A DNA stretch of 64,000 nt from Artemia franciscana (lineage: Eukaryota; Arthropoda; Branchiopoda; Anostraca; Artemiidae): the NCBI RefSeq assembly GCF_032884065.1, contig NC_088868.1, forward strand, positions 36,296,890 to 36,360,889, read 5' to 3'. Shown here piece after piece: positions 1 through 64,000 of this stretch; positions within the stretch are counted from its first letter, which is position 1, and each line of letters starts with the position of its first letter. A model generated the notes under the pieces. That model had not been told where the DNA came from. It did not search any database and saw nothing but the letters and a program-made list of their open reading frames with translations. Position numbers and translations under genes: made by a program.

Positions 1-1011
1 TCTGTTTTGCTTCAGGCAACCCTGGAATAGGAGACTATCCCTTTTTTGTGTATTTCTATGCACTCTATTAACAGGAACCAGAACGGAAGACGCAACTTTC
101 ATTGCATGAACTGTTTCAGCATAATAAATATTTAATTCCAACGAATGAAATTTTAGAAACTGGGAGAGGAGGTGAAAAAAAATTCTAATTCTACTGAGAA
201 TATCATCTAATATGCACTGATATAAGTTTACGTGTATTCTATCCCAAAGCTGCTTCTGAAACCATTTTGGACTACAACACCTATGGCAAAACAGATTTAA
301 AACAACAGAAACTTCAAGGTGAAAATGATCACCAATCAAAATTTCCTCTGATACTTTAACAATAGAATTCTTTAAACATTCAAGATCTGAAATTATAAAG
401 TCCAAATTTGCCACGCTACCTAAGTTATGAACATAAGTAAAGTTTTTGCTATTCGCTGCCACTGATTGATCTTTCAGAAGTGATGATAATAAAATCGAGG
501 ACCACGGTGAACTAGGAATAGTGACGTCAGTGTTCAAATCACCACAGAGTAAAATGTCTTTGCCAGATGCTCGTATTTTATGAGAAAATTTTGAGACTTT
601 CACATATTTTAGCAAAACGTTCGTTGGATTGTTCGTTCCTCTAATTAGTAGGCATATAAAATGCAATAATAATGACATGGCCTAGATCAACTGCAACAAA
701 AGTATCATTGGTTTCAAATAAATCACACTTAAGGCTCTTTTATACTCCAATCATAATGCCGCCAGTGGGATGACCACCTGTGATTTTGCATGACGGATGA
801 AGAACTCGTGGTCACAAGAAACTTCTGACTGATTACTATTAACGCCACTTAATTGGTGCTCAACTACACACACTACACCGAATGACTTGAATATTTCAGC
901 TAAAATTATTAACTTATCTCTTGCTCCATTTATGTTTTGAAAATACAGGTTTACACAATCAGGTTCGGTGCAATGGTCCATACCTGTAGAGGAAGGGAAG
1001 TTAGCAGCCAC
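1..1011 (-). pseudogene. LINE ORF2 endonuclease (EEP/APE) domain, broken
   Basis: This is a minus-strand fragment of a non-LTR retrotransposon ORF2. The start near 1011 reads into an APE-type endonuclease: an N-terminal FQNINGARDK segment, a VVEHQLS segment (metal-binding E), a TGGHPTGG segment, then CGDLN near position 530, NLDFIISD and GDHFHLEVSV (catalytic D/H) near 330. Below 290 the frame stays open to the window edge, as in the linker that follows the nuclease in ORF2, so the RT lies outside the window. Frameshifts occur near 785 and 590. The family role is nicking target DNA for target-primed reverse transcription. It is inactive as it stands. The clade is uncertain (Jockey/CR1-like). 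Confidence 0.75.
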
Positions 1012-1278
1012 AAGCTTGAGTGTTCGAACGAAGGACAGGCATACGGCTCTTCAATACGGCACAGGAGAAACTATTGCTTCTGTAATTTTCACCACAATGT
1101 GTGCATTTCAAGGTGGATGCCGAAGATGCATTATCGCGTTTTTTTTTTATCAGAATGAACAGATTTTATTATTAATGAACAGAATTTCGAAATATCTTAA
1201 GTGCACAAAACATCAAGTTTTCAATGACTGCGCCTACGATCATTCCACCTAAAAAGGATGGACCATGAAGAGCAAGTG
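1012..1278. other. No recognisable gene
   Basis: I see only short overlapping plus-strand reading frames, with no motif and no repeat relation to the rest of the window. Confidence 0.5.
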
Positions 1279-1597
1279 GCATGGTCCGGGCAATGGGAGG
1301 ATCTTCTTCTTCTTCTCCTCCTTCTTCTTCTCCTTTTTCTTCTTTTTTTCTTCTTCTTCTTTTTTAATTCCTAATTCTATTTGACTTCTACTTTCTAGGT
1401 GTTTCTTCAATTCGATCTCAAACCCTGGAGCTATTTCTTTCATTATGTTACTCCCTGGTCCTTCAATTGGACCTTTGTCCAAATACTTTTCAGGATTTTT
1501 TATAAATCCTTGTTGAATTCATATTCCATGGATTTAAAAGACTTCAAAAGTTTTTGAATTTCCCAATCGTATCCGCATTGAAAAATAAAACAACTGG
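1279..1597 (-). repeat. Segmental duplication, block 1 copy 1
   Basis: This block is repeated at 10498-10789 with high identity, including the pyrimidine-rich run. Its minus strand encodes the same hypothetical peptide in both places (a segment with EGPGSNIMKEIAPGFEIELK), which I do not recognise. In copy 2 the block joins directly to the material that here begins at 3288. Confidence 0.8.
1300..1364. repeat. (CTT/CTC)n pyrimidine microsatellite
   Basis: A pyrimidine-only run of cttctt and ctcctt repeats. The Glu/Lys-rich tail of the minus-strand reading frame here is a by-product of this tract. A shorter version sits at 10520-10557. Confidence 0.9.
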
Positions 1598-1830
1598 CTG
1601 CAGTCCTGGTATGAAGTAGTTCTTTTATTCTTATATTATTAGATCTATTTGCTTCATTGTACTCCTTTATAGATAATGCCATATTTGTCACGAAGTCTTA
1701 CTTAGCAATTTTTCTCTCAGGATCAAGTCAAATTAATAACTGATTCGTTTTTGAACACAAAATAGTGATATCACAATAGTGATAGAAAGGCAACTTAGAA
1801 CACCCATTTACCCCTTTTATTCCCCAAATA

Positions 1831-2371
1831 TTTCCAATCACAATTTTGAGATCGTCATTTTGTTCAAAACAGTCCAAATATCAAGCAGCTATGGGACCGG
1901 ATTTGATATCCCCTCAGCTCTTTGGGACAAGGGCATTAATTTATACTAGTTGCCTATTGTTTACATTTAGGTTTTTTTATGGAAGGAATGGTCATATGAA
2001 CTTTAGGGACGGTTCATTCGATTGGAAATCGAAGGTTGTAGTGTCCTGTTTAGGTTTATTAAGTAATCAGAGGGTAACCAGTCCTCACCCCATACACCCC
2101 TTTATCTCAAAATACATACAATCAAAATCTTGAAATAGCCATTTTGTTCAAAATAGTCCTAAAGTCAAATAGCTATGATTCATGGGTGGACAAATCCCTT
2201 GTTATTCATGAGGCAAGGGCTGTTACTTATGCAAGTTGCTCAGTTTTAAACTATAATGATTTAGAGCAAGGAGTGATCGTAATAACTTTGAAGGGGCTTG
2301 TTTGATTGGAAATTGGAACTTTTTGTGACTTTTCAAGAATCAAAAATAGGCGGAGGGTGACCAGCCGCTCA
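1831..2371 (+). repeat. Dispersed repeat family, two tandem units
   Basis: Two units of about 270 bp start near 1831 and 2106. Each begins with an AATCAAAATTTTGA-like block followed by GCCATTTTGTTCAAAA, then a GGGCAAGGGCT-like block, TATACAAGTTGC and a GGTCATATGAACTTTAGGG-like block. A third, partial unit lies at 9696-9895. The family is interspersed and non-coding; I cannot name it. Reading frames across it are incidental. Confidence 0.75.
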
Positions 2372-3287
2372 AAAACGGCAACAGAACCGATTCAACACAT
2401 CATATCTGAAAGAAATGGAGGATTTTTTCCTCTCAAAATATAGGGCTAATTAAAACTGAATCTATAGCATTTCTTCTTTTTGTAATTCTGTTGATCATGG
2501 TGAAAATGATAGAGCTGACAGGAAAATTAATGGTTTCCAAATGATACAAAGTGAGAAAAAGAATGAAGTGAAAGTAAAAAAGATTAAAGTTTAAGATACT
2601 ACACGAAAGCAGATTAAATAATAAACCCATATAAAATGCAAACAAACTAAATAGCAATATAATATTATGAACACGAAATTGAAACACAAAAAAATTAACA
2701 GTTATACAAAAAGCATGCAATTAAAATTAAACAAATATAAAAAACAAGTAACTAAAGACGTAACTGATGAAAGTAAAGTGGATACAAACCTCGAGCTATA
2801 TAGGCTTCATGAAAAGCGAATTGTTGCAACCCATACCCCTCCCCTATAATATCTACTTCGTCGTACCTTTTAGTGTTTACGTTTGGATTGGGGCCAATTC
2901 TAATTAGGTCGCTATGGTGGGGCAATTGGCGGAGCTTATTAGTCAAAAGTAAAACCTAGGGCGAACCTATGTCAACCAATGAATTAATTCTCGTTTAGCA
3001 TCTAGACATTTCATCGAATTACGAGATCTAAGTGGAGATTTGATTACGATTTATTGGGTCTACGACTTTTTGAAGTGAAATAGAAAAAAATAAGGAAATC
3101 AGGGCAAGGCCGTACCTGCTGGGGGGGGGGGGGGATCGATGTCTGTCTGTCTCGTAGAAACGTAAAAAAATGAATTGAAAAAATTACGTGTTTTTTTTAG
3201 ATTTCTTGTTAACTCCATTTAAAAAATCCTTTTGTAATACGGCCCTGAATGAGAGATTAGGAGTTTCTGGTGCCGGGTATTTTTTAT
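2372..3287. other. AT-rich spacer, no gene seen
   Basis: No supported coding sequence. It contains a run of 14 G at 3121-3134. Together with 1598-2371 it makes up the roughly 1.69 kb that is absent from the second copy of the segmental duplication. Confidence 0.5.
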
Positions 3288-3394
3288 ATGTTTAGCTGTA
3301 AATCTGAAACTGTTGTTTTAAAGTGAAATTGCCAGTTTTTCTCTAATGCGGATGGTTGCGTAATATAGTTGACTTGAGTTGGCTAGGCATCTTC

Positions 3395-3725
3395 TTTTCG
3401 AGTCCCTTTCTAGTTAAAATTGTTGCCTCTTTTATAACAAATCGTTTTCATTTGCTTAAATATAAAAATATTTATTCTGACCCCCTTCCTATTTTTTGTA
3501 TGGCCCCCCAGGGAAGTCCGATCGGTCCCATTTTATTCCTTATAATATAACATAATATTAAAAGCCTCAGACGGACCACACAGAGCGATGGAAGTACGTT
3601 GACGACATGTCCTTTAGGTTTGCCAACGAAATATTGAAAGCTAAATTATTTCATTACTTGACAATGTCACACAGGAAGCTTCTTTGTCAAACATGAAAGT
3701 TAACGCTGATAAATCGTCATTTCAG
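3395..3725 (+). pseudogene. LINE reverse transcriptase fragment with YVDD
   Basis: The plus strand reads SFITNRFHLLKYKNIYSD, then APQGSPIGPILFL, the non-LTR RT block that precedes the catalytic loop. After a frameshift, WKYVDDMS follows with YVDD at 3595-3606, and then a stretch containing NMKVNADKSS. The order and spacing match non-LTR RT motifs 4 to 6. The first YXDD aspartate pair is kept, but at least two frameshifts kill the gene. The homologous copy at 10967-11290 reads YVDDLS. Confidence 0.8.
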
Positions 3726-4394
3726 TCAAAGCACTCCAATTTTGGCGCACTAAGTTTGTTTTTTAGTTTTGTTATAAGTATTTATTTTATTTATAGAATT
3801 GTGTGTGTGCTTTTCTTTGTTTCTTCTCATTTATTTTATTTTCGGCAATAGAAATCTTTCATTCATTCAAAGCAACACTTCAGTCTATTCCTAAAAAAAA
3901 CATTAGTGAAGTAGAGGGAATAAAAAAGGAAACTAATTCAATCTTAATTCTAGCACTTGGATTAAGTATACATAAATACAAATTTATGTATTCTTTTAAT
4001 ACATAAACAAAAGGAAGCAGTAGACACAAAAACATTACCGGAATCCAAAGTGAAGGTAGTTTTTCTCCGGTAGGATAGAAGGTAGGTAGAAGTGAAAGTA
4101 GGTAGGAAGGTAGATTAGGACGAATTCTTCTTCGCCTACAAAGATGTGACAGAGACATGCAGCATAAAACTACAGTGATTTCCCCAATCAGGCGCGAACA
4201 CACCCCAGAAAATAGCCCAAAAAAGCCTTCATTGTCGTAGATCTGGTACAGACACTGTAAAGTAGACAGTTCTCCCCTAAAAGAAAAATATTACACAAAT
4301 GAGCCAAAATCTTATTATTTGAATATTAATGAGCTGTCATATTGTTAAGGTATTGTGAAAACTATTTTTATCCCCATTCTTATTGTCCATGCAG

Positions 4395-4660
4395 TTCTTA
4401 AATACTTCCTTGGGGGTCTAAAAACTCTTCATCTTTTATCATATTTATAAATTTATCTTCTATGAATGCATGTGCAGAAGGATCTATTTTTTAAAAACTT
4501 AATATGTGTGCTAATTTTTTTTATAAGATGACAATTTGATGTATTAAGATTTATATTAGAAAATTACTAGACATGTGTTAAGTTTATCAACTGAAACAAT
4601 TGAGATTCTCTTAGAGTTGCTTCAACATTATTCATACTTATATAAATAGATCTAGTATAT
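4395..4660 (-). pseudogene. BTB/BACK-domain fragment (Kelch-like family)
   Basis: The minus strand begins with a segment reading VEATLRESQLFQL, the helix at the end of a BTB domain, followed by NLNTSN and a degenerate BACK start ending in DEEFLD. Several stops are present. It parallels the better preserved 5930-6458 copy. Intact BTB-BACK-Kelch proteins are substrate adaptors for Cullin-3 ubiquitin ligases. Confidence 0.55.
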
Positions 4661-4739
4661 ATATATAATCAACAATAGATTTTAATATATTTGATTTTAT
4701 GTTTTTTTTTCATTTGGTTCTGTAAGATTCACGTAGTTT

Positions 4740-5106
4740 CCCGTAAATACAACCCATTGTTGATATACTTTGTTTATGTTTTTGTAAAATTAATTTTTGA
4801 TAATCATTTATTGGTTCCTTTAAAGGCTTTATAAATTCTTCAGAGATTTGTGAAAATATTATTAAGGATTGTAACTCAGAAATATAGTTGATTCATACAT
4901 CAATATCATGTTTTAACCATAAAATCACTGCTTTATATACATCTTCGTATTTCGGTTCATCTTTTTTTTCACTTGATAAAATAACTTAGTTCATAATATT
5001 CTGAATCTAAAAACTATTCATCTTTTATTATAATTATAGATTTATCATCTATGAATACATTTGTAGAAGAATCTAACTCTTTTAAACGTATCATGTCCGC
5101 CAATCT
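4740..5106 (-). pseudogene. BACK-domain fragment of a BTB-Kelch relative
   Basis: The minus strand reads LKELDSSTNVF, then FLDSEYYEL, EDVYKAVILWLKHDID and SLIIFSQISEEF, the typical helices of a BACK domain, and runs into STMGCIY, the start of a Kelch blade. Stops interrupt it. It is a paralogue of the 5930-6458 segment and of the tail at 5455-5630. Confidence 0.65.
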
Positions 5107-5154
5107 TTTTGTATAATGACATTGTAATATATTTTATTATTTGACAGAGCATGT

Positions 5155-5440
5155 TTTAAATTATTTGGATTATTCCTATTCATCAAGTATTTATATTTAA
5201 GCTGACCTAAAACAAGTCAGTTGGCTTCTCCCCCCCCCCAATGGGAATTCCCACAATTTGCTTATACAAATTACCATTAAATCTTATATAAGTATTATAT
5301 AAAACAAATTGTAATAAGTCAAAAATCATGTCTAAGCTGTAACATCTCGAACTAACTGTATTGTTAAGGCAGTTTATCCATCTAGCTTTTTTATTATAAG
5401 TTTCTATTTTTAAGAACCTCTTACTAATTAAGAGGAACGG
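5155..5440 (-). pseudogene. Penelope-like element reverse transcriptase fragment
   Basis: The minus strand reads NKKARWINC, CYSLDMIFDLLQFVLYNTYI and RFNGNLYKQIVGIPIGG. The IPIGG/IPMG motif, preceded by a Y-I-x-F block, is characteristic of Penelope-like RTs, not of LINE or LTR RTs. The frame breaks in a poly-C run (5229-5237) just after the GG, where the family continues toward its catalytic YXDD. The fragment sits between two BTB-BACK-Kelch pieces, so it probably inserted into one. No GIY-YIG endonuclease was seen. Confidence 0.65.
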
Positions 5441-5454
5441 TGAATATACATGTA

Positions 5455-5630
5455 TAAGGTGACCAGACCTGTCATGTATTTCAAACACGTAAATACAACC
5501 TATTGTTCATATTCTTGGTTTATGTTTTTGTAAAATTAAATTTTGACAATCAGCTAATGGTTCCTTTATAGTGTTTATAAATTCTTCAGATTGGTGAAAA
5601 TTTTATCAAGGATGTTAAATTAGAAACATG
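5455..5630 (-). pseudogene. BACK/Kelch junction fragment
   Basis: The minus strand carries a third copy of the BACK-end segment (EEFI, then NLILQKHK-like) followed by a Kelch-like strand with HDRSGHLIHVYSP. It matches 4740-4900 and 5985-6110 at the protein level. Several stops are present. Confidence 0.5.
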
Positions 5631-5640
5631 GTCGATTCTT

Positions 5641-5826
5641 TTATGACTGTAGCACGATGCCAGCTAAAACCTTTGGTAGCGTTTCCGTCTTTGACAAAGC
5701 ATGGTACCTATTTACCAAACACCTTTCAATGTGGTTAGCCTGGCCTTTAAGAATAAAGTTCGCATCGTGTTTGGTTATTTCATAAGGGCAAAAGCTCTGT
5801 TTAACGGCTAATGTCTCTGTACACAC
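5641..5826 (-). pseudogene. Possible Kelch-repeat fragment
   Basis: An open minus-strand frame of 61 codons is retained in both copies of the segmental duplication (the other is 13270-13455, five or so substitutions). It lies directly downstream of the Kelch strand of the 5930-6458 relic and contains KHDANFIL and KTETLPKVLAGI. Its position suggests later Kelch blades. I do not recognise it independently. Confidence 0.35.
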
Positions 5827-5929
5827 TGAAATGAGTGACGGTAATCTAGCAGAAATTTATAATTACCATAAATATATATATTTGTCAGTATAATATAGTT
5901 TCATTTCAAATATCCTCCATAATTTACGC

Positions 5930-6458
5930 TTCGGTGAATAAACATGTACGCCGTGACCAGACCTGTAATGTGTTTCAAACACGTAAATGCAACCCATTGT
6001 TGATATTCTTGATTTATTTTTTCTGTAAAATTAATTTTTAATAATCAATTATTGGTAGTCTTTAAAAATTTCTTTAGAGATTTGTGAAAAATTTATCAAG
6101 GATGTTAAATCAGAACTGTAGTTGATCCTTTTATCAATATTATCTTTGAACCATAAAATCATTGCTTTATATACATCTCATTCTTTTGGTATATCTATTT
6201 TTTCACTTGATAAAATAGCTTTTAGTTCATGATATTCTAGATCTAAAAATTCTTCAACTTTTATTATATCCAGAAATATATCCTCTTGGAATGCATTTAC
6301 AGAAGATTTTAATTCTTTTAAACTTAATGTGCCTGCTTATCTTTCTATGTAATGACTATTTAATGTATTAAGATTTTTTATTAGAAAATAACTACACATA
6401 ACTGTTAAGTCTATTGAATAAATTGAGATGCTCTTAGAATTACTTCAACATTATCCAT
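5930..6458 (-). pseudogene. BTB-BACK-Kelch relic, best-preserved copy
   Basis: Reading from 6458 downward: the end of a BTB domain (VEVILRASQFIQ), a CSYFLIKNLNTLN segment, then a full BACK domain (LKELKSSVNAF, EEFLDLEYHELKAILSSEKI, DVYKAMI, WFKDNIDKR, DLTSLINFSQIS) and the first Kelch strand (MGCIYVFE, GVHVYSP). In-frame stops and one frameshift show it is dead. Only this BTB-end copy lies outside the duplicated block. Intact relatives bridge Cullin-3 to substrates. It could be a host gene duplicate or a gene once carried by a mobile element. Confidence 0.7.
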
Positions 6459-6589
6459 ACTTATTTCCATATATTTAATAGATTTCAAAATATCTGCTTT
6501 CATATCTAGTATTTTGCATATGGATATTGGCATTTCTCCGTTAAAAGATTAATCAAAATAAAATAGGTGATAACAAAGATCATGCAACA

Positions 6590-7060
6590 GTGTCAAAAAT
6601 TTTAAGACAGCCTTTCTATCCCAACAGAATTTGACTTAATTTTGTTAATAACCTTTTCTAGTTCCAGCAGAGTACAGGGCTTGATAACAATTACGTTTCC
6701 AGACCCTCTTTCATCAATGAAGCCTTCACTCAAATTGACATCACAACACTGAGCATTATCATTTTTAATAAAAGTCCCAATCTTTTAAAAATATTTACAA
6801 AACTCATCAGCAATTTGCTTCAGTTCAACCACTCGTTTTCTGTTCATTAAAATTTTATCAATTTTAAAATTTTTACGTTCACCCTTCAATATGTCATTTA
6901 CAATTTTCCAGGTACACTCTGTATCGCCAGGATTTTCAACAGTTTTTCTGGCACTGTGCACGATTTGGCAAATTTCCTTCTCGAAAAGTCTGCTTATTTT
7001 CTTTTCATGTTGTTCCACTGGCTGACATTACCCTTGTTTTTCTCTACTTTTTTTTTTCTT
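6590..7060 (-). pseudogene. LINE ORF2 linker region before RT
   Basis: The minus strand has an open stretch (78 codons from 7018) with TWKIVNDILKGERK and KQIADEFCKYF, one stop, then IGTFIKND and a segment ending KIKSNSVG. The pattern W-x3-N, then F-x2-YF followed by IG, then KSxxSxG is that of the ORF2 segment linking endonuclease to RT. The RT itself is missing. It is not continuous with the 1-1011 endonuclease, which lies in the wrong order. Confidence 0.6.
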
Positions 7061-8687
7061 TGATTGTATTTTCTCTTCTTTGTCTCATAAATCTATTTTT
7101 AATAAATTAGAATAATTAAAATATAATTAATAAAATTTATACATTATTCCTTATCATTGTAAATTACTTACTATTACCAGACATGAATAGTCATAAATGA
7201 ACCACGAACATGCGAATTTTTTTTAAGAATTAAATACTTGCTTGTAAAAAATTATCTTTGCTGTCATAGAAACAATAAGAGAGGCACCCGGATACTCCCG
7301 CCGTTTACCCGTGCCAAATTCACCAAACGCTTGCAAAACTTTAGGTTTTATCAGCATCTTAGCTCTATGACTATTTACCCTCGTTCTACCGCCCTAGGAA
7401 TAACGCAGGGACGAATAGTAGATAGAAAAATCTATAACAAATGAACCAATTTCATTTTTATACAATCCTCATCAGGGGCGATTAATGCCAGAATTTGCTC
7501 CCACTCCATTTAACTATTTATCTTGGCTTTTTCTACAATTAGCCATGACCTGATGCCCAGAACTATTCCTTTTTAATTCAAATTTAAAATTCCTTTTTAA
7601 CTCATTGTCTCTTCGTCTTTTATGATAGAAAAACCAAACAATATCTCCATTAACAATAGTGGAAATCCCTCCGTTCATTATTTTCAAAAATCTTCAAGCA
7701 CCTTGCCTAGAGCTTGGCAACCATAGGCGGGCATATCTTGCAAGTGATGAAGATGGTTTCTGATACATCGGAGTTAATCAAGTATCTAACAATTACGACG
7801 AATGAAAACAAATAAGTGAGAAAGATCTTAAGCTGAACTGACTAGCCATTTGTAATGACAGAGGTTGTATTCAATAGAGTTATTAATAGTAAATTCATTT
7901 ATAACAGTAACCAAAATGGTCTCTTGCGACAATTGCAGCTTAGTATTGGTGATTGTTTTTATGTTTTTAGTTTATTCTAGTTTTTTAATCTTTCTTTTAC
8001 GCTGAAGACACCTCGTTTTTATACAAGTGAAATATCCGCGTAGTTTTCGTATTTTTTGTCCTTCGCTACTCGCTGAAGTCGCATTTTGTTTTCTTTCTTC
8101 ATTAAGCTTTTCTCTATATCTCATTCTTATCAACTTTCTTATACAGGGGTTTAATTAGGGTTTTCCTAAAATCGCCAAGTACTTCTCCTTTTTCAAAAAT
8201 CATATTCATAATCTTCGCCTCTTATTTCTAACCTCTATATTTTCTCTGTAGCTCTAACCATGTATAGCACATTCTCAAAATCTTGTACCGACCTCTCTTT
8301 ATCACTAATTCTGGTCTTGTTCCTATCCTTAAAAGGATCACGTCGAGACTGACTACTTCTCAATTAATTAGTATTCCCATGTAATATTTTACTATAATGC
8401 CATCCAGCTACATTTTCCAGATTTTTGGCAATTTTATTCATTGTTTGCACTTCAAACCTCCTTAGTTCATATAATTTTTTCCCCATTTCTTTATTTTCCT
8501 CTTATATTCTATAAAATCTACCAATCCTCCGAGGCGCCTAAAAAGTTTTCTTCATTTACGAAAGAATTATCCAGTTTGTAATTTAACTTGAAATCATTCG
8601 ATTAAAACTTAATTTTGTGTAAATTACCCGTCGACTGTCATGGGGCCCGAAGCTATCTGTGTCACATATCAAAACTTGGTCCAATCG
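7061..8687. other. AT-rich spacer, no gene seen
   Basis: Only short incidental frames were found. No motif, repeat unit or RNA gene was recognised. Confidence 0.5.
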
Positions 8688-8717
8688 TGCAATCCAGTCA
8701 TTTTTGACTGGATTGCA
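8688..8717. repeat. Perfect 13 bp inverted repeat, 4 nt loop
   Basis: The arm TGCAATCCAGTCA is followed by TTTT and its exact reverse complement. No T-run terminator context or flanking gene explains it. Confidence 0.9.
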
Positions 8718-8961
8718 GTCATAAAATTTTTGAGTTGAACTAAGAATAGATAAGAAACAGAGAAATGATTACCAAAACACTTCTGCTAGTCTGCCAAAGT
8801 CTGCTAGAGCAAAAAAAAATATACTTAGTCTGTAATTGATGACAGTGTCAAGCAACGGAATAAACTACTACAGAGTGCCAAATCAGGTACTGCTTTCCTG
8901 AATCAAAATTAGCCGGAGATGAAGTATTTGTATGCTTCAGGACATCAAAATTTCAATGGGA

Positions 8962-9108
8962 TGACTTGAAAATACTTCTTCTTAAAAGTCAACTGGGGAA
9001 TAAAAAAAATATTTCCTCTAAAAACGTATCGGACAATCTGAAAATACTTGTTCTAGAAATCTACTGGTTGATCTAAAATACTTCTAAAAATCTACTGGGC
9101 AATCCTAA
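8962..9108. repeat. Degenerate ~38 bp tandem repeat, 4 units
   Basis: Units resemble GAAAATACTTCTTCTAAAA followed by TCTACTGGGGAATC and begin near 8963, 9001, 9040 and 9077. Confidence 0.7.
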
Positions 9109-9695
9109 CATTTAGTGATTTGCCTCATTCTTGCAGATAAATATGCTGCCAATAAAACTCAATATCTCCACCCTAGAAAATGCCGGTGGGGTATTTGGAA
9201 AACTTTAAATGTTCAAGCTTTGGTTTTCTCGTAAAACAAACTTTTATTTTTTAAGTATTAGTTTTAAAAAAACTCCGAAAAAGACGTTTTTTAAAGAAAG
9301 GTAAAGGCCATATTGAACTCAAGATCAGACGAAATATAAACCTATGACAACTCAAACAAAAAAACGACTAGACATTATCATGAAAGAATAAATGAAACCC
9401 AAAACGAAAAGAAAGTAAATAAAGATTCATAGCAAAAAACATACAACAGGTAAAGACATAAATACGAATGCAAAAGTTTAGGCTTTGCCTCCTTTTCTCA
9501 CTGTAAAAGTCTGAAACTTACTGTATATTTGGCGCTTTTAAATTACACCGAATATAAAAAAAACTGCTAAAAAAGGTGCTACAACATAATTTACGTATAA
9601 AATAGTTTTTAATTTTTAATATTCCATTTTTAAGAGACAAAAGTAAACAGAGAGAAACAAGCCTGCATCCCCCCCCCCCACACACGCAACCTCAT
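9109..9695. other. No recognisable gene
   Basis: AT-rich, with a C-run at 9669-9678. No supported reading frame. Confidence 0.45.
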
Positions 9696-9895
9696 TTCTC
9701 AAAACGCATCCAATCAAAAATTTTAGATGGCCATTTTGTTCAAAATTGACAAAGGTCGAATAATTATGTGTCCGTGGTTGACAAAACCCCCCACAGCCTC
9801 CATGGCTAAGGTTGTAAGTTATACAAGCCATCCATTGTGAATCTATAAGGTTTTTATCGAAGGGGTGGTCTATTACACTTTGGCTAAGGCTCATT
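9696..9895 (+). repeat. Dispersed repeat family, third unit
   Basis: Shares CATCCAATCAAAAATTTTAGA, GGCCATTTTGTTCAAAAT, TTATACAAGCC and the following block with the two units at 1831-2371. The minus-strand reading frame across it is incidental. Confidence 0.7.
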
Positions 9896-9930
9896 TAATT
9901 TTAATCAAAATTAAATATAAAAAGGAAACA

Positions 9931-10410
9931 ATAATAATAATAATAATAATTTATTTATGCTGTCTTAACATACAAAAGATGTACACAGAGGAGTATTGAA
10001 AGAAAACTGAAAAATCGAAAAATTACGCTTCTTATGAAAATCAGTAAATCACAGCTATTTTTTTGCACATAACTCAAAAACAACTCACAAAACATGACCT
10101 ATAAATAATAACATAATACTTATAATATAGCACCCATAAAAATAGCGCATAAATATCTTTTTTACTACAGAAATAACGAAAAACTGTTTTACTATTAAAT
10201 GAGACAATTAAAGGGGAAATTTGATTCTATTTTTTCTAGACCGTCTAAGAAATCGGTAGTATTGTTGTTCTATTTTAACGGTAATATCAAATATTCCGAA
10301 TTTTCGCATAATATAACTATTTTTGAACCATAGTGGAATTCCAAGAAAATATTTACAAAACCGTAAAAAGTAAAGGCGGATACGCTTTTTATCACTTTTA
10401 CTCAAAAACT
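9931..10410 (-). mobile_element. LINE 3' end with (ATT)n tail
   Basis: The minus strand reads a basic segment with RLYFLRFCKYFLGIPLWFKN and IMRKFGIFDI, like the extreme C-terminus of LINE ORF2 (a C-K-x-L-GIP-x-W block). A non-coding 3' UTR follows, ending in an (ATT)n run at 9931-9951, a typical LINE tail. Everything 5' of this is missing, so it is a 5'-truncated copy. Confidence 0.6.
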
Positions 10411-10497
10411 TCTAAGTAGGTAATGTCGATACCCTGAATCACATATGGGGGTATGAACCATGTGGCTGATCTTATTGCGTTATTAAATATATATGGC

Positions 10498-10789
10498 ATG
10501 GTCCGGGCAATGGGAGGATCTTCTTCTCCTCCTTCTTCTCCTTTTTCTTCTTCTTTTCTAATTCCTAATTCTTTTTGACTTCTACTTTCTAGATGTTTCT
10601 TCAATTCGATCTCAAACCCTGGAGCTATTTCTTTCATTATGTTACTCCCTGGTCCTTCAATTGGACCTTTGTCCAAATACTTTTCATGATTTTTTATCAA
10701 ATCCTTGTTGAATTCATATTCCGTGGATTTAAAAAACTTCAAAAGTTTTTGAATTTCCCAATCGCATCCGCATTGAAAAATAAAACATA
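10498..10789 (-). repeat. Segmental duplication, block 1 copy 2
   Basis: Matches 1279-1597. Here it runs straight into block 2 at 10790, without the roughly 1.69 kb that separates them in copy 1. Confidence 0.85.
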
Positions 10790-10966
10790 TGTTTAGCTGT
10801 AAATCTGAAACTGTTGTTTTAAAGTGAAATTGCCAGTTTGGCTAGGATGCGAGGAGTTGGCTAGGCATCTTCAGGGTTATTGAAAAAAAAATTCTTTCTA
10901 AAGAAAGAAAATAATTTCTTATACCACACTGCTGTTTCATTTACAGACGGAGTTTCCTGTGAGTCT

Positions 10967-11290
10967 CTTTCTAGTTAAAATTGTTGCCTCTTTTATAACA
11001 AATCGTTTTCATTTGCTTAAATATAAAAATATTTATTCTGACCCCCTTCCTATTTTTTGTATGGCCCCCCAGGGAAGTCTGATGGGTCCCATTTTATTCC
11101 TTATAATATAACATAATATTAAAAGCCTCAGACGGACCACACAGAGCGATGGAAGTACGTTGACGACCTGTCCTTTAGGTTTGCCAACGAAATATTGAAA
11201 GCTAAATTATTTCATTACTGACAATGTCACACAGGAAGCTTCTTTGTCAAACATGAAAGTTAACGCTGATAAATCGTCATTTCAGTCAGA
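10967..11290 (+). pseudogene. LINE reverse transcriptase fragment, copy 2
   Basis: Same content as 3395-3725. Here the catalytic loop reads WKYVDDLS with YVDD at 11156-11167, and QGSLMGP-type sequence replaces QGSPIGP. Frameshifts remain on both sides of the loop. Confidence 0.8.
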
Positions 11291-11939
11291 GCACTCCAAT
11301 TTTGGCGCACTAAGTTTGGTTTTTAGTTTTGTTATAAGTATTTATATTATTTATAGAATTATGTGTGTGCTTTTCTTTGTTTCTTCTCATTTATTTTATT
11401 TTCGGCAATAGAAATCTTTCATTCATTCAAAGCAACACTTCAGTCTATTCCTAAAAAAAAACATTAGTGAAGTAGAGGGAATAAAAAAGGAAACTAATTC
11501 AATCTTAATTCTAGCACTTGGATTAAGTATACATAAATACAAATTTATGTATTCTTTTAATTCATAAACAAAAGGAAGCAGTAGACAAAAAAACATTACC
11601 GGAATCAAAAGTGAAGGTGGTTTTTCTCCGGTAGGATAGAAGGTAGGTAAGTAGGAAGGTAGATTAGGATGAATTCTTCTTCGCCTACAAAGATGTGACA
11701 GAGACATGCAGCATAAAACTACAGTGATTTCCCCAATCAAGCGCGAACACACCCCAGAAAATAGCCCAAAAAAGCCTTCATTGTCGTAGATATGGTACAG
11801 ACACTGTAAAGTAGACAGTTCTCCTCTAAAAGAAAAATATTACACAAATGAGCCAAAATCTTATTATTTGAATATTAATGAGCTGTCATATTGTTAAGGT
11901 ATTGTGAAAACTATTTTATCCCCATTCTTATTGTCCATG

Positions 11940-12190
11940 CAGTTCTTAAATACTTCCTTGGGGGTCTAAAAACTCTTCATCTTTTATCATATTTATAAAT
12001 TTATCTTCTATGAATGCATGTGCAGAAGGATCTATTTTTTAAAAACTTAATATGTGTGCTAATTTTTTTTTATAAGATGACAATTTGATGTATTAATATT
12101 TTATATTAGAAAATTACTAGACATGTGTTAAGTTTATCAACTGAAACAATTGAGATTCTCTTAGAGTTTCTTCAACATTATTCATACTTA
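11940..12190 (-). pseudogene. BTB/BACK fragment, copy 2
   Basis: The duplicate of 4395-4660 in the second block: the same BTB-end helix and degenerate BACK start, with stops. Confidence 0.5.
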
Positions 12191-12339
12191 TATCAATAGA
12201 TCTAGTATATATATAATCAACAATAGATTTTAATATATTTGATTTTATATTTTGTGTTTTTTTTATCAATAGATCTAGTAGATATATAATCAACAATAGA
12301 TTTTAATATATTTGATTTTATATTTTGTGTTTTTTTTTC
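12190..12339. repeat. Local 75 bp tandem duplication
   Basis: ATCAATAGATCTAGTA through TTTTATATTTTGTG occurs twice in a row, at about 12192 and 12266. Copy 1 of the block has it once (near 4645), so it arose after the segmental duplication. Confidence 0.85.
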
Positions 12340-12349
12340 ATTTGGTTCT

Positions 12350-12735
12350 GTAAGATTCACGTAGTTTCCCGTAAATACAACCCATTGTTGATATACTTTG
12401 TTTATGTTTTTGTAAAATTAATTTTTGATTTTCATTTAATGGTTCCTTTAAAGGCTTTATAAATTCTTCAGAGATTTGTGAAAATATTATTAAGGATTGT
12501 AACTCAGAAATATAGTTGATTCATACATCAATATCATGTTTTAACCATAAAATAATTGCTTTATATACATCTTCGTATTTCGGTTCATCTATTTTTTCAC
12601 TTGATAAAATAACTTAGTTCATAATATTCTGAATCTAAAAACTATTCATCTTTTATTATAATTATAGATTTATCATCTATGAATACATTTGTAGAAGAAT
12701 CTAACTCTTTTAAACGTATCATGTCCGCCAATCTT
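12350..12735 (-). pseudogene. BACK-domain fragment, copy 2
   Basis: The duplicate of 4740-5106, with the same BACK helices and stops. Confidence 0.55.
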
Positions 12736-12784
12736 TTTGTATAATGACATTGTAATATATTTTATTATTTGACAGAGCATATTT

Positions 12785-13075
12785 TAAATTATTTGGATTA
12801 TTCCTATTCATCAAGTATTTATATTTAAGCTGACTTAAAACAAGTCAGTTGGCTTCTCCCCCCCCCCCAATGGGAATTCCCACAATTTGCTTATACAAAT
12901 TACTATTAAATCTTATATAAGTATTATATAAAACAAATTCTAATAAGTCAAAAATCATGTCTTAGCTGTAACATGTCGAACTAACTGTATTGTTAAGGCA
13001 GTTTATCCATCTAGCTTTTTTATTATAAGTTTCTATTTTTAAGAACCTCTTACTAAATAAGAGGAACGGTGAATA
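12785..13075 (-). pseudogene. Penelope-like RT fragment, copy 2
   Basis: The duplicate of 5155-5440: IVGIPIGG, then a poly-C run slightly longer than in copy 1. It is dead in the same place. Confidence 0.6.
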
Positions 13076-13084
13076 TACATGTAT

Positions 13085-13455
13085 AAGGTGACCAGACCTG
13101 TCATGTATTTCAAACACGTAAATACAACCTATTGTTCATATTTTTGGTTTATGTTTTTGTAAAATTAAATTTTGATAATCAGCTAATGGTTCCTTTATAG
13201 TGTTTATAAATTCTTCAGATTGGTGAAAATTTTATCAAGGATTTTGAATTAGAAATATGGTCGATTCTTTTATGACTGTAGCACGATGCCAGCTAACACC
13301 TTTGGTAGCGTTTCCGTCTTTGACAAAGCATGGTACCTATCTACCAAACACTTTTCGATGTGGTTAGCCTGGCCTTTAAGAATAAAGTTTGCATCGTGTT
13401 TGGCTATTTCATAAGGGCAAAAGTTCTGTTTAACGGCTAATGTCTCTGTACACAC
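13085..13455 (-). pseudogene. Kelch-like fragments, copy 2
   Basis: Duplicates of 5455-5630 and 5641-5826. The 61-codon frame at 13270-13455 stays open with a few substitutions. Confidence 0.4.
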
Positions 13456-13508
13456 TGAAATGAGTGACGGTAATCTAGTAGAAATTTAGAATTACCATAA
13501 ATATATAT

Positions 13509-13608
13509 NNNNNNNNNNNNNNNNNNNNNNNNNNNNNNNNNNNNNNNNNNNNNNNNNNNNNNNNNNNNNNNNNNNNNNNNNNNNNNNNNNNNNNNNNNNN
13601 NNNNNNNN
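13509..13608. other. Assembly gap (100 N)
   Basis: Exactly 100 N, the conventional size for a gap of unknown length. It separates the segmental duplication from retroelement sequence, so adjacency across it is not proven. Confidence 0.99.
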
Positions 13609-13857
13609 AGAGAAACTTTCATTAATTTGCGGAACGACTTATGGTTATTTACAGTACCTAAAAAGACGGTAGGAACCCTATCCTGCTATAACAATACAGA
13701 AAAAATTGACCCCAGCTATCGAACCGAAATATTGTTACAGGACGTTGGAACTATTACAATCAAACAAGGTTGCAGACTTGTAACTAAAGAAACAACTGTC
13801 CAAACACCTCTAATCACAACCAGCACTAACGTCATGAGCCCAAAATTAATAAACTTA
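13609..13857 (+). pseudogene. Retroelement env fragment
   Basis: This piece matches 29748-29990 and the equivalent part of the second env nearly exactly (the WLFTVPKKTVGTLSCYNN segment through ITTSTNVMSPK). It is the membrane-proximal part of the envelope ectodomain. It starts at the gap and stops abruptly before the region leading to the transmembrane helix, then runs into LTR sequence, so an internal deletion joined env to the LTR. Confidence 0.85.
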
Positions 13858-13908
13858 GTTCATTAACTCATAAAACAATTAACAAACGCTTAAAAACAAT
13901 TCATATTC

Positions 13909-14010
13909 AGAAGAGAGCGGGAACGGAACAGAAGAGCCGTAGTACCAGCAGTACTATTGTACTTAAATTGCTAGGGGATAGGTGTTCCGGGTCCCGTACT
14001 TCCCATTTTG
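13909..14010 (+). repeat. Dispersed ~105 nt structured module (LTR A copy)
   Basis: CAGAAGAGAGCGGGAACG through CTTCCCATTTTG. Its stem GTAC/TATT/GTAC lies at 13951-13962. The same module occurs in the other two LTRs and, diverged, at 39827-39930 outside any LTR. Confidence 0.75.
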
Positions 14011-15427
14011 TTAGAAGCGTAAAAACAATACAGACATAACAATTGCTGAAGTATTAAGCAATAAAAATACTTTGAGGTGATAAACTAAAATGAAGTTATA
14101 CCAGTTCAATGACTGAAACGGGCAAGGACACGAGAATTGTGAATAGGTGTGAAAGTAACAATCCAAAAATAAGTGATGAACAATTAAGGAAAATGCAATT
14201 AGTATTTTTAAAACTTAAATTTAAAAAAAAGTACAAGTGGTGATTTGTTATATAACCTTGTATATTTTTACACTCTAATGTTAGAATACCAGGGATCAAT
14301 TTAAGGGAAAATTTAATATAATAGATAAAATTGATTATAATTCAAATAAAAACAAACGATTGGAACCAGGTATTCATTTGTAAACACAGTTAATGTCAAG
14401 TGCTGTCGTTATGTAATTTTAAGAAGTAGGGACATAGCTTTGAATAATCATTCTAAAGTGAATAATGAAAATATTTAATGGACAAAATAGAATTTTGGAA
14501 AGAAAGGGATCAGTCTAGTTGATGAGGACATCAATCTACAACGGGAAAGGGTATATGAAACATATAGGCCAGCCACCCCCCCCCTTATAAAATTCAGGAC
14601 CAAATCTCTTATTCATACCCCCTTAGTAAATTTCAAATTAAACGTCTTCGAAGCATATTTAAGTTTTAAAGTTAAATTCAATTCTCCACAAGATCCGTGA
14701 GTATAAGTTGAATTATTTGTTATTTCAGTAAGCGAAAAGTTACAAAAAACAAAAAAGCTTCCTTTTGAATCATCCAATCAAAATCAAATCTCTATTACTG
14801 GTTTATATGAACCTTTGTTTTTTTTTAATAAAAAAAACAGAAGGGAAAATCCTTGTTCCCTTCTCTTTTGTCCCATGGGGGCGGAGACTGGTATCATTAT
14901 TGGAAAATACCAGTAATATTGCGATTTTTTCAGTAGAGGTCACCTGCCCAAGTCAACTGTCGAGTTCTTGTTTTAGAAATCCAGTTTGAGTCTTATATTA
15001 GCACGACGCAGGCAGCCAGTTAGTTCAGTCGAGTACTGGCGTGTACCATTTCATGCTATAGATTATTGAAGTGGTCATATCCAAAGTTGTATGTAAGTAC
15101 GAAAATAAAATTATTGTCTTATAATCATTTTTGTCTATGAGCTAAGGCATCAGATACAGTTCCTCTAGTCTTTCAGGCACGGTCCCAAGGGAATCTATAC
15201 TGTTTAAGAGACCTGAACATCCCAAAGATGATTCTGTCTCCAAGATTACTGGAGATTATTCACAGAACCTTCTTATTGTGTTAGTTATTTAGCTCTAATA
15301 TCAAGATCTGAATATCTCATACCGATATTAAGCTACCAAGACCTAGAAAAGTCCCAATTACCTCGTAGCAACAAAAAGCAAAAACACCTCCCAATTTCAC
15401 TCAATTTATTATAACTCCCCCCCGTAA
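13909..15427 (+). repeat. 5' LTR of element A, 5'-truncated and diverged
   Basis: Corresponds to the last ~1.65 kb of the complete LTRs at 30391-33235 and 54511-57348. Shared blocks include the 105 nt module near its start, the AACAATTGGAACCAGGTATTCAT-type block (14357-14380), a poly(A) signal AATAAA at 15104-15109 and the conserved 3' part with CATCAG, ACAGTTCCTCTAGTCTT and AAGGGAATCTATA. It ends CCGTAACA. The 5' portion that begins TGTAATAATC in the others is missing. It is visibly more diverged than the two full LTRs are from each other. Confidence 0.8.
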
Positions 15428-15428
15428 C

Positions 15429-15440
15429 AGTGGCGCGGTC
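15429..15440 (+). promoter_or_regulatory. Primer binding site (tRNA-type), element A
   Basis: TGGCGCGGTCTT follows the LTR end (GTAACA) after one base. TGGCGC plus GTC is the form used by errantivirus-type elements that prime from a tRNA 3' end. The same motif follows the LTR at 33238. Confidence 0.7.
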
Positions 15441-15720
15441 TTCAATGAAAAGACATTAAAATGAACTGTAGGTACCTGACAGTATGACTACATACTAACA
15501 TAGACAAACAAGATTGTTTACAAATTATTTTATTGATTTTTAAGTGCAGTGGAATTTGATTTCTATTTTTGTGTTTTTTATATATGTGTATACCCCATCC
15601 AAAAATAATTAAAATCTTTAATAATTAAAATGACATACGTTAAAATTAAAAAAGCTAAATATTTATATACCGCATACCGTCAGTAATATTTTTAAAAAGA
15701 ACTGAACTAAAACAATAAAT

Positions 15721-16740
15721 ATGGCCCAGGAACAAGATGAACTATTAAAAGCGCAACAAATTATTGCAACTAAGGTAGAAACTGCAAAATCATTACCAGA
15801 ATATGAAGGAGATACGGACGTTGATCAATTCAACATCCATTTAGGACAATTCGTAGAAAGGATAAAAATTGACTTAAGTGTTAAACAATATGCTACCCTT
15901 AAGACTAAAAGGAAAGGCACTAACGTTTTTAAAGCAAATTGAAAACAATTACCACATCAACAATTAACTCGATAGAGTTATTGCAACAGGCCTTCCAGAA
16001 AAGATTCATTGACACTAGTTCAATGAATAAACTGAAACATAACCTAGTAACATTTGAACAGACTTAAAACGTAAGAGGATATTTGCACAAGATTAGAATC
16101 GCAACAGAAGCGCGATACGGTCCAGGTGAAGGGGAATTATATGAAAAAAATAATACTCAATGCATTTAAACAGGGACTCACCCAAAACAATATCGTCTAT
16201 TAATCGCAAAAAATATTGATAACTTAGAACTAGTTCAGGAAGTGGAGAGCCGTAGAAATAGACTCAATTGTCCTACAGCATCAAAAATTATCAATAAATG
16301 CAGTAGAAAACAAAACCGCTATAAAATCAAGAAATCCCACTCTGCGACTTTTCTCCCGAGAATCATCGCTAAAACCCATTCGAAATCAAATTCGAACCAC
16401 CACACCTCCAAGACAAGTACGTTTTGCCCCCGATAATCAATTAGGATCACAAACCAATAATGAACCACTAAGGTGCTAGACCTGTAACCGATTGGGTCAT
16501 ATAGCAAGGAATTGTTTTGTGAACAACAATTATAGCCATACATATCGATATCGCGGAAGGACAAATCAACCTAGTAACGGTTGGAATAGAAATACAAGAG
16601 GTAGTTATATCAGCCGACAGCAACAGTATAACAACTCCAACTCAAATAATAATCAAGAAAACCAAAGTAGAACAAATGAAAGTTCTACACCAAACATCTG
16701 GGAACCTCAGGGAAACAATACAAGCCTCCAAAATTCGTAG
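15721..16740 (+). pseudogene. gag: gag, broken, with CCHC zinc knuckle
   Basis: The ATG at 15721 opens 73 codons (MAQEQDELLKAQ start, then SLPEYEGDTDVDQF, typical of gypsy-type capsid openings). After a frameshift the capsid core continues (LLQQAFQKRF, NVRGYLHKIRIATEARYG). A zinc knuckle C-x2-C-x4-H-x4-C lies at 16474-16515, but a TAG stop occupies the second knuckle position. A Gln/Asn-rich basic tail follows to 16740. Gag would form the particle and bind RNA. At least three frameshifts or stops make it non-functional here. Confidence 0.8.
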
Positions 16741-16800
16741 GACCAAAGTTTGGCGGTAGGCACACTTATAGGTCCTCACCAGTGATTATACCATTTTTGA

Positions 16801-19141
16801 GTGCAAATAATAATAATATGTTACCAATATTTGAAAATTTTAATGTATGGAATATTTATTTTTCAGCCCTTATAGATTCAGGGGCGACAGTAAATGTGAT
16901 AAATACATCCGTATTTAACAAGTTGCCCAATTATATTAAACAATGAATGTATATTATGTGTCCCAACTTATCAAGCGTAACCGGGCATAATCTGGACGAA
17001 AGGAGAACTGTGTATCTAAACTTACGCAAGGACAACAGAAATTTCCATACTCGATTTGTAATTTGTAAAAATTTTCCATACGAAGCCATGATAGGCGCTA
17101 ATTCTATAAAAGCCAATAAAATATTATTCGATGTAGCAAATTCAAAATTTATATACCCGAAGGGTACCAAATCAACAATAGATAACATACAAGCAAACAA
17201 GGTAAAGGAGAACATAGGCAATATGAAAGAGTATAGAAAGAAACAAATTAAAGAAATTTCTTATTTATGGAAAAAACTAACTAGTGTAGAGATTCCCAGG
17301 AAAAAACCAAGAGATAATATTCTAAACTTAATAGAAGAAACTCATAAAGAAAAATAGTATGAATTTTTAGTACGAAAAACTAAAATTCCCCGGAATCAAT
17401 GCAAAAAGTCCAAATATCCCAAATGCTAGAACCCACTAATGATAAAAACGAAATTTGGATAGCCTCACCACTGGAGGATATTTCGAAAAAATATAACATG
17501 CGAGAACAAATCATAAATTACGAAAAGGGTGAAGGTTACATTTGGGTAACGAACACTCACGCAAATGACCTGATTACCTTAAGCAAAGGAACGAGTTTAG
17601 TAGAAATACAAACAGTATCGAAAACAGATATAAATAATTGAAAAAAAAGCTTAGTGAATAATATAAATATTGAAGTTGACAAGGAATATCCCCTGACAAG
17701 AATTCAATTTCTTGCAAAATTCGAACTAAATCACATAACTGACATTCCATTGAAACAAAAATTATGCGATTTACTATGGGAATATAAAGATGTTTTTTCG
17801 ACATCTGAAGACGACATAGGACTTATCCCATTTTATGAACATGCCATCCAAACTAAGGGACTACCAGTGGCAAAACAGCCCTACCGTATCCCATATAAGC
17901 ATAAGGAATGGCTAACAAATAAAATCCAGGACCTCGAAAGAAACCAGGTCATAAGACCAAGCATAAGTCTATATTCTGCGCCCGTTGTACTTGTGCCAAA
18001 GTAAAATAATGATCTTAGGTTAGTAGTAGATTATAGAGCCCTGAATAAGCAGGTGCTCAGTGACAATTTTCCTCTACCTAGAAAAGCTGAAATTCTAGAT
18101 TCCATATCAAATAAAATATTTACTTCCCTAGATTTGACACAAGGCTATCAAGTAAAAATAGCAGAGGGGGATGTATACAAAACCGCATTTTCTACAACAG
18201 AATGTGGGTCTTATGAATATTTAAGGTTACCTTTTGGACTAAAAAATAGTTCAAGTGCACTGTGTAGACCCTTACTTCACTTATTAAGAGGTCTAAATAA
18301 TAAAATTCACTCCGTGGACGATGTGATTTGCATGGACAAAGATCCCAAAGACCGTTTAGTAACCTTAGCTAAAGTATTCGAGAAATCTAGAGAATGTAAT
18401 TTAAAATGTAGACCAGAAAAATTGAATCTTCTTCAAACAAAACTAACATTTTTAGGAGTAGTTGTAACACAAGGACAAATTTCTCCATACCCTGAAAAAA
18501 TTAAATTTGTTAAAAATAAAAAACCCCTCCAAACTATTAGGCAATTACGAGGAATATTAGGATTAATGAGTTATCTTTGAAAATTCATAAGGAATTACGC
18601 ATAGGTAGCGAAACCACTAACTGACCTTACTTGAAGGAACCCACATAAGATTATTTGGTCTAGGAAAGCTCAAGAATCCTTAGATCACTTAAAACAGACT
18701 CTTATTTCAGAACCTATATTATCATTACCAGAGTTCCAATCAGGATAATTTGTTGTTACAACGGATGCCTCAGCCAAGGGAATTGGGGCGATTTTCTCCC
18801 AAATAATAAACGGAGAAGAAAAAGTTACAGCGTACGCTTCTCGTACCCTCACCCCCGGAGAAAGTAACTCTGCTAAACAGTTTGAATTATTATCAATTAT
18901 ACATCATCTCGATAAGTTTAGGCATTTTTTAGTAAGAAGAAAATTTAAACTACGTTCCGACCATAAAAGCCTACAATATTTACAGACCTTCAAGAAGCCA
19001 ACAGGGATACTCGCGAGATGGATACTAAAAATCCAAGATTTAGACTATGAAATTGAATATCTTAAGGGAAAACAAACTGCCCCATGTGATTATCTAAGTA
19101 GATTTCCAAATAATACTCCTGTAAAAATGAAAACGAAGAAG
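16801..19141 (+). pseudogene. pol: pol: protease, reverse transcriptase, RNase H; broken
   Basis: Aspartic protease motif ALIDSGATVNVI has its catalytic D at 16875-16877. A linker (17399-17641, with a VTNTHANDL..KGTSL pattern) leads to the gypsy-type RT: KQPYRIP, VLVPK followed by a TAA stop (18002-18004), LRLVVDYRALN, FTSLDLTQGYQ, YLRLPFGLKN and SVDD at 18311-18322, where the usual Tyr of YXDD is Ser. RNase H has TTDAS (D at 18764-18766), YASRTL, FELLSI and LRSDHKSLQ. The RNase H end (CDYLSRFPN) lies near 19107. Further TGA, TAG and TAA stops fall between 18578 and 18750. Order and motifs place it in the Ty3/gypsy (Metaviridae) group. Confidence 0.9.
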
Positions 19142-19400
19142 TTAACACAATAAAAGCGAAATACGCTCCAAAAAGTAAAAATTTAAAAATAAAACCAATA
19201 ATCCGGTTAATGAGGAACACAAAAGCAGCCCGTTTTCATTAAATAGCATCAAAATATGTCAAAAGAAAGACAATATATGCGCTGCTCTAATAGATTATTT
19301 CTAAAATGATAAACAACTACCTGATACTAGGAAATCATTCAAAAAGAAATTGATAAATTCTATTATGATTTAGATGAAAAAATATTATGTAGAATAATGA
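19142..19400 (+). pseudogene. Remnant leading to integrase; core missing
   Basis: Fragments in changing frames read QKKDNICAALIDYF and IDKFYYDLDEKILCRI, like the spacer between RNase H and integrase in gypsy elements. No HHCC zinc module and no D-D-E core follow; unrelated sequence begins instead. So integrase appears deleted or replaced in this copy. Confidence 0.45.
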
Positions 19401-19504
19401 TGGTAAAGAGGTGTACGCTGAAACACTGTACCTTAACTACGATTTAACAAAATTTTAACCTCATACATATAGATTTGGCTTAAAATTAGCAAATACCCCT
19501 AAAT

Positions 19505-19980
19505 ACCCCTAAATACCAACCCGCGAGAGGAGAAGTAAAAATAAAATATTCAAATAAAAGTAATAAAGGAAAGAATTTGACAAGCCTTCAACTATTAATA
19601 AGAAAACTACAACAAAGATTTAATATAAGCTATTGGTTTTGTAAGAGCCCCAATTAAACCGATCTACTTTTGACTGATAAATGTAGGCCACCTAAAATTT
19701 GTTATAAAATCGAAGAAAATAAAAATTGTATTAAGTACAAAGAAGTACACCACCCCTTAGATGAAATCCGACATTATGCCAGATTTACGTATGACCCAAC
19801 GTCCCCAGAATACGCAGTAAGGGGAAATAAATTTTTTTTAAAAAGAAAAAAATCGGTAGAAGCAAAAAAGACACGTATAAAAGTAAATTAAAATAAAAAA
19901 ATTCAAACAATAAAGAAAATCTACAATTTTTTAGACGAAACACCAGAAGGACTCCAGGCTGAAAAGGTAATTACTCATTA
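19505..19980 (+). pseudogene. Unknown accessory ORF (X), two in-frame stops
   Basis: A single frame from about 19505 to a TAG at 19978-19980 is open except for two stops, after SYWFCKSPN and at 19889-19891. It is lysine-rich, with HYARFTYDPTSPEYAV in the middle and a GLQAEKVITH ending. A related C-terminal tail (EKTSVNQVTAN) ends at 21245, just before the second SOCS-box gene, so this ORF and the SOCS gene seem to have been duplicated together. I do not recognise a family. It could instead be a displaced part of pol. Confidence 0.35.
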
Positions 19981-20026
19981 GCTAATTAGCCTGCTTATAC
20001 GCGTAACTAGTACTAACCGGGGAAAA

Positions 20027-21074
20027 ATGGCGCGACGAAGAACCTTAAGTAGTACCGATGCTTTAAGACCCAACCAAGACCTGATATTTGCGAGACCAGA
20101 ATTTTGGATTTCAAATAAAACCCAAAGTTTACCAACCTCTCGGTAATAGACTATGAATTACGTGAAATAATCTTCGAATCCGCAATAACTAATGCAATAA
20201 GGAACTTGCAATATAATACCTTAAGTTCTCTATTGCAAGTTCCCGTTATTTTTAAAGATCATTTCAATATACACGGAATGATCATTCTATTATACGGCTC
20301 CTTTACACAGGATATAATGAGGAAAGATTACAATTATAGGCACGAAAATGCTTTATACACCTTCGCAGCCCTACTCCAAGCAATGCCCCCCGCTAAGTAT
20401 CCTTTAATAGCATCTTTAATACGCGAAAATCTTTGGCACACGCAACAAGAACCAGGTTTCAAGATAGTGGGGCCCTTAAAGTTTCTGGAGTTGCTACTAG
20501 ACGTGAATTAAAAAATAGTGGAAAATGAAAATATATTGTCGGGAATATATAAGAATTATTTATGGTATAGTGCCGATTTTGACCCAATAATTGTAAACAA
20601 TACAACCCATTATATTTATGATGAACAGTATATAGAATAAAAAAATGTAACGATAAAATTCTAAATGAACGATGAAAATTTTGGATCAGAAATTTTGCCA
20701 GATAAAGACATCATTGTGTATGAAAAATTCCTAGACACAGCTAGCCCGCTATGCTTCCGTAAACAATTGATTTATAAGATAATTCACACGACCTCAAATA
20801 AACTCAGTCTAAAAGATCAATGCAGGAAGCAAATACGGCAAATGTTAAGGAAAAGGACATTCATTACTCCATACATAGCATCCAAATACCCGCTGTCCTA
20901 AAGAAATATATAATGTACATCGAAAACGGTCCCGAATTCGACAACAAAGACTTCCAATTAACGTTTAAAACCCCCTACCTTTTAAAATCAGAGTATAATT
21001 TACTGGCCAATAGTGGACAAATTTTGAGAATTACGGAAAAATATGACATTGACGATCCTAAAACAGTGTTTTAG
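20027..21074 (+). pseudogene. SOCS-box protein, first paralogue, frameshifted
   Basis: The ATG at 20027 begins a frame (MARRRTLSS, then KTQSLP) matching the start of the intact gene at 21291. A frameshift near 20143 leads to 20206-20511, which aligns with residues about 78-175 of that gene (SFTQDIMRKDYNY, KYPLIASLIRENLW, GPLKFLELL). Stops follow, then 20665-20901 gives the BC-box S-L-K-D-Q-C-R-K-Q-I at 20806-20835. A last frameshift near 20860 leads to SIQIPAVLKKYI, the Cul5-box position. A SOCS box binds Elongin B/C and Cullin-5. The N-terminal domain is unknown. It is a dead paralogue in tandem with the live-looking one. Confidence 0.65.
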
Positions 21075-21117
21075 TAAGCTTTTTCCACACGCTTTATGTA
21101 ATTTTTCTAATTTGTAG

Positions 21118-21245
21118 ACAAAGAAGGACTGTTTAAAATAAAAGAAAAATTTGGTTGGCTGCGAAAAGGAACAATCAATACCTTAATAAACACGTCATAC
21201 GCAATTCTAGAAAAAACCAGTGTCAATCAGGTAACCGCCAATTAA
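21118..21245 (+). pseudogene. Duplicated tail of ORF X
   Basis: A short frame ending INTSYAILEKTSVNQVTAN sits in the same position relative to the second SOCS-box gene as the end of ORF X does to the first. Both are followed by a similar block with AATTA, CTAA and TTGCTTATA before the next ATG, which supports tandem duplication of a two-gene unit. Confidence 0.4.
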
Positions 21246-21290
21246 CTAACTAACTTGCTTATAACTAACAAACATTGAAAAAGAAATATA

Positions 21291-22346
21291 ATGCCATTAA
21301 AAAGAACTTTAAGTTATCCCAACCTTACCAGGTTGAAGATTGGGGAAAGTTTTGATGTAAAAACTAGAACAATACAAAGTCCCCCAAAATACTCCAAGAA
21401 CCGAACAACTTGGTTTCCGTGTAAAACCCAAAGTTTGCCAAACCTGTCTAAAATTGACCACGATTTATTGGACCGAGATTTAGAAATTGCCGTTAAGAAT
21501 GAAACAAGAGATTTACGTTACCAAACTCTCTACCTCCTACTCGAAGTTCCTCTACTTATCACCAATAATTTAATAACGAGAATTTTATTTATCTTGTCAT
21601 TCTGTTCGTTTACACGCAAGATAAGAAGAGAAAACTTCCAATATAAACAACAACTTGCGTCTTGGACTTTTACGATCTTACTTGACAAAATCTCCCTCGA
21701 AAAATACCCTCTAGTAGCAAAATTGATCAGCGAAAATTTCTGGAAAATCTATAACGAAAAAGGCTATACGATCATATGGCCCCTAAGATTTTTGTCAATA
21801 CTGATAAAAAGAAATACAAATGTCTTGTTGGAAAAACCAAGCGTACTATACAAAATTTACAAAGATTACAAGACCCATTATTCAGCTAGTAACTTAATAG
21901 GAAACGGCCGAAAATTCCAATTTTATGAACGAGAATACGATGAACTAAAGAAAATAATCTTTAACAGTAGCAAATGCGATGACAATTTTGCGTCAAAAAT
22001 AGCGCCTCAAACAGATGTAATCGTATTTGAAAAATTAATGAGCTGTAGAAACCCCTTATATTTCCATAAAATATTAATTTTCAAAATAATCCGTAACATG
22101 TCAGTACCTTTAACTTTAAAAGAACAGTGCAGGAAGCACATCCGTCTTCTCATGCGAAAGGCAAGTATGAATTACACTTTGTGGAGCCTTCAATTACCTA
22201 AAGGTTTACAAAAATATCTAATGTTCGCTGAGGACAATTCGGAAAATAACAGTCAAATATCTGAATTAACCTTTTGGTCAGCTCACATTCCAAAATCAAG
22301 ATTTCTTAACATGTCTAGACGGGCCAATTTTCACTATACCAAGTAA
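21291..22346 (+). CDS. SOCS-box accessory protein, second paralogue, intact
   Basis: 351 codons uninterrupted, with the ATG in the context ATATAATGC. Residues 1-65 are basic and unstructured-looking. Residues 66-260 form a mainly helical region without a named domain (RYQTLYLLLEVP, SFTRKIRRENFQYKQ, KYPLVAKLISENFW, WPLRFLSIL). Residues 273-313 read as a SOCS box: the BC-box T-L-x-x-x-C-x-x-x-I at 275-284 fits the Elongin C consensus, and SLQLPKGLQKYL at 299-310 sits where the Cul5 box lies. Family knowledge: SOCS-box proteins load substrates on Elongin B/C-Cullin-5 ligases. The N-terminal region would then bind a target, possibly a host factor (inference). It lies between pol and env on the same strand, flanked by its broken paralogue and a 2H phosphoesterase. 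No ankyrin or SH2 domain is seen. Confidence 0.75.
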   Translation: MPLKRTLSYPNLTRLKIGESFDVKTRTIQSPPKYSKNRTTWFPCKTQSLPNLSKIDHDLLDRDLEIAVKNETRDLRYQTLYLLLEVPLLITNNLITRILFILSFCSFTRKIRRENFQYKQQLASWTFTILLDKISLEKYPLVAKLISENFWKIYNEKGYTIIWPLRFLSILIKRNTNVLLEKPSVLYKIYKDYKTHYSASNLIGNGRKFQFYEREYDELKKIIFNSSKCDDNFASKIAPQTDVIVFEKLMSCRNPLYFHKILIFKIIRNMSVPLTLKEQCRKHIRLLMRKASMNYTLWSLQLPKGLQKYLMFAEDNSENNSQISELTFWSAHIPKSRFLNMSRRANFHYTK

Positions 22347-22530
22347 TTTCGGAATCAACTGTGGAACAAAACTGTCTACTTTGTAAATTTTTACTTTGAA
22401 CCCCTGAGTAACCAAACAGCTAATCCCGCGATATTAATTATGAAAACATGTCTAACTCCACCTAATGATTATTAAAATAACCCAACTTAATCTTTTTTTT
22501 GAAATTGGACTTGTCTAAAGATCTGGAATA

Positions 22531-23168
22531 ATGGAATCTCGACCAAATTACTTTCTCGCAGACCAGATTAAAAACGCTCAGATAAGGATGAATGCTTCAA
22601 TTTTGCAAAAACATATAATTGAAAAAAAACCCTACCTTAACAAAAGCCTTAATCAAACAAAGCTCTTTCCATCTAACGTTAAAAGTGTTACATCTGAAAA
22701 ATAATAGTGAAGTTGAACGGGTAAAAAGTGCTTTCGTCAAAGCCATAGAAAAATATGAACGAGATTTTACAAACGAAAAACTTTATCTAGATTTTCAAGG
22801 CATCGGAGATTTCTTTGAGCAAATTCTATATGCAAAATTAGAAAACGAAGATGTAGTTAAAACACGCTTAAATCCAGTTATAGAAGAAATTACTAGAGAA
22901 ATTACCAAGAGCGGTGTACAGCTTGCAAATCAAGAAAGCTGGAAGCCACATTTAACGTTAGTAGACCTAAAAAAAAGTAAAAAAGCTAAGGAAAGAGGCA
23001 CGAAAACTCCACCCCTCCCTATCTTCCAATTTTAAAAACATGAGATTTGGAAGAGAACTAGTAAATAGTATACAATTACTATCTATTTTCGGGCCAAAAA
23101 GCAAAGAAAATTATTACGAATTAATATCAGAAATAGAGTTTGGACAAAAAGTCCCTAAATGCAACTAA
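22531..23168 (+). pseudogene. AKAP7-like 2H phosphoesterase, copy 1, frameshifted
   Basis: The ATG at 22531 (MESRPNYFLADQIKNAQI) gives the AKAP7-like opening. After a frameshift in the A-run at about 22622-22629, the main frame carries the first H-x-T (SFHLTLKVLHL, His codon 22670-22672), LDFQGIGDFF and ILYAKL, and the second H-x-T in WKPHLTLVDL (His codon 22949-22951). One extra A in the run near 22972 shifts the C-terminus, whose homologous sequence ends at 23168. Both catalytic His-x-Thr pairs are present. The 2H family hydrolyses 2'-5' or cyclic phosphodiester bonds; in some RNA viruses relatives remove 2-5A. It sits 184 bp after the SOCS gene. The two homopolymer shifts could be decay or assembly error. 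Confidence 0.8.
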
Positions 23169-23338
23169 ATTTGAAAAAAAAATAAAGTAAAAACGTTTCA
23201 GGAATAGGAAAGAGAACGAAACAGGAAATATGTTTGTAAGGTAATAAATTTATAAATAAATTACGCTTACCAACACTAACATTGCAAAAAAAACCTCCGT
23301 ATAACTATCTTTATCCATATGCCAACAGTCATATAAAT

Positions 23339-23533
23339 ATGTTTAAAATTACCAAAACCGCTAATCTTGTAAAAATTTTACAGGCCATTATAAATAAGCG
23401 TAAGAATATATCCCACGCAGAAAATCTAATCTTAACACTTAGCCTACTGACCCCTTATAATATTAATATATATTCGATAAGATTTGATTGGCTAAAAAAA
23501 GGCAGAGCTCTAGAGGTGACTATTGGACATTGA
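23339..23533 (+). CDS. Small conserved ORF, unknown
   Basis: 65 codons from the ATG at 23339 (MFKITKTANLVKILQ start, with LTLSLLTPYNINIYSIRFDWL). The first ~50 codons are retained with one substitution per ~25 codons at 43893-44072 in the second element, where the end differs by an indel. The protein is short, has one hydrophobic stretch, and is not recognised. It follows the 2H phosphoesterase by 170 bp. Confidence 0.4.
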   Translation: MFKITKTANLVKILQAIINKRKNISHAENLILTLSLLTPYNINIYSIRFDWLKKGRALEVTIGH

Positions 23534-26500
23534 AAAAAAAAAGGAGGCGGAGTAACTATATGTAACTATAGCGCGTTATAAAAGAAAATAATTTTTTTGC
23601 CAAATATATTTAACAAAATACAACCTCTTACCTTGTCCAAAATCTGCATGGATTCGTAGCATGGTCCAAACTTTACATTTCAAAACACAATAACTGTAAT
23701 TGTTAAGCATTTCGTTCACGAAATATACTTATGAATCCTGCTTAGATAAACAAAATATGATGTTTCCGTCTTAATAACTGAACAATGAATCGTAAGACAA
23801 GGACTTTTATATTACAACAAATGAGATGAACCCTTAATTTTCAGGTCAACAATGTTGCCTTATCCTATTGAGAAATTGCATATATCAACTTACAAAGTAG
23901 AACATTGTTCTCAATTTAAATAGCACTCAGTCCAAATACAATAAAAGGACATCCTGGTATGTTCCCCCCAACGTACCCTAATAAAACTTTCAATTATAAT
24001 TTTCTGAAAAGTCAAGAGAAACTTATTGATGGGTCTAAATGACAAGTCGTAAACTTCGGATATAATAAACATGTATAATGTTCAGATCTTGTCTAATTAG
24101 TAAGCACTTCAAATCTAAAGGTTTTTCGAAGTTGCTATAATTATAATGCACATCTTCAATCAACATAAATAATTGCGTTAGGAAGGTATCTTCACCTAAT
24201 GGAAAAATGCGTTTTTTTTTTATTCAATCAAGTTGAAAATAACACACTTATCTATTCCCTAACTAACCTGAAGGTTTTATACAATGAAAAACTTAAAAAA
24301 GAAAACATTTAATAAACCGTATAAAATTACGCCATATTGCAGTGTTAGTTAGTAAAACTTAACTAAGATAAAAATGTGCCGCTACGCGCTGCGCTATGTG
24401 CCGTATAGGACTAAAATTAGATGTACTTCATAAAAAAAAAATTCTTAATAAGTTTGTGTTATCCAAACTACACCATGTGCTGAACAAATCTGCATTTATT
24501 AATAAAGTAATTTAATTTCCTATAATCTAAACAAAGTAGCACTATAAACAAAAACTTATTGAAGAAAGCATGACTTGTAATTAGAAATTAAACCGACGTA
24601 AGATTTTTATATACTTATAATTTAGCCAATTTATATGCTATTTCAAAAGAATACATTTCTTTTCATTTAAAAATAAATAGCCTTAAGAACCTAATTCTCC
24701 TTAAGATCATAAATCAATATTGTTATTAGATTCACTTGTTCAAGTGTCTGTTTGTTTTTTCTTTTCCTATGTAGTGTTAGTTTGTAGACATTTAGCAGTG
24801 AAATACTTGCAAAGGTTTGGTCACTCAATAAAATCATCATCATCATCATCAAACCAATTAATTGTTAAAAGTTCTTTTCTTCGCAAATTTTTTTTTGATA
24901 TATAAACCATCCCTTTGGTGTTAAATTAATCCCTTAACCGACTCTGTTGGTTAAAAATTAAAAGAATTTTTAATTAAACATAAATACTATTATTTTAAAG
25001 TGTAGGCTATATTAAACTACATGTTTAATACATATGTACGTATGTGTATAAATTTAAATAGAATAATTTTCCCTCCCCTACAGAAAATTTCACAATACAG
25101 GGTAGTTTAAATAACTCTTTGATTGAAACTCAGCTGGAAGAGTGTGATTTATAACAAATATTCATTTAAGCGAAAAAAAAAGAGGGAAAAAGTTTAAAAT
25201 TTTTCGAATTTTTTTTTATATTTTTCAACAACTAGGCTACTTAATTTTGAGCTGGAAGGAGTTCAAGTGCAAAAGAACACTTAACTTGTCGGAAGTCTAA
25301 CTCTTATACCTTAATACGACACCCTTAGCCAATTTGTGAAAGTTTTGGAATAACTATAATTATTTCTCAAAGTGCATACAAAAAAAAGAGCTATGATCTT
25401 TGAAACATAATCACTAGGCCTTGTAATCTTATAATATAATAATAATTCCTCATTTTAAATTCCAGACTACATTAACCCATCCATAATTAGATTTTAACCA
25501 ATTTATTTAAACCAAAAATCAAAACTTTGATAATAAAATATGCCTACCCCTATATTACACCTACACAATCAGTAAGGTAAGCTTCAAGCCGTAACAAACA
25601 AATAAATTAATTCCTACTATTATCAGACATGTGTTGTTGTAAAAATTTCTTGGTTAGCAAAATTTTAAATAGTTTTCGTTCTTAATCTTCTAAAATCATG
25701 AAGAAGTTTAACGGCGATTCTCTCTGAACGCACGTGCTATTATTTCCTTCTATATCCAGGTATTTTTATAAACAATAGAATAACCTTAATGTAAATGTTG
25801 CAAATGTCCAACCATCTCCCCCCAAGCTCGCTTTTAGTAGAGAGTAATGAACAAATAATAAGTCTTGAATTAACCCCATCCCAGGCCTAAAACAAAAATT
25901 TTTAAGAAAGTCTTTTCGAAATAAAAATTATTAGTAAGACTCAAGTTGGTCCTTTAGTTTGTAGACAAAATACATATTAAAGTACCTAATGATTACAACT
26001 TTAAAGTATTACTGTTTTATCTTCTAAAAACACGCACCCATGATTAATCTTCTGACAAAAAATTCCACATTTTTGAAGATAGATGCTTGAAATTTTGGCT
26101 ATAAGGTTCTCTGATACGCCGAATGCGATGGTATGATTTTCGTTGAGACTCTATGACTTTTAGGAAAGTTTCACTCTATTTTCCAAAATAAGACAATATT
26201 TCTTAGGCTCTTCATGACAAAACTAAATTTAATGAAACTTTTATATTCAGAATTAACATGAAAATTCGATTCTTCTGATATATCTACTAACATCAAAATT
26301 CAGTTTTTTTTTATGTTTTATTACTATGGAGCCGAGTCGCTCCTTACTTCACAATTCGTTACCACGAACTGTTTGATAGTTTTATTTTTCGTTTTTTTCA
26401 CTTCCGGGCGTAAAGCCAAAACACCATAGATGTCTTATAAGCCTATTTAGCTAGATGAAAGATGGGGAGTGAATCTCGTTAGATGTGCAGGCGAACTGAC

Positions 26501-27230
26501 GTTAGAGAGAAAATAACCAAATACTTCCTAATTACTTCAATAACGAAAGAATCTTTCTTGAAATCAGAATAATTTTACTTGCAAAAATAAGCCTGTTTTT
26601 GGAATAGGCGATACCACGGATATTTCGTAATGGTTTTTACGCCCCTTAGCCTGTTCAGACACAGAATCTTCACTAGAAGCGTCTTCCCTATTCTTTGATC
26701 CCCTTTTGGTTTTTGACATTGGCCGAGCATCATTCCTTGCTAGAGTTTTATATTTCCTGGGAGCTTGCCTTTTGATTATTTCATTAGACTAGGAAAGTAC
26801 TCATCAGGCAATCTTCTAAGGCAGTATATACACCAAGAAGTCTTTCTTAGAACTAAATAGTCCTAACACATGTCAAGGTCTGTACACTGATAATATATAT
26901 TAAATACTTTTGGGACTACTAAGAAATTTGCTATTGGACTTTAAAGTTTCGTTACTATTGAGCCAAATCGCTCTTTATCACAGCTTGTTACCACAAACTA
27001 CTTAAGTACAAATTGATTTTATAAAAAACATTACTTGCTTTCTCAGCTCCAATTTAGATTTGTTGATATTTTTAAATTAACTATTTTAATACTATTTCTT
27101 GATGACTATAGCGTATTAGCCCCTTAGATCTATGCTCAACAACTCAAATAATATTTAATAAATCTCACCGTCACGCAACCCATTTTTCCTTTCTATCATA
27201 TTTATTCAAGAAATAATTTATTAAATGTTA
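23534..27230. other. Long spacer between accessory genes and env
   Basis: About 3.7 kb with no sense-strand gene, present as a homologous block at 44073-47880. It contains a (CAT)n run near 24832-24851, a 55 bp direct repeat (about 26322-26378 and 26952-27005) and an exon-like antisense frame at 26579-26788. The two copies differ by indels: about 120 bp extra here near 24545-24665, and about 140 bp extra in the other near 45690-45850. Unusual for a retroelement; it may be captured host DNA or regulatory/intron sequence. Confidence 0.6.
26579..26788 (-). other. Exon-like open frame, antisense to the element
   Basis: Exactly 70 codons open on the minus strand, preceded by an acceptor-like TTTCCTAG and followed by a donor-like CAA|GTAAAA. 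The peptide has a basic KTKRGSKN stretch, an acidic EDASSEDSVSE stretch and SPIPKTGLFLQ. The copy near 47220-47430 keeps the layout but has one stop. I do not recognise it. It may be an exon of a host gene carried into the element. Confidence 0.35.
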
Positions 27231-27237
27231 ATTACAG
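27225..27237 (+). promoter_or_regulatory. Splice acceptor for env
   Basis: TTAATTACAG, with AG at 27236-27237, lies 7 bp before the env ATG. The second element has TTAATTGCAG at 47871-47880 in the same place. Spliced env mRNAs are the rule in errantivirus-type elements. The donor is not identified. Confidence 0.55.
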
Positions 27238-27244
27238 ATAAGAA

Positions 27245-30200
27245 ATGATGATCTTAACATTTTTGATGACCATGTGTATAAGTGCCCATACACAAGATGT
27301 CGTAAAGCATGGGATAATATTCAAACACGAAAATTCACTTCTAACTAGTAACAACGCTTGAAAAATATTTATGAAGGTAGACCCTAAGCCATTTGAAACA
27401 TTGTTCCAACAAGTTATAAGACTGGAGAAAAATACATTTGATCTGAAAGAATCAACTTTTCAATTTTTAAAATCAGACAAAGGACTACAGGCAAGCAAAA
27501 GCAACCATAAAGAAAAGAAAGACATGCCATCCCCTACCTATCCCAAAATCAAAATTAAAAGAATAGTAGATGATTTTGATGCAAAAATGGCCAAAGTTGA
27601 TAAAGCTATAGGACTCGGGAAAGCCATTGAAAAGAGAAAAAAAGATCAATTAACGAAAACCAAAACTCAGATACCTATAAAGAGACCCAAAATATAATTA
27701 AACCAATTAAGACCCAACTTAGACAAAGAAAATTTTATGATAGACAATATGCATTATTAAATGAATTGCCCACAGTATGGAATTTCTTCAAGGAACTATG
27801 GAAGGGACCAAAACAAGCTAACAAGGCTGAGAAGAAGCCCGTACAGGAAGAAATAAATTTGTCTGAAATAAAACCAACAGAAGTTGAAACGAAAAACGTA
27901 AGAAATATTTCCCCAAACACACAACAAACCGCTGCAATTGAAACCCGAACAACAAACATTGTATCTGACCTTTCAACACGAACAAATAAAATACCAGAGA
28001 TAATAAGGGGTATAGAAAATATTGACGTAGGATCCCATTCCACTAATGGTACCAGCAAACCGAAATACAAGTTTAAATGTCAATACTTTTCTAAAATAAT
28101 AAATGTTACAACGGAAGCTACCAAAACCAACACGACCTCCCATATTCTATATCTTACTTTTAATACCGAAGAAAACACAAACGAATTAATGGAAATCTCC
28201 AAAAGCACCTAAAAGAAATGAGAAACGACTACCTTCTGGAAATACGATACTCAGAACGAGGAAACCACAGCAGAAACCGAATTTACTCCAACAGCAATCG
28301 AAACTGAACATACCCCAATAACAGAAGTGGAAGAAACAATCCCCTCGTCAAACCCCACGACGACTGACCCACAATCAATAGAGTTAGACACCTCAATGTC
28401 AGAAATTATTACAGAAACTATCCCTGGTGTACTAATGCCAATTAAGAACGATGAAATTTTAATAACAGTAAGGCAACCATGGCAATCAACTAGCTGGTTA
28501 TGGACTTCTACGAAGAAGGGAAGAATACAAGTTAGATGGGAAATTCCTTTTGTCGAGACAGACTATGGTCGAACACGATGTATGGATGGAGACAAAAAAT
28601 GTCAAGATGAAAATCACTGGAGAGAATGTTGGACAATAGATGGTAAAAAAAACTTGCGCGCTTCTGGCCATGGCTGACGAACCAGCAAAGAATCAATTAG
28701 AACCCCTCCCGGAATTAACCATGGAAAATGCCCATAAAATATCAACTCATCAGGCATTCCTCATATTATATAGACAAAGGTCACAAGCGTTATTTGAACT
28801 ATTTAATACAGAAATACAAAAACTTAAACAAAGCACTACACGTATATTTGAAGTATTTTTCCGGAGGAGTAAATATAAAAGATCAACAAGTTAATTTCCA
28901 ATAGTAGGGGAGCTTGCTTCTCGACTATTCGGTTTGTCAACCGAAGAAGATTTAAATACATTAAGAGATAATGGTAAAAGACTCAAAACAGCCATGAATA
29001 CAACACTACATGTGCGAAAAATACAAGCAAGTGTCGCCAATTATCAAAAAGACAAAATCGAGGCCATATCCAAGAAAATCTCAAGAACAGTCAACACAAT
29101 GAACTATTAAAAAAATGAAGTAGACAGTAATCTCTGATTCCAGCCTAACGATGGTGTCATTCGACATTGTTATTATGTCTCTGTTGAACTTAGCCACTGA
29201 TGTCAGTAAATTTGAATTCGCGTTATTTGAATTAACAGGAGGGCCCCTTTCTTACGACTTAGTGGATCCCTCGGATCTTAAGAACATCCTAAACAAAATA
29301 AAAACTCACTTAACATTTGGTCTCCACTTCCCAGTAGAACCAGAAGTAACTAACTTGTTTTTATATTATACCAAACTAAAGGTGCATATCACCGAGATCA
29401 ATGAGCAACTATTTGCTGTAGTAACAATTCCTTTAATTAATCAACAATCCATATATGACCTATACAAAATATCTACCTTCCCCTTCAACATTAAAGAGAC
29501 AAACTCCTTCATGAGCATCATCCCAGAAGCGGAATATATGTTAATAGATCGAGACAGAAGAAAATACGCACTAGCAAATGCCGAAGAATTAAAAGAATGC
29601 GTGTCATTTAAAAATTTGGTCTGCCAACTAACATTACCTATATATAACGTAAAGATAGGATCAAGCATGCTAGATCTATTCCTAAAGGAATCACAGCAAC
29701 AAGATATTCCTGATTCTTGATAAGCCTTAATAGGAAATACCAAAAGAGAAACTTTCATTAATTTGCGGAACGACTAATGGTTATTTACAGTACCTAAAAA
29801 GACGGTAGGAACCCTATCCTGCTATAACAATACAGAAAAAATTGACCCCAGCTATCGAACTGAAATATTGTTACAGGACGTTGGAACTATTACAATCAAA
29901 CAAGGTTGCAGACTTGTAACTAAAGAAACAACTGTCCAAACACCTCTAATCACAACCAGCACTAACGTCACGAGCCCAAAAACAATAAACTTTCAAGGAA
30001 TAAACTTGTCCTTCACGATTCCGAATATAAATTATGAGAAATCTAAAACATCCATATGGCCAAAAATAGAAAAGATTAAGGGTACAATGCAATTAACAAA
30101 AATAAAGGAAGCGTTAGATATGCAAATACCCTTATTCACTGACGAAGACCAAAGGTTGAAACATGTGGAGAGCCAATACGGTTTGTTCTCACCAAACTCA

Positions 30201-30371
30201 TGGTATAATATTATAATCACTATATTCATGGTATTTATTATTTCACTAACAATAAGAGCGCTACAAACAATTAACTGTGGGAAACTACTGAAGCGAAAAA
30301 GGATAAATAATGATGCAATTGAAGCACAAGAGATGCATCGATTGAACCCTACTACTCCTGATGATATTTAA
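27245..30371 (+). pseudogene. env: env (F-like fusion glycoprotein), broken
   Basis: The ATG at 27245 opens a hydrophobic signal peptide (MMILTFLMTMCIS). A helical region (KPFETLFQQVIRLEKN) follows, then a long Thr/Glu/Ser-rich mucin-like segment around 28080-28440, a Trp/Cys-rich block (WQSTSWLW, CMDGDKKC, HWRECW), a furin-like basic site (RRSKYKR near 28866), and a fusion-peptide-like ELASRLFGLSTEEDL with a long heptad region. The membrane anchor (NIIITIFMVFIISLTIRAL) comes about 45 residues before the end, followed by a basic tail. The design resembles baculovirus F/errantivirus Env, but about 1,040 codons is roughly twice the usual length. Stops and frameshifts (for example TGA near 27358, around 27695, 28209 and 28665) break it. 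Confidence 0.8.
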
Positions 30372-30380
30372 GCCATTTTA

Positions 30381-30390
30381 ACAGGGAGGA
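30381..30390 (+). promoter_or_regulatory. Polypurine tract before the 3' LTR
   Basis: ACAGGGAGGA directly precedes TGTAATAATC, the LTR start. The second element has ACAGCGAGGA at 54501-54510. It would prime plus-strand DNA synthesis. Confidence 0.7.
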
Positions 30391-31572
30391 TGTAATAATC
30401 CAGGAACATTGAGAGGTCTTTCCCCGTACGTTAACATCCTTTCCCTACTGTAGGAAATATTGTTGGTGTTTAACAGCTAAAAGGCTATGATACAACATAC
30501 TGTATTACTTTTTGGCATATACATCAAAAATACTCTTGGCAGAAAATCTTACTTAAATATAGACCTCGAACAAGCACGAAAAATTCTTTCCTATTTTTTT
30601 ATGTGCAAGAGATTTAAGAGGTCATCTCTTGTAATTTTGCTGCTCTATTTCCAAAATAAAAATATTCCAAGGCGTGATGATTGAAAGGCTATGATGCAAA
30701 ATGTATTACTTTTCGACTAATCACGCATTGGAAGTTCAAAATTTTGTTTTGGATGAAAGTATGATCCAGAACAAATTAAGACCTCTATGTAATCTTATAT
30801 TTAACTACTCTCTTTAGTTCAGTGTTTTTATATTTACATGTAATCATAATAATATAGTAATAGTGTAATAACAATAAAAATATTCTTAATTACTATATAA
30901 CCACATATACCTCACGTTACTTCGAATGTACCTGAAAAATTATTAGAATTTAAAACTTCTTTTAAGAAATTGTATATTCAATTTCCCTTTGAATTTTTAA
31001 AAATAATATTACTGTTATGCAATTATTTGCTATTATTATGCAATTTCATATTACAATAATGCTTCGTGTTATCGTATCACTAGTATCATTTTATATCTTG
31101 ACAACATGATTCTGCTTGGAAATTTTTTATTACAGAATTTGGCATACTGTTAACATTGGCCTACGAACGTCATGGTCAAAGACTGGAAAGCACCTATCAT
31201 GATTTATCAACCGCCAAAGAATGCTTGAAAAACACATCTGATTCAACCAAACAGCTATCACCCAAGTAACATCCCAAATGGCACCAACTATTTACTACAA
31301 TCATATTCATCTTTCTGACTGAACACCGTAGACTATAGAAGACGTAACATCCAGCCAGCAAATACAATCACAACATAACCAAGAAGACACCATAGATGAT
31401 AACCTAATTCAATATGGAAACCTAATTTCAGCAAAGTCACAGACCTAGATGAAGATTTAGAATAGAACATCCTAAATCCTATTTTTTTTAAATTAGAAAT
31501 CAACTACAAAGTAAGGTCTTAAATACTACCTGAATCAATTGAATTAAAGACAATAACGATAAAGCTTAAAAT

Positions 31573-31677
31573 GCAGAAGAGAGCGGGAACGGGACGGAAG
31601 AGCTGTAGTACCGGTGGTACTTTTGTACTTAAACTGCTTGGGATAGGTGATTCCGGGTCCCGCGCTTCCCATTTTGT
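31573..31677 (+). repeat. Dispersed ~105 nt structured module (LTR copy)
   Basis: GCAGAAGAGAGCGGGAAC to CTTCCCATTTTG. Stem GTAC (31617-31620), loop TTTT, GTAC (31625-31628). See the homologues at 13909, 55648 and 39827. Confidence 0.75.
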
Positions 31678-32091
31678 GAAAGCGTGAAAACAAGACAGTC
31701 TTTACAATTGTTAAATTTTTAAACAACAAAAACACTTAAAGGTGATAAATTAGAAAATGACATATGTGTTCAATCAGTAAATAGGGCAAGGACACGAAAA
31801 TCGTGATTGGTATGAAATTAATATCCTAAAATAATAAGTGATTAACAATTAAAAAGTGTCAAATAGTGAATTAATAAATTAAATTAAATAAAAGTGCCAG
31901 TGGAAGTCTTTTTATATAATGTTGTATATTTTTTTTTGTTAAAATGCCTGGGATCAATTGAAAATTAAATATAACAGTTAAACTTGTTTATAATTCAAAT
32001 AAAAACAAACAATTGGAACCAGGTATTCATGTATAATAACAGTTAATGTCAAGTGTTGTTAAGTAATTTCTTTTAGTGCTAGGTGCAGGAC

Positions 32092-32095
<4 letters not shown>

Positions 32096-32185
<90 letters not shown>
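32096..32185. repeat. (AT)n microsatellite in LTR
   Basis: About 45 uninterrupted AT repeats. The other full LTR has only about seven at the same place (56283-56294), so the array expanded here. Confidence 0.97.
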
Positions 32186-32187
<2 letters not shown>

Positions 32188-33236
32188 TGAAGGAAAATAT
32201 TTCTTAAATTTTAAATCATCATTATAAGGTTATGAAATTATAATAAAAAAATTTATAGACAATGGGGATTAAATGCAATGTTTAAAGAAAGGGATTAGAC
32301 TGATTGATGGGGACATCAATCTACAACGGGAAAGGGGATATGTAACATATAGACCAGCCCCTCCCCCCTCTAGAAAATTCAGTACCAAATCTCTCATTCA
32401 CATCCCCTTAGAAATTCTCAAATACAGGACCAAATCTCCCATCCATACAAACTCTTAAGTTCAAGACTAAATTTCTCAGTCATACCCCTTTAGTAAATTT
32501 CAATTAGAAAAAGATTTAAATAAAATCATATAGGATTTAGCAGTTATTCAATACTTTGGACTACGTGACTTTAGACACAAGTTAAAATGTTATGGAACCT
32601 ACCAACTGGTTTATTTGAACTCTAGGTTTTTTTATTCAAAACCAGAAGGGAAATCCTTGTTACGAAAATAACTTCTGGGTGCGGGGACTAGTCACATGAT
32701 TCGAGAATACCAACAGTAGCGGAGGTCAACCGCCCAGGTCACCAAGACTGTCCGGGGAGTTCTTGTTTAGAAATCGCGTTGGATATATCAGCTCAACGCA
32801 AGGAGCGAGTAGTCAGTTTCATGGGAGTTTTGATAGTCAAGTGCGAGTGTTCATGTGCACCTTTTCATGCTATAAGTTATTGGAGCTATTTTGTCCAAAG
32901 TTGTATGTTGTAAGTAAATAAACCTTATTGTATTTGATCAGCTTCTGTCTATGTACTAGGGCATCAGGTACAGTTCTTCTAGTCTTCAGGTACGGTCCCA
33001 AGGGAATCTATATTGTCTCAGGAGACCTCGAACATCACTGAGATGGTTCTGTCTCCCAGGTTACTGGGGATTATATACAAAGCCTTTTTATTCTGTTAGT
33101 AATTTAGCTCCCATATCTCGTATCCGCATTAAGCTATTAAGACTTAGAAAAGTCCCAAGAACCTCAAGGTAAAAACCCCCACCTAAGTAAAGTTCCCACC
33201 AAACTCATTAAACTCATTAAAACCACCCCGTAACAC

Positions 33237-33622
33237 ATGGCGCGGTCGGTAGAAAAAAAGTTCTATGGTTTGGCACATCACTGCAATATACTGATCCCAG
33301 AACTAAATGTGGAGACATATTTAAACCCAGAGCATAAAAATAAAAAAATAAAAATGAACAAACAAAAAGATGTTGCAGGAATTTTCTCAACATCCAGACT
33401 GAAACTATCATGGAATGTACCTATACCTCATTGTATATCACAGGTATGGCAGGCACTAGCAATACTTATTGTTCAATATCTAAAATGATCAGTATGTTTT
33501 TGGAACTGTTGGAGAGAGAACAGACAAGTCCAAGAACAGAATCTTATAAGATAAAAGATTTAATTATCGTTTTTCACATAAGTGAGAAGACACTATGCAT
33601 TGTTAAAGACATATTTTTGTGA
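33237..33622 (+). pseudogene. Unrecognised coding remnant
   Basis: Overlapping frames 33237-33488 and 33410-33622 have lysine-rich and hydrophobic parts without a known motif. The first ATG lies inside the PBS-like sequence, which makes it doubtful as a real start. It may be the leading part of the NTPase-like gene remnant downstream. Confidence 0.25.
33238..33249 (+). promoter_or_regulatory. PBS-like sequence after the LTR
   Basis: TGGCGCGGTCGG follows the LTR end by two bases, as expected next to a 5' LTR. Yet no gag or pol follows; the sequence goes into unrelated ORFs. Confidence 0.55.
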
Positions 33623-33703
33623 GCTGTCAAAAAATAAAGAACAAACATAAACGAAACAGAATAAATTCTAAAACTAATCAAATTTATTCCTGGCAAGGAT
33701 ATT

Positions 33704-34812
33704 ATGGATATTGATACCCAAGAATTATTTTTGGTTGACAAATATGATTCAGAAACAAGATTTAGGCTGTTTTGTGATGACATCAATTTTGACGTTTCAG
33801 CTGATACCCATTTCCAGATGTCTGTCGACCTCGGTTCTGAATATTTTAATGTTAAATCGTTTTTTCGTTTTTGTTTGTTTCAACCGTCCTGAAATGATAA
33901 GGATATATCAGAAATCCGATTTCTGCTGGTTCACCTTATATATAAAATCAAGCACTCAAGATGTTAATCAAGAAACACCAAAAGATTATATGTGCTATGA
34001 AGAACTTAAGGATGGTCTTAGGTATACATGTAGTACATACACCCTTTTAAGACAACTCCTGGGATCAGATTATATGAAAGTCGAATTGATGTCGAGAATC
34101 CATTTCAATCCAGGAACTCCGGTTATTGGAGAAAAGCCTGAGTTTATTTGTGTCAAAGACTCCAAAGTTATTCAACTTAAAGTGAAAGAACTGATACAAC
34201 AATTTGAAACAGAAGGATTTAAGAGAGAAGAAATAGCTGTAATTGAAACTGGACAGTGGAAGGATGTGATAAAGCAAGTACTGCGTCTGGATATGAATGG
34301 GGATGGAGAAGGTGCTCTTTCAGAACAAAGAGCCTTATAAGTTATCTTGCAATATCTGATGAAGAAACTAAATTTTTTAATGGTAGAAATTTTCCACTTG
34401 GAGGAAAAGATTACAAAATAAGTGTCATTTGTGTTAACAAAAACTTAGAATCATTTACGGACAAAAACAAACTAGAAAAAATTATTCAAGAAATGAAATC
34501 TAAAGGTTTCAAGAGGAGTGAATTTATCTTTAAACGATTATGAAACATTTCAGTGAAAAGGAATTACAAGACAATCTGAAGATCCATGACCTTGTAGAAG
34601 CAATTAGCAGAGCAACAACGAGAGCCACTATTGTTTATCCCAATGGGGATCAGTCGCTTAGTGAAATAGAACAGCAATTTAAAGATACTCCAAAAATTAT
34701 GCCAGAAGATGGCTACAAAAAAACGTATAAAATGGAAGAGATTTTTAAAGAATTCTTGAAAAAAAGTACTGACAAATGTATTTCTTTTTGTGTGAATTCA
34801 AGTGTATTTTAG
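33704..34812 (+). pseudogene. NTPase/helicase-like protein, C-terminal part, broken
   Basis: Frames at 33704, 33711-34340, 34256-34543 and 34540-34812 chain into one protein with at least two frameshifts. Recognisable pieces: CYEELKDGLRYTCSTYTLLRQLL, GEKPEFICV, FKREEIAVIE and, near the end, AISRATTRATIVYP. The last resembles the A-x-S-R-A-T motif VI of superfamily 1 helicase or Schlafen-type P-loop proteins. A related segment recurs (ETEGFKREE and MKSKGFKRSE), hinting at an internal duplication. No Walker A box is visible, so only the C-terminal half is here. The assignment is tentative. Confidence 0.4.
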
Positions 34813-34876
34813 TTTTTTGTTGTTTTTTTTACAGTGGTTGTTAACCTTTTCCTTCAATTTTAGCTTGTTTACGTTT

Positions 34877-35298
34877 TCACAACTTCAAAAAAAAAATATA
34901 GTGGGAAGATTTAGTGTCTAGATTTGATTTTCTCTCTAGAGTCTTCTTTACATAAATTTTATTCAACAGCCTTCGGATAAGTGTGGGAAACTGTCCAACA
35001 TTGATGACAGGATTCTTTTCATTATGATTTTCAGATTCTTCCCTTTTTTGTCTTATCAATTCAAGCACATGTTTAAAATCTCTCTCCTCCCATGGCAGTT
35101 TTCCTGTAAAAACTTCTACTACCACCATACACAGAGATAAATTATCCGACTCAACCGTAGGCACTTGTCTTTCCATTACTTCCGGGGACATCCATCTCCA
35201 ACAAATATTCTTAAATACGTCCCAAGGGCGCTGAACATAAATACATTTGCTTAACTCGCCTCGGGCGCGGATGGCAAACTCGAAATTGCCCAGTTTTG
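34877..35298 (-). pseudogene. Protein-kinase C-lobe fragment, degenerate
   Basis: The minus-strand exon begins after an acceptor-like TTTTTCAG at 35299-35306. It reads AKLGNFEFA (DFG position changed to NFE), RWMSPEVMER (APE position SPE), SDNLSLCMVVVEVFTGKLPW (kinase subdomain IX, invariant D kept, G changed to C) and a FPTLIRRLL segment (subdomain XI-like). It ends at 34877. The pattern suits a tyrosine-kinase-like family. The altered DFG and missing N-lobe mean a pseudokinase or a gene relic. It lies tail to tail with the NTPase-like remnant. Confidence 0.6.
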
Positions 35299-35490
35299 CT
35301 GAAAAATTAGAAAAATTAGGTATTTTTAAATTACGAAGGATTGATCGGATCTTAATGAAATCTGATGTTTGGAAGGATATCATGTCCCAGAGCTCTTACT
35401 TAAATCCCGACCGGATCCGGTGAAGGGGAATTTGGGGGGCGGAACTTAAAATCTTGGAAAACATTTACAGTGGAGGGATCAGGATGAAAC

Positions 35491-36365
35491 TTGGTGGCAA
35501 CTTTACTTAGGGGGGGTTTTTACCTTGAGGTGCTTGGGACTTTTCTAAATCTTAATAGCTTAATGCGGATACGAGATATGGGAGATAAATTACAAACAGA
35601 ATAAAAAGGCTTTGTATATAATCCCCAGTAACCTGGGAGACAGAACCATCTCAATGATGTTCTAGGTCTCCTGAGACAATACAGATTCCCTTGGGACCGT
35701 ACCTGAAGACTAGAGGAACTGTACCTGATGCCCTAGTACATAGACAGAAGATGATTAAATACAATAAGGTTTATTTACTTACAACATACAACGTTGGACA
35801 AAATAGCTCCAATAACTTATAGCATGAATAGGTGCATATGAACTCTCGAACTTGACTATATCAAAACTCCCATGAAACTGACTACCAGCTCCTTGCGTTG
35901 AGTTGATATATCCAACACGATTTCTAAACCAGAACTCCGCGGACAGGCTTGGTGACCTGTGCAGTTGACCTCCGCTAAAAATGTCGCAATACTACTTGTA
36001 TTCCCAATCATGTGACTAGTCCCCGCACCCAGAAGTTATTTTCGTAACAAGGATTTCCCTTCTGGCTTTGAATAAAAAAACCTAGAGTTCAAATAAACCA
36101 GTTGGTTGGTTCCATAACATTTTAACTTATGTCTAAAGTCACGTAGTCCAAAGTATTGAATAACTGCTAAATTCTATATGATTTTATTTAAATCTTTTTC
36201 TAATTGAAATTTACTAAAGGGGTATGACTGAGAAATTTAGTCTTGAACTTAAGAGTTTGTATGGATGGGAGATTTGGTCCTGTATTTGAGAATTTCTAAG
36301 GGGATGTGAATGAGAGATTTGGTACTGAATTTTCTAGAGGGGGGAGGGGCTGGTCTATATGTTAC
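35491..36365 (-). repeat. Inverted LTR fragment
   Basis: The reverse complement of LTR positions 32342-33202, with small indels. Neither TG nor CA end is present, so it is a piece and not a solo LTR. With the LTR at 32342-33202 it forms a long inverted repeat around about 2.3 kb holding the NTPase- and kinase-like remnants. Confidence 0.85.
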
Positions 36366-36580
36366 AATTCAGGTAAATCATGGCACATCACTTCGTAATC
36401 CAGTGGACCCAAATATTAACGAAACCAAGAAATATAGCAGTTTGTCCAAAAAAGTAAAAAATTTCAAAAGGATTGATCAAGTGTTATTCAGGAAATACGT
36501 GGCGCATCACTTTGTAATCCAGTGGATCTACATGTTTACGAAACCAAGAAACCGGCACTTAAATCTAATGAGGCTGTCAT
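36366..36580 (+). repeat. Imperfect ~115 bp tandem duplication
   Basis: Two units share ATCACTTYGTAATCCAGTGGA and ACGAAACCAAGAAA, beginning near 36372 and 36488. No recognised coding content. Confidence 0.65.
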
Positions 36581-37299
36581 AATCTTGAAGACCGCTCACG
36601 AAACCTCTATATCAAGGTTTAAACTGTGCAAAAACACTATTTCGTCCTATCCTGCTGCAGGTAGTATATTTTTTAGTATATTCAGATAGTATTGAACGCA
36701 CAAAAGACTACACGGCCGATGGTTACCGTTATAGCAGTAGTAATGGGGGACACTCGGTAACCGTACCCTCTGTTCATCCAAACTTCAGAAAGAGAGTTAA
36801 TCAACGGCTGATTGATCGCAAGACGGTTGATTTGAAGATATATCTTTCGATATGAGCCATGTGTATTCAACTGTCCACTTGAGCACTGCCTATAAACGGT
36901 TATTTATGATGTTGGTACTTGAGACGGAAAATCAATTTGTGACCCCCATGGAAACCATAAAAAGAAGGAAGAAAAACCCACCCTTTGGTGCCTTCGGAGA
37001 AATCTGTATTAATAATAGCAAAAAAAATAGCAAAGACCACAATGATGACGCCCCGAGAACATTTTCATAGGGAGTCTAGTAAGACAGTGAATGAGCTGAA
37101 GATAAATGTTCCAAGAAGTCAGAGGCAGGCAAAGGACACCTTTTCTTTGGTCAGAAAAAGCAAGATATTCAAAGACACATGTAACATGATTCGATATCTT
37201 ATGATAGAAACTGATTTAGTTGTGACAGAAAAGTTTTTCGGGCAAGGAAAAGTAGCTGTCACCTGTATATAAGAGTTTGCAATCTAAGAAGTTATATAT
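36581..37299 (+). pseudogene. Possible N-terminal flank of the Mutator-like transposase
   Basis: Short frames (for example 36985-37272) contain KDTFSLVRKSKIFKDTCNMI and an H-x-H-like stretch. They lie in line with, and just upstream of, the transposase remnant. I can only infer the link from position. Confidence 0.25.
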
Positions 37300-38200
37300 T
37301 TCGTAAAACACGGTATCCCGATACTGTTCTACTATGATACAAAATATAACATTGGAAATTACTGGGTTTAAGCACTGACAATCCGACATACTGACTTCGA
37401 CCATGAAGGACAACACCTATCATTCCAATTGCATTTTTACTTCACACAAATAGATCAGCTGATTCACACTTAGAGCTGTTTATAGTTCTTATAAAGAAAG
37501 CACCAAGTATCAATTCACCCCGAAATGCTTTTGTGAGTGACAGAGAAAACGGTATAGAGGTTGCGAGAAATAAAATATTTCCTCTTATTCAGGCTGCTCA
37601 TTGCTGGCTACACTACTGGATCAATGCTAAACAGCACTTCAAAAAATGGGAACACCTAAAGAAGACATCAAGGTAGCTGAAGACAATATTCTTCAGTTGC
37701 TAAGATCAAAAAACAAAGATAAGTACAACCAGATAAGAACTGAAAGGCTCGTGAAATGGTCCATCCCTGCACTTAACTATTTTCAAGTTAATTTGGAATC
37801 TGACATGTTGAAGTATGGCTGTGCCTTCATCGTTTCCCAGATTTTAATACAGTTTCCAGGATAACCAACAATACCGCAGAGTCATTCAACGCTGTGATAA
37901 AAAAAAGTTATACAACAACAGCGAGACGTACCAATGGACAGATGTATCTTGGGCCTCCTTTGTTTAGACGATGAATATTATACACACGTATCTCGTGGAT
38001 ACAAGGGAATAGGAGATTATAGACTCCTTGAGAAGGCACATAAAAAATATATAGTTCATATAAAGAAGGAGGAAGATCCAGTTGAATCCAGGAGAGAAAT
38101 GTTTCTGCGTATGGTCCAAGAAGTAGATGGATCAGATTCCTTTTGCGAAAAAAAAAAATACAACAAAAAAAAGACCACCAGCCAAGTGGTATAGTTGACA
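37300..38200 (+). pseudogene. Mutator-like (MULE) transposase, broken
   Basis: Frames in order carry YYDTKYNIGNYWV (first catalytic D at 37336-37338), FDHEGQHLSFQLHFYF, FVSDRENGIE (second D at 37539-37541) with AAHCWLHYW, SNKDKY-like linker and NYFQVNLESDMLKYG, then ITNNTAESFNAVIKK (candidate catalytic E at 37879-37881) and IGDYRLLEKAHKKYI. This is the D-D-E arrangement of MULE transposases. At least three frameshifts and several stops are present. Terminal inverted repeats were not identified. Confidence 0.7.
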
Positions 38201-39376
38201 TAGGCGAAGCACAATGGAAAAAGGGACATGTTGCATTTTTGCAACGAAAATCAAATGTATCTTCTTACAAGTACAATTCTTAAATCAATTTGTCATGGTT
38301 ATGCGATTACAGGTCTCATAAAAGATTTGTATGACACTTTTAGTGATCAAGCTTTTAAAAAGGCTTTTTGGAATAGTGGTCGAATCTACCAATTCTGCTG
38401 TCGTAGAAAAAGCAGCGAAACTAGTTTGGTGGAAAACTACTAATTTTCCCTTAAGAACACAGACGTGTTTACGTTTTTCTTTGAAGACCTTGAATCACTG
38501 CTGAGGCTTGGTTTAAAACATGTCTTAAGTTTTTAAGACTTGGCTTAAAAACTGAAAAGGTGTCCTACCTCGTGAATCTTGTTACTTTTAGCTGTGTGTC
38601 AGCAAGAACTATCGATAATTATTGTACTTTCAATTTGACAAATATTGATGCTTTAAAGTCGTACCCAGAAACGTCCAGAGAAAGATTTAGTGATGTTTCA
38701 CATGATTGCAGTGCTGTTTGTTCCATTGTGTGTCAATATGCGTGATATATCAGATAGGGAACGCAAAAATCATTTCATTTTGGGAATATGTGATTTCTCC
38801 AGGAGAACTTTCAATCTTCTTGATAGTTTGAAGCCATTAAACCGTACTCAAGGGAGGCAAGTTCTTTCCAACCTAAAATATCTCATGGATGGGGTTGATA
38901 AACACTACACAGAACCTGAACTTTGTTCGTGTGGAATTGCTCCACAAGTAGATTCGTCAAGCTGAGGACTTTTTGTTGTCAAACATGTCCAAGACTACGC
39001 AAATGGGATATCCTATTTGGGAAGTGCACTGTCACTTGATCTTCCATCAGCTTCAAAGTATAAGCGGTCAAAGGGAAGATCCAAAGTATCCAATCAGAAA
39101 GTCATAGACTTATATAACGATGATACTGAAATGGCAAATATGAAAACTGTCGAACTAAAGAATAAATATAGAAACGAATTGGCTGTCCAGGTACTTGAAT
39201 CTCTTTTAACAAAGAACGATTGGTCAGTTGTTATAACTGTCGAGAACAGATACCGGAGAATATGCAGCTCATGTATAAAAACTGTAGAGCAGTTGGCTGT
39301 AGTGAGTGCGAAGCAAAATCCAGCAGGAACTTCAGTCAACTCTGCTGTGTCTAATGAGAACTACACTCAAGACTAG
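38201..39376 (+). pseudogene. Unrecognised coding remnants
   Basis: Plus-strand frames at 38228-38443, 38690-38965 and 39017-39376 (119 codons with SKYKRSKGRSKVSN and a Cys pair CSSC near its end). No family recognised. They may be the C-terminal part of the transposase gene or a separate host gene fragment. Confidence 0.3.
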
Positions 39377-39439
39377 ACAACAAGATCTGAGCTAACAAGA
39401 AACAACAACAGAACTAAAAAACTTCTTCCGATATTCTAT

Positions 39440-39710
39440 CTCTTTGAAAAAACAACAAAGCTGACAAAGACAAACTAAACTACGAAAGAGCGCAACTGGA
39501 ATACCTAAATCATTCTTTATAATCGAAAAACTTTCAAAGAACACTTAAAAATACCAACTAAGCTGACACTGACACGATAAACCAGGATAAATCGGAACTA
39601 AACAGCGTCTTCCAAAATAATCTTTCAGACACAAACAAAGCTGACAAAGACAAGTTAAACTACGAAAGAGCCCAACCAAACATCCTATATCAAATTTTTC
39701 AAACGAAAAA
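39440..39710. repeat. ~183 bp direct repeat pair
   Basis: AACAAAGCTGACAAAGACAA followed by an ACTACGAAAGAG block occurs near 39452 and 39635. Adenine-rich, not coding. Confidence 0.65.
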
Positions 39711-39826
39711 TTTCCAAAACACAATCGAAAGTGTTGCCCGTCTCATATTACAAAGTATTTGTTTTTGCCAAAAAACACAAATTTCGTAAACCGAGTCGTT
39801 CATCTTCTTCATTTGGAGAAACTTGT

Positions 39827-39930
39827 GCAGAAGAGAGCAATAACGAACACGAAGGGCCGTAGCAGTACCGGCTGGACATCTGTCCTTAAAGTGCTATGGG
39901 ATAGGAGATTCGGATATCTGCACTTCCCAC
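39827..39930 (+). repeat. Dispersed structured module, diverged copy outside LTRs
   Basis: GCAGAAGAGAGC, GGCCGTAG, AGTACCGG, CTTAAA, GGGATAGG and CACTTCCCA are shared with the LTR modules. The internal stem here is GGAC/ATCT/GTCC (39874-39885), whereas the LTRs have GTAC/TTTT/GTAC, so both members of one base pair changed together. It lies about 160 bp upstream of a LINE ORF1. Confidence 0.65.
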
Positions 39931-40086
39931 AGGTCCAATCTAGTAAAGATTCAAAGACAACGAATAATTTTTAATTTTGCGCTGTCTTTTCATTCACCCT
40001 GCGCTTTCATTCGTGCTCCATTTTTATTCACGCTGTGATCCTTTTTACGCCAGCCACAGAATAAGAAATAAAGAAAATAGCGACAA

Positions 40087-40642
40087 GTGCATGAATCCGA
40101 AAAGTTGTGCAAACAAGCATGGATCCTAAACGAGACCGCTAACGGAAATTATCCAGTCCAAAAAAAATCTCTAGATTTCTGCGCAGGCTGCAAACAAGGT
40201 CTTGAGCCAGAATCTAGGGCTGTATTACGCGATGGATGTGAAAAATGGTTAGTGTATAGAGTGCATAAACATATCCATCCCAGAGTATGAACTCTTTACA
40301 AAGATGTCAACCGTAGGAGATATGCAGAAGTACCGTCTGGTTTGCAAGCAATCTGATACATCAGAAGACCCCACTTCATTAGTAGAAATCTCGAGCCTTA
40401 TAACATCCATGTTCCCAAGTGCTTCGGCTATCGCGGACATAGTTAAGGGAGCGGTAGAGGAGCTTAAACGTGATATGACCGAAAGGATAGATGAAGGCAA
40501 AGAGCGTGTCGATAACCTAGAGAAAAACATGGTGGAAAAATGTACTATCCCAGAAGTTAAACAGCACTTCGAAGCCGCAACGCTGCAAGAAAATCTAAAA
40601 TCAAACACGCCAGCAGGCCACACCGGATTCCAAGAAAGGTAA
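40087..40642 (+). pseudogene. LINE ORF1 relic with PHD-type zinc finger
   Basis: Frame 40087-40290 holds CAGCKQGL and DGCEKW, the two Cys pairs of a PHD-like finger, with one Cys of the second pair lost. After a frameshift the sequence continues (IPEYELFTK, then VCKQS where the last Cys pair is expected). 40304-40642 continues with a helical, charged stretch (LKRDMTERIDEGKERVDNLEK), a probable coiled coil. Such PHD plus coiled-coil ORF1 proteins bind RNA in some CR1/L2-like LINEs. Confidence 0.55.
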
Positions 40643-41060
40643 TCATTCCAAGTCTGATTATTATCGGCCAATTAGCCTGACCTCAGTCGTCATCAAAATA
40701 CTTGAGCGCATAGTCAATTTGTCAATCCTCAAGCATTTGACAACCAACAACATTTTTTCCCCCAAGCAGCATGGCTTTCAGTCAGAGAAATCAAATGAAA
40801 CAAACCTCTTGGAATCATACGAGGAAATCACAGACCTAATTTACCACAGCCATCCGGTTGACCTGCTCCTGCTGGACTTTGCTTGGACCTTTGACAAGGT
40901 TCCTCACCGTCGACTGTACTACGAAATATACGCTATTGGCATCAGTCAGGCTGTAGTAGACTGGCTGAGGAATTTCCTTACAAATCGCAAGCAGAAAAAT
41001 CGCTTATTTGCTACAGATGGCCAGCCAATAAAAATACCGCACTCGGAGCAGTCTTTTTGA
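40638..41060 (+). pseudogene. LINE reverse transcriptase fragment
   Basis: Reads SKSDYYRPISLTSVVIKILE, HGFQSEKSNETNLLE and DLLLLDFAWTFDKVPHRRL (first catalytic Asp in LDFA), then DWLRNFLTNRKQ. These are RT motifs 1-4 of a non-LTR element. The endonuclease is absent: ORF1 joins directly to RT near 40638, so there is a large internal deletion. The coding match fades into a tandem repeat from 41024. Confidence 0.75.
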
Positions 41061-41717
41061 ATGTTTCTTTGAATGATTGACGAAACCCACTAATGAAATT
41101 TCTGAATTTGTAGTTGTCGGTAAATTTTAGCACATTTCTTCATATCACCCCAATAAAACCCAGGGAGCGCTAATGGGCCAAGGAAGGGTCTTTTCTGCTC
41201 TGAGCAACAAATGTTTGCTTCCATAACAGACTTTCTCAAACACAATAAAAATACCACACTTGGAACAGTCGGATAGCCCCTTGGTTGAGCTGCAACAGAC
41301 ACAAGCGCCATAAATGTTCTCTAGGCCACAGGTTCATCTGACAGATTGACCAAACCCACAAATGAAATTTATGAATTTGTAGTTTCGGTAAATTCTGGCA
41401 AATTTCTTCATATCACCTCAATAAAACCCAGGGAGCGCTAATGGGCCAAGGAAGGGTCTTTTCTACTCTGAGCAAAAATGTTTACACCCATGACAGACTT
41501 GCTCAAACACAATAAAAATACCACACTCGGATAACCCCTTGGTCGAGCTGCAACAAACCCAAGCGCCATAAATATTCTCTAGGCCACAGGTTCATCTCAC
41601 AGATTGACCAAATTCAAAAATGATATTTATGAATTTGTAGTTGTCGTTAACTTTTAGCACATTTCTTCATATCACCTCAATAAAACCCAAGGAGCGCTAA
41701 TGGTCCAAGGAAGTCAT
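41024..41717. repeat. ~260 bp tandem repeat, about 2.6 units
   Basis: Units start GATTGACCAAACCCACAAAT near 41075, 41344 and 41603 (spacing 269 and 259) and share the AATAAAACCCAGGGAGCGC and AATAAAAATACCACACT blocks. The first partial unit overlaps the end of the LINE RT frame. Confidence 0.85.
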
Positions 41718-42192
41718 TGAAATGAAAGACAATGGTTTAAAAACACGTTTTTAATGCCAGCCTACCTTTTTTCGCTGCTCAGATCCCTAAGTACAAGGAG
41801 TTACTCGGAGGATACCGAGGAAGTCAACATGGCAATCAGAGAGCTATGGATTCAGAACGAAGAAGAGATTATGCTAAGGGTGGTGACAGTGCAGTACCAG
41901 AAGAGCTGTAGCAGAACGGATTGAACTTTACATACCTGGCAGAATACTTCAGATTGATCCAATCACCCTTACAGATTCCGATGAAACACGACTAGTCCTA
42001 TGGGCCGGTCGAGAAGAATATCGACTAATCATTGTGTCTGAATACATAATTGTAGATCATACATAAGAGAAAGTTAGGAGAATTCTTCAGGAAGAAGTAA
42101 ATGTTACGAATAGCAGCATTTAGACTTCTTTTTGCCAATATTTGCCATGTGTTTAGACATAGTTATCTCTTCAATGAATTATTTGTTAAAAT

Positions 42193-42770
42193 GTTTGTGA
42201 AATAGTGTAAATTTTATCCAACGGTGAACTCACCGTAGCCTATATTTCTAAATGTCACCCAGTGTAAATGATGTCTTATATTCTGTATCCTCTTGGATAG
42301 TTCTACAAAAATTATCCGTAGCCCGCTTTACAGCAAATACTTTATAAAGTACTTCGAATTTTGAAGTTTACGGGAGGTAAACTTTTAGTAGCCTGTGTGT
42401 ATTACAGTGTATTTTAAAATATTTGTGAAATAATGGAAATTGTATCGGAAGGTGAACTTCCGATACAATCGGATATTCTTAGGGTACCATCATTTCCAGG
42501 TACATAATTTCTTAGAATCTGCTACCTCCTGTATAGTTTTACAAAGCTTATCCGTAGCCCACTTTACAGCAAAGACTTTGTGAAGTAGTGCGAATTTGTA
42601 AGTGTACGGACGGTAAACGTTTAGTAGCATGTGTGTACAACAGTGTATTTTAACATATTTGTGAAGTATTGGAAATTTTACAGGACAGTGAACTTCTCGT
42701 AGTCTATAAATCAAACCGTCACCCAGTGTACATGATTTCTTAGAATCTGCATCCTCCTGGATAGTTTTTA
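42193..42770. repeat. ~232 bp tandem repeat, 2.5 units
   Basis: Units begin ATTTGTGAAATA near 42193, 42421 and 42657 and contain TTATCCGTAGCCC and CAGTGTATTTTAA blocks. The reading frame on the minus strand (42490-42912) follows the repeat and is not taken as a gene. Confidence 0.85.
42439..42469. repeat. Perfect 13 bp inverted repeat, 5 nt loop
   Basis: The arm ATTGTATCGGAAG, loop GTGAA and exact complement lie in the middle unit of the array. The other units do not keep the pairing. Confidence 0.9.
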
Positions 42771-43181
42771 AAACTTGCAACAAAAGTTTCCACACCGGTA
42801 CAAAAGTTTCGGATGTAATCTCTTCGTAAACACCAAAAACAAGAAGAGCAATAGGGAATTTCTCAAGACAGTGGGAAAGAAATTTGAATGAATATTTCGG
42901 CCCTATGTCCAAGAGCCGTCCTCAGCAATTCAAAAATATATACGTAGAAACAAATTACAAGAGGACAAAATCAAGAAAACTAAAATGAAAAGTTTTTCGA
43001 AACAGTCCAAGCATCCTTAGCTCAGCGAAGTTCAACCAGGACTGACAATAAATTGTGATAAAACGAGGCAATTCATTGAAATGAAAGAGAATGATTTAAA
43101 AACACACTTTTAATGTCAGCCTAGCTTTTTTCGCTGCTGATCTCATAGGTCTATTTGTGACAAAAAACGCTCAGATAAGGA

Positions 43182-43758
43182 TGAATGCTTCAATTTTGCA
43201 AAAACATTTTATTGAAAAAAAACTACCTTAACAAAAGCCTTAATCAAACAAAGCTCTTTCCATCTAACGTTTAAAGTGTTACATCTGAAAAATAATAGTG
43301 ACGTTGAACAGGTAAAAAGTGCTTTCGTCAAAGCCATAGAAAAATATGAACGAGATTTTACAAACGAAAAACTTTATCTTGATTTTCAAGGCATCGGAGA
43401 TTTCTTTGAGCAAATTCTATATGCAAAATTAGAAAACGAAGATGTAGTTAAAACACACTTAAATCCAGTTATAGAAGAAGTTACTAAAGAAATTACCAAG
43501 AGCAGTGTACAGCTCGCAAATCAAGAAAGCTGGAAGCCACATTTAACGTTAGTAGACCTAAGAAAAGTAAAAAAGCTAAGGAAAGAGGCACGAAAACTCC
43601 ACCCCTCCCTATCTTCCAATTTTAAAAACATGAGGTTTGGAAGAGAACTAGTAAATAGTATACAATTACTATCTATTTTCGGGCCAAAAAGCAAAGAAAA
43701 TTATTACGAAATAATATCAGAAATAACATTTGGACAAAAAGCCCCTAAATGCAACTAA
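43182..43758 (+). pseudogene. AKAP7-like 2H phosphoesterase, copy 2 (long open frame)
   Basis: The open frame 43276-43758 (160 codons) extends in frame upstream over the first H-x-T motif (HLTF, His codon 43261-43263). The second is WKPHLTLVDL (His 43540-43542). The C-terminus beyond it is intact (KLRKEARKLHP to the stop at 43756-43758). The start is lost: an A-run shift separates it from MNASILQKH near 43182, and element truncation removed the first codons. Compared with copy 1, the catalytic pairs, LDFQGIGDFF and C-terminal region are conserved. It would be the better guide to the family's full C-terminus. Confidence 0.75.
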
Positions 43759-43892
43759 ATTTGAAAAAAAAAAGTAAAAAACGTTTCAGGAAAAGGAAAG
43801 AGAACGAAACAGGAAATATGTTTGTAAGGTAATAAAATATATAAATAAATTACGCTTACTAACACTAACATTGCAAAAAAAAAAACCTATAT

Positions 43893-44072
43893 ATGTTTAA
43901 AATTACCAAAACCGCTAATCTTGTAAGAATTTTACAGGCCATTATAAATAAGTGTAAGAATATATCCCACGCGGAAAATCTAATCTTAACACTTAGCCTA
44001 CTGACCCCTTATAATATTAATATATATTCGATAAGATTTGATTGGCTAAGAAAAAAGAAGGCGGAGCTCTAG
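43893..44072 (+). CDS. Small conserved ORF, unknown, copy 2
   Basis: 59 codons, homologous to 23339-23533. The ends differ because of an indel after FDWL. Conservation of a frame this short between copies with numerous indels is suggestive but weak evidence for coding. Confidence 0.35.
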   Translation: MFKITKTANLVRILQAIINKCKNISHAENLILTLSLLTPYNINIYSIRFDWLRKKKAEL

Positions 44073-47000
44073 AGGTGACTATTGGACATTGGAAAAAAAG
44101 GGGGGAGTAACTATATGTAACTATAGCGCGTTATAAAAAGAAATTAATTTTTTTCATTAATTTTAGAAGTAGCAAATACATTTAACAAAATACAACCTCT
44201 TACCTTGTCCAAAATCTACATGGATTCGTAGCACGGTCCAAACTTTGAGAACACTTCAAAACACAATAACTATAATTGATAAGCATTTGTTCACGAAATA
44301 TACTTATATATCCCGCTTAGATAAACAAAATATGATGTTTCCATCTAAATAACTGAACAATAATTCGTAAGACAAGGACTTTTATATTAAAACAAACGAG
44401 ATGAACCCTTAATTTTCAGGTCAACAATGTTGCATTATCCTATTGAGAAATTGCATATATCAACTTACAATGTGGAACATTGTCCTAAATTTAACTAGCA
44501 CTCAGTCCAAAAAGCAATAAAAGGACATCCTGGTACATCCCCCTTAATGTACTATAATAAAACTTTCAATTATTATCTTCTGAAAAATCAAACGAAACTT
44601 ATTTATGAGCCTAAGTGACAAGTCGTAATACTTCGTAAACTTCGGATGTAATAAACCTGTGTAATGTTCAGATCTTGTCTAATTAGTAAGCACTTCAAAT
44701 CTAAAGGTTTTTCGAAGATGCTGTAATTATAATGCATATATTCAGTCGACATAAATAATTGCGTTAGGAAGGTAATTTCACCTAATAAAAAAATGCGTTT
44801 TTTTTATTCAATCAAGTTGAAAATAACACACTTATCTATTTCCTAACTAACCTGAAGGTTTTATACAAGGAAAACCTTAATGAGAAACAACATTTAATAA
44901 ACCGTATAAAATTACGCCATATTGCGCTGTGTTAGTTAGTAAAACTTAACTAAGATAAAAATGTGCCGCTACGCGCTGCGCTATGTGCCGTATAGAACTA
45001 AAATTAGATGTACTTCATAAAAAAAAAAATTCTTAATAAGTTTGTGTTATCCAAACTACACCATGTGCTGAACAAATGTGCATTTATTAATAAAGTAATT
45101 TAATTTCCTTTTAATCCAAACAAAGTAGTACTATAAACAATACACAGTAGTACTATAAGCCTTAAGAACCTAATTCTCCTTAAGATCATAAATCAATATT
45201 GTTATTAGATTCACTTGTTCAAGTGTCTGTTTGTTTTTTCTTTCCCTATGTAGTGTTAGTTTGTAGACATTTAGCAGTGAAATACTTGCTAAGGTTTGGT
45301 CACTCAATAAAATCATCATCATCATCATCAAACCAATTAATTGTTAAAAGTTCTTTTCTTCGCAAAATTTTTTTTTATATATAAACCATCCCCTTGGTGT
45401 TAAAGTAATTCCTTAACCGACTCTGTTGGTTAAAAATTAAAACAATTTTAATTAAACCTAAATACTATTATTTTAAAGTGTAGGCTATATTAAACTACAT
45501 GCTTAATACATATGTCCGTATGTGTATAAATTTAAATTGAATAATTTTTCTTCCCCTACAGAAAATTTCACAATACATGGTAGTTTAAATAACTCTTTGA
45601 TTGAAACTCGGCTGGAAAAGTGTGATTTATAACAAATATTCATTTAAGCGAAAAAAAGAGGGAAAAAGTGTAAAATTTTTCGAAATTTTTAATCTAATAG
45701 TTTAACTTTCTATGGTACAATCTCTCCCTGATTGCGAGAAAATATAAACTTATATTACAAAAAGACTAATAGCCTACGACTTATTAATTAAGTTAGCCTA
45801 AAATTCTACAAAAATTTAAATTATAAGTCAATTTAAATTATAAGTAAAAGTTTTTTTTTATATTTTTCAACAACTAGGCTACTTAATTTTGAGCTGGAAG
45901 GAGTTCAAGTGCTTCAGAACACTTAACTTGTCGGAAGTCTAACTCTTATACCTTAATACGACACCCTCAGCCAATTTGTGAAATTGTTTGAATAACTATA
46001 ATTATTTCTCAAAGTGCATACAAAAAAAAGAGCTATGATCTTTTAAACATAATTACTAGGCCTTATAATCTTATAATATAATAATAATTCCTCATTTTAA
46101 ATTCCAGACTACATTAACCTATCCATAATTAGATTTTAACCAATTAATTTAAACCAAAAATCGAAACTTTGATAATAAAATATGCCTACCCCTATATTAC
46201 ACCTACACAATCAGTAAGGTAAGCTTCAAGCCGTAACAAACAAATAAATTAATTCATACTATTATCAGACATGTGTTGTTAGAAAAATTTCTTGGTTAGC
46301 AAAATTTTAAATAGTTTTCGTTCTTAATCATCTAAAATCATGAAGAGGTTTAACGGCGATTCTCTCTGAACGCAAGTACTATTATTTCCTTCTATATCCA
46401 GGTATTTTTATAAACAATGGAATAACCTTAATGTAAATGTTGCAAATGTCCATCCATCTCCCTCCAAGCTCGCTTTTAGTAGCGAGTAATGAACAAATAA
46501 TAAGTCTTGAATTAACCCCATCCCAGGCCTAAAACAAAAATTTTTAAAAAAGTTTCTTAAAACAAAAATTATTAGTGACTCAAGTTGGTCCTTTAGTTTG
46601 TAGACAATATACATATTAAAGTACCTAATGATTACAACTTTAAAGTATTACTGTTTTATCTTCTAAAAACACGCACCCTTGATTAATCATCTGACAAAAA
46701 ATTCAACATTTTTGAAGATAGATGCTTAAAATTTTTGCTATAGAGTTCTCTGATACGCCGAATACGATGGTATGATTTTCGTTAAGATTCTATGATTTTT
46801 AGGGAGTGTTTCCCCCTATTTTCCAAAATAAGACAATGTTTCTCAAGCTCGTAACTTTTGATGACAAGAACTAAATTTAATAAAACCTTTTTATTTAGAA
46901 TTAACATGAAAATTCGATTCTTCTGATATATCTTCTAACATCAAAATTAATTCTTTTTTAAGTTTTATTACTATTTAGCCGAGTCGCCCCTTACTTCACA

Positions 47001-47870
47001 ATTCGTTACCACGAACTGTTTGATAGTTTTTTTTACTTTTTTTCACTTCCGGGCGTAAAGTCAAAATACAATAGATGTCTTATAAGCCCATTTAGGTAGA
47101 TGAAAGATGGTGAGTGAATCTCGATAGATGTCCAGGCGAACTGACGTTAGAGAAAATAACCAAATACTTCCTAATTACTTCAATAACGAAAGAATCTTTC
47201 TTGAAATCAGAATAAATTAACTTGCAAAAATAAGCCTGTTTTTGGAATAGGCGATACCACGGATCTTTCGTAATGGTTTTTACGCCCTTTAGCCTATTCA
47301 GACACAGAATCTTCACTAGAAGCGTCTTCGCTATTCTTTGATCCCCTTTTGGTTTTTGACATTGGCCGAAAATCATTCCTTGCTAGAGTTTTATATTTCC
47401 TGGGAGCTTGCCTTTTGATTATTTCATTAGACTAGGAAAGTACTCATCAGGAAATCTTCTAAGGCAGTATATACACCAAGAAGTCTTTCTTAGAACTAAA
47501 TTGTCCTAACCCATGTCAAAGTCTATACACTGATAATATATATTAATTACTTTTGGGACTACTAAGATATTTGCAATTGGACTTTAAAGTTTCGTTACTA
47601 TTGAGCCAAATCGCTCTTTATCACAGTTTGTTAGCACAAACTACTTAAGTATAAATTGATTTTATTAAAAACATTACTTCCTTTCTCAGCTCCAATTTAG
47701 ATTTGTTGATACTTTTAAATTAACTATTTTAATACTATTTTTTGATGACTATAGCGTATTAGCCCCTTAGATCTATGCTCAACAACTCAAATAATACTTA
47801 ATAAATCTCACCGTCACGCAATCCATTTTTCCTTCCTATCATATTTATTCAAGAAATAATTTATTAAATG
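44073..47870. other. Spacer between small ORF and env, copy 2
   Basis: Homologous to 23534-27230 with scattered indels. It includes the antisense exon-like block near 47220-47430 (one stop) and the same (CAT)n run. No sense-strand gene seen. Confidence 0.55.
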
Positions 47871-47880
47871 TTAATTGCAG
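47871..47880 (+). promoter_or_regulatory. Splice acceptor for env, element B
   Basis: TTAATTGCAG lies 7 bp before the env ATG at 47888; same position as in element A. Confidence 0.55.
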
Positions 47881-47887
47881 ATAAGAA

Positions 47888-50800
47888 ATGATGATCTTAA
47901 CATTTTTGATGACCATGTGTATAAGTGCCCATACACAAGATGTCGTAAGGCATGGGATAATATTCAAACATGAAAATTCACTTCTAACTAGTAACAACGC
48001 TTGGAAAATATTTAAGAAGCTAGACCCTAAGCCATTTGAAACATTGTTCCAAAAAGTTATAAGACTGGAGAAAAATACATTTGATCAGAAAGAATCAATT
48101 TTTCAATTTTTAAAATCAGACAAAGGACTACAGGCAAGCAAAAGCAACCATAAAGAAAAGAAAGACATGCCATCCCCTACCTATCCCAAAATCAAAATAA
48201 AAAGAATAGTAGATGATTTTGATGCAAAAATGGCCAAAATTGATAAAGTTATAGGACTCGGGAAAGCCACTGAAAAGAGAAAAAAAGATCAATTAACGAA
48301 AACCAAAACTCAGATACCGATAACGAGACCCAAAATATAATTAAACCAATTAAGACCCAACTTAGACAAAGAAAATTTTATGATGGACAATATGCATTAA
48401 TAAACGAATTGCCCACAGTATGGAATTTCTTCAAGGAACTATGGAAGGGGCCAAAACAAGCTAACAAGGCTGAGAAGCCCGTACAGGAAGAAATAAATTT
48501 GTCTGAAATAAAGCCAACAGAAGTTGAAACGAAAAACGTAAGAAATATTTCCCCAAACACACAACAAACCGCTGCAATTGAAACCCGAACAACAAACATT
48601 GTATCTGACCTTTCAACACGAACAAATAAAATACCAGAGATTATAAGGGGTATAGAAAATATTGACGTAGGATCAAATTCCACTAATGGTACCAGCAAAC
48701 CGAAATACAAGTTTAAATGTCAATACTTTTCTAAAATAATAAATGTTACAACGGAAGCTACCAAAACCAACACGACCTCCCATATTCTATATCTTACTTT
48801 TAATACCGAAGAAAACACAAACGAATTAATGGAAATCTCCAAAAGCACCTAAAAGAAATGAGAAACGACTACCTTCTGGAAATACGATACTCAGAACGAG
48901 GAAACCACAGCAGAAACCGAATTTACTCCAACAACAATCGAAACTGAACATACCCCAATAACAGAAGTGGAAGAAACAATCCCCTCGTCAAACCCCACGA
49001 CGACTGACCCACAATCAATAGAGTTAGACACCTCAATGTCAGAAATTATTACAGAAACTATCCCTGGTGTACTAATGCCAATTAAGAACGATGAAATTTT
49101 AATAACAGTAAGGCAACCATGGCAATCAACTAGCTGGTTATGGACTTCTACGAAGAAGGGAAGAATACAAGTTAGATGGCAAATTCCTTTTGTCGAGACA
49201 GACTATGGTCGAACACAATGTATGGATGGAGACAAAAAATGTCAAGATGAAAATCACTGGAGAGAATGTTGGACAATAGATGGTAAAAAAAACTTGCGCG
49301 CTTCTGGCCATGGCTGACGAACCAGCAAAGAATCAATTAGAACCCCTCCCAGAATTAACCATGGAAAATGCCCATAAAATATCAACTCATCAGGCATTCC
49401 TCATATTATATAGACAAAGGTTACAAGCGTTATTTGAACTATTTAATACAGAAATACAAAAACTTAAACAAAGCACTACACGTATATTTGAAGTATTTTT
49501 CCGGAGGAGTAAATATAAAAGATCAACAAGTTAATTTCCAATAGTAGGGGAGCTTGCTTCTCGACTATTCGGTTTGTCAACCGAAGAAGATTTAAATACA
49601 TTAAGAGATAATGGTAAAAGACTCAAAACAGCCATGAATACAACACTACATGTGCAAAAAATACAAGCAAGTGTCGCCAATTATCAAAAAGACAAAATCG
49701 AGGCCATATCCAAGAAAATCTCAAGAACAGTCAACACAATGAACTATTAAAAAAATGAAGTAGACAGAGTAATCTCTGATTCCAGCCTAACGATGGTGTC
49801 ATTCGACATTGTTATTATGTCTCTGTTGAACTTAGCCACTGATGTCAGTAAATTTGAATTCGCGTTATTTGAATTAACAGGAGGGCCCCTTTCTTACGAC
49901 TTAGTGGATCCCTCGGATCTTAAGAACATCCTAAACAAAATAAAAACTCACTTAACATTTGGTCTCCACTTCCCAGTAGAACCAGAAGTAACTAACTTGT
50001 TTTTATATTATACCAAACTAAAGGTGCATATCACCGAGATCAATGAGCAACTATTTGCTGTAGTAACAATTCCTTTAATTAATCAACAATCCATATATGA
50101 CCTATACAAAATATCTACCTTCCCCTTCAACATTAAAGAGACAAACTCCTTCATGAGCATCGTCCCAGAAGCGGAATATATGTTAATAGATCGAGACAGA
50201 AGAAAATACGCACTAGCAAATGCCGAAGAATTAAAAGAATGCGTGTCATTTAAAAATTTGGTCTGCCAACTAACATTACCTATATATAACGTAAAGATAG
50301 GATCATGCATGCTAGATCTATTCCTAAAGGAATCACAGCAACAAGATATTCCTGATTCTTGATAAGCCTTAATAGGAAATACCAAAAGAGAAACTTTCAT
50401 TAATTTGCGGAACGACTAATGGTTATTTACAGTACCTAAAAAGACGGTAGGAACCCTATCCTGCTATAACAATACAGAAAAAATTGACCCCAGCTATCGA
50501 ACTGAAATATTGTTACACGACCTCCCATATTCCATATCATACTTCTAATAACGAAGAAAACACAAACGAGTTAATGGAAATCTCCAAAAACACCTCAAAG
50601 AAATACGAAACGACTACCTTCTGGAAATACGATACTCAGAACGAGGAAACCAGAGCAGAAACTGAATTTACTCCAACAACAATCAAAACTAAACATACCC
50701 CAATAACAGAAGTGGAAGAAACATTCCCCTCGTCAAACCCCACGACGACTGACCTACAACCAATAGAGTTAGACACCTCAATGTCAGAAATTACTACATA

Positions 50801-53800
50801 AACTATCCCTGGTTTACTAATGCCAATTAAGAACGATGAAAATTTAATAACAGTAAGGCAACCATGGCAATCAACTAGCTGGTTATGGACTTCTACGAAG
50901 AAGGGAAGAATACAAGTTAGGTGGCAAATTCCTTTTGTCGAGACAGACTATGGTAGAACACAATGTATGGATGGAGACAGAAAATGTCAAGATGAGAGTC
51001 ACTGGAGAGAATGTTGGACAATAGATGGTAAAAAAAACTTGCGCGGGACTGGCCATGGCTGACGAACCAGCAAAGAATGAATTAGAACCCCTCCCGGAAT
51101 TATCCATGGAAAATGCCCATAAAATATCAACTCATCAGGCATTTCTCATATTATATAGACAATGGTTGGAAGCGTTATTTGAACTATTCAATGAAGAAAT
51201 ATAAAAACTCAAACAGAGCACAACACGTATATTTGAAGTATTTTTCCGGAGGAGTAAATATAAAAGATCAACAAGTTAATTTCCAATAGTAGCGGAGCTT
51301 GCTTCTCGACGATTCGGTTTGTCAACCGAAGAAGATTTAAATATATTAAGAGATAATGTTAAAAGGCTCAACACAGCCATGAATACGAACACTACATGTG
51401 CAAAAAATACAAGCAAGTATCGCCAATTATCAAAAAGACAAAATTGAGGCAATATCCAAGAAAATCTCAAGAACAGTCAACACAATGAACTATTTAAAAA
51501 ATGAAGTAGACAGAGTAATCTCTGATTCCAGCCTAACGATGGTGTCACTCGACATTGTTATTATGTCTTTGTTGAACTTAGCCACTGATGTCAGTAAATT
51601 TGAATTCGCGTTATTTGAATTAACAGGAGGATCCCTTTCTTACGACTTAGTGGATCCCTCGGATCTTAAGAACATCCTAAACAAAATAAAAACTCACTTA
51701 ACATTTGGTCTCCACTTCCCAGTAGAACCAGAAGTAACTAACGTGTTTTTATATTATACCAAACTAAAGGTGCATATCACCGAGATCAATGAGCAACTAT
51801 TTGCTGTAGTAACAATTCCTTTAATTAATCAACAATCCATATATGACCTATACAAAATATCTACCTTCCCCTTCAACATTAAAGAGACAAACTCCTTCAT
51901 GAGCATCGTCCCAGAAGCGGAATATATGTTAATAGATCGAGACAGAAGAAAATACGCACTAGCAAATGCCGAAGAATTAAAAGAATGCGTGTCATTTAAA
52001 AATTTGGTCTGCCAACTAACATTACCTATATATAACGTAAAGATAGGATCATGCATGCTAGATATATTCCTAAAGGAATCACAGCAACAAGATATTCCTG
52101 ATTCTTGATAAGCCTTAATAGGAAATACCAAAAGAGAAACTTTCATTAATTTGCGGAACGACTAATGGTTATTTACAGTACCTAAAAAGACGGTAGGAAC
52201 CCTATCCTGCTATAACAATACAGAAAAAATTGACCCCAGCTATCGAACTGAAATATTGTTACACGACCTCCCATATTCCATATCATACTTCTAATAACGA
52301 AGAAAACACAAACGAGTTAATGGAAATCTCCAAAAACACCTCAAAGAAATACGAAACGACTACCTTCTGGAAATACGATACTCAGAACGAGAAAACCAGA
52401 GCAGAAACTGAATTTACTCCAACAACAATCAAAACTAAACATACCCCAATAACAGAAGTGGAAGAAACATTCCCCTCGTCAAACCCCACGACGACTGACC
52501 TACAACCAATAGAGTTAGACACCTCAATGTCAGAAATTACTACATAAACTATCCCTGGTTTACTAATGCCAATTAAGAACGATGAAAATTTAATAACAGT
52601 AAGGCAACCATGGCAATCAACTAGCTGGTTATGGACTTCTACGAAGAAGGGAAGAATACAAGTTAGGTGGCAAATTCCTTTTGTCGAGACAGACTATGGT
52701 AGAACACAATGTATGGATGGAGACAGAAAATGTCAAGATGAGAGTCACTGGAGAGAATGTTGGACAATAGATGGTAAAAAAAACTTGCGCGGGACTGGCC
52801 ATGGCTGACGAACCAGCAAAGAATGAATTAGAACCCCTCCCGGAATTATCCATGGAAAATGCCCATAAAATATCAACTCATCAGGCATTTCTCATATTAT
52901 ATAGACAATGGTTGGAAGCGTTATTTGAACTATTCAATGAAGAAATATAAAAACTCAAACAGAGCACAACACGTATATTTGAAGTATTTTTCCGGAGGAG
53001 TAAATATAAAAGATCAACAAGTTAATTTCCAATAGTAGCGGAGCTTGCTTCTCGACGATTCGGTTTGTCAACCGAAGAAGATTTAAATATATTAAGAGAT
53101 AATGTTAAAAGGCTCAACACAGCCATGAATACGAACACTACATGTGCAAAAAATACAAGCAAGTATCGCCAATTATCAAAAAGACAAAATTGAGGCAATA
53201 TCCAAGAAAATCTCAAGAACAGTCAACACAATGAACTATTTAAAAAATGAAGTAGACAGAGTAATCTCTGATTCCAGCCTAACGATGGTGTCACTCGACA
53301 TTGTTATTATGTCTTTGTTGAACTTAGCCACTGATGTCAGTAAATTTGAATTCGCGTTATTTGAATTAACAGGAGGATCCCTTTCTTACGACTTAGTGGA
53401 TCCCTCGGATCTTAAGAACATCCTAAACGAAATAAAAACTCACTTAACATTTGGTCTCCACTTACCAGTAGAACCAGAAGTAGCTAACTTGTTTTTATAT
53501 TATACCAAACTAAAGGTGCATATCACCGAGATCAATGAACTATTTGCTGTAGTCACAATTCCTTTAATTAATCAACAATCCATATATGACCTATACAAAA
53601 TATCTACCTTCCCCATCAACATTAAAGAGACAAACTCCTTCATGAGCATGATCCCAGAAGCGGAATATTTGTTAATAGATCAAGACAGAAGTAAATACGC
53701 ACTAGCAAATGCCGAAGAATTAAAAGAATCCATTTCAATTAAAAATTTGGTCTGCCAACTAACATTACCTATATATAACGTAAAGATAGGATCATGCACG

Positions 53801-54491
53801 CTAGATCTATTCCTAAAGGAATCACAGCAACAAAATATTCCTGATTCTTGTGAAGCCTTAATAGGAAATACCAAAAGAGAAATTGCGGAACGACTTATGG
53901 TTATTTACAGTACCTAAAAACACGGTAGGAACCCTATCCTGCTATAACAATACAGAAAAAATTGACCCCAGCAATCGAACTGAAATATTGTTACAGGACG
54001 TTGGAACTATTACAATCAAACAAAGTTGCAGACTTGTAACTAAAGAAACAACTGTCCAAACACCTCTAATCACAACCAGCACTAACGTCATGAGCCCAAA
54101 AATAATAAACTTTCAAGGAATAAACTTGTCCTTCACGATTCCGAATATAAATGATGAGGAATCTAAAACATCCATATGGCCAAAAATAGAAAAGATTAAA
54201 GGTACAATGCAATTAACAAAAATAAAGGAAGCGTTAGATATGCAAAAACCCTTATTCACTGACGAAGACAAAAGGTTGAAATATGTGGAGAGCCAATACG
54301 GTTTGTTCTCACCAAACTCATTGTATAATATTATAATCACTATATTCATGGTATTTCTTATTTCACTAACAATAAGAGCGCTACTAACAATTAACTATGG
54401 GAAACTACTGAAGCGAAAAAGGATAAATAATGATGCAATTGAAGCACAAGAGATGCATCAATTGAACCCTACTGCTCCTGATGATGTTTAA
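47888..54491 (+). pseudogene. env: env of element B, centre present in three tandem copies
   Basis: The first 150 codons (47888-48340) are open and better kept than in element A (Trp where A has a TGA). A frameshift follows. The region from the mucin-like segment through the fusion-peptide and heptad region then occurs three times (units at 48770, 50515 and 52261, period about 1,746 bp). Unit 2 has a 236-codon and unit 3 a 257-codon open stretch (51398-52108 and 53144-53917), where unit 1 and element A have stops. After unit 3 the frame 53883-54491 (202 codons) gives the ectodomain end, membrane helix (NIIITIFMVFLISLTIRALL) and basic tail. It cannot encode one normal Env as it stands. Confidence 0.8.
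48770..54006 (+). repeat. Env tandem triplication, period ~1,746 bp
   Basis: Both junctions (50515 and 52261) read TTGTTACACGACCTCC, joining env sequence GAAATATTGTTACA to upstream sequence ACACGACCTCCCATAT at a 3 bp microhomology (ACA). Units 2 and 3 are almost identical at their left parts, units 1 and 2 at their right parts, the pattern of unequal crossover. Confidence 0.9.
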
Positions 54492-54500
54492 GCCACTTTA

Positions 54501-54510
54501 ACAGCGAGGA
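54501..54510 (+). promoter_or_regulatory. Polypurine tract, element B
   Basis: ACAGCGAGGA directly before the LTR start TGTAATAATC; one change from element A. Confidence 0.65.
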
Positions 54511-55252
54511 TGTAATAATCCGGGAAAATTGAGAGGTCTTTCCCCGTACGTTAACATCCTTTCCCTACTGTAGGAAATATTGTTGGTGTATAACAGCTAA
54601 AAGGCTATGATGCAACATATTGTATTACTTTTTTGCATATACATCAAAAATACTCTTGGCAGAAAATCTTATGTTAATATAGACCTAAAATAAGCACGAA
54701 AAATTCGTTCCTAACTTTTTCATGTGCAAGAGATTTAAGAGGTCATCTCTTGTAATTTTACTGCTCTATTTCCAAACTAAAAATATTCCAAGGCGTGATA
54801 ATTGAAAGGCTATGATGCAAAATGTATTACTTTTCGACTAATCACGCATTGGAAGTTCAAAAATTTTTTTTGGATTAAAGTATGATCCAGAACATATTAA
54901 GACCTCTATGTAATCATATATTTAACTACCCTCTTTAGTTCAGTGTTTTTATATTTACATGTAATCATAATAATAAAGTAATAGTGTAATAACAATAAAA
55001 ATATTCTTAATTACTATATAACCTCATATACCTCACGTTACTTCGAATGTACCTGAAAAATTATTAGAATTTAAAACTTCTTTTAAGAAATTGTACATTC
55101 AATTTCCCTTTGAATGTTTAAATAATATTACTGTTATGCAATTATATGCTATTATTATGCAATTTTATGTTACAATAATGCTTCATGTTATCGTATCACT
55201 AGTATCATTTTATATGTCGACAACATGATTCCTCTTGGAAATTTTTTATTAC

Positions 55253-55388
55253 AGAATTTGGCATACTCTTGACAATGGCCGACGAACGTCATGGTCAAAG
55301 ACTGGAAAACACCTATCATGATTTATCTACCGCCGAAGAATGCCCGAAAAACACATCTGATCCAACCGGACAGCAATCACCCAAGTGA
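55253..55388 (+). CDS. Short ORF inside the LTR with upstream splice acceptor
   Basis: TTTTTTATTACAG (AG at 55253-55254) is followed 20 bp later by GACAATGG and a 37-codon frame (MADERHGQRLENTYHDLS start) that ends at 55388. In the other LTR the ATG is ATT but the frame is kept (31155 on), and downstream frames stay open in pieces to about 31440 (EDVTSSQQ, DTIDDNLIQYG). It might be the last exon of an accessory or env-variant mRNA. The function is unknown. Confidence 0.35.
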
Positions 55389-55647
55389 CAATCATATTCA
55401 TCTTTCTGACTGAACACCGTAGATTAGAGAAGACGGAACATCCAGCCAGCGGGTACAACCACAACATACCCACGAAGACACCATAGATGATAACCTAATT
55501 CAATATGGAAACCTAATGTCAGCAAAGTCACAGACCTAGATGAGTCCAGATGAGACCTTTTTTTCGACTTAGGAATCAACTACAAAGTAAGGTCTTAAAT
55601 ACTACCTCAGTCAATTGAATTAAAGACAATAAAGATACGCTTAAAAT

Positions 55648-55734
55648 GCAGAAGAGAGCGGGAACGGGACGGAGGTACTTTTGTACTCAAACTCCTGGGG
55701 ATAGGTGATTCCGGGTCCCGCGCTTCCCATTTTG
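55648..55734 (+). repeat. Dispersed structured module (LTR B copy, internal deletion)
   Basis: Same module as 31573-31677 but with about 19 nt missing. The central stem GTAC/TTTT/GTAC (55675-55686) is retained. Confidence 0.7.
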
Positions 55735-57348
55735 TGAAAGCGTGAAAACAAGACAGTCTTTACAATTGCTAAATTTTTAAACAACAAAAACATTTAAAGG
55801 TGATAGATTAGAAGATGACATTATATTTGTTAAATCAGTAAATAGGGCAAGGACACGAAAATTGTGATTGGTGTGAAATTAATATCCTAAAATAATAAGT
55901 GATGAACAATTTAAAAGTGCCAAATAGTGAATTAATAAATTAAATTAAATAAAAGTGCCAGTGGAAATCTTTTTATATAATGTTGTATATTTTTTATTTT
56001 ATTGTTAAAATGCCTGGGATCAATTGAAAATTAAATATAACAGTTAAAATTGTTTATAAGTCAAATAAAAACAAACAATTGGAACCAGGTATTCATGTGT
56101 AATAACAGTTAATGTCAAGTGTTGTTGTTAAGTAATTTTTTTTTAGTGCTAAATTATGTCAAATAAAAATAAGTCGTAAGTCAAATAAAAACAAACAATT
56201 GGAACCATGTATTCATGTGTAATAACAGTTAATGTCAAGTGTTGTTGTTAAGTAATTTTTTTTTAGTGCTAGGTGCAGGACATATATATATATAAGGTGA
56301 AGGAAAATATTTCTTAAATTTTAAAATCATCACTATAAGGTCATGGAGTTATAATAAAATTTTTATAGACAATAAAATTAAATGCAATATTTAAAGAAAG
56401 GGATTAGACTGATTGATGGGGACATCAATCTAAAAAGGGAAAGGGGATATGTAACATATAGACCAGCCCATCCCTCCCACTATAAAATTCAGTACCAAAT
56501 TTCTCATTCACATCCCCTTAGAAATTCTCAAATACAGGACCAAATCTCCCATCCATACAAACTCTTAAGTTCAAGACTAAATTTCTCAGTCATACCCCTT
56601 AAGTAAATTTCAATTAGAAAAAGATTTAAATTAAATCATATAGAATTTAGCAGTTATTCAATTCTTTGGACTACGTGCATTTAGACACAAGTTAAATGTT
56701 CCTTTTGGAACCAACTAACTGGTTTATTTGAACTCTGGGTTTTTTCGACTCAAAACCAGAAGGAAAATCCTTGCTACGAAAATAACTTCAGGGTGAAGGA
56801 CAAGTCACATGATTGGAGAATACCAACAGTAGCGGAGGTCAACCTCCCAGGTCACCAAGCCTGTCCGGGGAGTTCTTGTTTAGAAATCGCGTTGGATGTA
56901 TCAGCTCAACGCAAGGAGCGAGTAGTCAGTTTCATGGGAGTTTTGTTATAGTCAAGTTCGAGTGTTCATGTGCACCTTTTCATGCTATAAGTTATTGGAG
57001 CTATTTTGTCCAAAGTTGTATGTTGTAAGTAAATAAACCTTCTTGTATTTAATCATCTTCTGTCTATGTACTAGGGCATCAGGTACAGTTCCTCTAGTCT
57101 TCAGGTACGGTCCCAAGGGAATCTATATTGTCTCAGGAGACCTCGAACATCACTGAGATGGTTCTGTCTCCCAGGTTACTGCGGATTATATACAAAGCCT
57201 TTTTATTCTGTTAGTAATTTAGCTTCCATATCTCGTATCCGCATTAAGCTTTTAAGACTTAGAAAAGTTCCAAGCACCTCAGGGTAAAAACCCCCCTAAG
57301 TAAAGTTCCCACCAAACTGATTAGATTCACTAAAACCACCCTGTAACA

Positions 57349-57786
57349 GATGGACGAGGGTTTTTAAATTCCTTTTGGGAAATCCCGAACTTTTTACTGT
57401 TATCGCTTTTCTTCTATTTCAATAAAAATTCTTTTTTATGTGCTTTAACCCGTATGCGCCTGAGAGGCTATATTTCTTCCAAAATAAGTTCATTAGTATG
57501 GGCATGCATTGAGTTTTTCGTTGTACACAAACTTTTCCTCTTGTTATCTTCCGAATAAATTAGTTTTATTTCCATTAATTCTGTTTATATGCTACTTTTT
57601 CATAGTAAATTTATGATGGAAAGGCGGATTAGTCTTCTTAGTTATTTAGCAGGATGAGATTGAGGAGCGCAAAAACACACAAACGTACTCAAACACAGGA
57701 ACAAGTCTACACACACACATCAAATTACCAATTACGCAATTATTGTTTGATGCAAGCTGTGCTAGAGTTTTGTTCGCAGGAATTCT
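57349..57786. other. Spacer, no gene seen
   Basis: AT-rich with a short CA-rich stretch (57680-57720). Confidence 0.5.
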
Positions 57787-58560
57787 TCAATTCAATTCAA
57801 TTCAATCATATATATTTAAATAAAAACACATAATTACATGTACATAATCTGCCAGGAAAGCACAAAAGTGCTTGACTAGGGCAGAAACTTAACTAAAGAA
57901 TAATTAAACAATCAACTAACAGAAACAACGAATCAACTGGATTTATCAAAAAAGAAAAAAAAAGAGAAAAAAGGGGGGTGACGAAGAGAAAGAAAAGAAA
58001 AAAAAGAAAAGAAAAGACCGAAAAGAGGAGGACCGCATGATATTCAAATCTAAACAGTATTTCTGTAACGACCCTTCACTGCTCGCTTGAAGGTAGTAAG
58101 GTTATTTGAGTTCCGGATTTCCAAGGGGATTGAATTCCAGATAGCTGGTGCATATCCGTAGAAAGTCCTTTGCGAAAGCCAAGTTGGGTATCGCACAGAA
58201 GATTCTGCTCCTGGAGGTAATCATACATTCTTTCATGGACTACTTTCTCATAAATCTTCGAAAAAAAAGGTAAAATAGAAATGGGTCGGTAATTACTCGG
58301 TTCATTTTTTGACTTCCCTTTGTGAATGGGTAGCACTCGGGCTAATTTAAGTCTTTCTGGAAAAGTTCCATCTTCAAGTGATAAATTAATCAGATGAGTC
58401 AAAATAGAATTAACAATTGTTTTTGTTGCTTTAACAACTTTTAACGATACTTCATCTACTCCACAGGATTGTGATTTCATACTCATAATTATTTCATTTA
58501 TTTCATTTTCATCACAATTTGTAAAAAGGAATTCAGAAGTAACATGACGAGGTTTAAGCT
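57787..58560 (-). pseudogene. LINE ORF2 RT start fused to ORF2 end, with 3' tail
   Basis: The minus strand from 58560 is open (FTNCDENEINEIIMSMKSQSC, KLARVLPIHKGKSKNEPSNYRPISILPFFSKI, QLGFRKGLS), which are RT motifs 0-2. Near 58160 the frame jumps to the extreme C-terminus of ORF2 (IWNSIPLEIRNSN, then the stop near 58054). The whole catalytic part is therefore deleted. The 3' UTR ends in (TTGAA)4 on the minus strand (57787-57806), a short tandem tail of the kind seen at LINE 3' ends. Deletion-bearing, non-autonomous copy. Confidence 0.8.
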
Positions 58561-59116
58561 TGGGGACTGGTGGACTTCGAGAACTGAAGATTAAATATCT
58601 TCAATACCCAATACCCAAGGGTTCTCCCAATAGCCAAACAATTTTCATTTCCAAACGGACTCGGTCTCGGTTGAGGTTTGGGAGGGTTCACGCTTTACAT
58701 TTCAAAACAGACACCCATCTCGAAAATAAAAGATTTGTCTACTTTTCGTACAAGTTCTACCATTTGCATTCAATGCACATCGAATCAAAATCTGTGAGTG
58801 AAAAAATATAGGATTACCCTTTAAATTGAAGTGCAAAAGAAAACACTATTTTTAGCTCAGCAGTGGGTATATTTTCTTTTACATAACCTGTTCATCTAAA
58901 TTAATCTTCGTAGAATCTAACGTGCTTTTACTAAATAAACATCTTTTGTTTTTTTTTTCACCCACTGGATTAACATTATGTAAAAACATACAGACTAATT
59001 ATGTTTTTGTCAAGTCTCATAAACGGGTTTGCTATCGAATAGATACTAGCAGTGGCGTTATTAAGATTCTTATAATCTGTTTCAGAAATTGGGCGGGAAC
59101 AAAAAAGACCATTAGC
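58561..59116. other. Spacer, no gene seen
   Basis: Short frames only (58560-58811 and 58922-59125 on plus) without motif. Confidence 0.45.
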
Positions 59117-61467
59117 CTTAAATGATAAACTAACCTAAGACTTAAACGGGGAAGTCTTCTGAAGGTTTCCAGCTGGAAATCTCAAATAGAGAAGCTTTCA
59201 TCGAAGCATATAAATAACTATTTGTGCATCCTTCTGGCGGTTTCTCTATTAAATGACGAACTAACCTACAACTTAAATGTGGAAGCCTCCTGAAGGCTTC
59301 CAGCTGGAAACCCCAAATGCGAAAGCCTTCAGCTAAGCATACAATTAACTTTTTGTGCAGCCTTCTGAAGATTTTATGATAAACTAACCTACAACTTAAA
59401 TGGGGAAGCGTTCTGTAAGTTCCCAGCTAGAAACCCCAAATGGGGAAGCCTTCAGCTAAGAATATAATTAACTATTTGTGAAGCCTTCTGAAGATTTCAC
59501 TATTAAATGATAAACTAACCTACAACTTAAATGGGGAAGCGTTCTGAAAGTTTCCAGCTGGAAACCCCAAATGGGAAAGCCTTCAGCTATGAATATAATT
59601 AACTATGTGTGCAGCCTTCTGAGGGTTTCACTATTAAATGATAACCTAACCTACAACTTAAATGGGGAAGCCTTCTGAAGACTTCTAGTTGGAAACCCCA
59701 AATAGGGAAGCCTTCAGCGAAGCATATAATTAACGATTTGTGCAGCCTTCTGAAAATTTCATTATTAATGATAAACTAACCTACAAGTTAAATAGGGAAG
59801 CCTTCAAAAGTTTCCAGCTGGAAACCCCAAATAGGAAAGCCTTCAGTTAAGCATATAATAAACTATTTGTGCAGCCTTCCCGCGGTTTCTCTATTAAATG
59901 ACGAACTAGCCTACAACTTAAATGGAAAAACCTTGTGAAGGCTTCCAGCTGGAAACCTCAAATGGGGAAGCCTTCAGCGAAGCATATAATTACCGATTTG
60001 TGCAGCCTTCTCAAGATTTCACAATTAAACGACAAACTAACTTACAACTTAGGTGGGGAAGCCTTCTGAAAGTTTCCTGCTAGAAACCCCAAATGGAGAA
60101 GCCTTCAGCGAAGTATATAATTAACTATTTGTGCAGCCTTTTGGCGGTTTCTCTATTAAATGAAAAACTAACCTACAACTTAAATGGGGAATCCTTCTGA
60201 AGGCTTCCAGCTGGAAACACCAAATGGGGAGGCCTTCAGCTAAGCACATAATTAACTATTTGTGCAGCCTTCTGAAAATTTCACTATTAAATGATAAACT
60301 AACCTACAATTTAAATGGGGAATCATTTTGAGAGTTTCCAGCCGGAAACCCCAAATGGGGAAGCCTTAAGCTAAGAATATAATGAAATATTTGTGCAGTC
60401 TTCTGAGGGTTAAACTATTAAATGATACACAAACCTACAACTTAAATGGGGAAGCCTTTTGAAGGGTTCAATCTGGAAACCCCAAATGGGGAAGCCTTCA
60501 GCGAAGCATATAATTAACAATTTGTGCAGCCTTTTGAAGATTTCATTATGAAATGATAAATTAACATCCAACTTAAACAGGGATGCCTTCTGAAAGTTTC
60601 CAGCCGGAAACCCAAACGGGAAAGCCTTCAGCTAAGCATATAATTAACTATTTTGCAGCCTTCTGTTGGTTTCTCTATTGAATGAAAAACTAACCTACAA
60701 CTTAAATGTGGAAGCCTTCTGAAGACTTCCAGCTGGAAACCCCAAATGGGGAAGCTTTCAGCTAAGCATATGATTAACGATTTTGCAGCCTTCTGAAGAT
60801 TTCACTATTAAATGATAAACTAACCTACAACTTAAATGGGGAAGCCTTCTGAAAGCTTCCAGCTGGAAACCCCAAATGGGGAAGCCTCCAGCGAAACATA
60901 TAATTAACTATTTGTGCATTCTTCTTGCGGTTTCTCTATTAAATGACAAACTAACCAGCAACTTAGATGTGGAAGCCTTCTGGAGGCTTCGGGCGGGAAA
61001 ACCCAAATGTAGAAGTCTTCAGCTAAGAGAGTAAATTAACTATATTTGCAGCCTTCAAAGACTTCAATATTATATGATAAACTAACCTACAACTTAAATG
61101 GGGTAGCCTACTGAAAGTTTTCAGCTGAAAACCCCTAATGGAGAAGCCTTCAGCTAAGAATATCATTAACTATTTGTACAGCCTTCTGATGGTTTCACTA
61201 TTATATGATAAACTAACCTACAACGTAAATGGGGAAGCCTTCTGAAAGTTTCAAGCGGGAGACCCCAAATGGAGAAGCCTTCAGCTAAGCATATAATTAA
61301 CTATTTGTGCTGCGTTCTGAGGGTTTCGCTATTAAATGATAAACTAACCTACAACTTAAATAGGGAAGCCTTCCGAAGGCTTCTAGCTGGAAATCTCAAA
61401 TGGGGAAGGCTTCAGCGAAGCATATAATTAACGATTTGTGCAGCCTTCTGAAGATTTCACTATTAAA
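59117..61467. repeat. ~130 bp satellite, about 18 units
   Basis: The repeating blocks are AACTAACCTACAACTTAAAT, GGGGAAGCCTTCTGAAGG, TTTCCAGCTGGAAA, CCCCAAATGGGG and AATTAACTATTTGTGCAGCC. Recurrence of the first block near 59382, 59512, 59642 and 59772 sets the period at about 130 bp. Units are diverged from each other. Three consecutive palindromes lie in each unit. Confidence 0.95.
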
Positions 61468-61885
61468 TCCTAAATTAAATGTGGCTGGTCTCTAAAGTAT
61501 GTGGCCAAAACTTCACATTCCTAAATTAAATTTGGCTTAGCTCTAAAGCATGTGGCCAAAGCTTCCCATTACTAAATCCTAAATTAAATGTGACTTGGCT
61601 CTAAAACATGTGGCCAAAGCTTCCCATTCCTAAATCCTAAATTAAGTGTGGCGTGGCTTTAAAGCATGTGACCAAAGCTTCCCATTCCTAAATCATAAAT
61701 TAAACATGGCTTGGCTGTAAAGCATGATGCCAAAACTTCCCATTCCTAAATCCTAAATTAAATATGACTTGGCTCTAAAGCATGTGACCAAAATGTCCCA
61801 TTCCTAAATTCCTAAATCCTAAATTCAATGTGGCTTGGCTCTAAAGCATGTGGCCAAACCTTTCCATTCCTAAATTCTAAATTGA
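61467..61885. repeat. ~60 bp satellite, about 7 units
   Basis: Units contain CCTAAATTAAATGTGGC, TTGGCTCTAAAGCATGTGG and CCAAAGCTTCCCATT. The array begins exactly where the 130 bp satellite ends (shared ATTAAATCCTAAATT junction). Confidence 0.93.
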
Positions 61886-62888
61886 CACGTGGCAAGGATA
61901 GGAATATTTAAATGGGAGAGGAAATAAGACTTCTTCCTGAAAAAAAGTGAGTGGCTATCCTTGAATTGTAGTTTTCGTTGTGTTCTGTTTTTTGCGCAAT
62001 TTTTCAGGGGCATTTAAAAAATTAAATTGTCTAGATTATCCGGTATTATTTTCAACAGGAATGCGGTTGAATTCTATGGCAAGTGGCTGTAAAGTGGCCG
62101 AAGCCTCCTATTAAATACAATAAATGGTCAAGTGACTATATTAGTTATCAATGAACGTAATAACTAATGCAATCTTTTATACACATCTTAACAAAAAAAA
62201 AGCTTTAAAAAGCAAACTAACTTATAAAAAAGATGTGTGTGCTACCGGGGTAGGAGGAGTTCAATGAGATAGTCAAACTGAGCTTCTTTTTTCAAAAAAT
62301 GAGAATGTTGGAATTGTAGTTACCTGTTTGTTCTGGCTTTTGCTCCCCCTTTTAAGCAGACTAAAATTAGAATTGTTAAACTCTACTGTGTTTGTTTTTT
62401 TGTTTTTTTTTTCAAGGAGGGTGGATTGGATCAACGGTAGACATTTGGGAGGGGGGGGGCAAAAGTTTTCGATCAAATGTAATTAATATTTAATCAACTT
62501 AATAAGTTACTCATTGAGCTAATTCTTTTGCTCTCTACAGGCTTTCCCATTAATAACCGAATATTTTAACGGAAACATTTTTAATTATCATTGATTTAAT
62601 CTTTTGTTTTATCTTTGATGGTTAAAATGGCTTTCATTTCTGTCTGTGCTTTCTATTCACAGTGCTAAGTGTACCATTGGGCATGTACATCGCTGTTCTA
62701 GTAAAAAACAAGAAGCTAAATTGATTGTTTAAAGCTCTAAAATGAACGTTCGTAAACAAAAGAACGCTAACATGAACTACAAATCGAAAGTTTTCACTGG
62801 CGTTGTTTTTTTTTGGAGATTTCGGAGAATTTTCATACAGGGAAATAAAGGGAAATCACGGACATGGTAGATATACTGAATCACGTAC
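61886..62888. other. No gene seen (possible intron)
   Basis: AT-rich; contains a G-run near 62449-62459 and T-runs. If the exon at 62889 belongs to a host gene this stretch would be its downstream intron. Confidence 0.4.
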
Positions 62889-63041
62889 CTGCAAATCTTT
62901 CAAGGAGGCCAAAACGTTTTGAAGTTCGTCCCAGATTTGTTATGCAATGGAAAGGGCTTCTTCCAACGATCTGCCTCGCTCAAATGTAGCATTTACAACA
63001 TTGTCCCAGAGTTTTAAAAGTTTATCCATCTTTCTTGATAT
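62889..63041 (-). pseudogene. Plakin-type spectrin-repeat exon with one stop
   Basis: A minus-strand block of exactly 51 codons is bounded by an acceptor-like TTTTTTCTTGAAG and a strong donor (GCAG|GTACGTGA). It reads LLKLWDNVVNATFERGRSLEEAL, then, after a TAA where Glu is usual, WDELQNVLASLKDLQ. The L-x-x-LW, RGRSLEEAL and WDEL-x-x-VL-x-LKDLQ pattern is that of spectrin repeats in MACF/dystonin/Shot-type plakins, which link actin and microtubules. The single GAA-to-TAA difference means a dead exon duplicate, an allele or a read error. Confidence 0.55.
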
Positions 63042-64000
63042 CTTCAAGAAAAAATAAAGTCTATAATGTGGTGTCTAATGATTGTCATATTGACAAAAAT
63101 CACATATTTATGTCACAAAGACCGGTATAACCCTGCTATTACTATTATGGCTAATGACTCACGGTTATTTTACATTAATATAAAGATATCATAAGCAAAG
63201 TAACTTTGTAATGAATTTCATGGCAAGGTAAAAGTAAACTAGGAAAACAATCTTTTTTATTGTTATGATACTTTCGGTAATTTAAGATACTTTCACCATA
63301 AAATATGGTTTAATGTGCTATGGTAAAATATATTGGAAATGTGTTTTGGTTTATGACAGTCATAAGCATATAAATCCCAAAATTTAAAAAACGAACAAGT
63401 CAATGTTGGGGGAGGGGGAGAAGAAATAATGAATTTTTAATATATAATGCATATATATAGAATATATATCGACAATACATTTAGTCAACTTCAAGATTTA
63501 AAATATATCCAGAACCCAACCTTAATCTCATGGTAAGTTTGGAAAACACTGAAAAAACAAACTTATACTCAATACCAAATTATCAAAAATTAATGCCAAA
63601 GGTAATTTGACGACTATATCATAATCTGATTAGATTCTTTGAAATATAAAATAAAAAATAGAACATATTATTTTGAATTTGTATAAAATAGATTAATAAT
63701 ATATTACTTTTTACCTTATTGAAACAGGAGCTTAATAAGATACAAGAAGTAAAAATACCACAGGCATTAAAATAAAATAAAAATTGCCTCCTGGATCCGC
63801 CCTAAATTTATTCATTCTTGAAAACCATAATTTTCTAAGATTTTTGTTGTGGTTACTAATTATCAATGAAGTTTTAGAACAATGTCACTTTTCTATCAGT
63901 GTTGCGACGTTGAACCGTCAAAAAAAATAAGCAATTATGTAAATTCGACATTATTAAATTCCAATTCGATCTTAGCGCCAATCCGGCATCGAACACTTGT
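63042..64000. other. AT-rich sequence, no gene seen
   Basis: No supported frame or repeat. It would be intron upstream of the spectrin-repeat exon if that exon is real. Confidence 0.45.

What the first reader, a model, noticed from the sequence alone, without database searches (positions are those of the whole stretch)
19505..23533. Accessory gene block in an LTR retroelement: two SOCS-box genes, a 2H phosphoesterase and a small ORF
Seen: between RNase H and a spliced-type env, all on the element's strand, lie ORF X, two tandem SOCS-box-like genes, an AKAP7-like 2H phosphoesterase and a small ORF, inside sequence bounded by LTRs. Known: SOCS boxes recruit Elongin B/C-Cullin-5; 2H enzymes cut 2'-5' or cyclic nucleotides; neither is a standard Metaviridae gene. 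Inference: a captured host-gene cassette that counters host defence, comparable in idea to accessory genes of complex retroviruses.
Basis: partly seen in the sequence, partly recalled or inferred. Interest (0 to 1): 0.92.

Follow-up and report, generated by a model that had tools for sequence, protein, structure and literature searches.

The report
Retroelement carrying SOCS and phosphoesterase genes
A large retrovirus-like mobile element in the brine shrimp genome carries, besides its usual genes, a conserved extra set of genes that look like a protein-degradation adaptor and a nucleotide-cutting enzyme, tools that other viruses use against host defences.

Summary
The gene block is real and is part of a multicopy retroelement. 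The 1.27-Gb host genome fits the published Artemia franciscana assembly. The block gives 47 genomic matches, the window included. Elsewhere the order is LTR-gag-PR-RT-RNaseH-integrase-ORFK-ORFX-SOCS1-SOCS2-2H-env-LTR, about 21.5 kb, with 4-bp target duplications in both copies checked. Integrase lies upstream in 15 of 16 flanks, env downstream in 5 of 6. ORFX, both SOCS genes and 2H show frame-specific purifying selection (pN/pS 0.32-0.40; 0.73-1.31 in shifted frames); the small ORF does not. A second dispersed family carries SOCS and 2H, apparently after ORFX; its pol context was not established.

The window copy is broken and chimeric: no integrase, ORFX, SOCS1 and 2H frame-broken, and a left LTR about 70% like the right one. 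Counter-defence (E3-ligase recruitment plus cleavage of a nucleotide messenger) is the best inference but untested; no SOCS donor was found. New variant of a known kind: an env-bearing Metaviridae-like element with complex-retrovirus-style accessory genes.

The parts
14556..15429 (+). left LTR, divergent subfamily (5' edge approximate; 3' end CCCCGTAACA followed by PBS-like GTGGCGCGG)
   Evidence: 70% over 608 bp and 83% over 83 bp to right LTR; 3' end motif at 15429
16170..17357 (+). gag/protease region, frame-broken (equivalent of ORFs of copy L009 with zf-CCHC 3.2e-5 and a sub-threshold RVP match, 0.0042)
   Evidence: ORFs; alignment to L009; Pfam of L009 ORFs
17642..18580 (+). reverse transcriptase region; the RVT_1 match is in 18005-18580
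   Evidence: RVT_1 7.2e-18
18749..19153 (+). RNase H
   Evidence: PF17917 4.6e-26
19388..19400 (+). junction where integrase and following sequence (about 3.3 kb in L009) are missing; left and right halves belong to differently diverged subfamilies
19393..19959 (+). ORFX, truncated and stop-containing here; family pattern DTEF...TDLLL...HHPLxEI
   Evidence: tblastn; family; selection
20024..21071 (+). SOCS1-type gene, frame-broken in this copy
   Evidence: tblastn; SOCS box PF07525 1.6e-8 in open copy L007
21291..22346 (+). SOCS2-type gene (351 aa from its ATG; last part shifted, homology runs to 22383)
   Evidence: PF07525 6.7e-5; relatives P0001-P0004
22531..23165 (+). AKAP7-type 2H phosphoesterase gene, frame broken near both ends; both HLT motifs present
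   Evidence: PF10469 1e-21
23339..23509 (+). small ORF, not supported as a gene
   Evidence: no frame-specific selection
27362..30371 (+). env, frame-broken here; Baculo_F domain; one open frame of 1045 aa in another copy
32328..32340 (+). polypurine tract GGGAAAGGGGATA just before the right LTR
32341..33235 (+). right LTR TGTAACATATAGACC...CCCCGTAACA (895 bp), itself followed by a PBS-like TGGCGCGG
43163..57348 (+). second copy of the element in the window, lacking the 5' part (2H at 43216-43746, env, LTR 56450-57348)

Best explanation
SHOWN: The block is the accessory region of a large (about 21.5 kb) env-bearing Ty3/gypsy-type LTR element family in Artemia. Four accessory genes (ORFX, SOCS1, SOCS2, 2H) lie between integrase and env and carry the mark of purifying selection across dispersed copies. 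A second dispersed family keeps SOCS and 2H side by side, apparently after ORFX (its pol and LTR context was not established). The window copy is a decayed chimera. INFERRED: the accessory proteins act in trans against host restriction of the element. The SOCS proteins would bring Elongin B/C and Cullin-5 to host targets through their N-terminal region (fold unknown), as Vif does, and the two paralogues would give two target specificities. The 2H enzyme would cut a 2'-5'- or cyclic-linked nucleotide second messenger, as nidovirus NS2, rotavirus VP3, avian poxvirus LigT-like and phage Acb1 enzymes do. In an arthropod the likely substrate is a cGAS-like-receptor product rather than 2-5A. ORFX may be a DEDDh-type nuclease acting on RNA or DNA.
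For: Multicopy and colinear: 47 DNA matches including the window itself, 26 of them covering at least 3.9 kb of the 4,029-base query. Integrase in 15 of 16 left flanks. Env in 5 of 6 right flanks. LTR pairs at 97.3% over 824 bp and 99.8% over 1006 bp, with flanks giving 4-bp duplications attt and ctat. Order ORFX-SOCS1-SOCS2-2H in 15 of 15 copies, the window's own included. pN/pS ORFX 0.32, SOCS1 0.40, SOCS2 0.36, 2H 0.37, against 0.73-1.31 in shifted frames; gag, PR, IN, ORFK and env parts give 0.18-0.44 in frame. 26 of 116 SOCS-type matches cover residues 1-368 of the query without a stop. 47 of 53 high-ranking SOCS2 rows have 2H within 700 bp downstream. The second family keeps SOCS (PF07525 1.8e-6) next to 2H (PF10469 1.2e-39), with ORFX where expected in another of its copies. 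BC-box/Cul5-box pattern in SOCS1 of 9 and SOCS2 of 12 of 15 copies (one of each with a stop inside); both HxT motifs in 13 of 15. Viral AKAP7-like PDE capture is an established route (PMC10835031, start of abstract) and avian poxvirus LigT-like PDEs cut cGAMP (PMC11410667, passages).
Against: No activity, binding or expression data here. Of six flank pairs compared, two gave no LTR match at all (L011/L026, L013/L027) and one only 360 bp. The C12 copy that is 97% like the window stays alike for 1.26 kb beyond the right LTR, so these two are probably one insertion duplicated, not two. Many copies are broken: full stop-free frames in a single tblastn piece in 6 of 15 for SOCS2, 2 of 15 for SOCS1, 4 of 15 for 2H. 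STING was not found by the exon-wise search, but no control rang either, so that is uninformative; one Mab-21 match. The SOCS2 box scores only at the Pfam cut-off, and its Cul5 box lacks the first P of LPxP (motif recalled). No meaningful solved relative by sequence for SOCS or ORFX. The ORFX model is poor (pLDDT 37.7). No SOCS donor identified.
Confidence: 0.6

Rival explanations
1. The accessory genes serve the element's own life cycle rather than counter-defence: for example the 2H enzyme trims RNA or tRNA-primer ends, ORFX processes nucleic acid intermediates, and the SOCS proteins set the level of Env or of a cell-cycle factor.
For: 2H and DEDD-type enzymes commonly process RNA ends (recalled); the primer-binding site looks tRNA-derived; env spans 1045 aa with an N-terminal part under selection, so the element has unusual biology.
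Against: An AKAP7-type 2H gene next to SOCS-box genes parallels known viral countermeasures; related env elements manage without such genes (recalled).
Confidence: 0.2
2. The genes are passively carried host cargo with no function for the element.
For: Many copies, the window's included, are broken.
Against: Frame-specific purifying selection in four genes, similar in strength to gag (0.44) and the N part of env (0.375), SOCS and 2H kept in a second family and 26 of 116 SOCS-type matches open over the whole query.
Confidence: 0.04
3. The block belongs to another mobile element or DNA virus nested in the retroelement, and the association is accidental.
For: In the window the joint to pol is a recombination junction and the left LTR is of another subfamily; L014 has an LTR instead of pol just upstream of the block; for the second family no pol was found in the 4 kb fetched.
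Against: Integrase lies upstream of the block in 15 of 16 flanks and env follows in 5 of 6; in two copies LTR pairs enclose pol, block and env together with a 4-bp duplication.
Confidence: 0.03
4. Some copies are now host genes (domesticated), and the selection seen is host-level.
For: NCBI gene models exist for element-type 2H proteins in Artemia franciscana (P0007, P0012, P0016).
Against: Constraint is seen over up to 105 pairs of dispersed copies and in pol and env alike, which fits selection on the element lineage.
Confidence: 0.08

Closest known systems
Errantivirus-like Metaviridae (gypsy, ZAM and kin; F-type env)
   Same: LTR TG..CA ends, polypurine tract, tRNA-type primer site, 4-bp target duplication, gag-PR-RT-RNaseH-IN order, Baculo_F-type env
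   Different: about 21.5 kb; an additional ORF after integrase plus ORFX, two SOCS genes and a 2H gene before env; env of 1045 aa. No accessory gene of this kind is known to me in this group (recalled), and 'accessory' does not occur in the main text of the one insect ERV paper term-searched (PMC12992720)
Vif of lentiviruses
   Same: in idea: a retroelement-coded adaptor for Elongin B/C-Cullin-5 (abstract starts)
   Different: here a C-terminus matching the cellular SOCS box, two tandem paralogues; no sequence relation was tested; arthropods lack APOBEC3 targets (recalled)
AKAP7-like viral 2H phosphodiesterases (betacoronavirus NS2, torovirus, rotavirus VP3) and LigT-like PDEs of avian poxviruses / phage Acb1
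   Same: 2H family, both HxT motifs, carried by an infectious-type element
   Different: carried by an LTR element of a crustacean; closest by sequence to AKAP7 (PF10469 1e-21; AKAP7 chain 5jj2 3.9e-15), with Corona_NS2A only 0.056 in the window and 0.015 in an open copy; the words retro-, transposon, invertebrate and arthropod do not occur in the main text of PMC10835031
Host SOCS-box proteins (ASB/SOCS families)
   Same: BC-box and Cul5-box order, I..L.xP..LK.YL ending (motifs recalled)
   Different: the N-terminal region has no significant match in Pfam or among PDB chains

Membership tests
Metaviridae-type LTR element with env | paired LTRs with TG..CA ends and short target-site duplication | tested here: met
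   two copies: 97.3% and 99.8% LTR identity, 4-bp flanks attt and ctat; a third pair 94.4%, a fourth 360 bp at 93.9%, two of six pairs without match; not met for the window copy (70% over 608 bp)
Metaviridae-type LTR element with env | PR-RT-RNaseH followed by integrase | tested here: met
   RT and RNase H in window; rve 6e-9 in L009, its zinc-binding domain just below cut-off; IN in 15 of 16 left flanks, none in window; RVP in L009 below cut-off (0.0042)
Metaviridae-type LTR element with env | env gene | tested here: met
   Baculo_F 1.1e-12; 5 of 6 right flanks
Errantivirus genus proper | placement in an RT tree with gypsy-type errantiviruses | not tested
   no tree with named reference elements was made
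SOCS-box proteins | SOCS box at or above Pfam cut-off, BC and Cul5 boxes | tested here: met
   PF07525: window SOCS2 23.5 bits = cut-off, L007 SOCS1 1.6e-8, second family 1.8e-6; motif pattern in SOCS1 of 9 and SOCS2 of 12 of 15 copies
SOCS-box proteins | binding to Elongin B/C and Cullin-5 | not testable with these tools
   needs binding assays
2H phosphoesterases, AKAP7 type | two HxT/S motifs in an AKAP7_NLS-type domain | tested here: met
   PF10469 1e-21 window, 1.2e-37 in an open copy; both motifs in 13 of 15 copies
2H phosphoesterases, AKAP7 type | hydrolysis of 2-5A or cyclic dinucleotides | not testable with these tools
   needs enzyme assay
DEDDh exonucleases (for ORFX) | match to an exonuclease family or fold | tested here: inconclusive
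   no exonuclease family or PDB chain matched; AlphaFold model pLDDT 37.7; only the pattern DTEF / TDLLL / HHPLxEI, with E where D is expected in motif III (recalled pattern)
Complex-retrovirus accessory genes | expression as spliced subgenomic messages | tested here: inconclusive
   an AG preceded by 12 or more of 15 pyrimidines within 120 nt upstream was found for SOCS1 in 1 of 15, SOCS2 in 0 of 14, 2H in 2 of 13 copies; no RNA data

The most novel reading that the evidence does not exclude
A metavirid of a crustacean has independently become a 'complex retrovirus': it carries a two-adaptor Cullin-5 hijack module, a captured AKAP7-type enzyme that destroys a 2'-5'- or cyclic-linked nucleotide alarm signal, and a divergent DEDDh-type nuclease. 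This would imply that Artemia restricts retroelements through a nucleotide second-messenger pathway and through a ubiquitin-degradable restriction factor, both still unknown.
Probability: 0.25. Interest if true: 0.92.

Novelty: new variant of a known kind. Interest (0 to 1): 0.78.

Why it matters
Accessory genes that defeat restriction factors are known mainly from vertebrate complex retroviruses (recalled). A retroelement family in an arthropod with selected SOCS-box and 2H genes would show the same solution evolved outside Retroviridae. It would also point to undiscovered host pathways (a nucleotide second messenger and a degradable restriction factor) that act on retroelements in invertebrates. 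The substrates are testable with purified proteins.

Tried and rejected
Rejected: the small ORF as a gene. Nested foreign element or virus. Neutral cargo. Tried without result: relatives in IMG/VR by three protein scans, none confirmed. Phage records, no match. PDB by sequence for SOCS and ORFX, nothing or only matches with E of 0.33 and above. PHROGs, nothing below E 0.04 for the four proteins tried. ORFX structure poor, so it was not searched against fold libraries. SOCS structure: no job was ever accepted because the machine was busy. Host AKAP7 donor: the best PF10469 match (L040) looks like ASCC1 (recalled name) and is 23% identical to the element's 2H over the aligned part; the other 149 listed matches were not classified one by one, so host AKAP7 may be among them or split by introns. 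STING search uninformative. Splice-acceptor scan inconclusive. Pol context of the second family: the 4 kb fetched (L042) shows ORFX after a run of N and no pol-like ORF that I recognised by eye, not scanned with Pfam. Literature: no paper held with both 'retrotransposon' and '2H phosphoesterase', none with 3 of retrotransposon / SOCS box / 2H phosphoesterase / AKAP7. In some searches I saw only the listed titles and abstract starts (3 to 20 papers each, some of over a thousand found), and none named such an element. Subscription papers and most preprints are not held.


Full report
HOST AND COPY NUMBER. The window is G000:C6:36296890-36360889 of a 1,270,528,402-base, 6468-contig genome. The named relatives of the 2H gene (3 of 12 hits) are all Artemia franciscana proteins. 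The published female A. franciscana assembly has 1,270,721,445 bases in 6486 scaffolds (PMC11492255, passages). I therefore take the host to be A. franciscana; this is inference from size and homology. DNA 19505-23533 gives 47 matches in this genome, the window itself included; 39 are longer than 2 kb and 26 cover at least 3.9 kb of the 4,029-base query, at 85-100% identity (39 of 346 candidates scored, so a lower bound). A protein search with the SOCS2 relative P0001 gives 116 matches (111 of 819 candidates scored; both SOCS types are among them), 26 of them covering residues 1-368 with no stop (my count). Family PF10469 gives 150 matches (150 of 275 candidates scored). Of 53 high-ranking SOCS2 rows, 47 have a 2H match within 700 bp downstream on the same strand (with 101 of the 150 2H rows).

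WHAT THE WINDOW HOLDS. Pfam finds RVT_1 (7.2e-18), RT_RNaseH (4.6e-26), SOCS_box (6.7e-5, exactly at the cut-off of 23.5 bits), AKAP7_NLS (1e-21) and Baculo_F (1.1e-12) in the expected order on the + strand. ORFX and the first SOCS gene are frame-broken here and are recognised by tblastn with open frames of other copies. The 2H frame is broken near both ends. No integrase was found in the window by tblastn. The right LTR is 32341-33235; the left LTR ends at 15429 and matches the right at 70% over 608 bp and 83% over 83 bp. Left of it lie an env fragment (13609-13856, 98% to 29745-29992) and sequence like that between env and the right LTR (13905-14419, 79%), while the right LTR is followed by a primer-site-like TGGCGCGG: on both sides the LTRs may be shared with neighbouring copies. 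The gag-to-RNaseH part is about 75-84% like other copies, but the block-to-env part is 97% like the copy on C12. I read this as a chimeric copy joined near 19388-19400 with loss of integrase. The likeness to the C12 copy runs 1.26 kb beyond the right LTR, so those two are probably one insertion later duplicated. A second copy lacking the 5' part lies at 43163-57348, with part of env repeated in tandem.

THE ELEMENT ELSEWHERE. I fetched 8.5 kb left of 16 block copies and 10 kb right of 6. Integrase (rve 6e-9, zinc-binding domain just below cut-off in L009) is found in 15 of 16 left flanks, in several of them in more than one piece. The exception, L014, has an LTR directly upstream. An LTR like the window's right LTR is seen in 11 of 16 left flanks; some of the others do not reach that far. 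Env is found in 5 of 6 right flanks; the sixth (L027) has other sequence after about 2 kb. Of six left/right flank pairs, four gave an LTR-like match (94.4% over 779 bp, 93.9% over 360 bp, 97.3% over 824 bp, 99.8% over 1006 bp) and two none. In the copy at C4:19330877 (97.3%) attt stands on both sides; in the copy at C4:26412481 (99.8%) ctat stands on both sides. From the coordinates the two elements span about 21.7 and 21.3 kb. A polypurine tract precedes the right LTR and a TGGCGCGG primer site follows the left one. One right flank holds a 1045-aa open env frame.

SELECTION. In 15 block copies (the window's own, seven further best matches and seven others) the order ORFX-SOCS1-SOCS2-2H holds in 15 of 15; the copies were picked through a DNA match to the block, so this mainly excludes rearrangement. 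Pooled pN/pS over pairs of copies, stop codons left out, was: ORFX 0.32 (105 of 105 pairs below 1), SOCS1 0.40 (102 of 105), SOCS2 0.36 (105 of 105), 2H 0.37 (103 of 104). The same codons read one or two bases out of frame gave 0.73-1.31. The small ORF gave 0.68 in frame and 0.65/0.71 out of frame, so it has no support; it was not matched at all in 3 of 15 copies. As yardsticks: gag 0.44, PR 0.19, IN 0.18, ORFK 0.34, env N part 0.375, env F part 0.23, against 0.77-1.95 in shifted frames. Pairs are not independent, and copies decay after insertion, which pushes the in-frame values up. Many copies are broken: a full stop-free frame in one tblastn piece was seen in 6 of 15 for SOCS2, 2 of 15 for SOCS1 and 4 of 15 for 2H.

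DEPTH. A second dispersed family (L041) has one SOCS gene (45% to SOCS1, 40% to SOCS2) followed by 2H (54%). In another copy of it (L042, C6) ORFX, partly hidden by a run of N, ends about 70 bases before the place where SOCS should start, judged from the distance to 2H. So the family appears to be ORFX-SOCS-2H, but I inferred this from two copies by coordinates only, and its pol and LTRs were not seen. SOCS1 and SOCS2 are 39% identical. Divergent ORFX relatives (P0021, P0022; 58-61%) are in the databases without organism names. The gene set is thus older than the present copies, and the SOCS gene was duplicated, or one copy lost, between families.

WHAT THE PROTEINS LOOK LIKE. SOCS1/SOCS2: the C-terminal pattern SLKDQCRKQI...L.IP..LKKYL fits BC-box plus Cul5-box (motifs recalled), found by pattern in SOCS1 of 9 and SOCS2 of 12 of 15 copies, one of each with a stop inside. 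The N-terminal region of about 250 residues has no significant match in Pfam or the PDB. 2H: closest solved relatives are AKAP7 chains (3.9e-15); both HxT motifs are kept in 13 of 15 copies. ORFX: no convincing family match. The conserved IIDTEF, TDLLL and HHPLxEI remind me of DEDDh exonucleases, with E in place of the last D (recalled pattern). The low-confidence model (pLDDT 37.7) shows a strand leading into the first motif and a helix starting in the third, which is too weak to count.

MECHANISM. The steps shown are: conserved genes, on the element, under selection, with these domains. The inferred steps are: SOCS adaptors degrade host restriction proteins through Cullin-5; 2H removes a nucleotide alarm signal; ORFX is a nuclease. 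Precedents: viral capture of AKAP7-like PDEs (PMC10835031, start of abstract; a term search of its main text found no retro-, transposon, invertebrate, arthropod or cGAMP), cGAMP-cleaving LigT-like PDEs of avian poxviruses (PMC11410667, passages), and Vif (abstract starts). Arthropods lack RNase L (recalled), so a cGAS-like-receptor product is the more likely substrate. In this genome one Mab-21 match and no STING match (uninformative because its controls were silent as well) were found.

VERDICT. Real, multicopy and selected: a new variant of an env-bearing Ty3/gypsy-type element with complex-retrovirus-like accessory genes. No paper listed in my searches of the held library (listings only) names it, but that library lacks most subscription papers.

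Noticed in passing
window 48770-53999: A 1.75-kb stretch of env is present about three times in tandem (94.6-97% identical) in the second copy; biological or assembly-made is unclear.
   Followed up: partly
window 13509-14419: A 100-N gap is followed by a 248-bp env fragment (98% to 29745-29992) and by sequence like that between env and the right LTR, just left of the left LTR; possibly the end of a neighbouring element or a mis-join.
   Followed up: partly
window 35491-36366: An inverted LTR (94% to the right LTR) lies about 2.3 kb right of the element, and the right LTR is itself followed by a primer-site-like TGGCGCGG.
   Followed up: partly
L019 next to the left LTR (copy C4:26412481): The primer site there is followed by about 38 bases that read to me like the complement of a tRNA 3' half including the T-arm, longer than in the other copy looked at; no tRNA gene was searched.
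   Followed up: no
L009 6852-7358: A lysine/serine-rich ORF between integrase and ORFX (ORFK) shows frame-specific constraint (pN/pS 0.34) and has no Pfam match.
   Followed up: partly
L030 4018-7155 (minus strand): Env of 1045 aa has an N-terminal part of about 480 residues with its own constraint (0.375); unusual length for an F-type env (recalled).
   Followed up: partly
window 3400-5879 and 10961-13508: Two 2.5-kb stretches 97% identical, about 7.6 kb apart start to start, left of the element.
   Followed up: no
window 59118-61893: Tandem array with a period of about 130 bp (self-comparison).
   Followed up: no
P0017 and P0022: ORFX relatives also occur in JGI sequence records (P0017 stands for 17 member sequences); perhaps brine-shrimp DNA or RNA in saline samples.
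   Followed up: no
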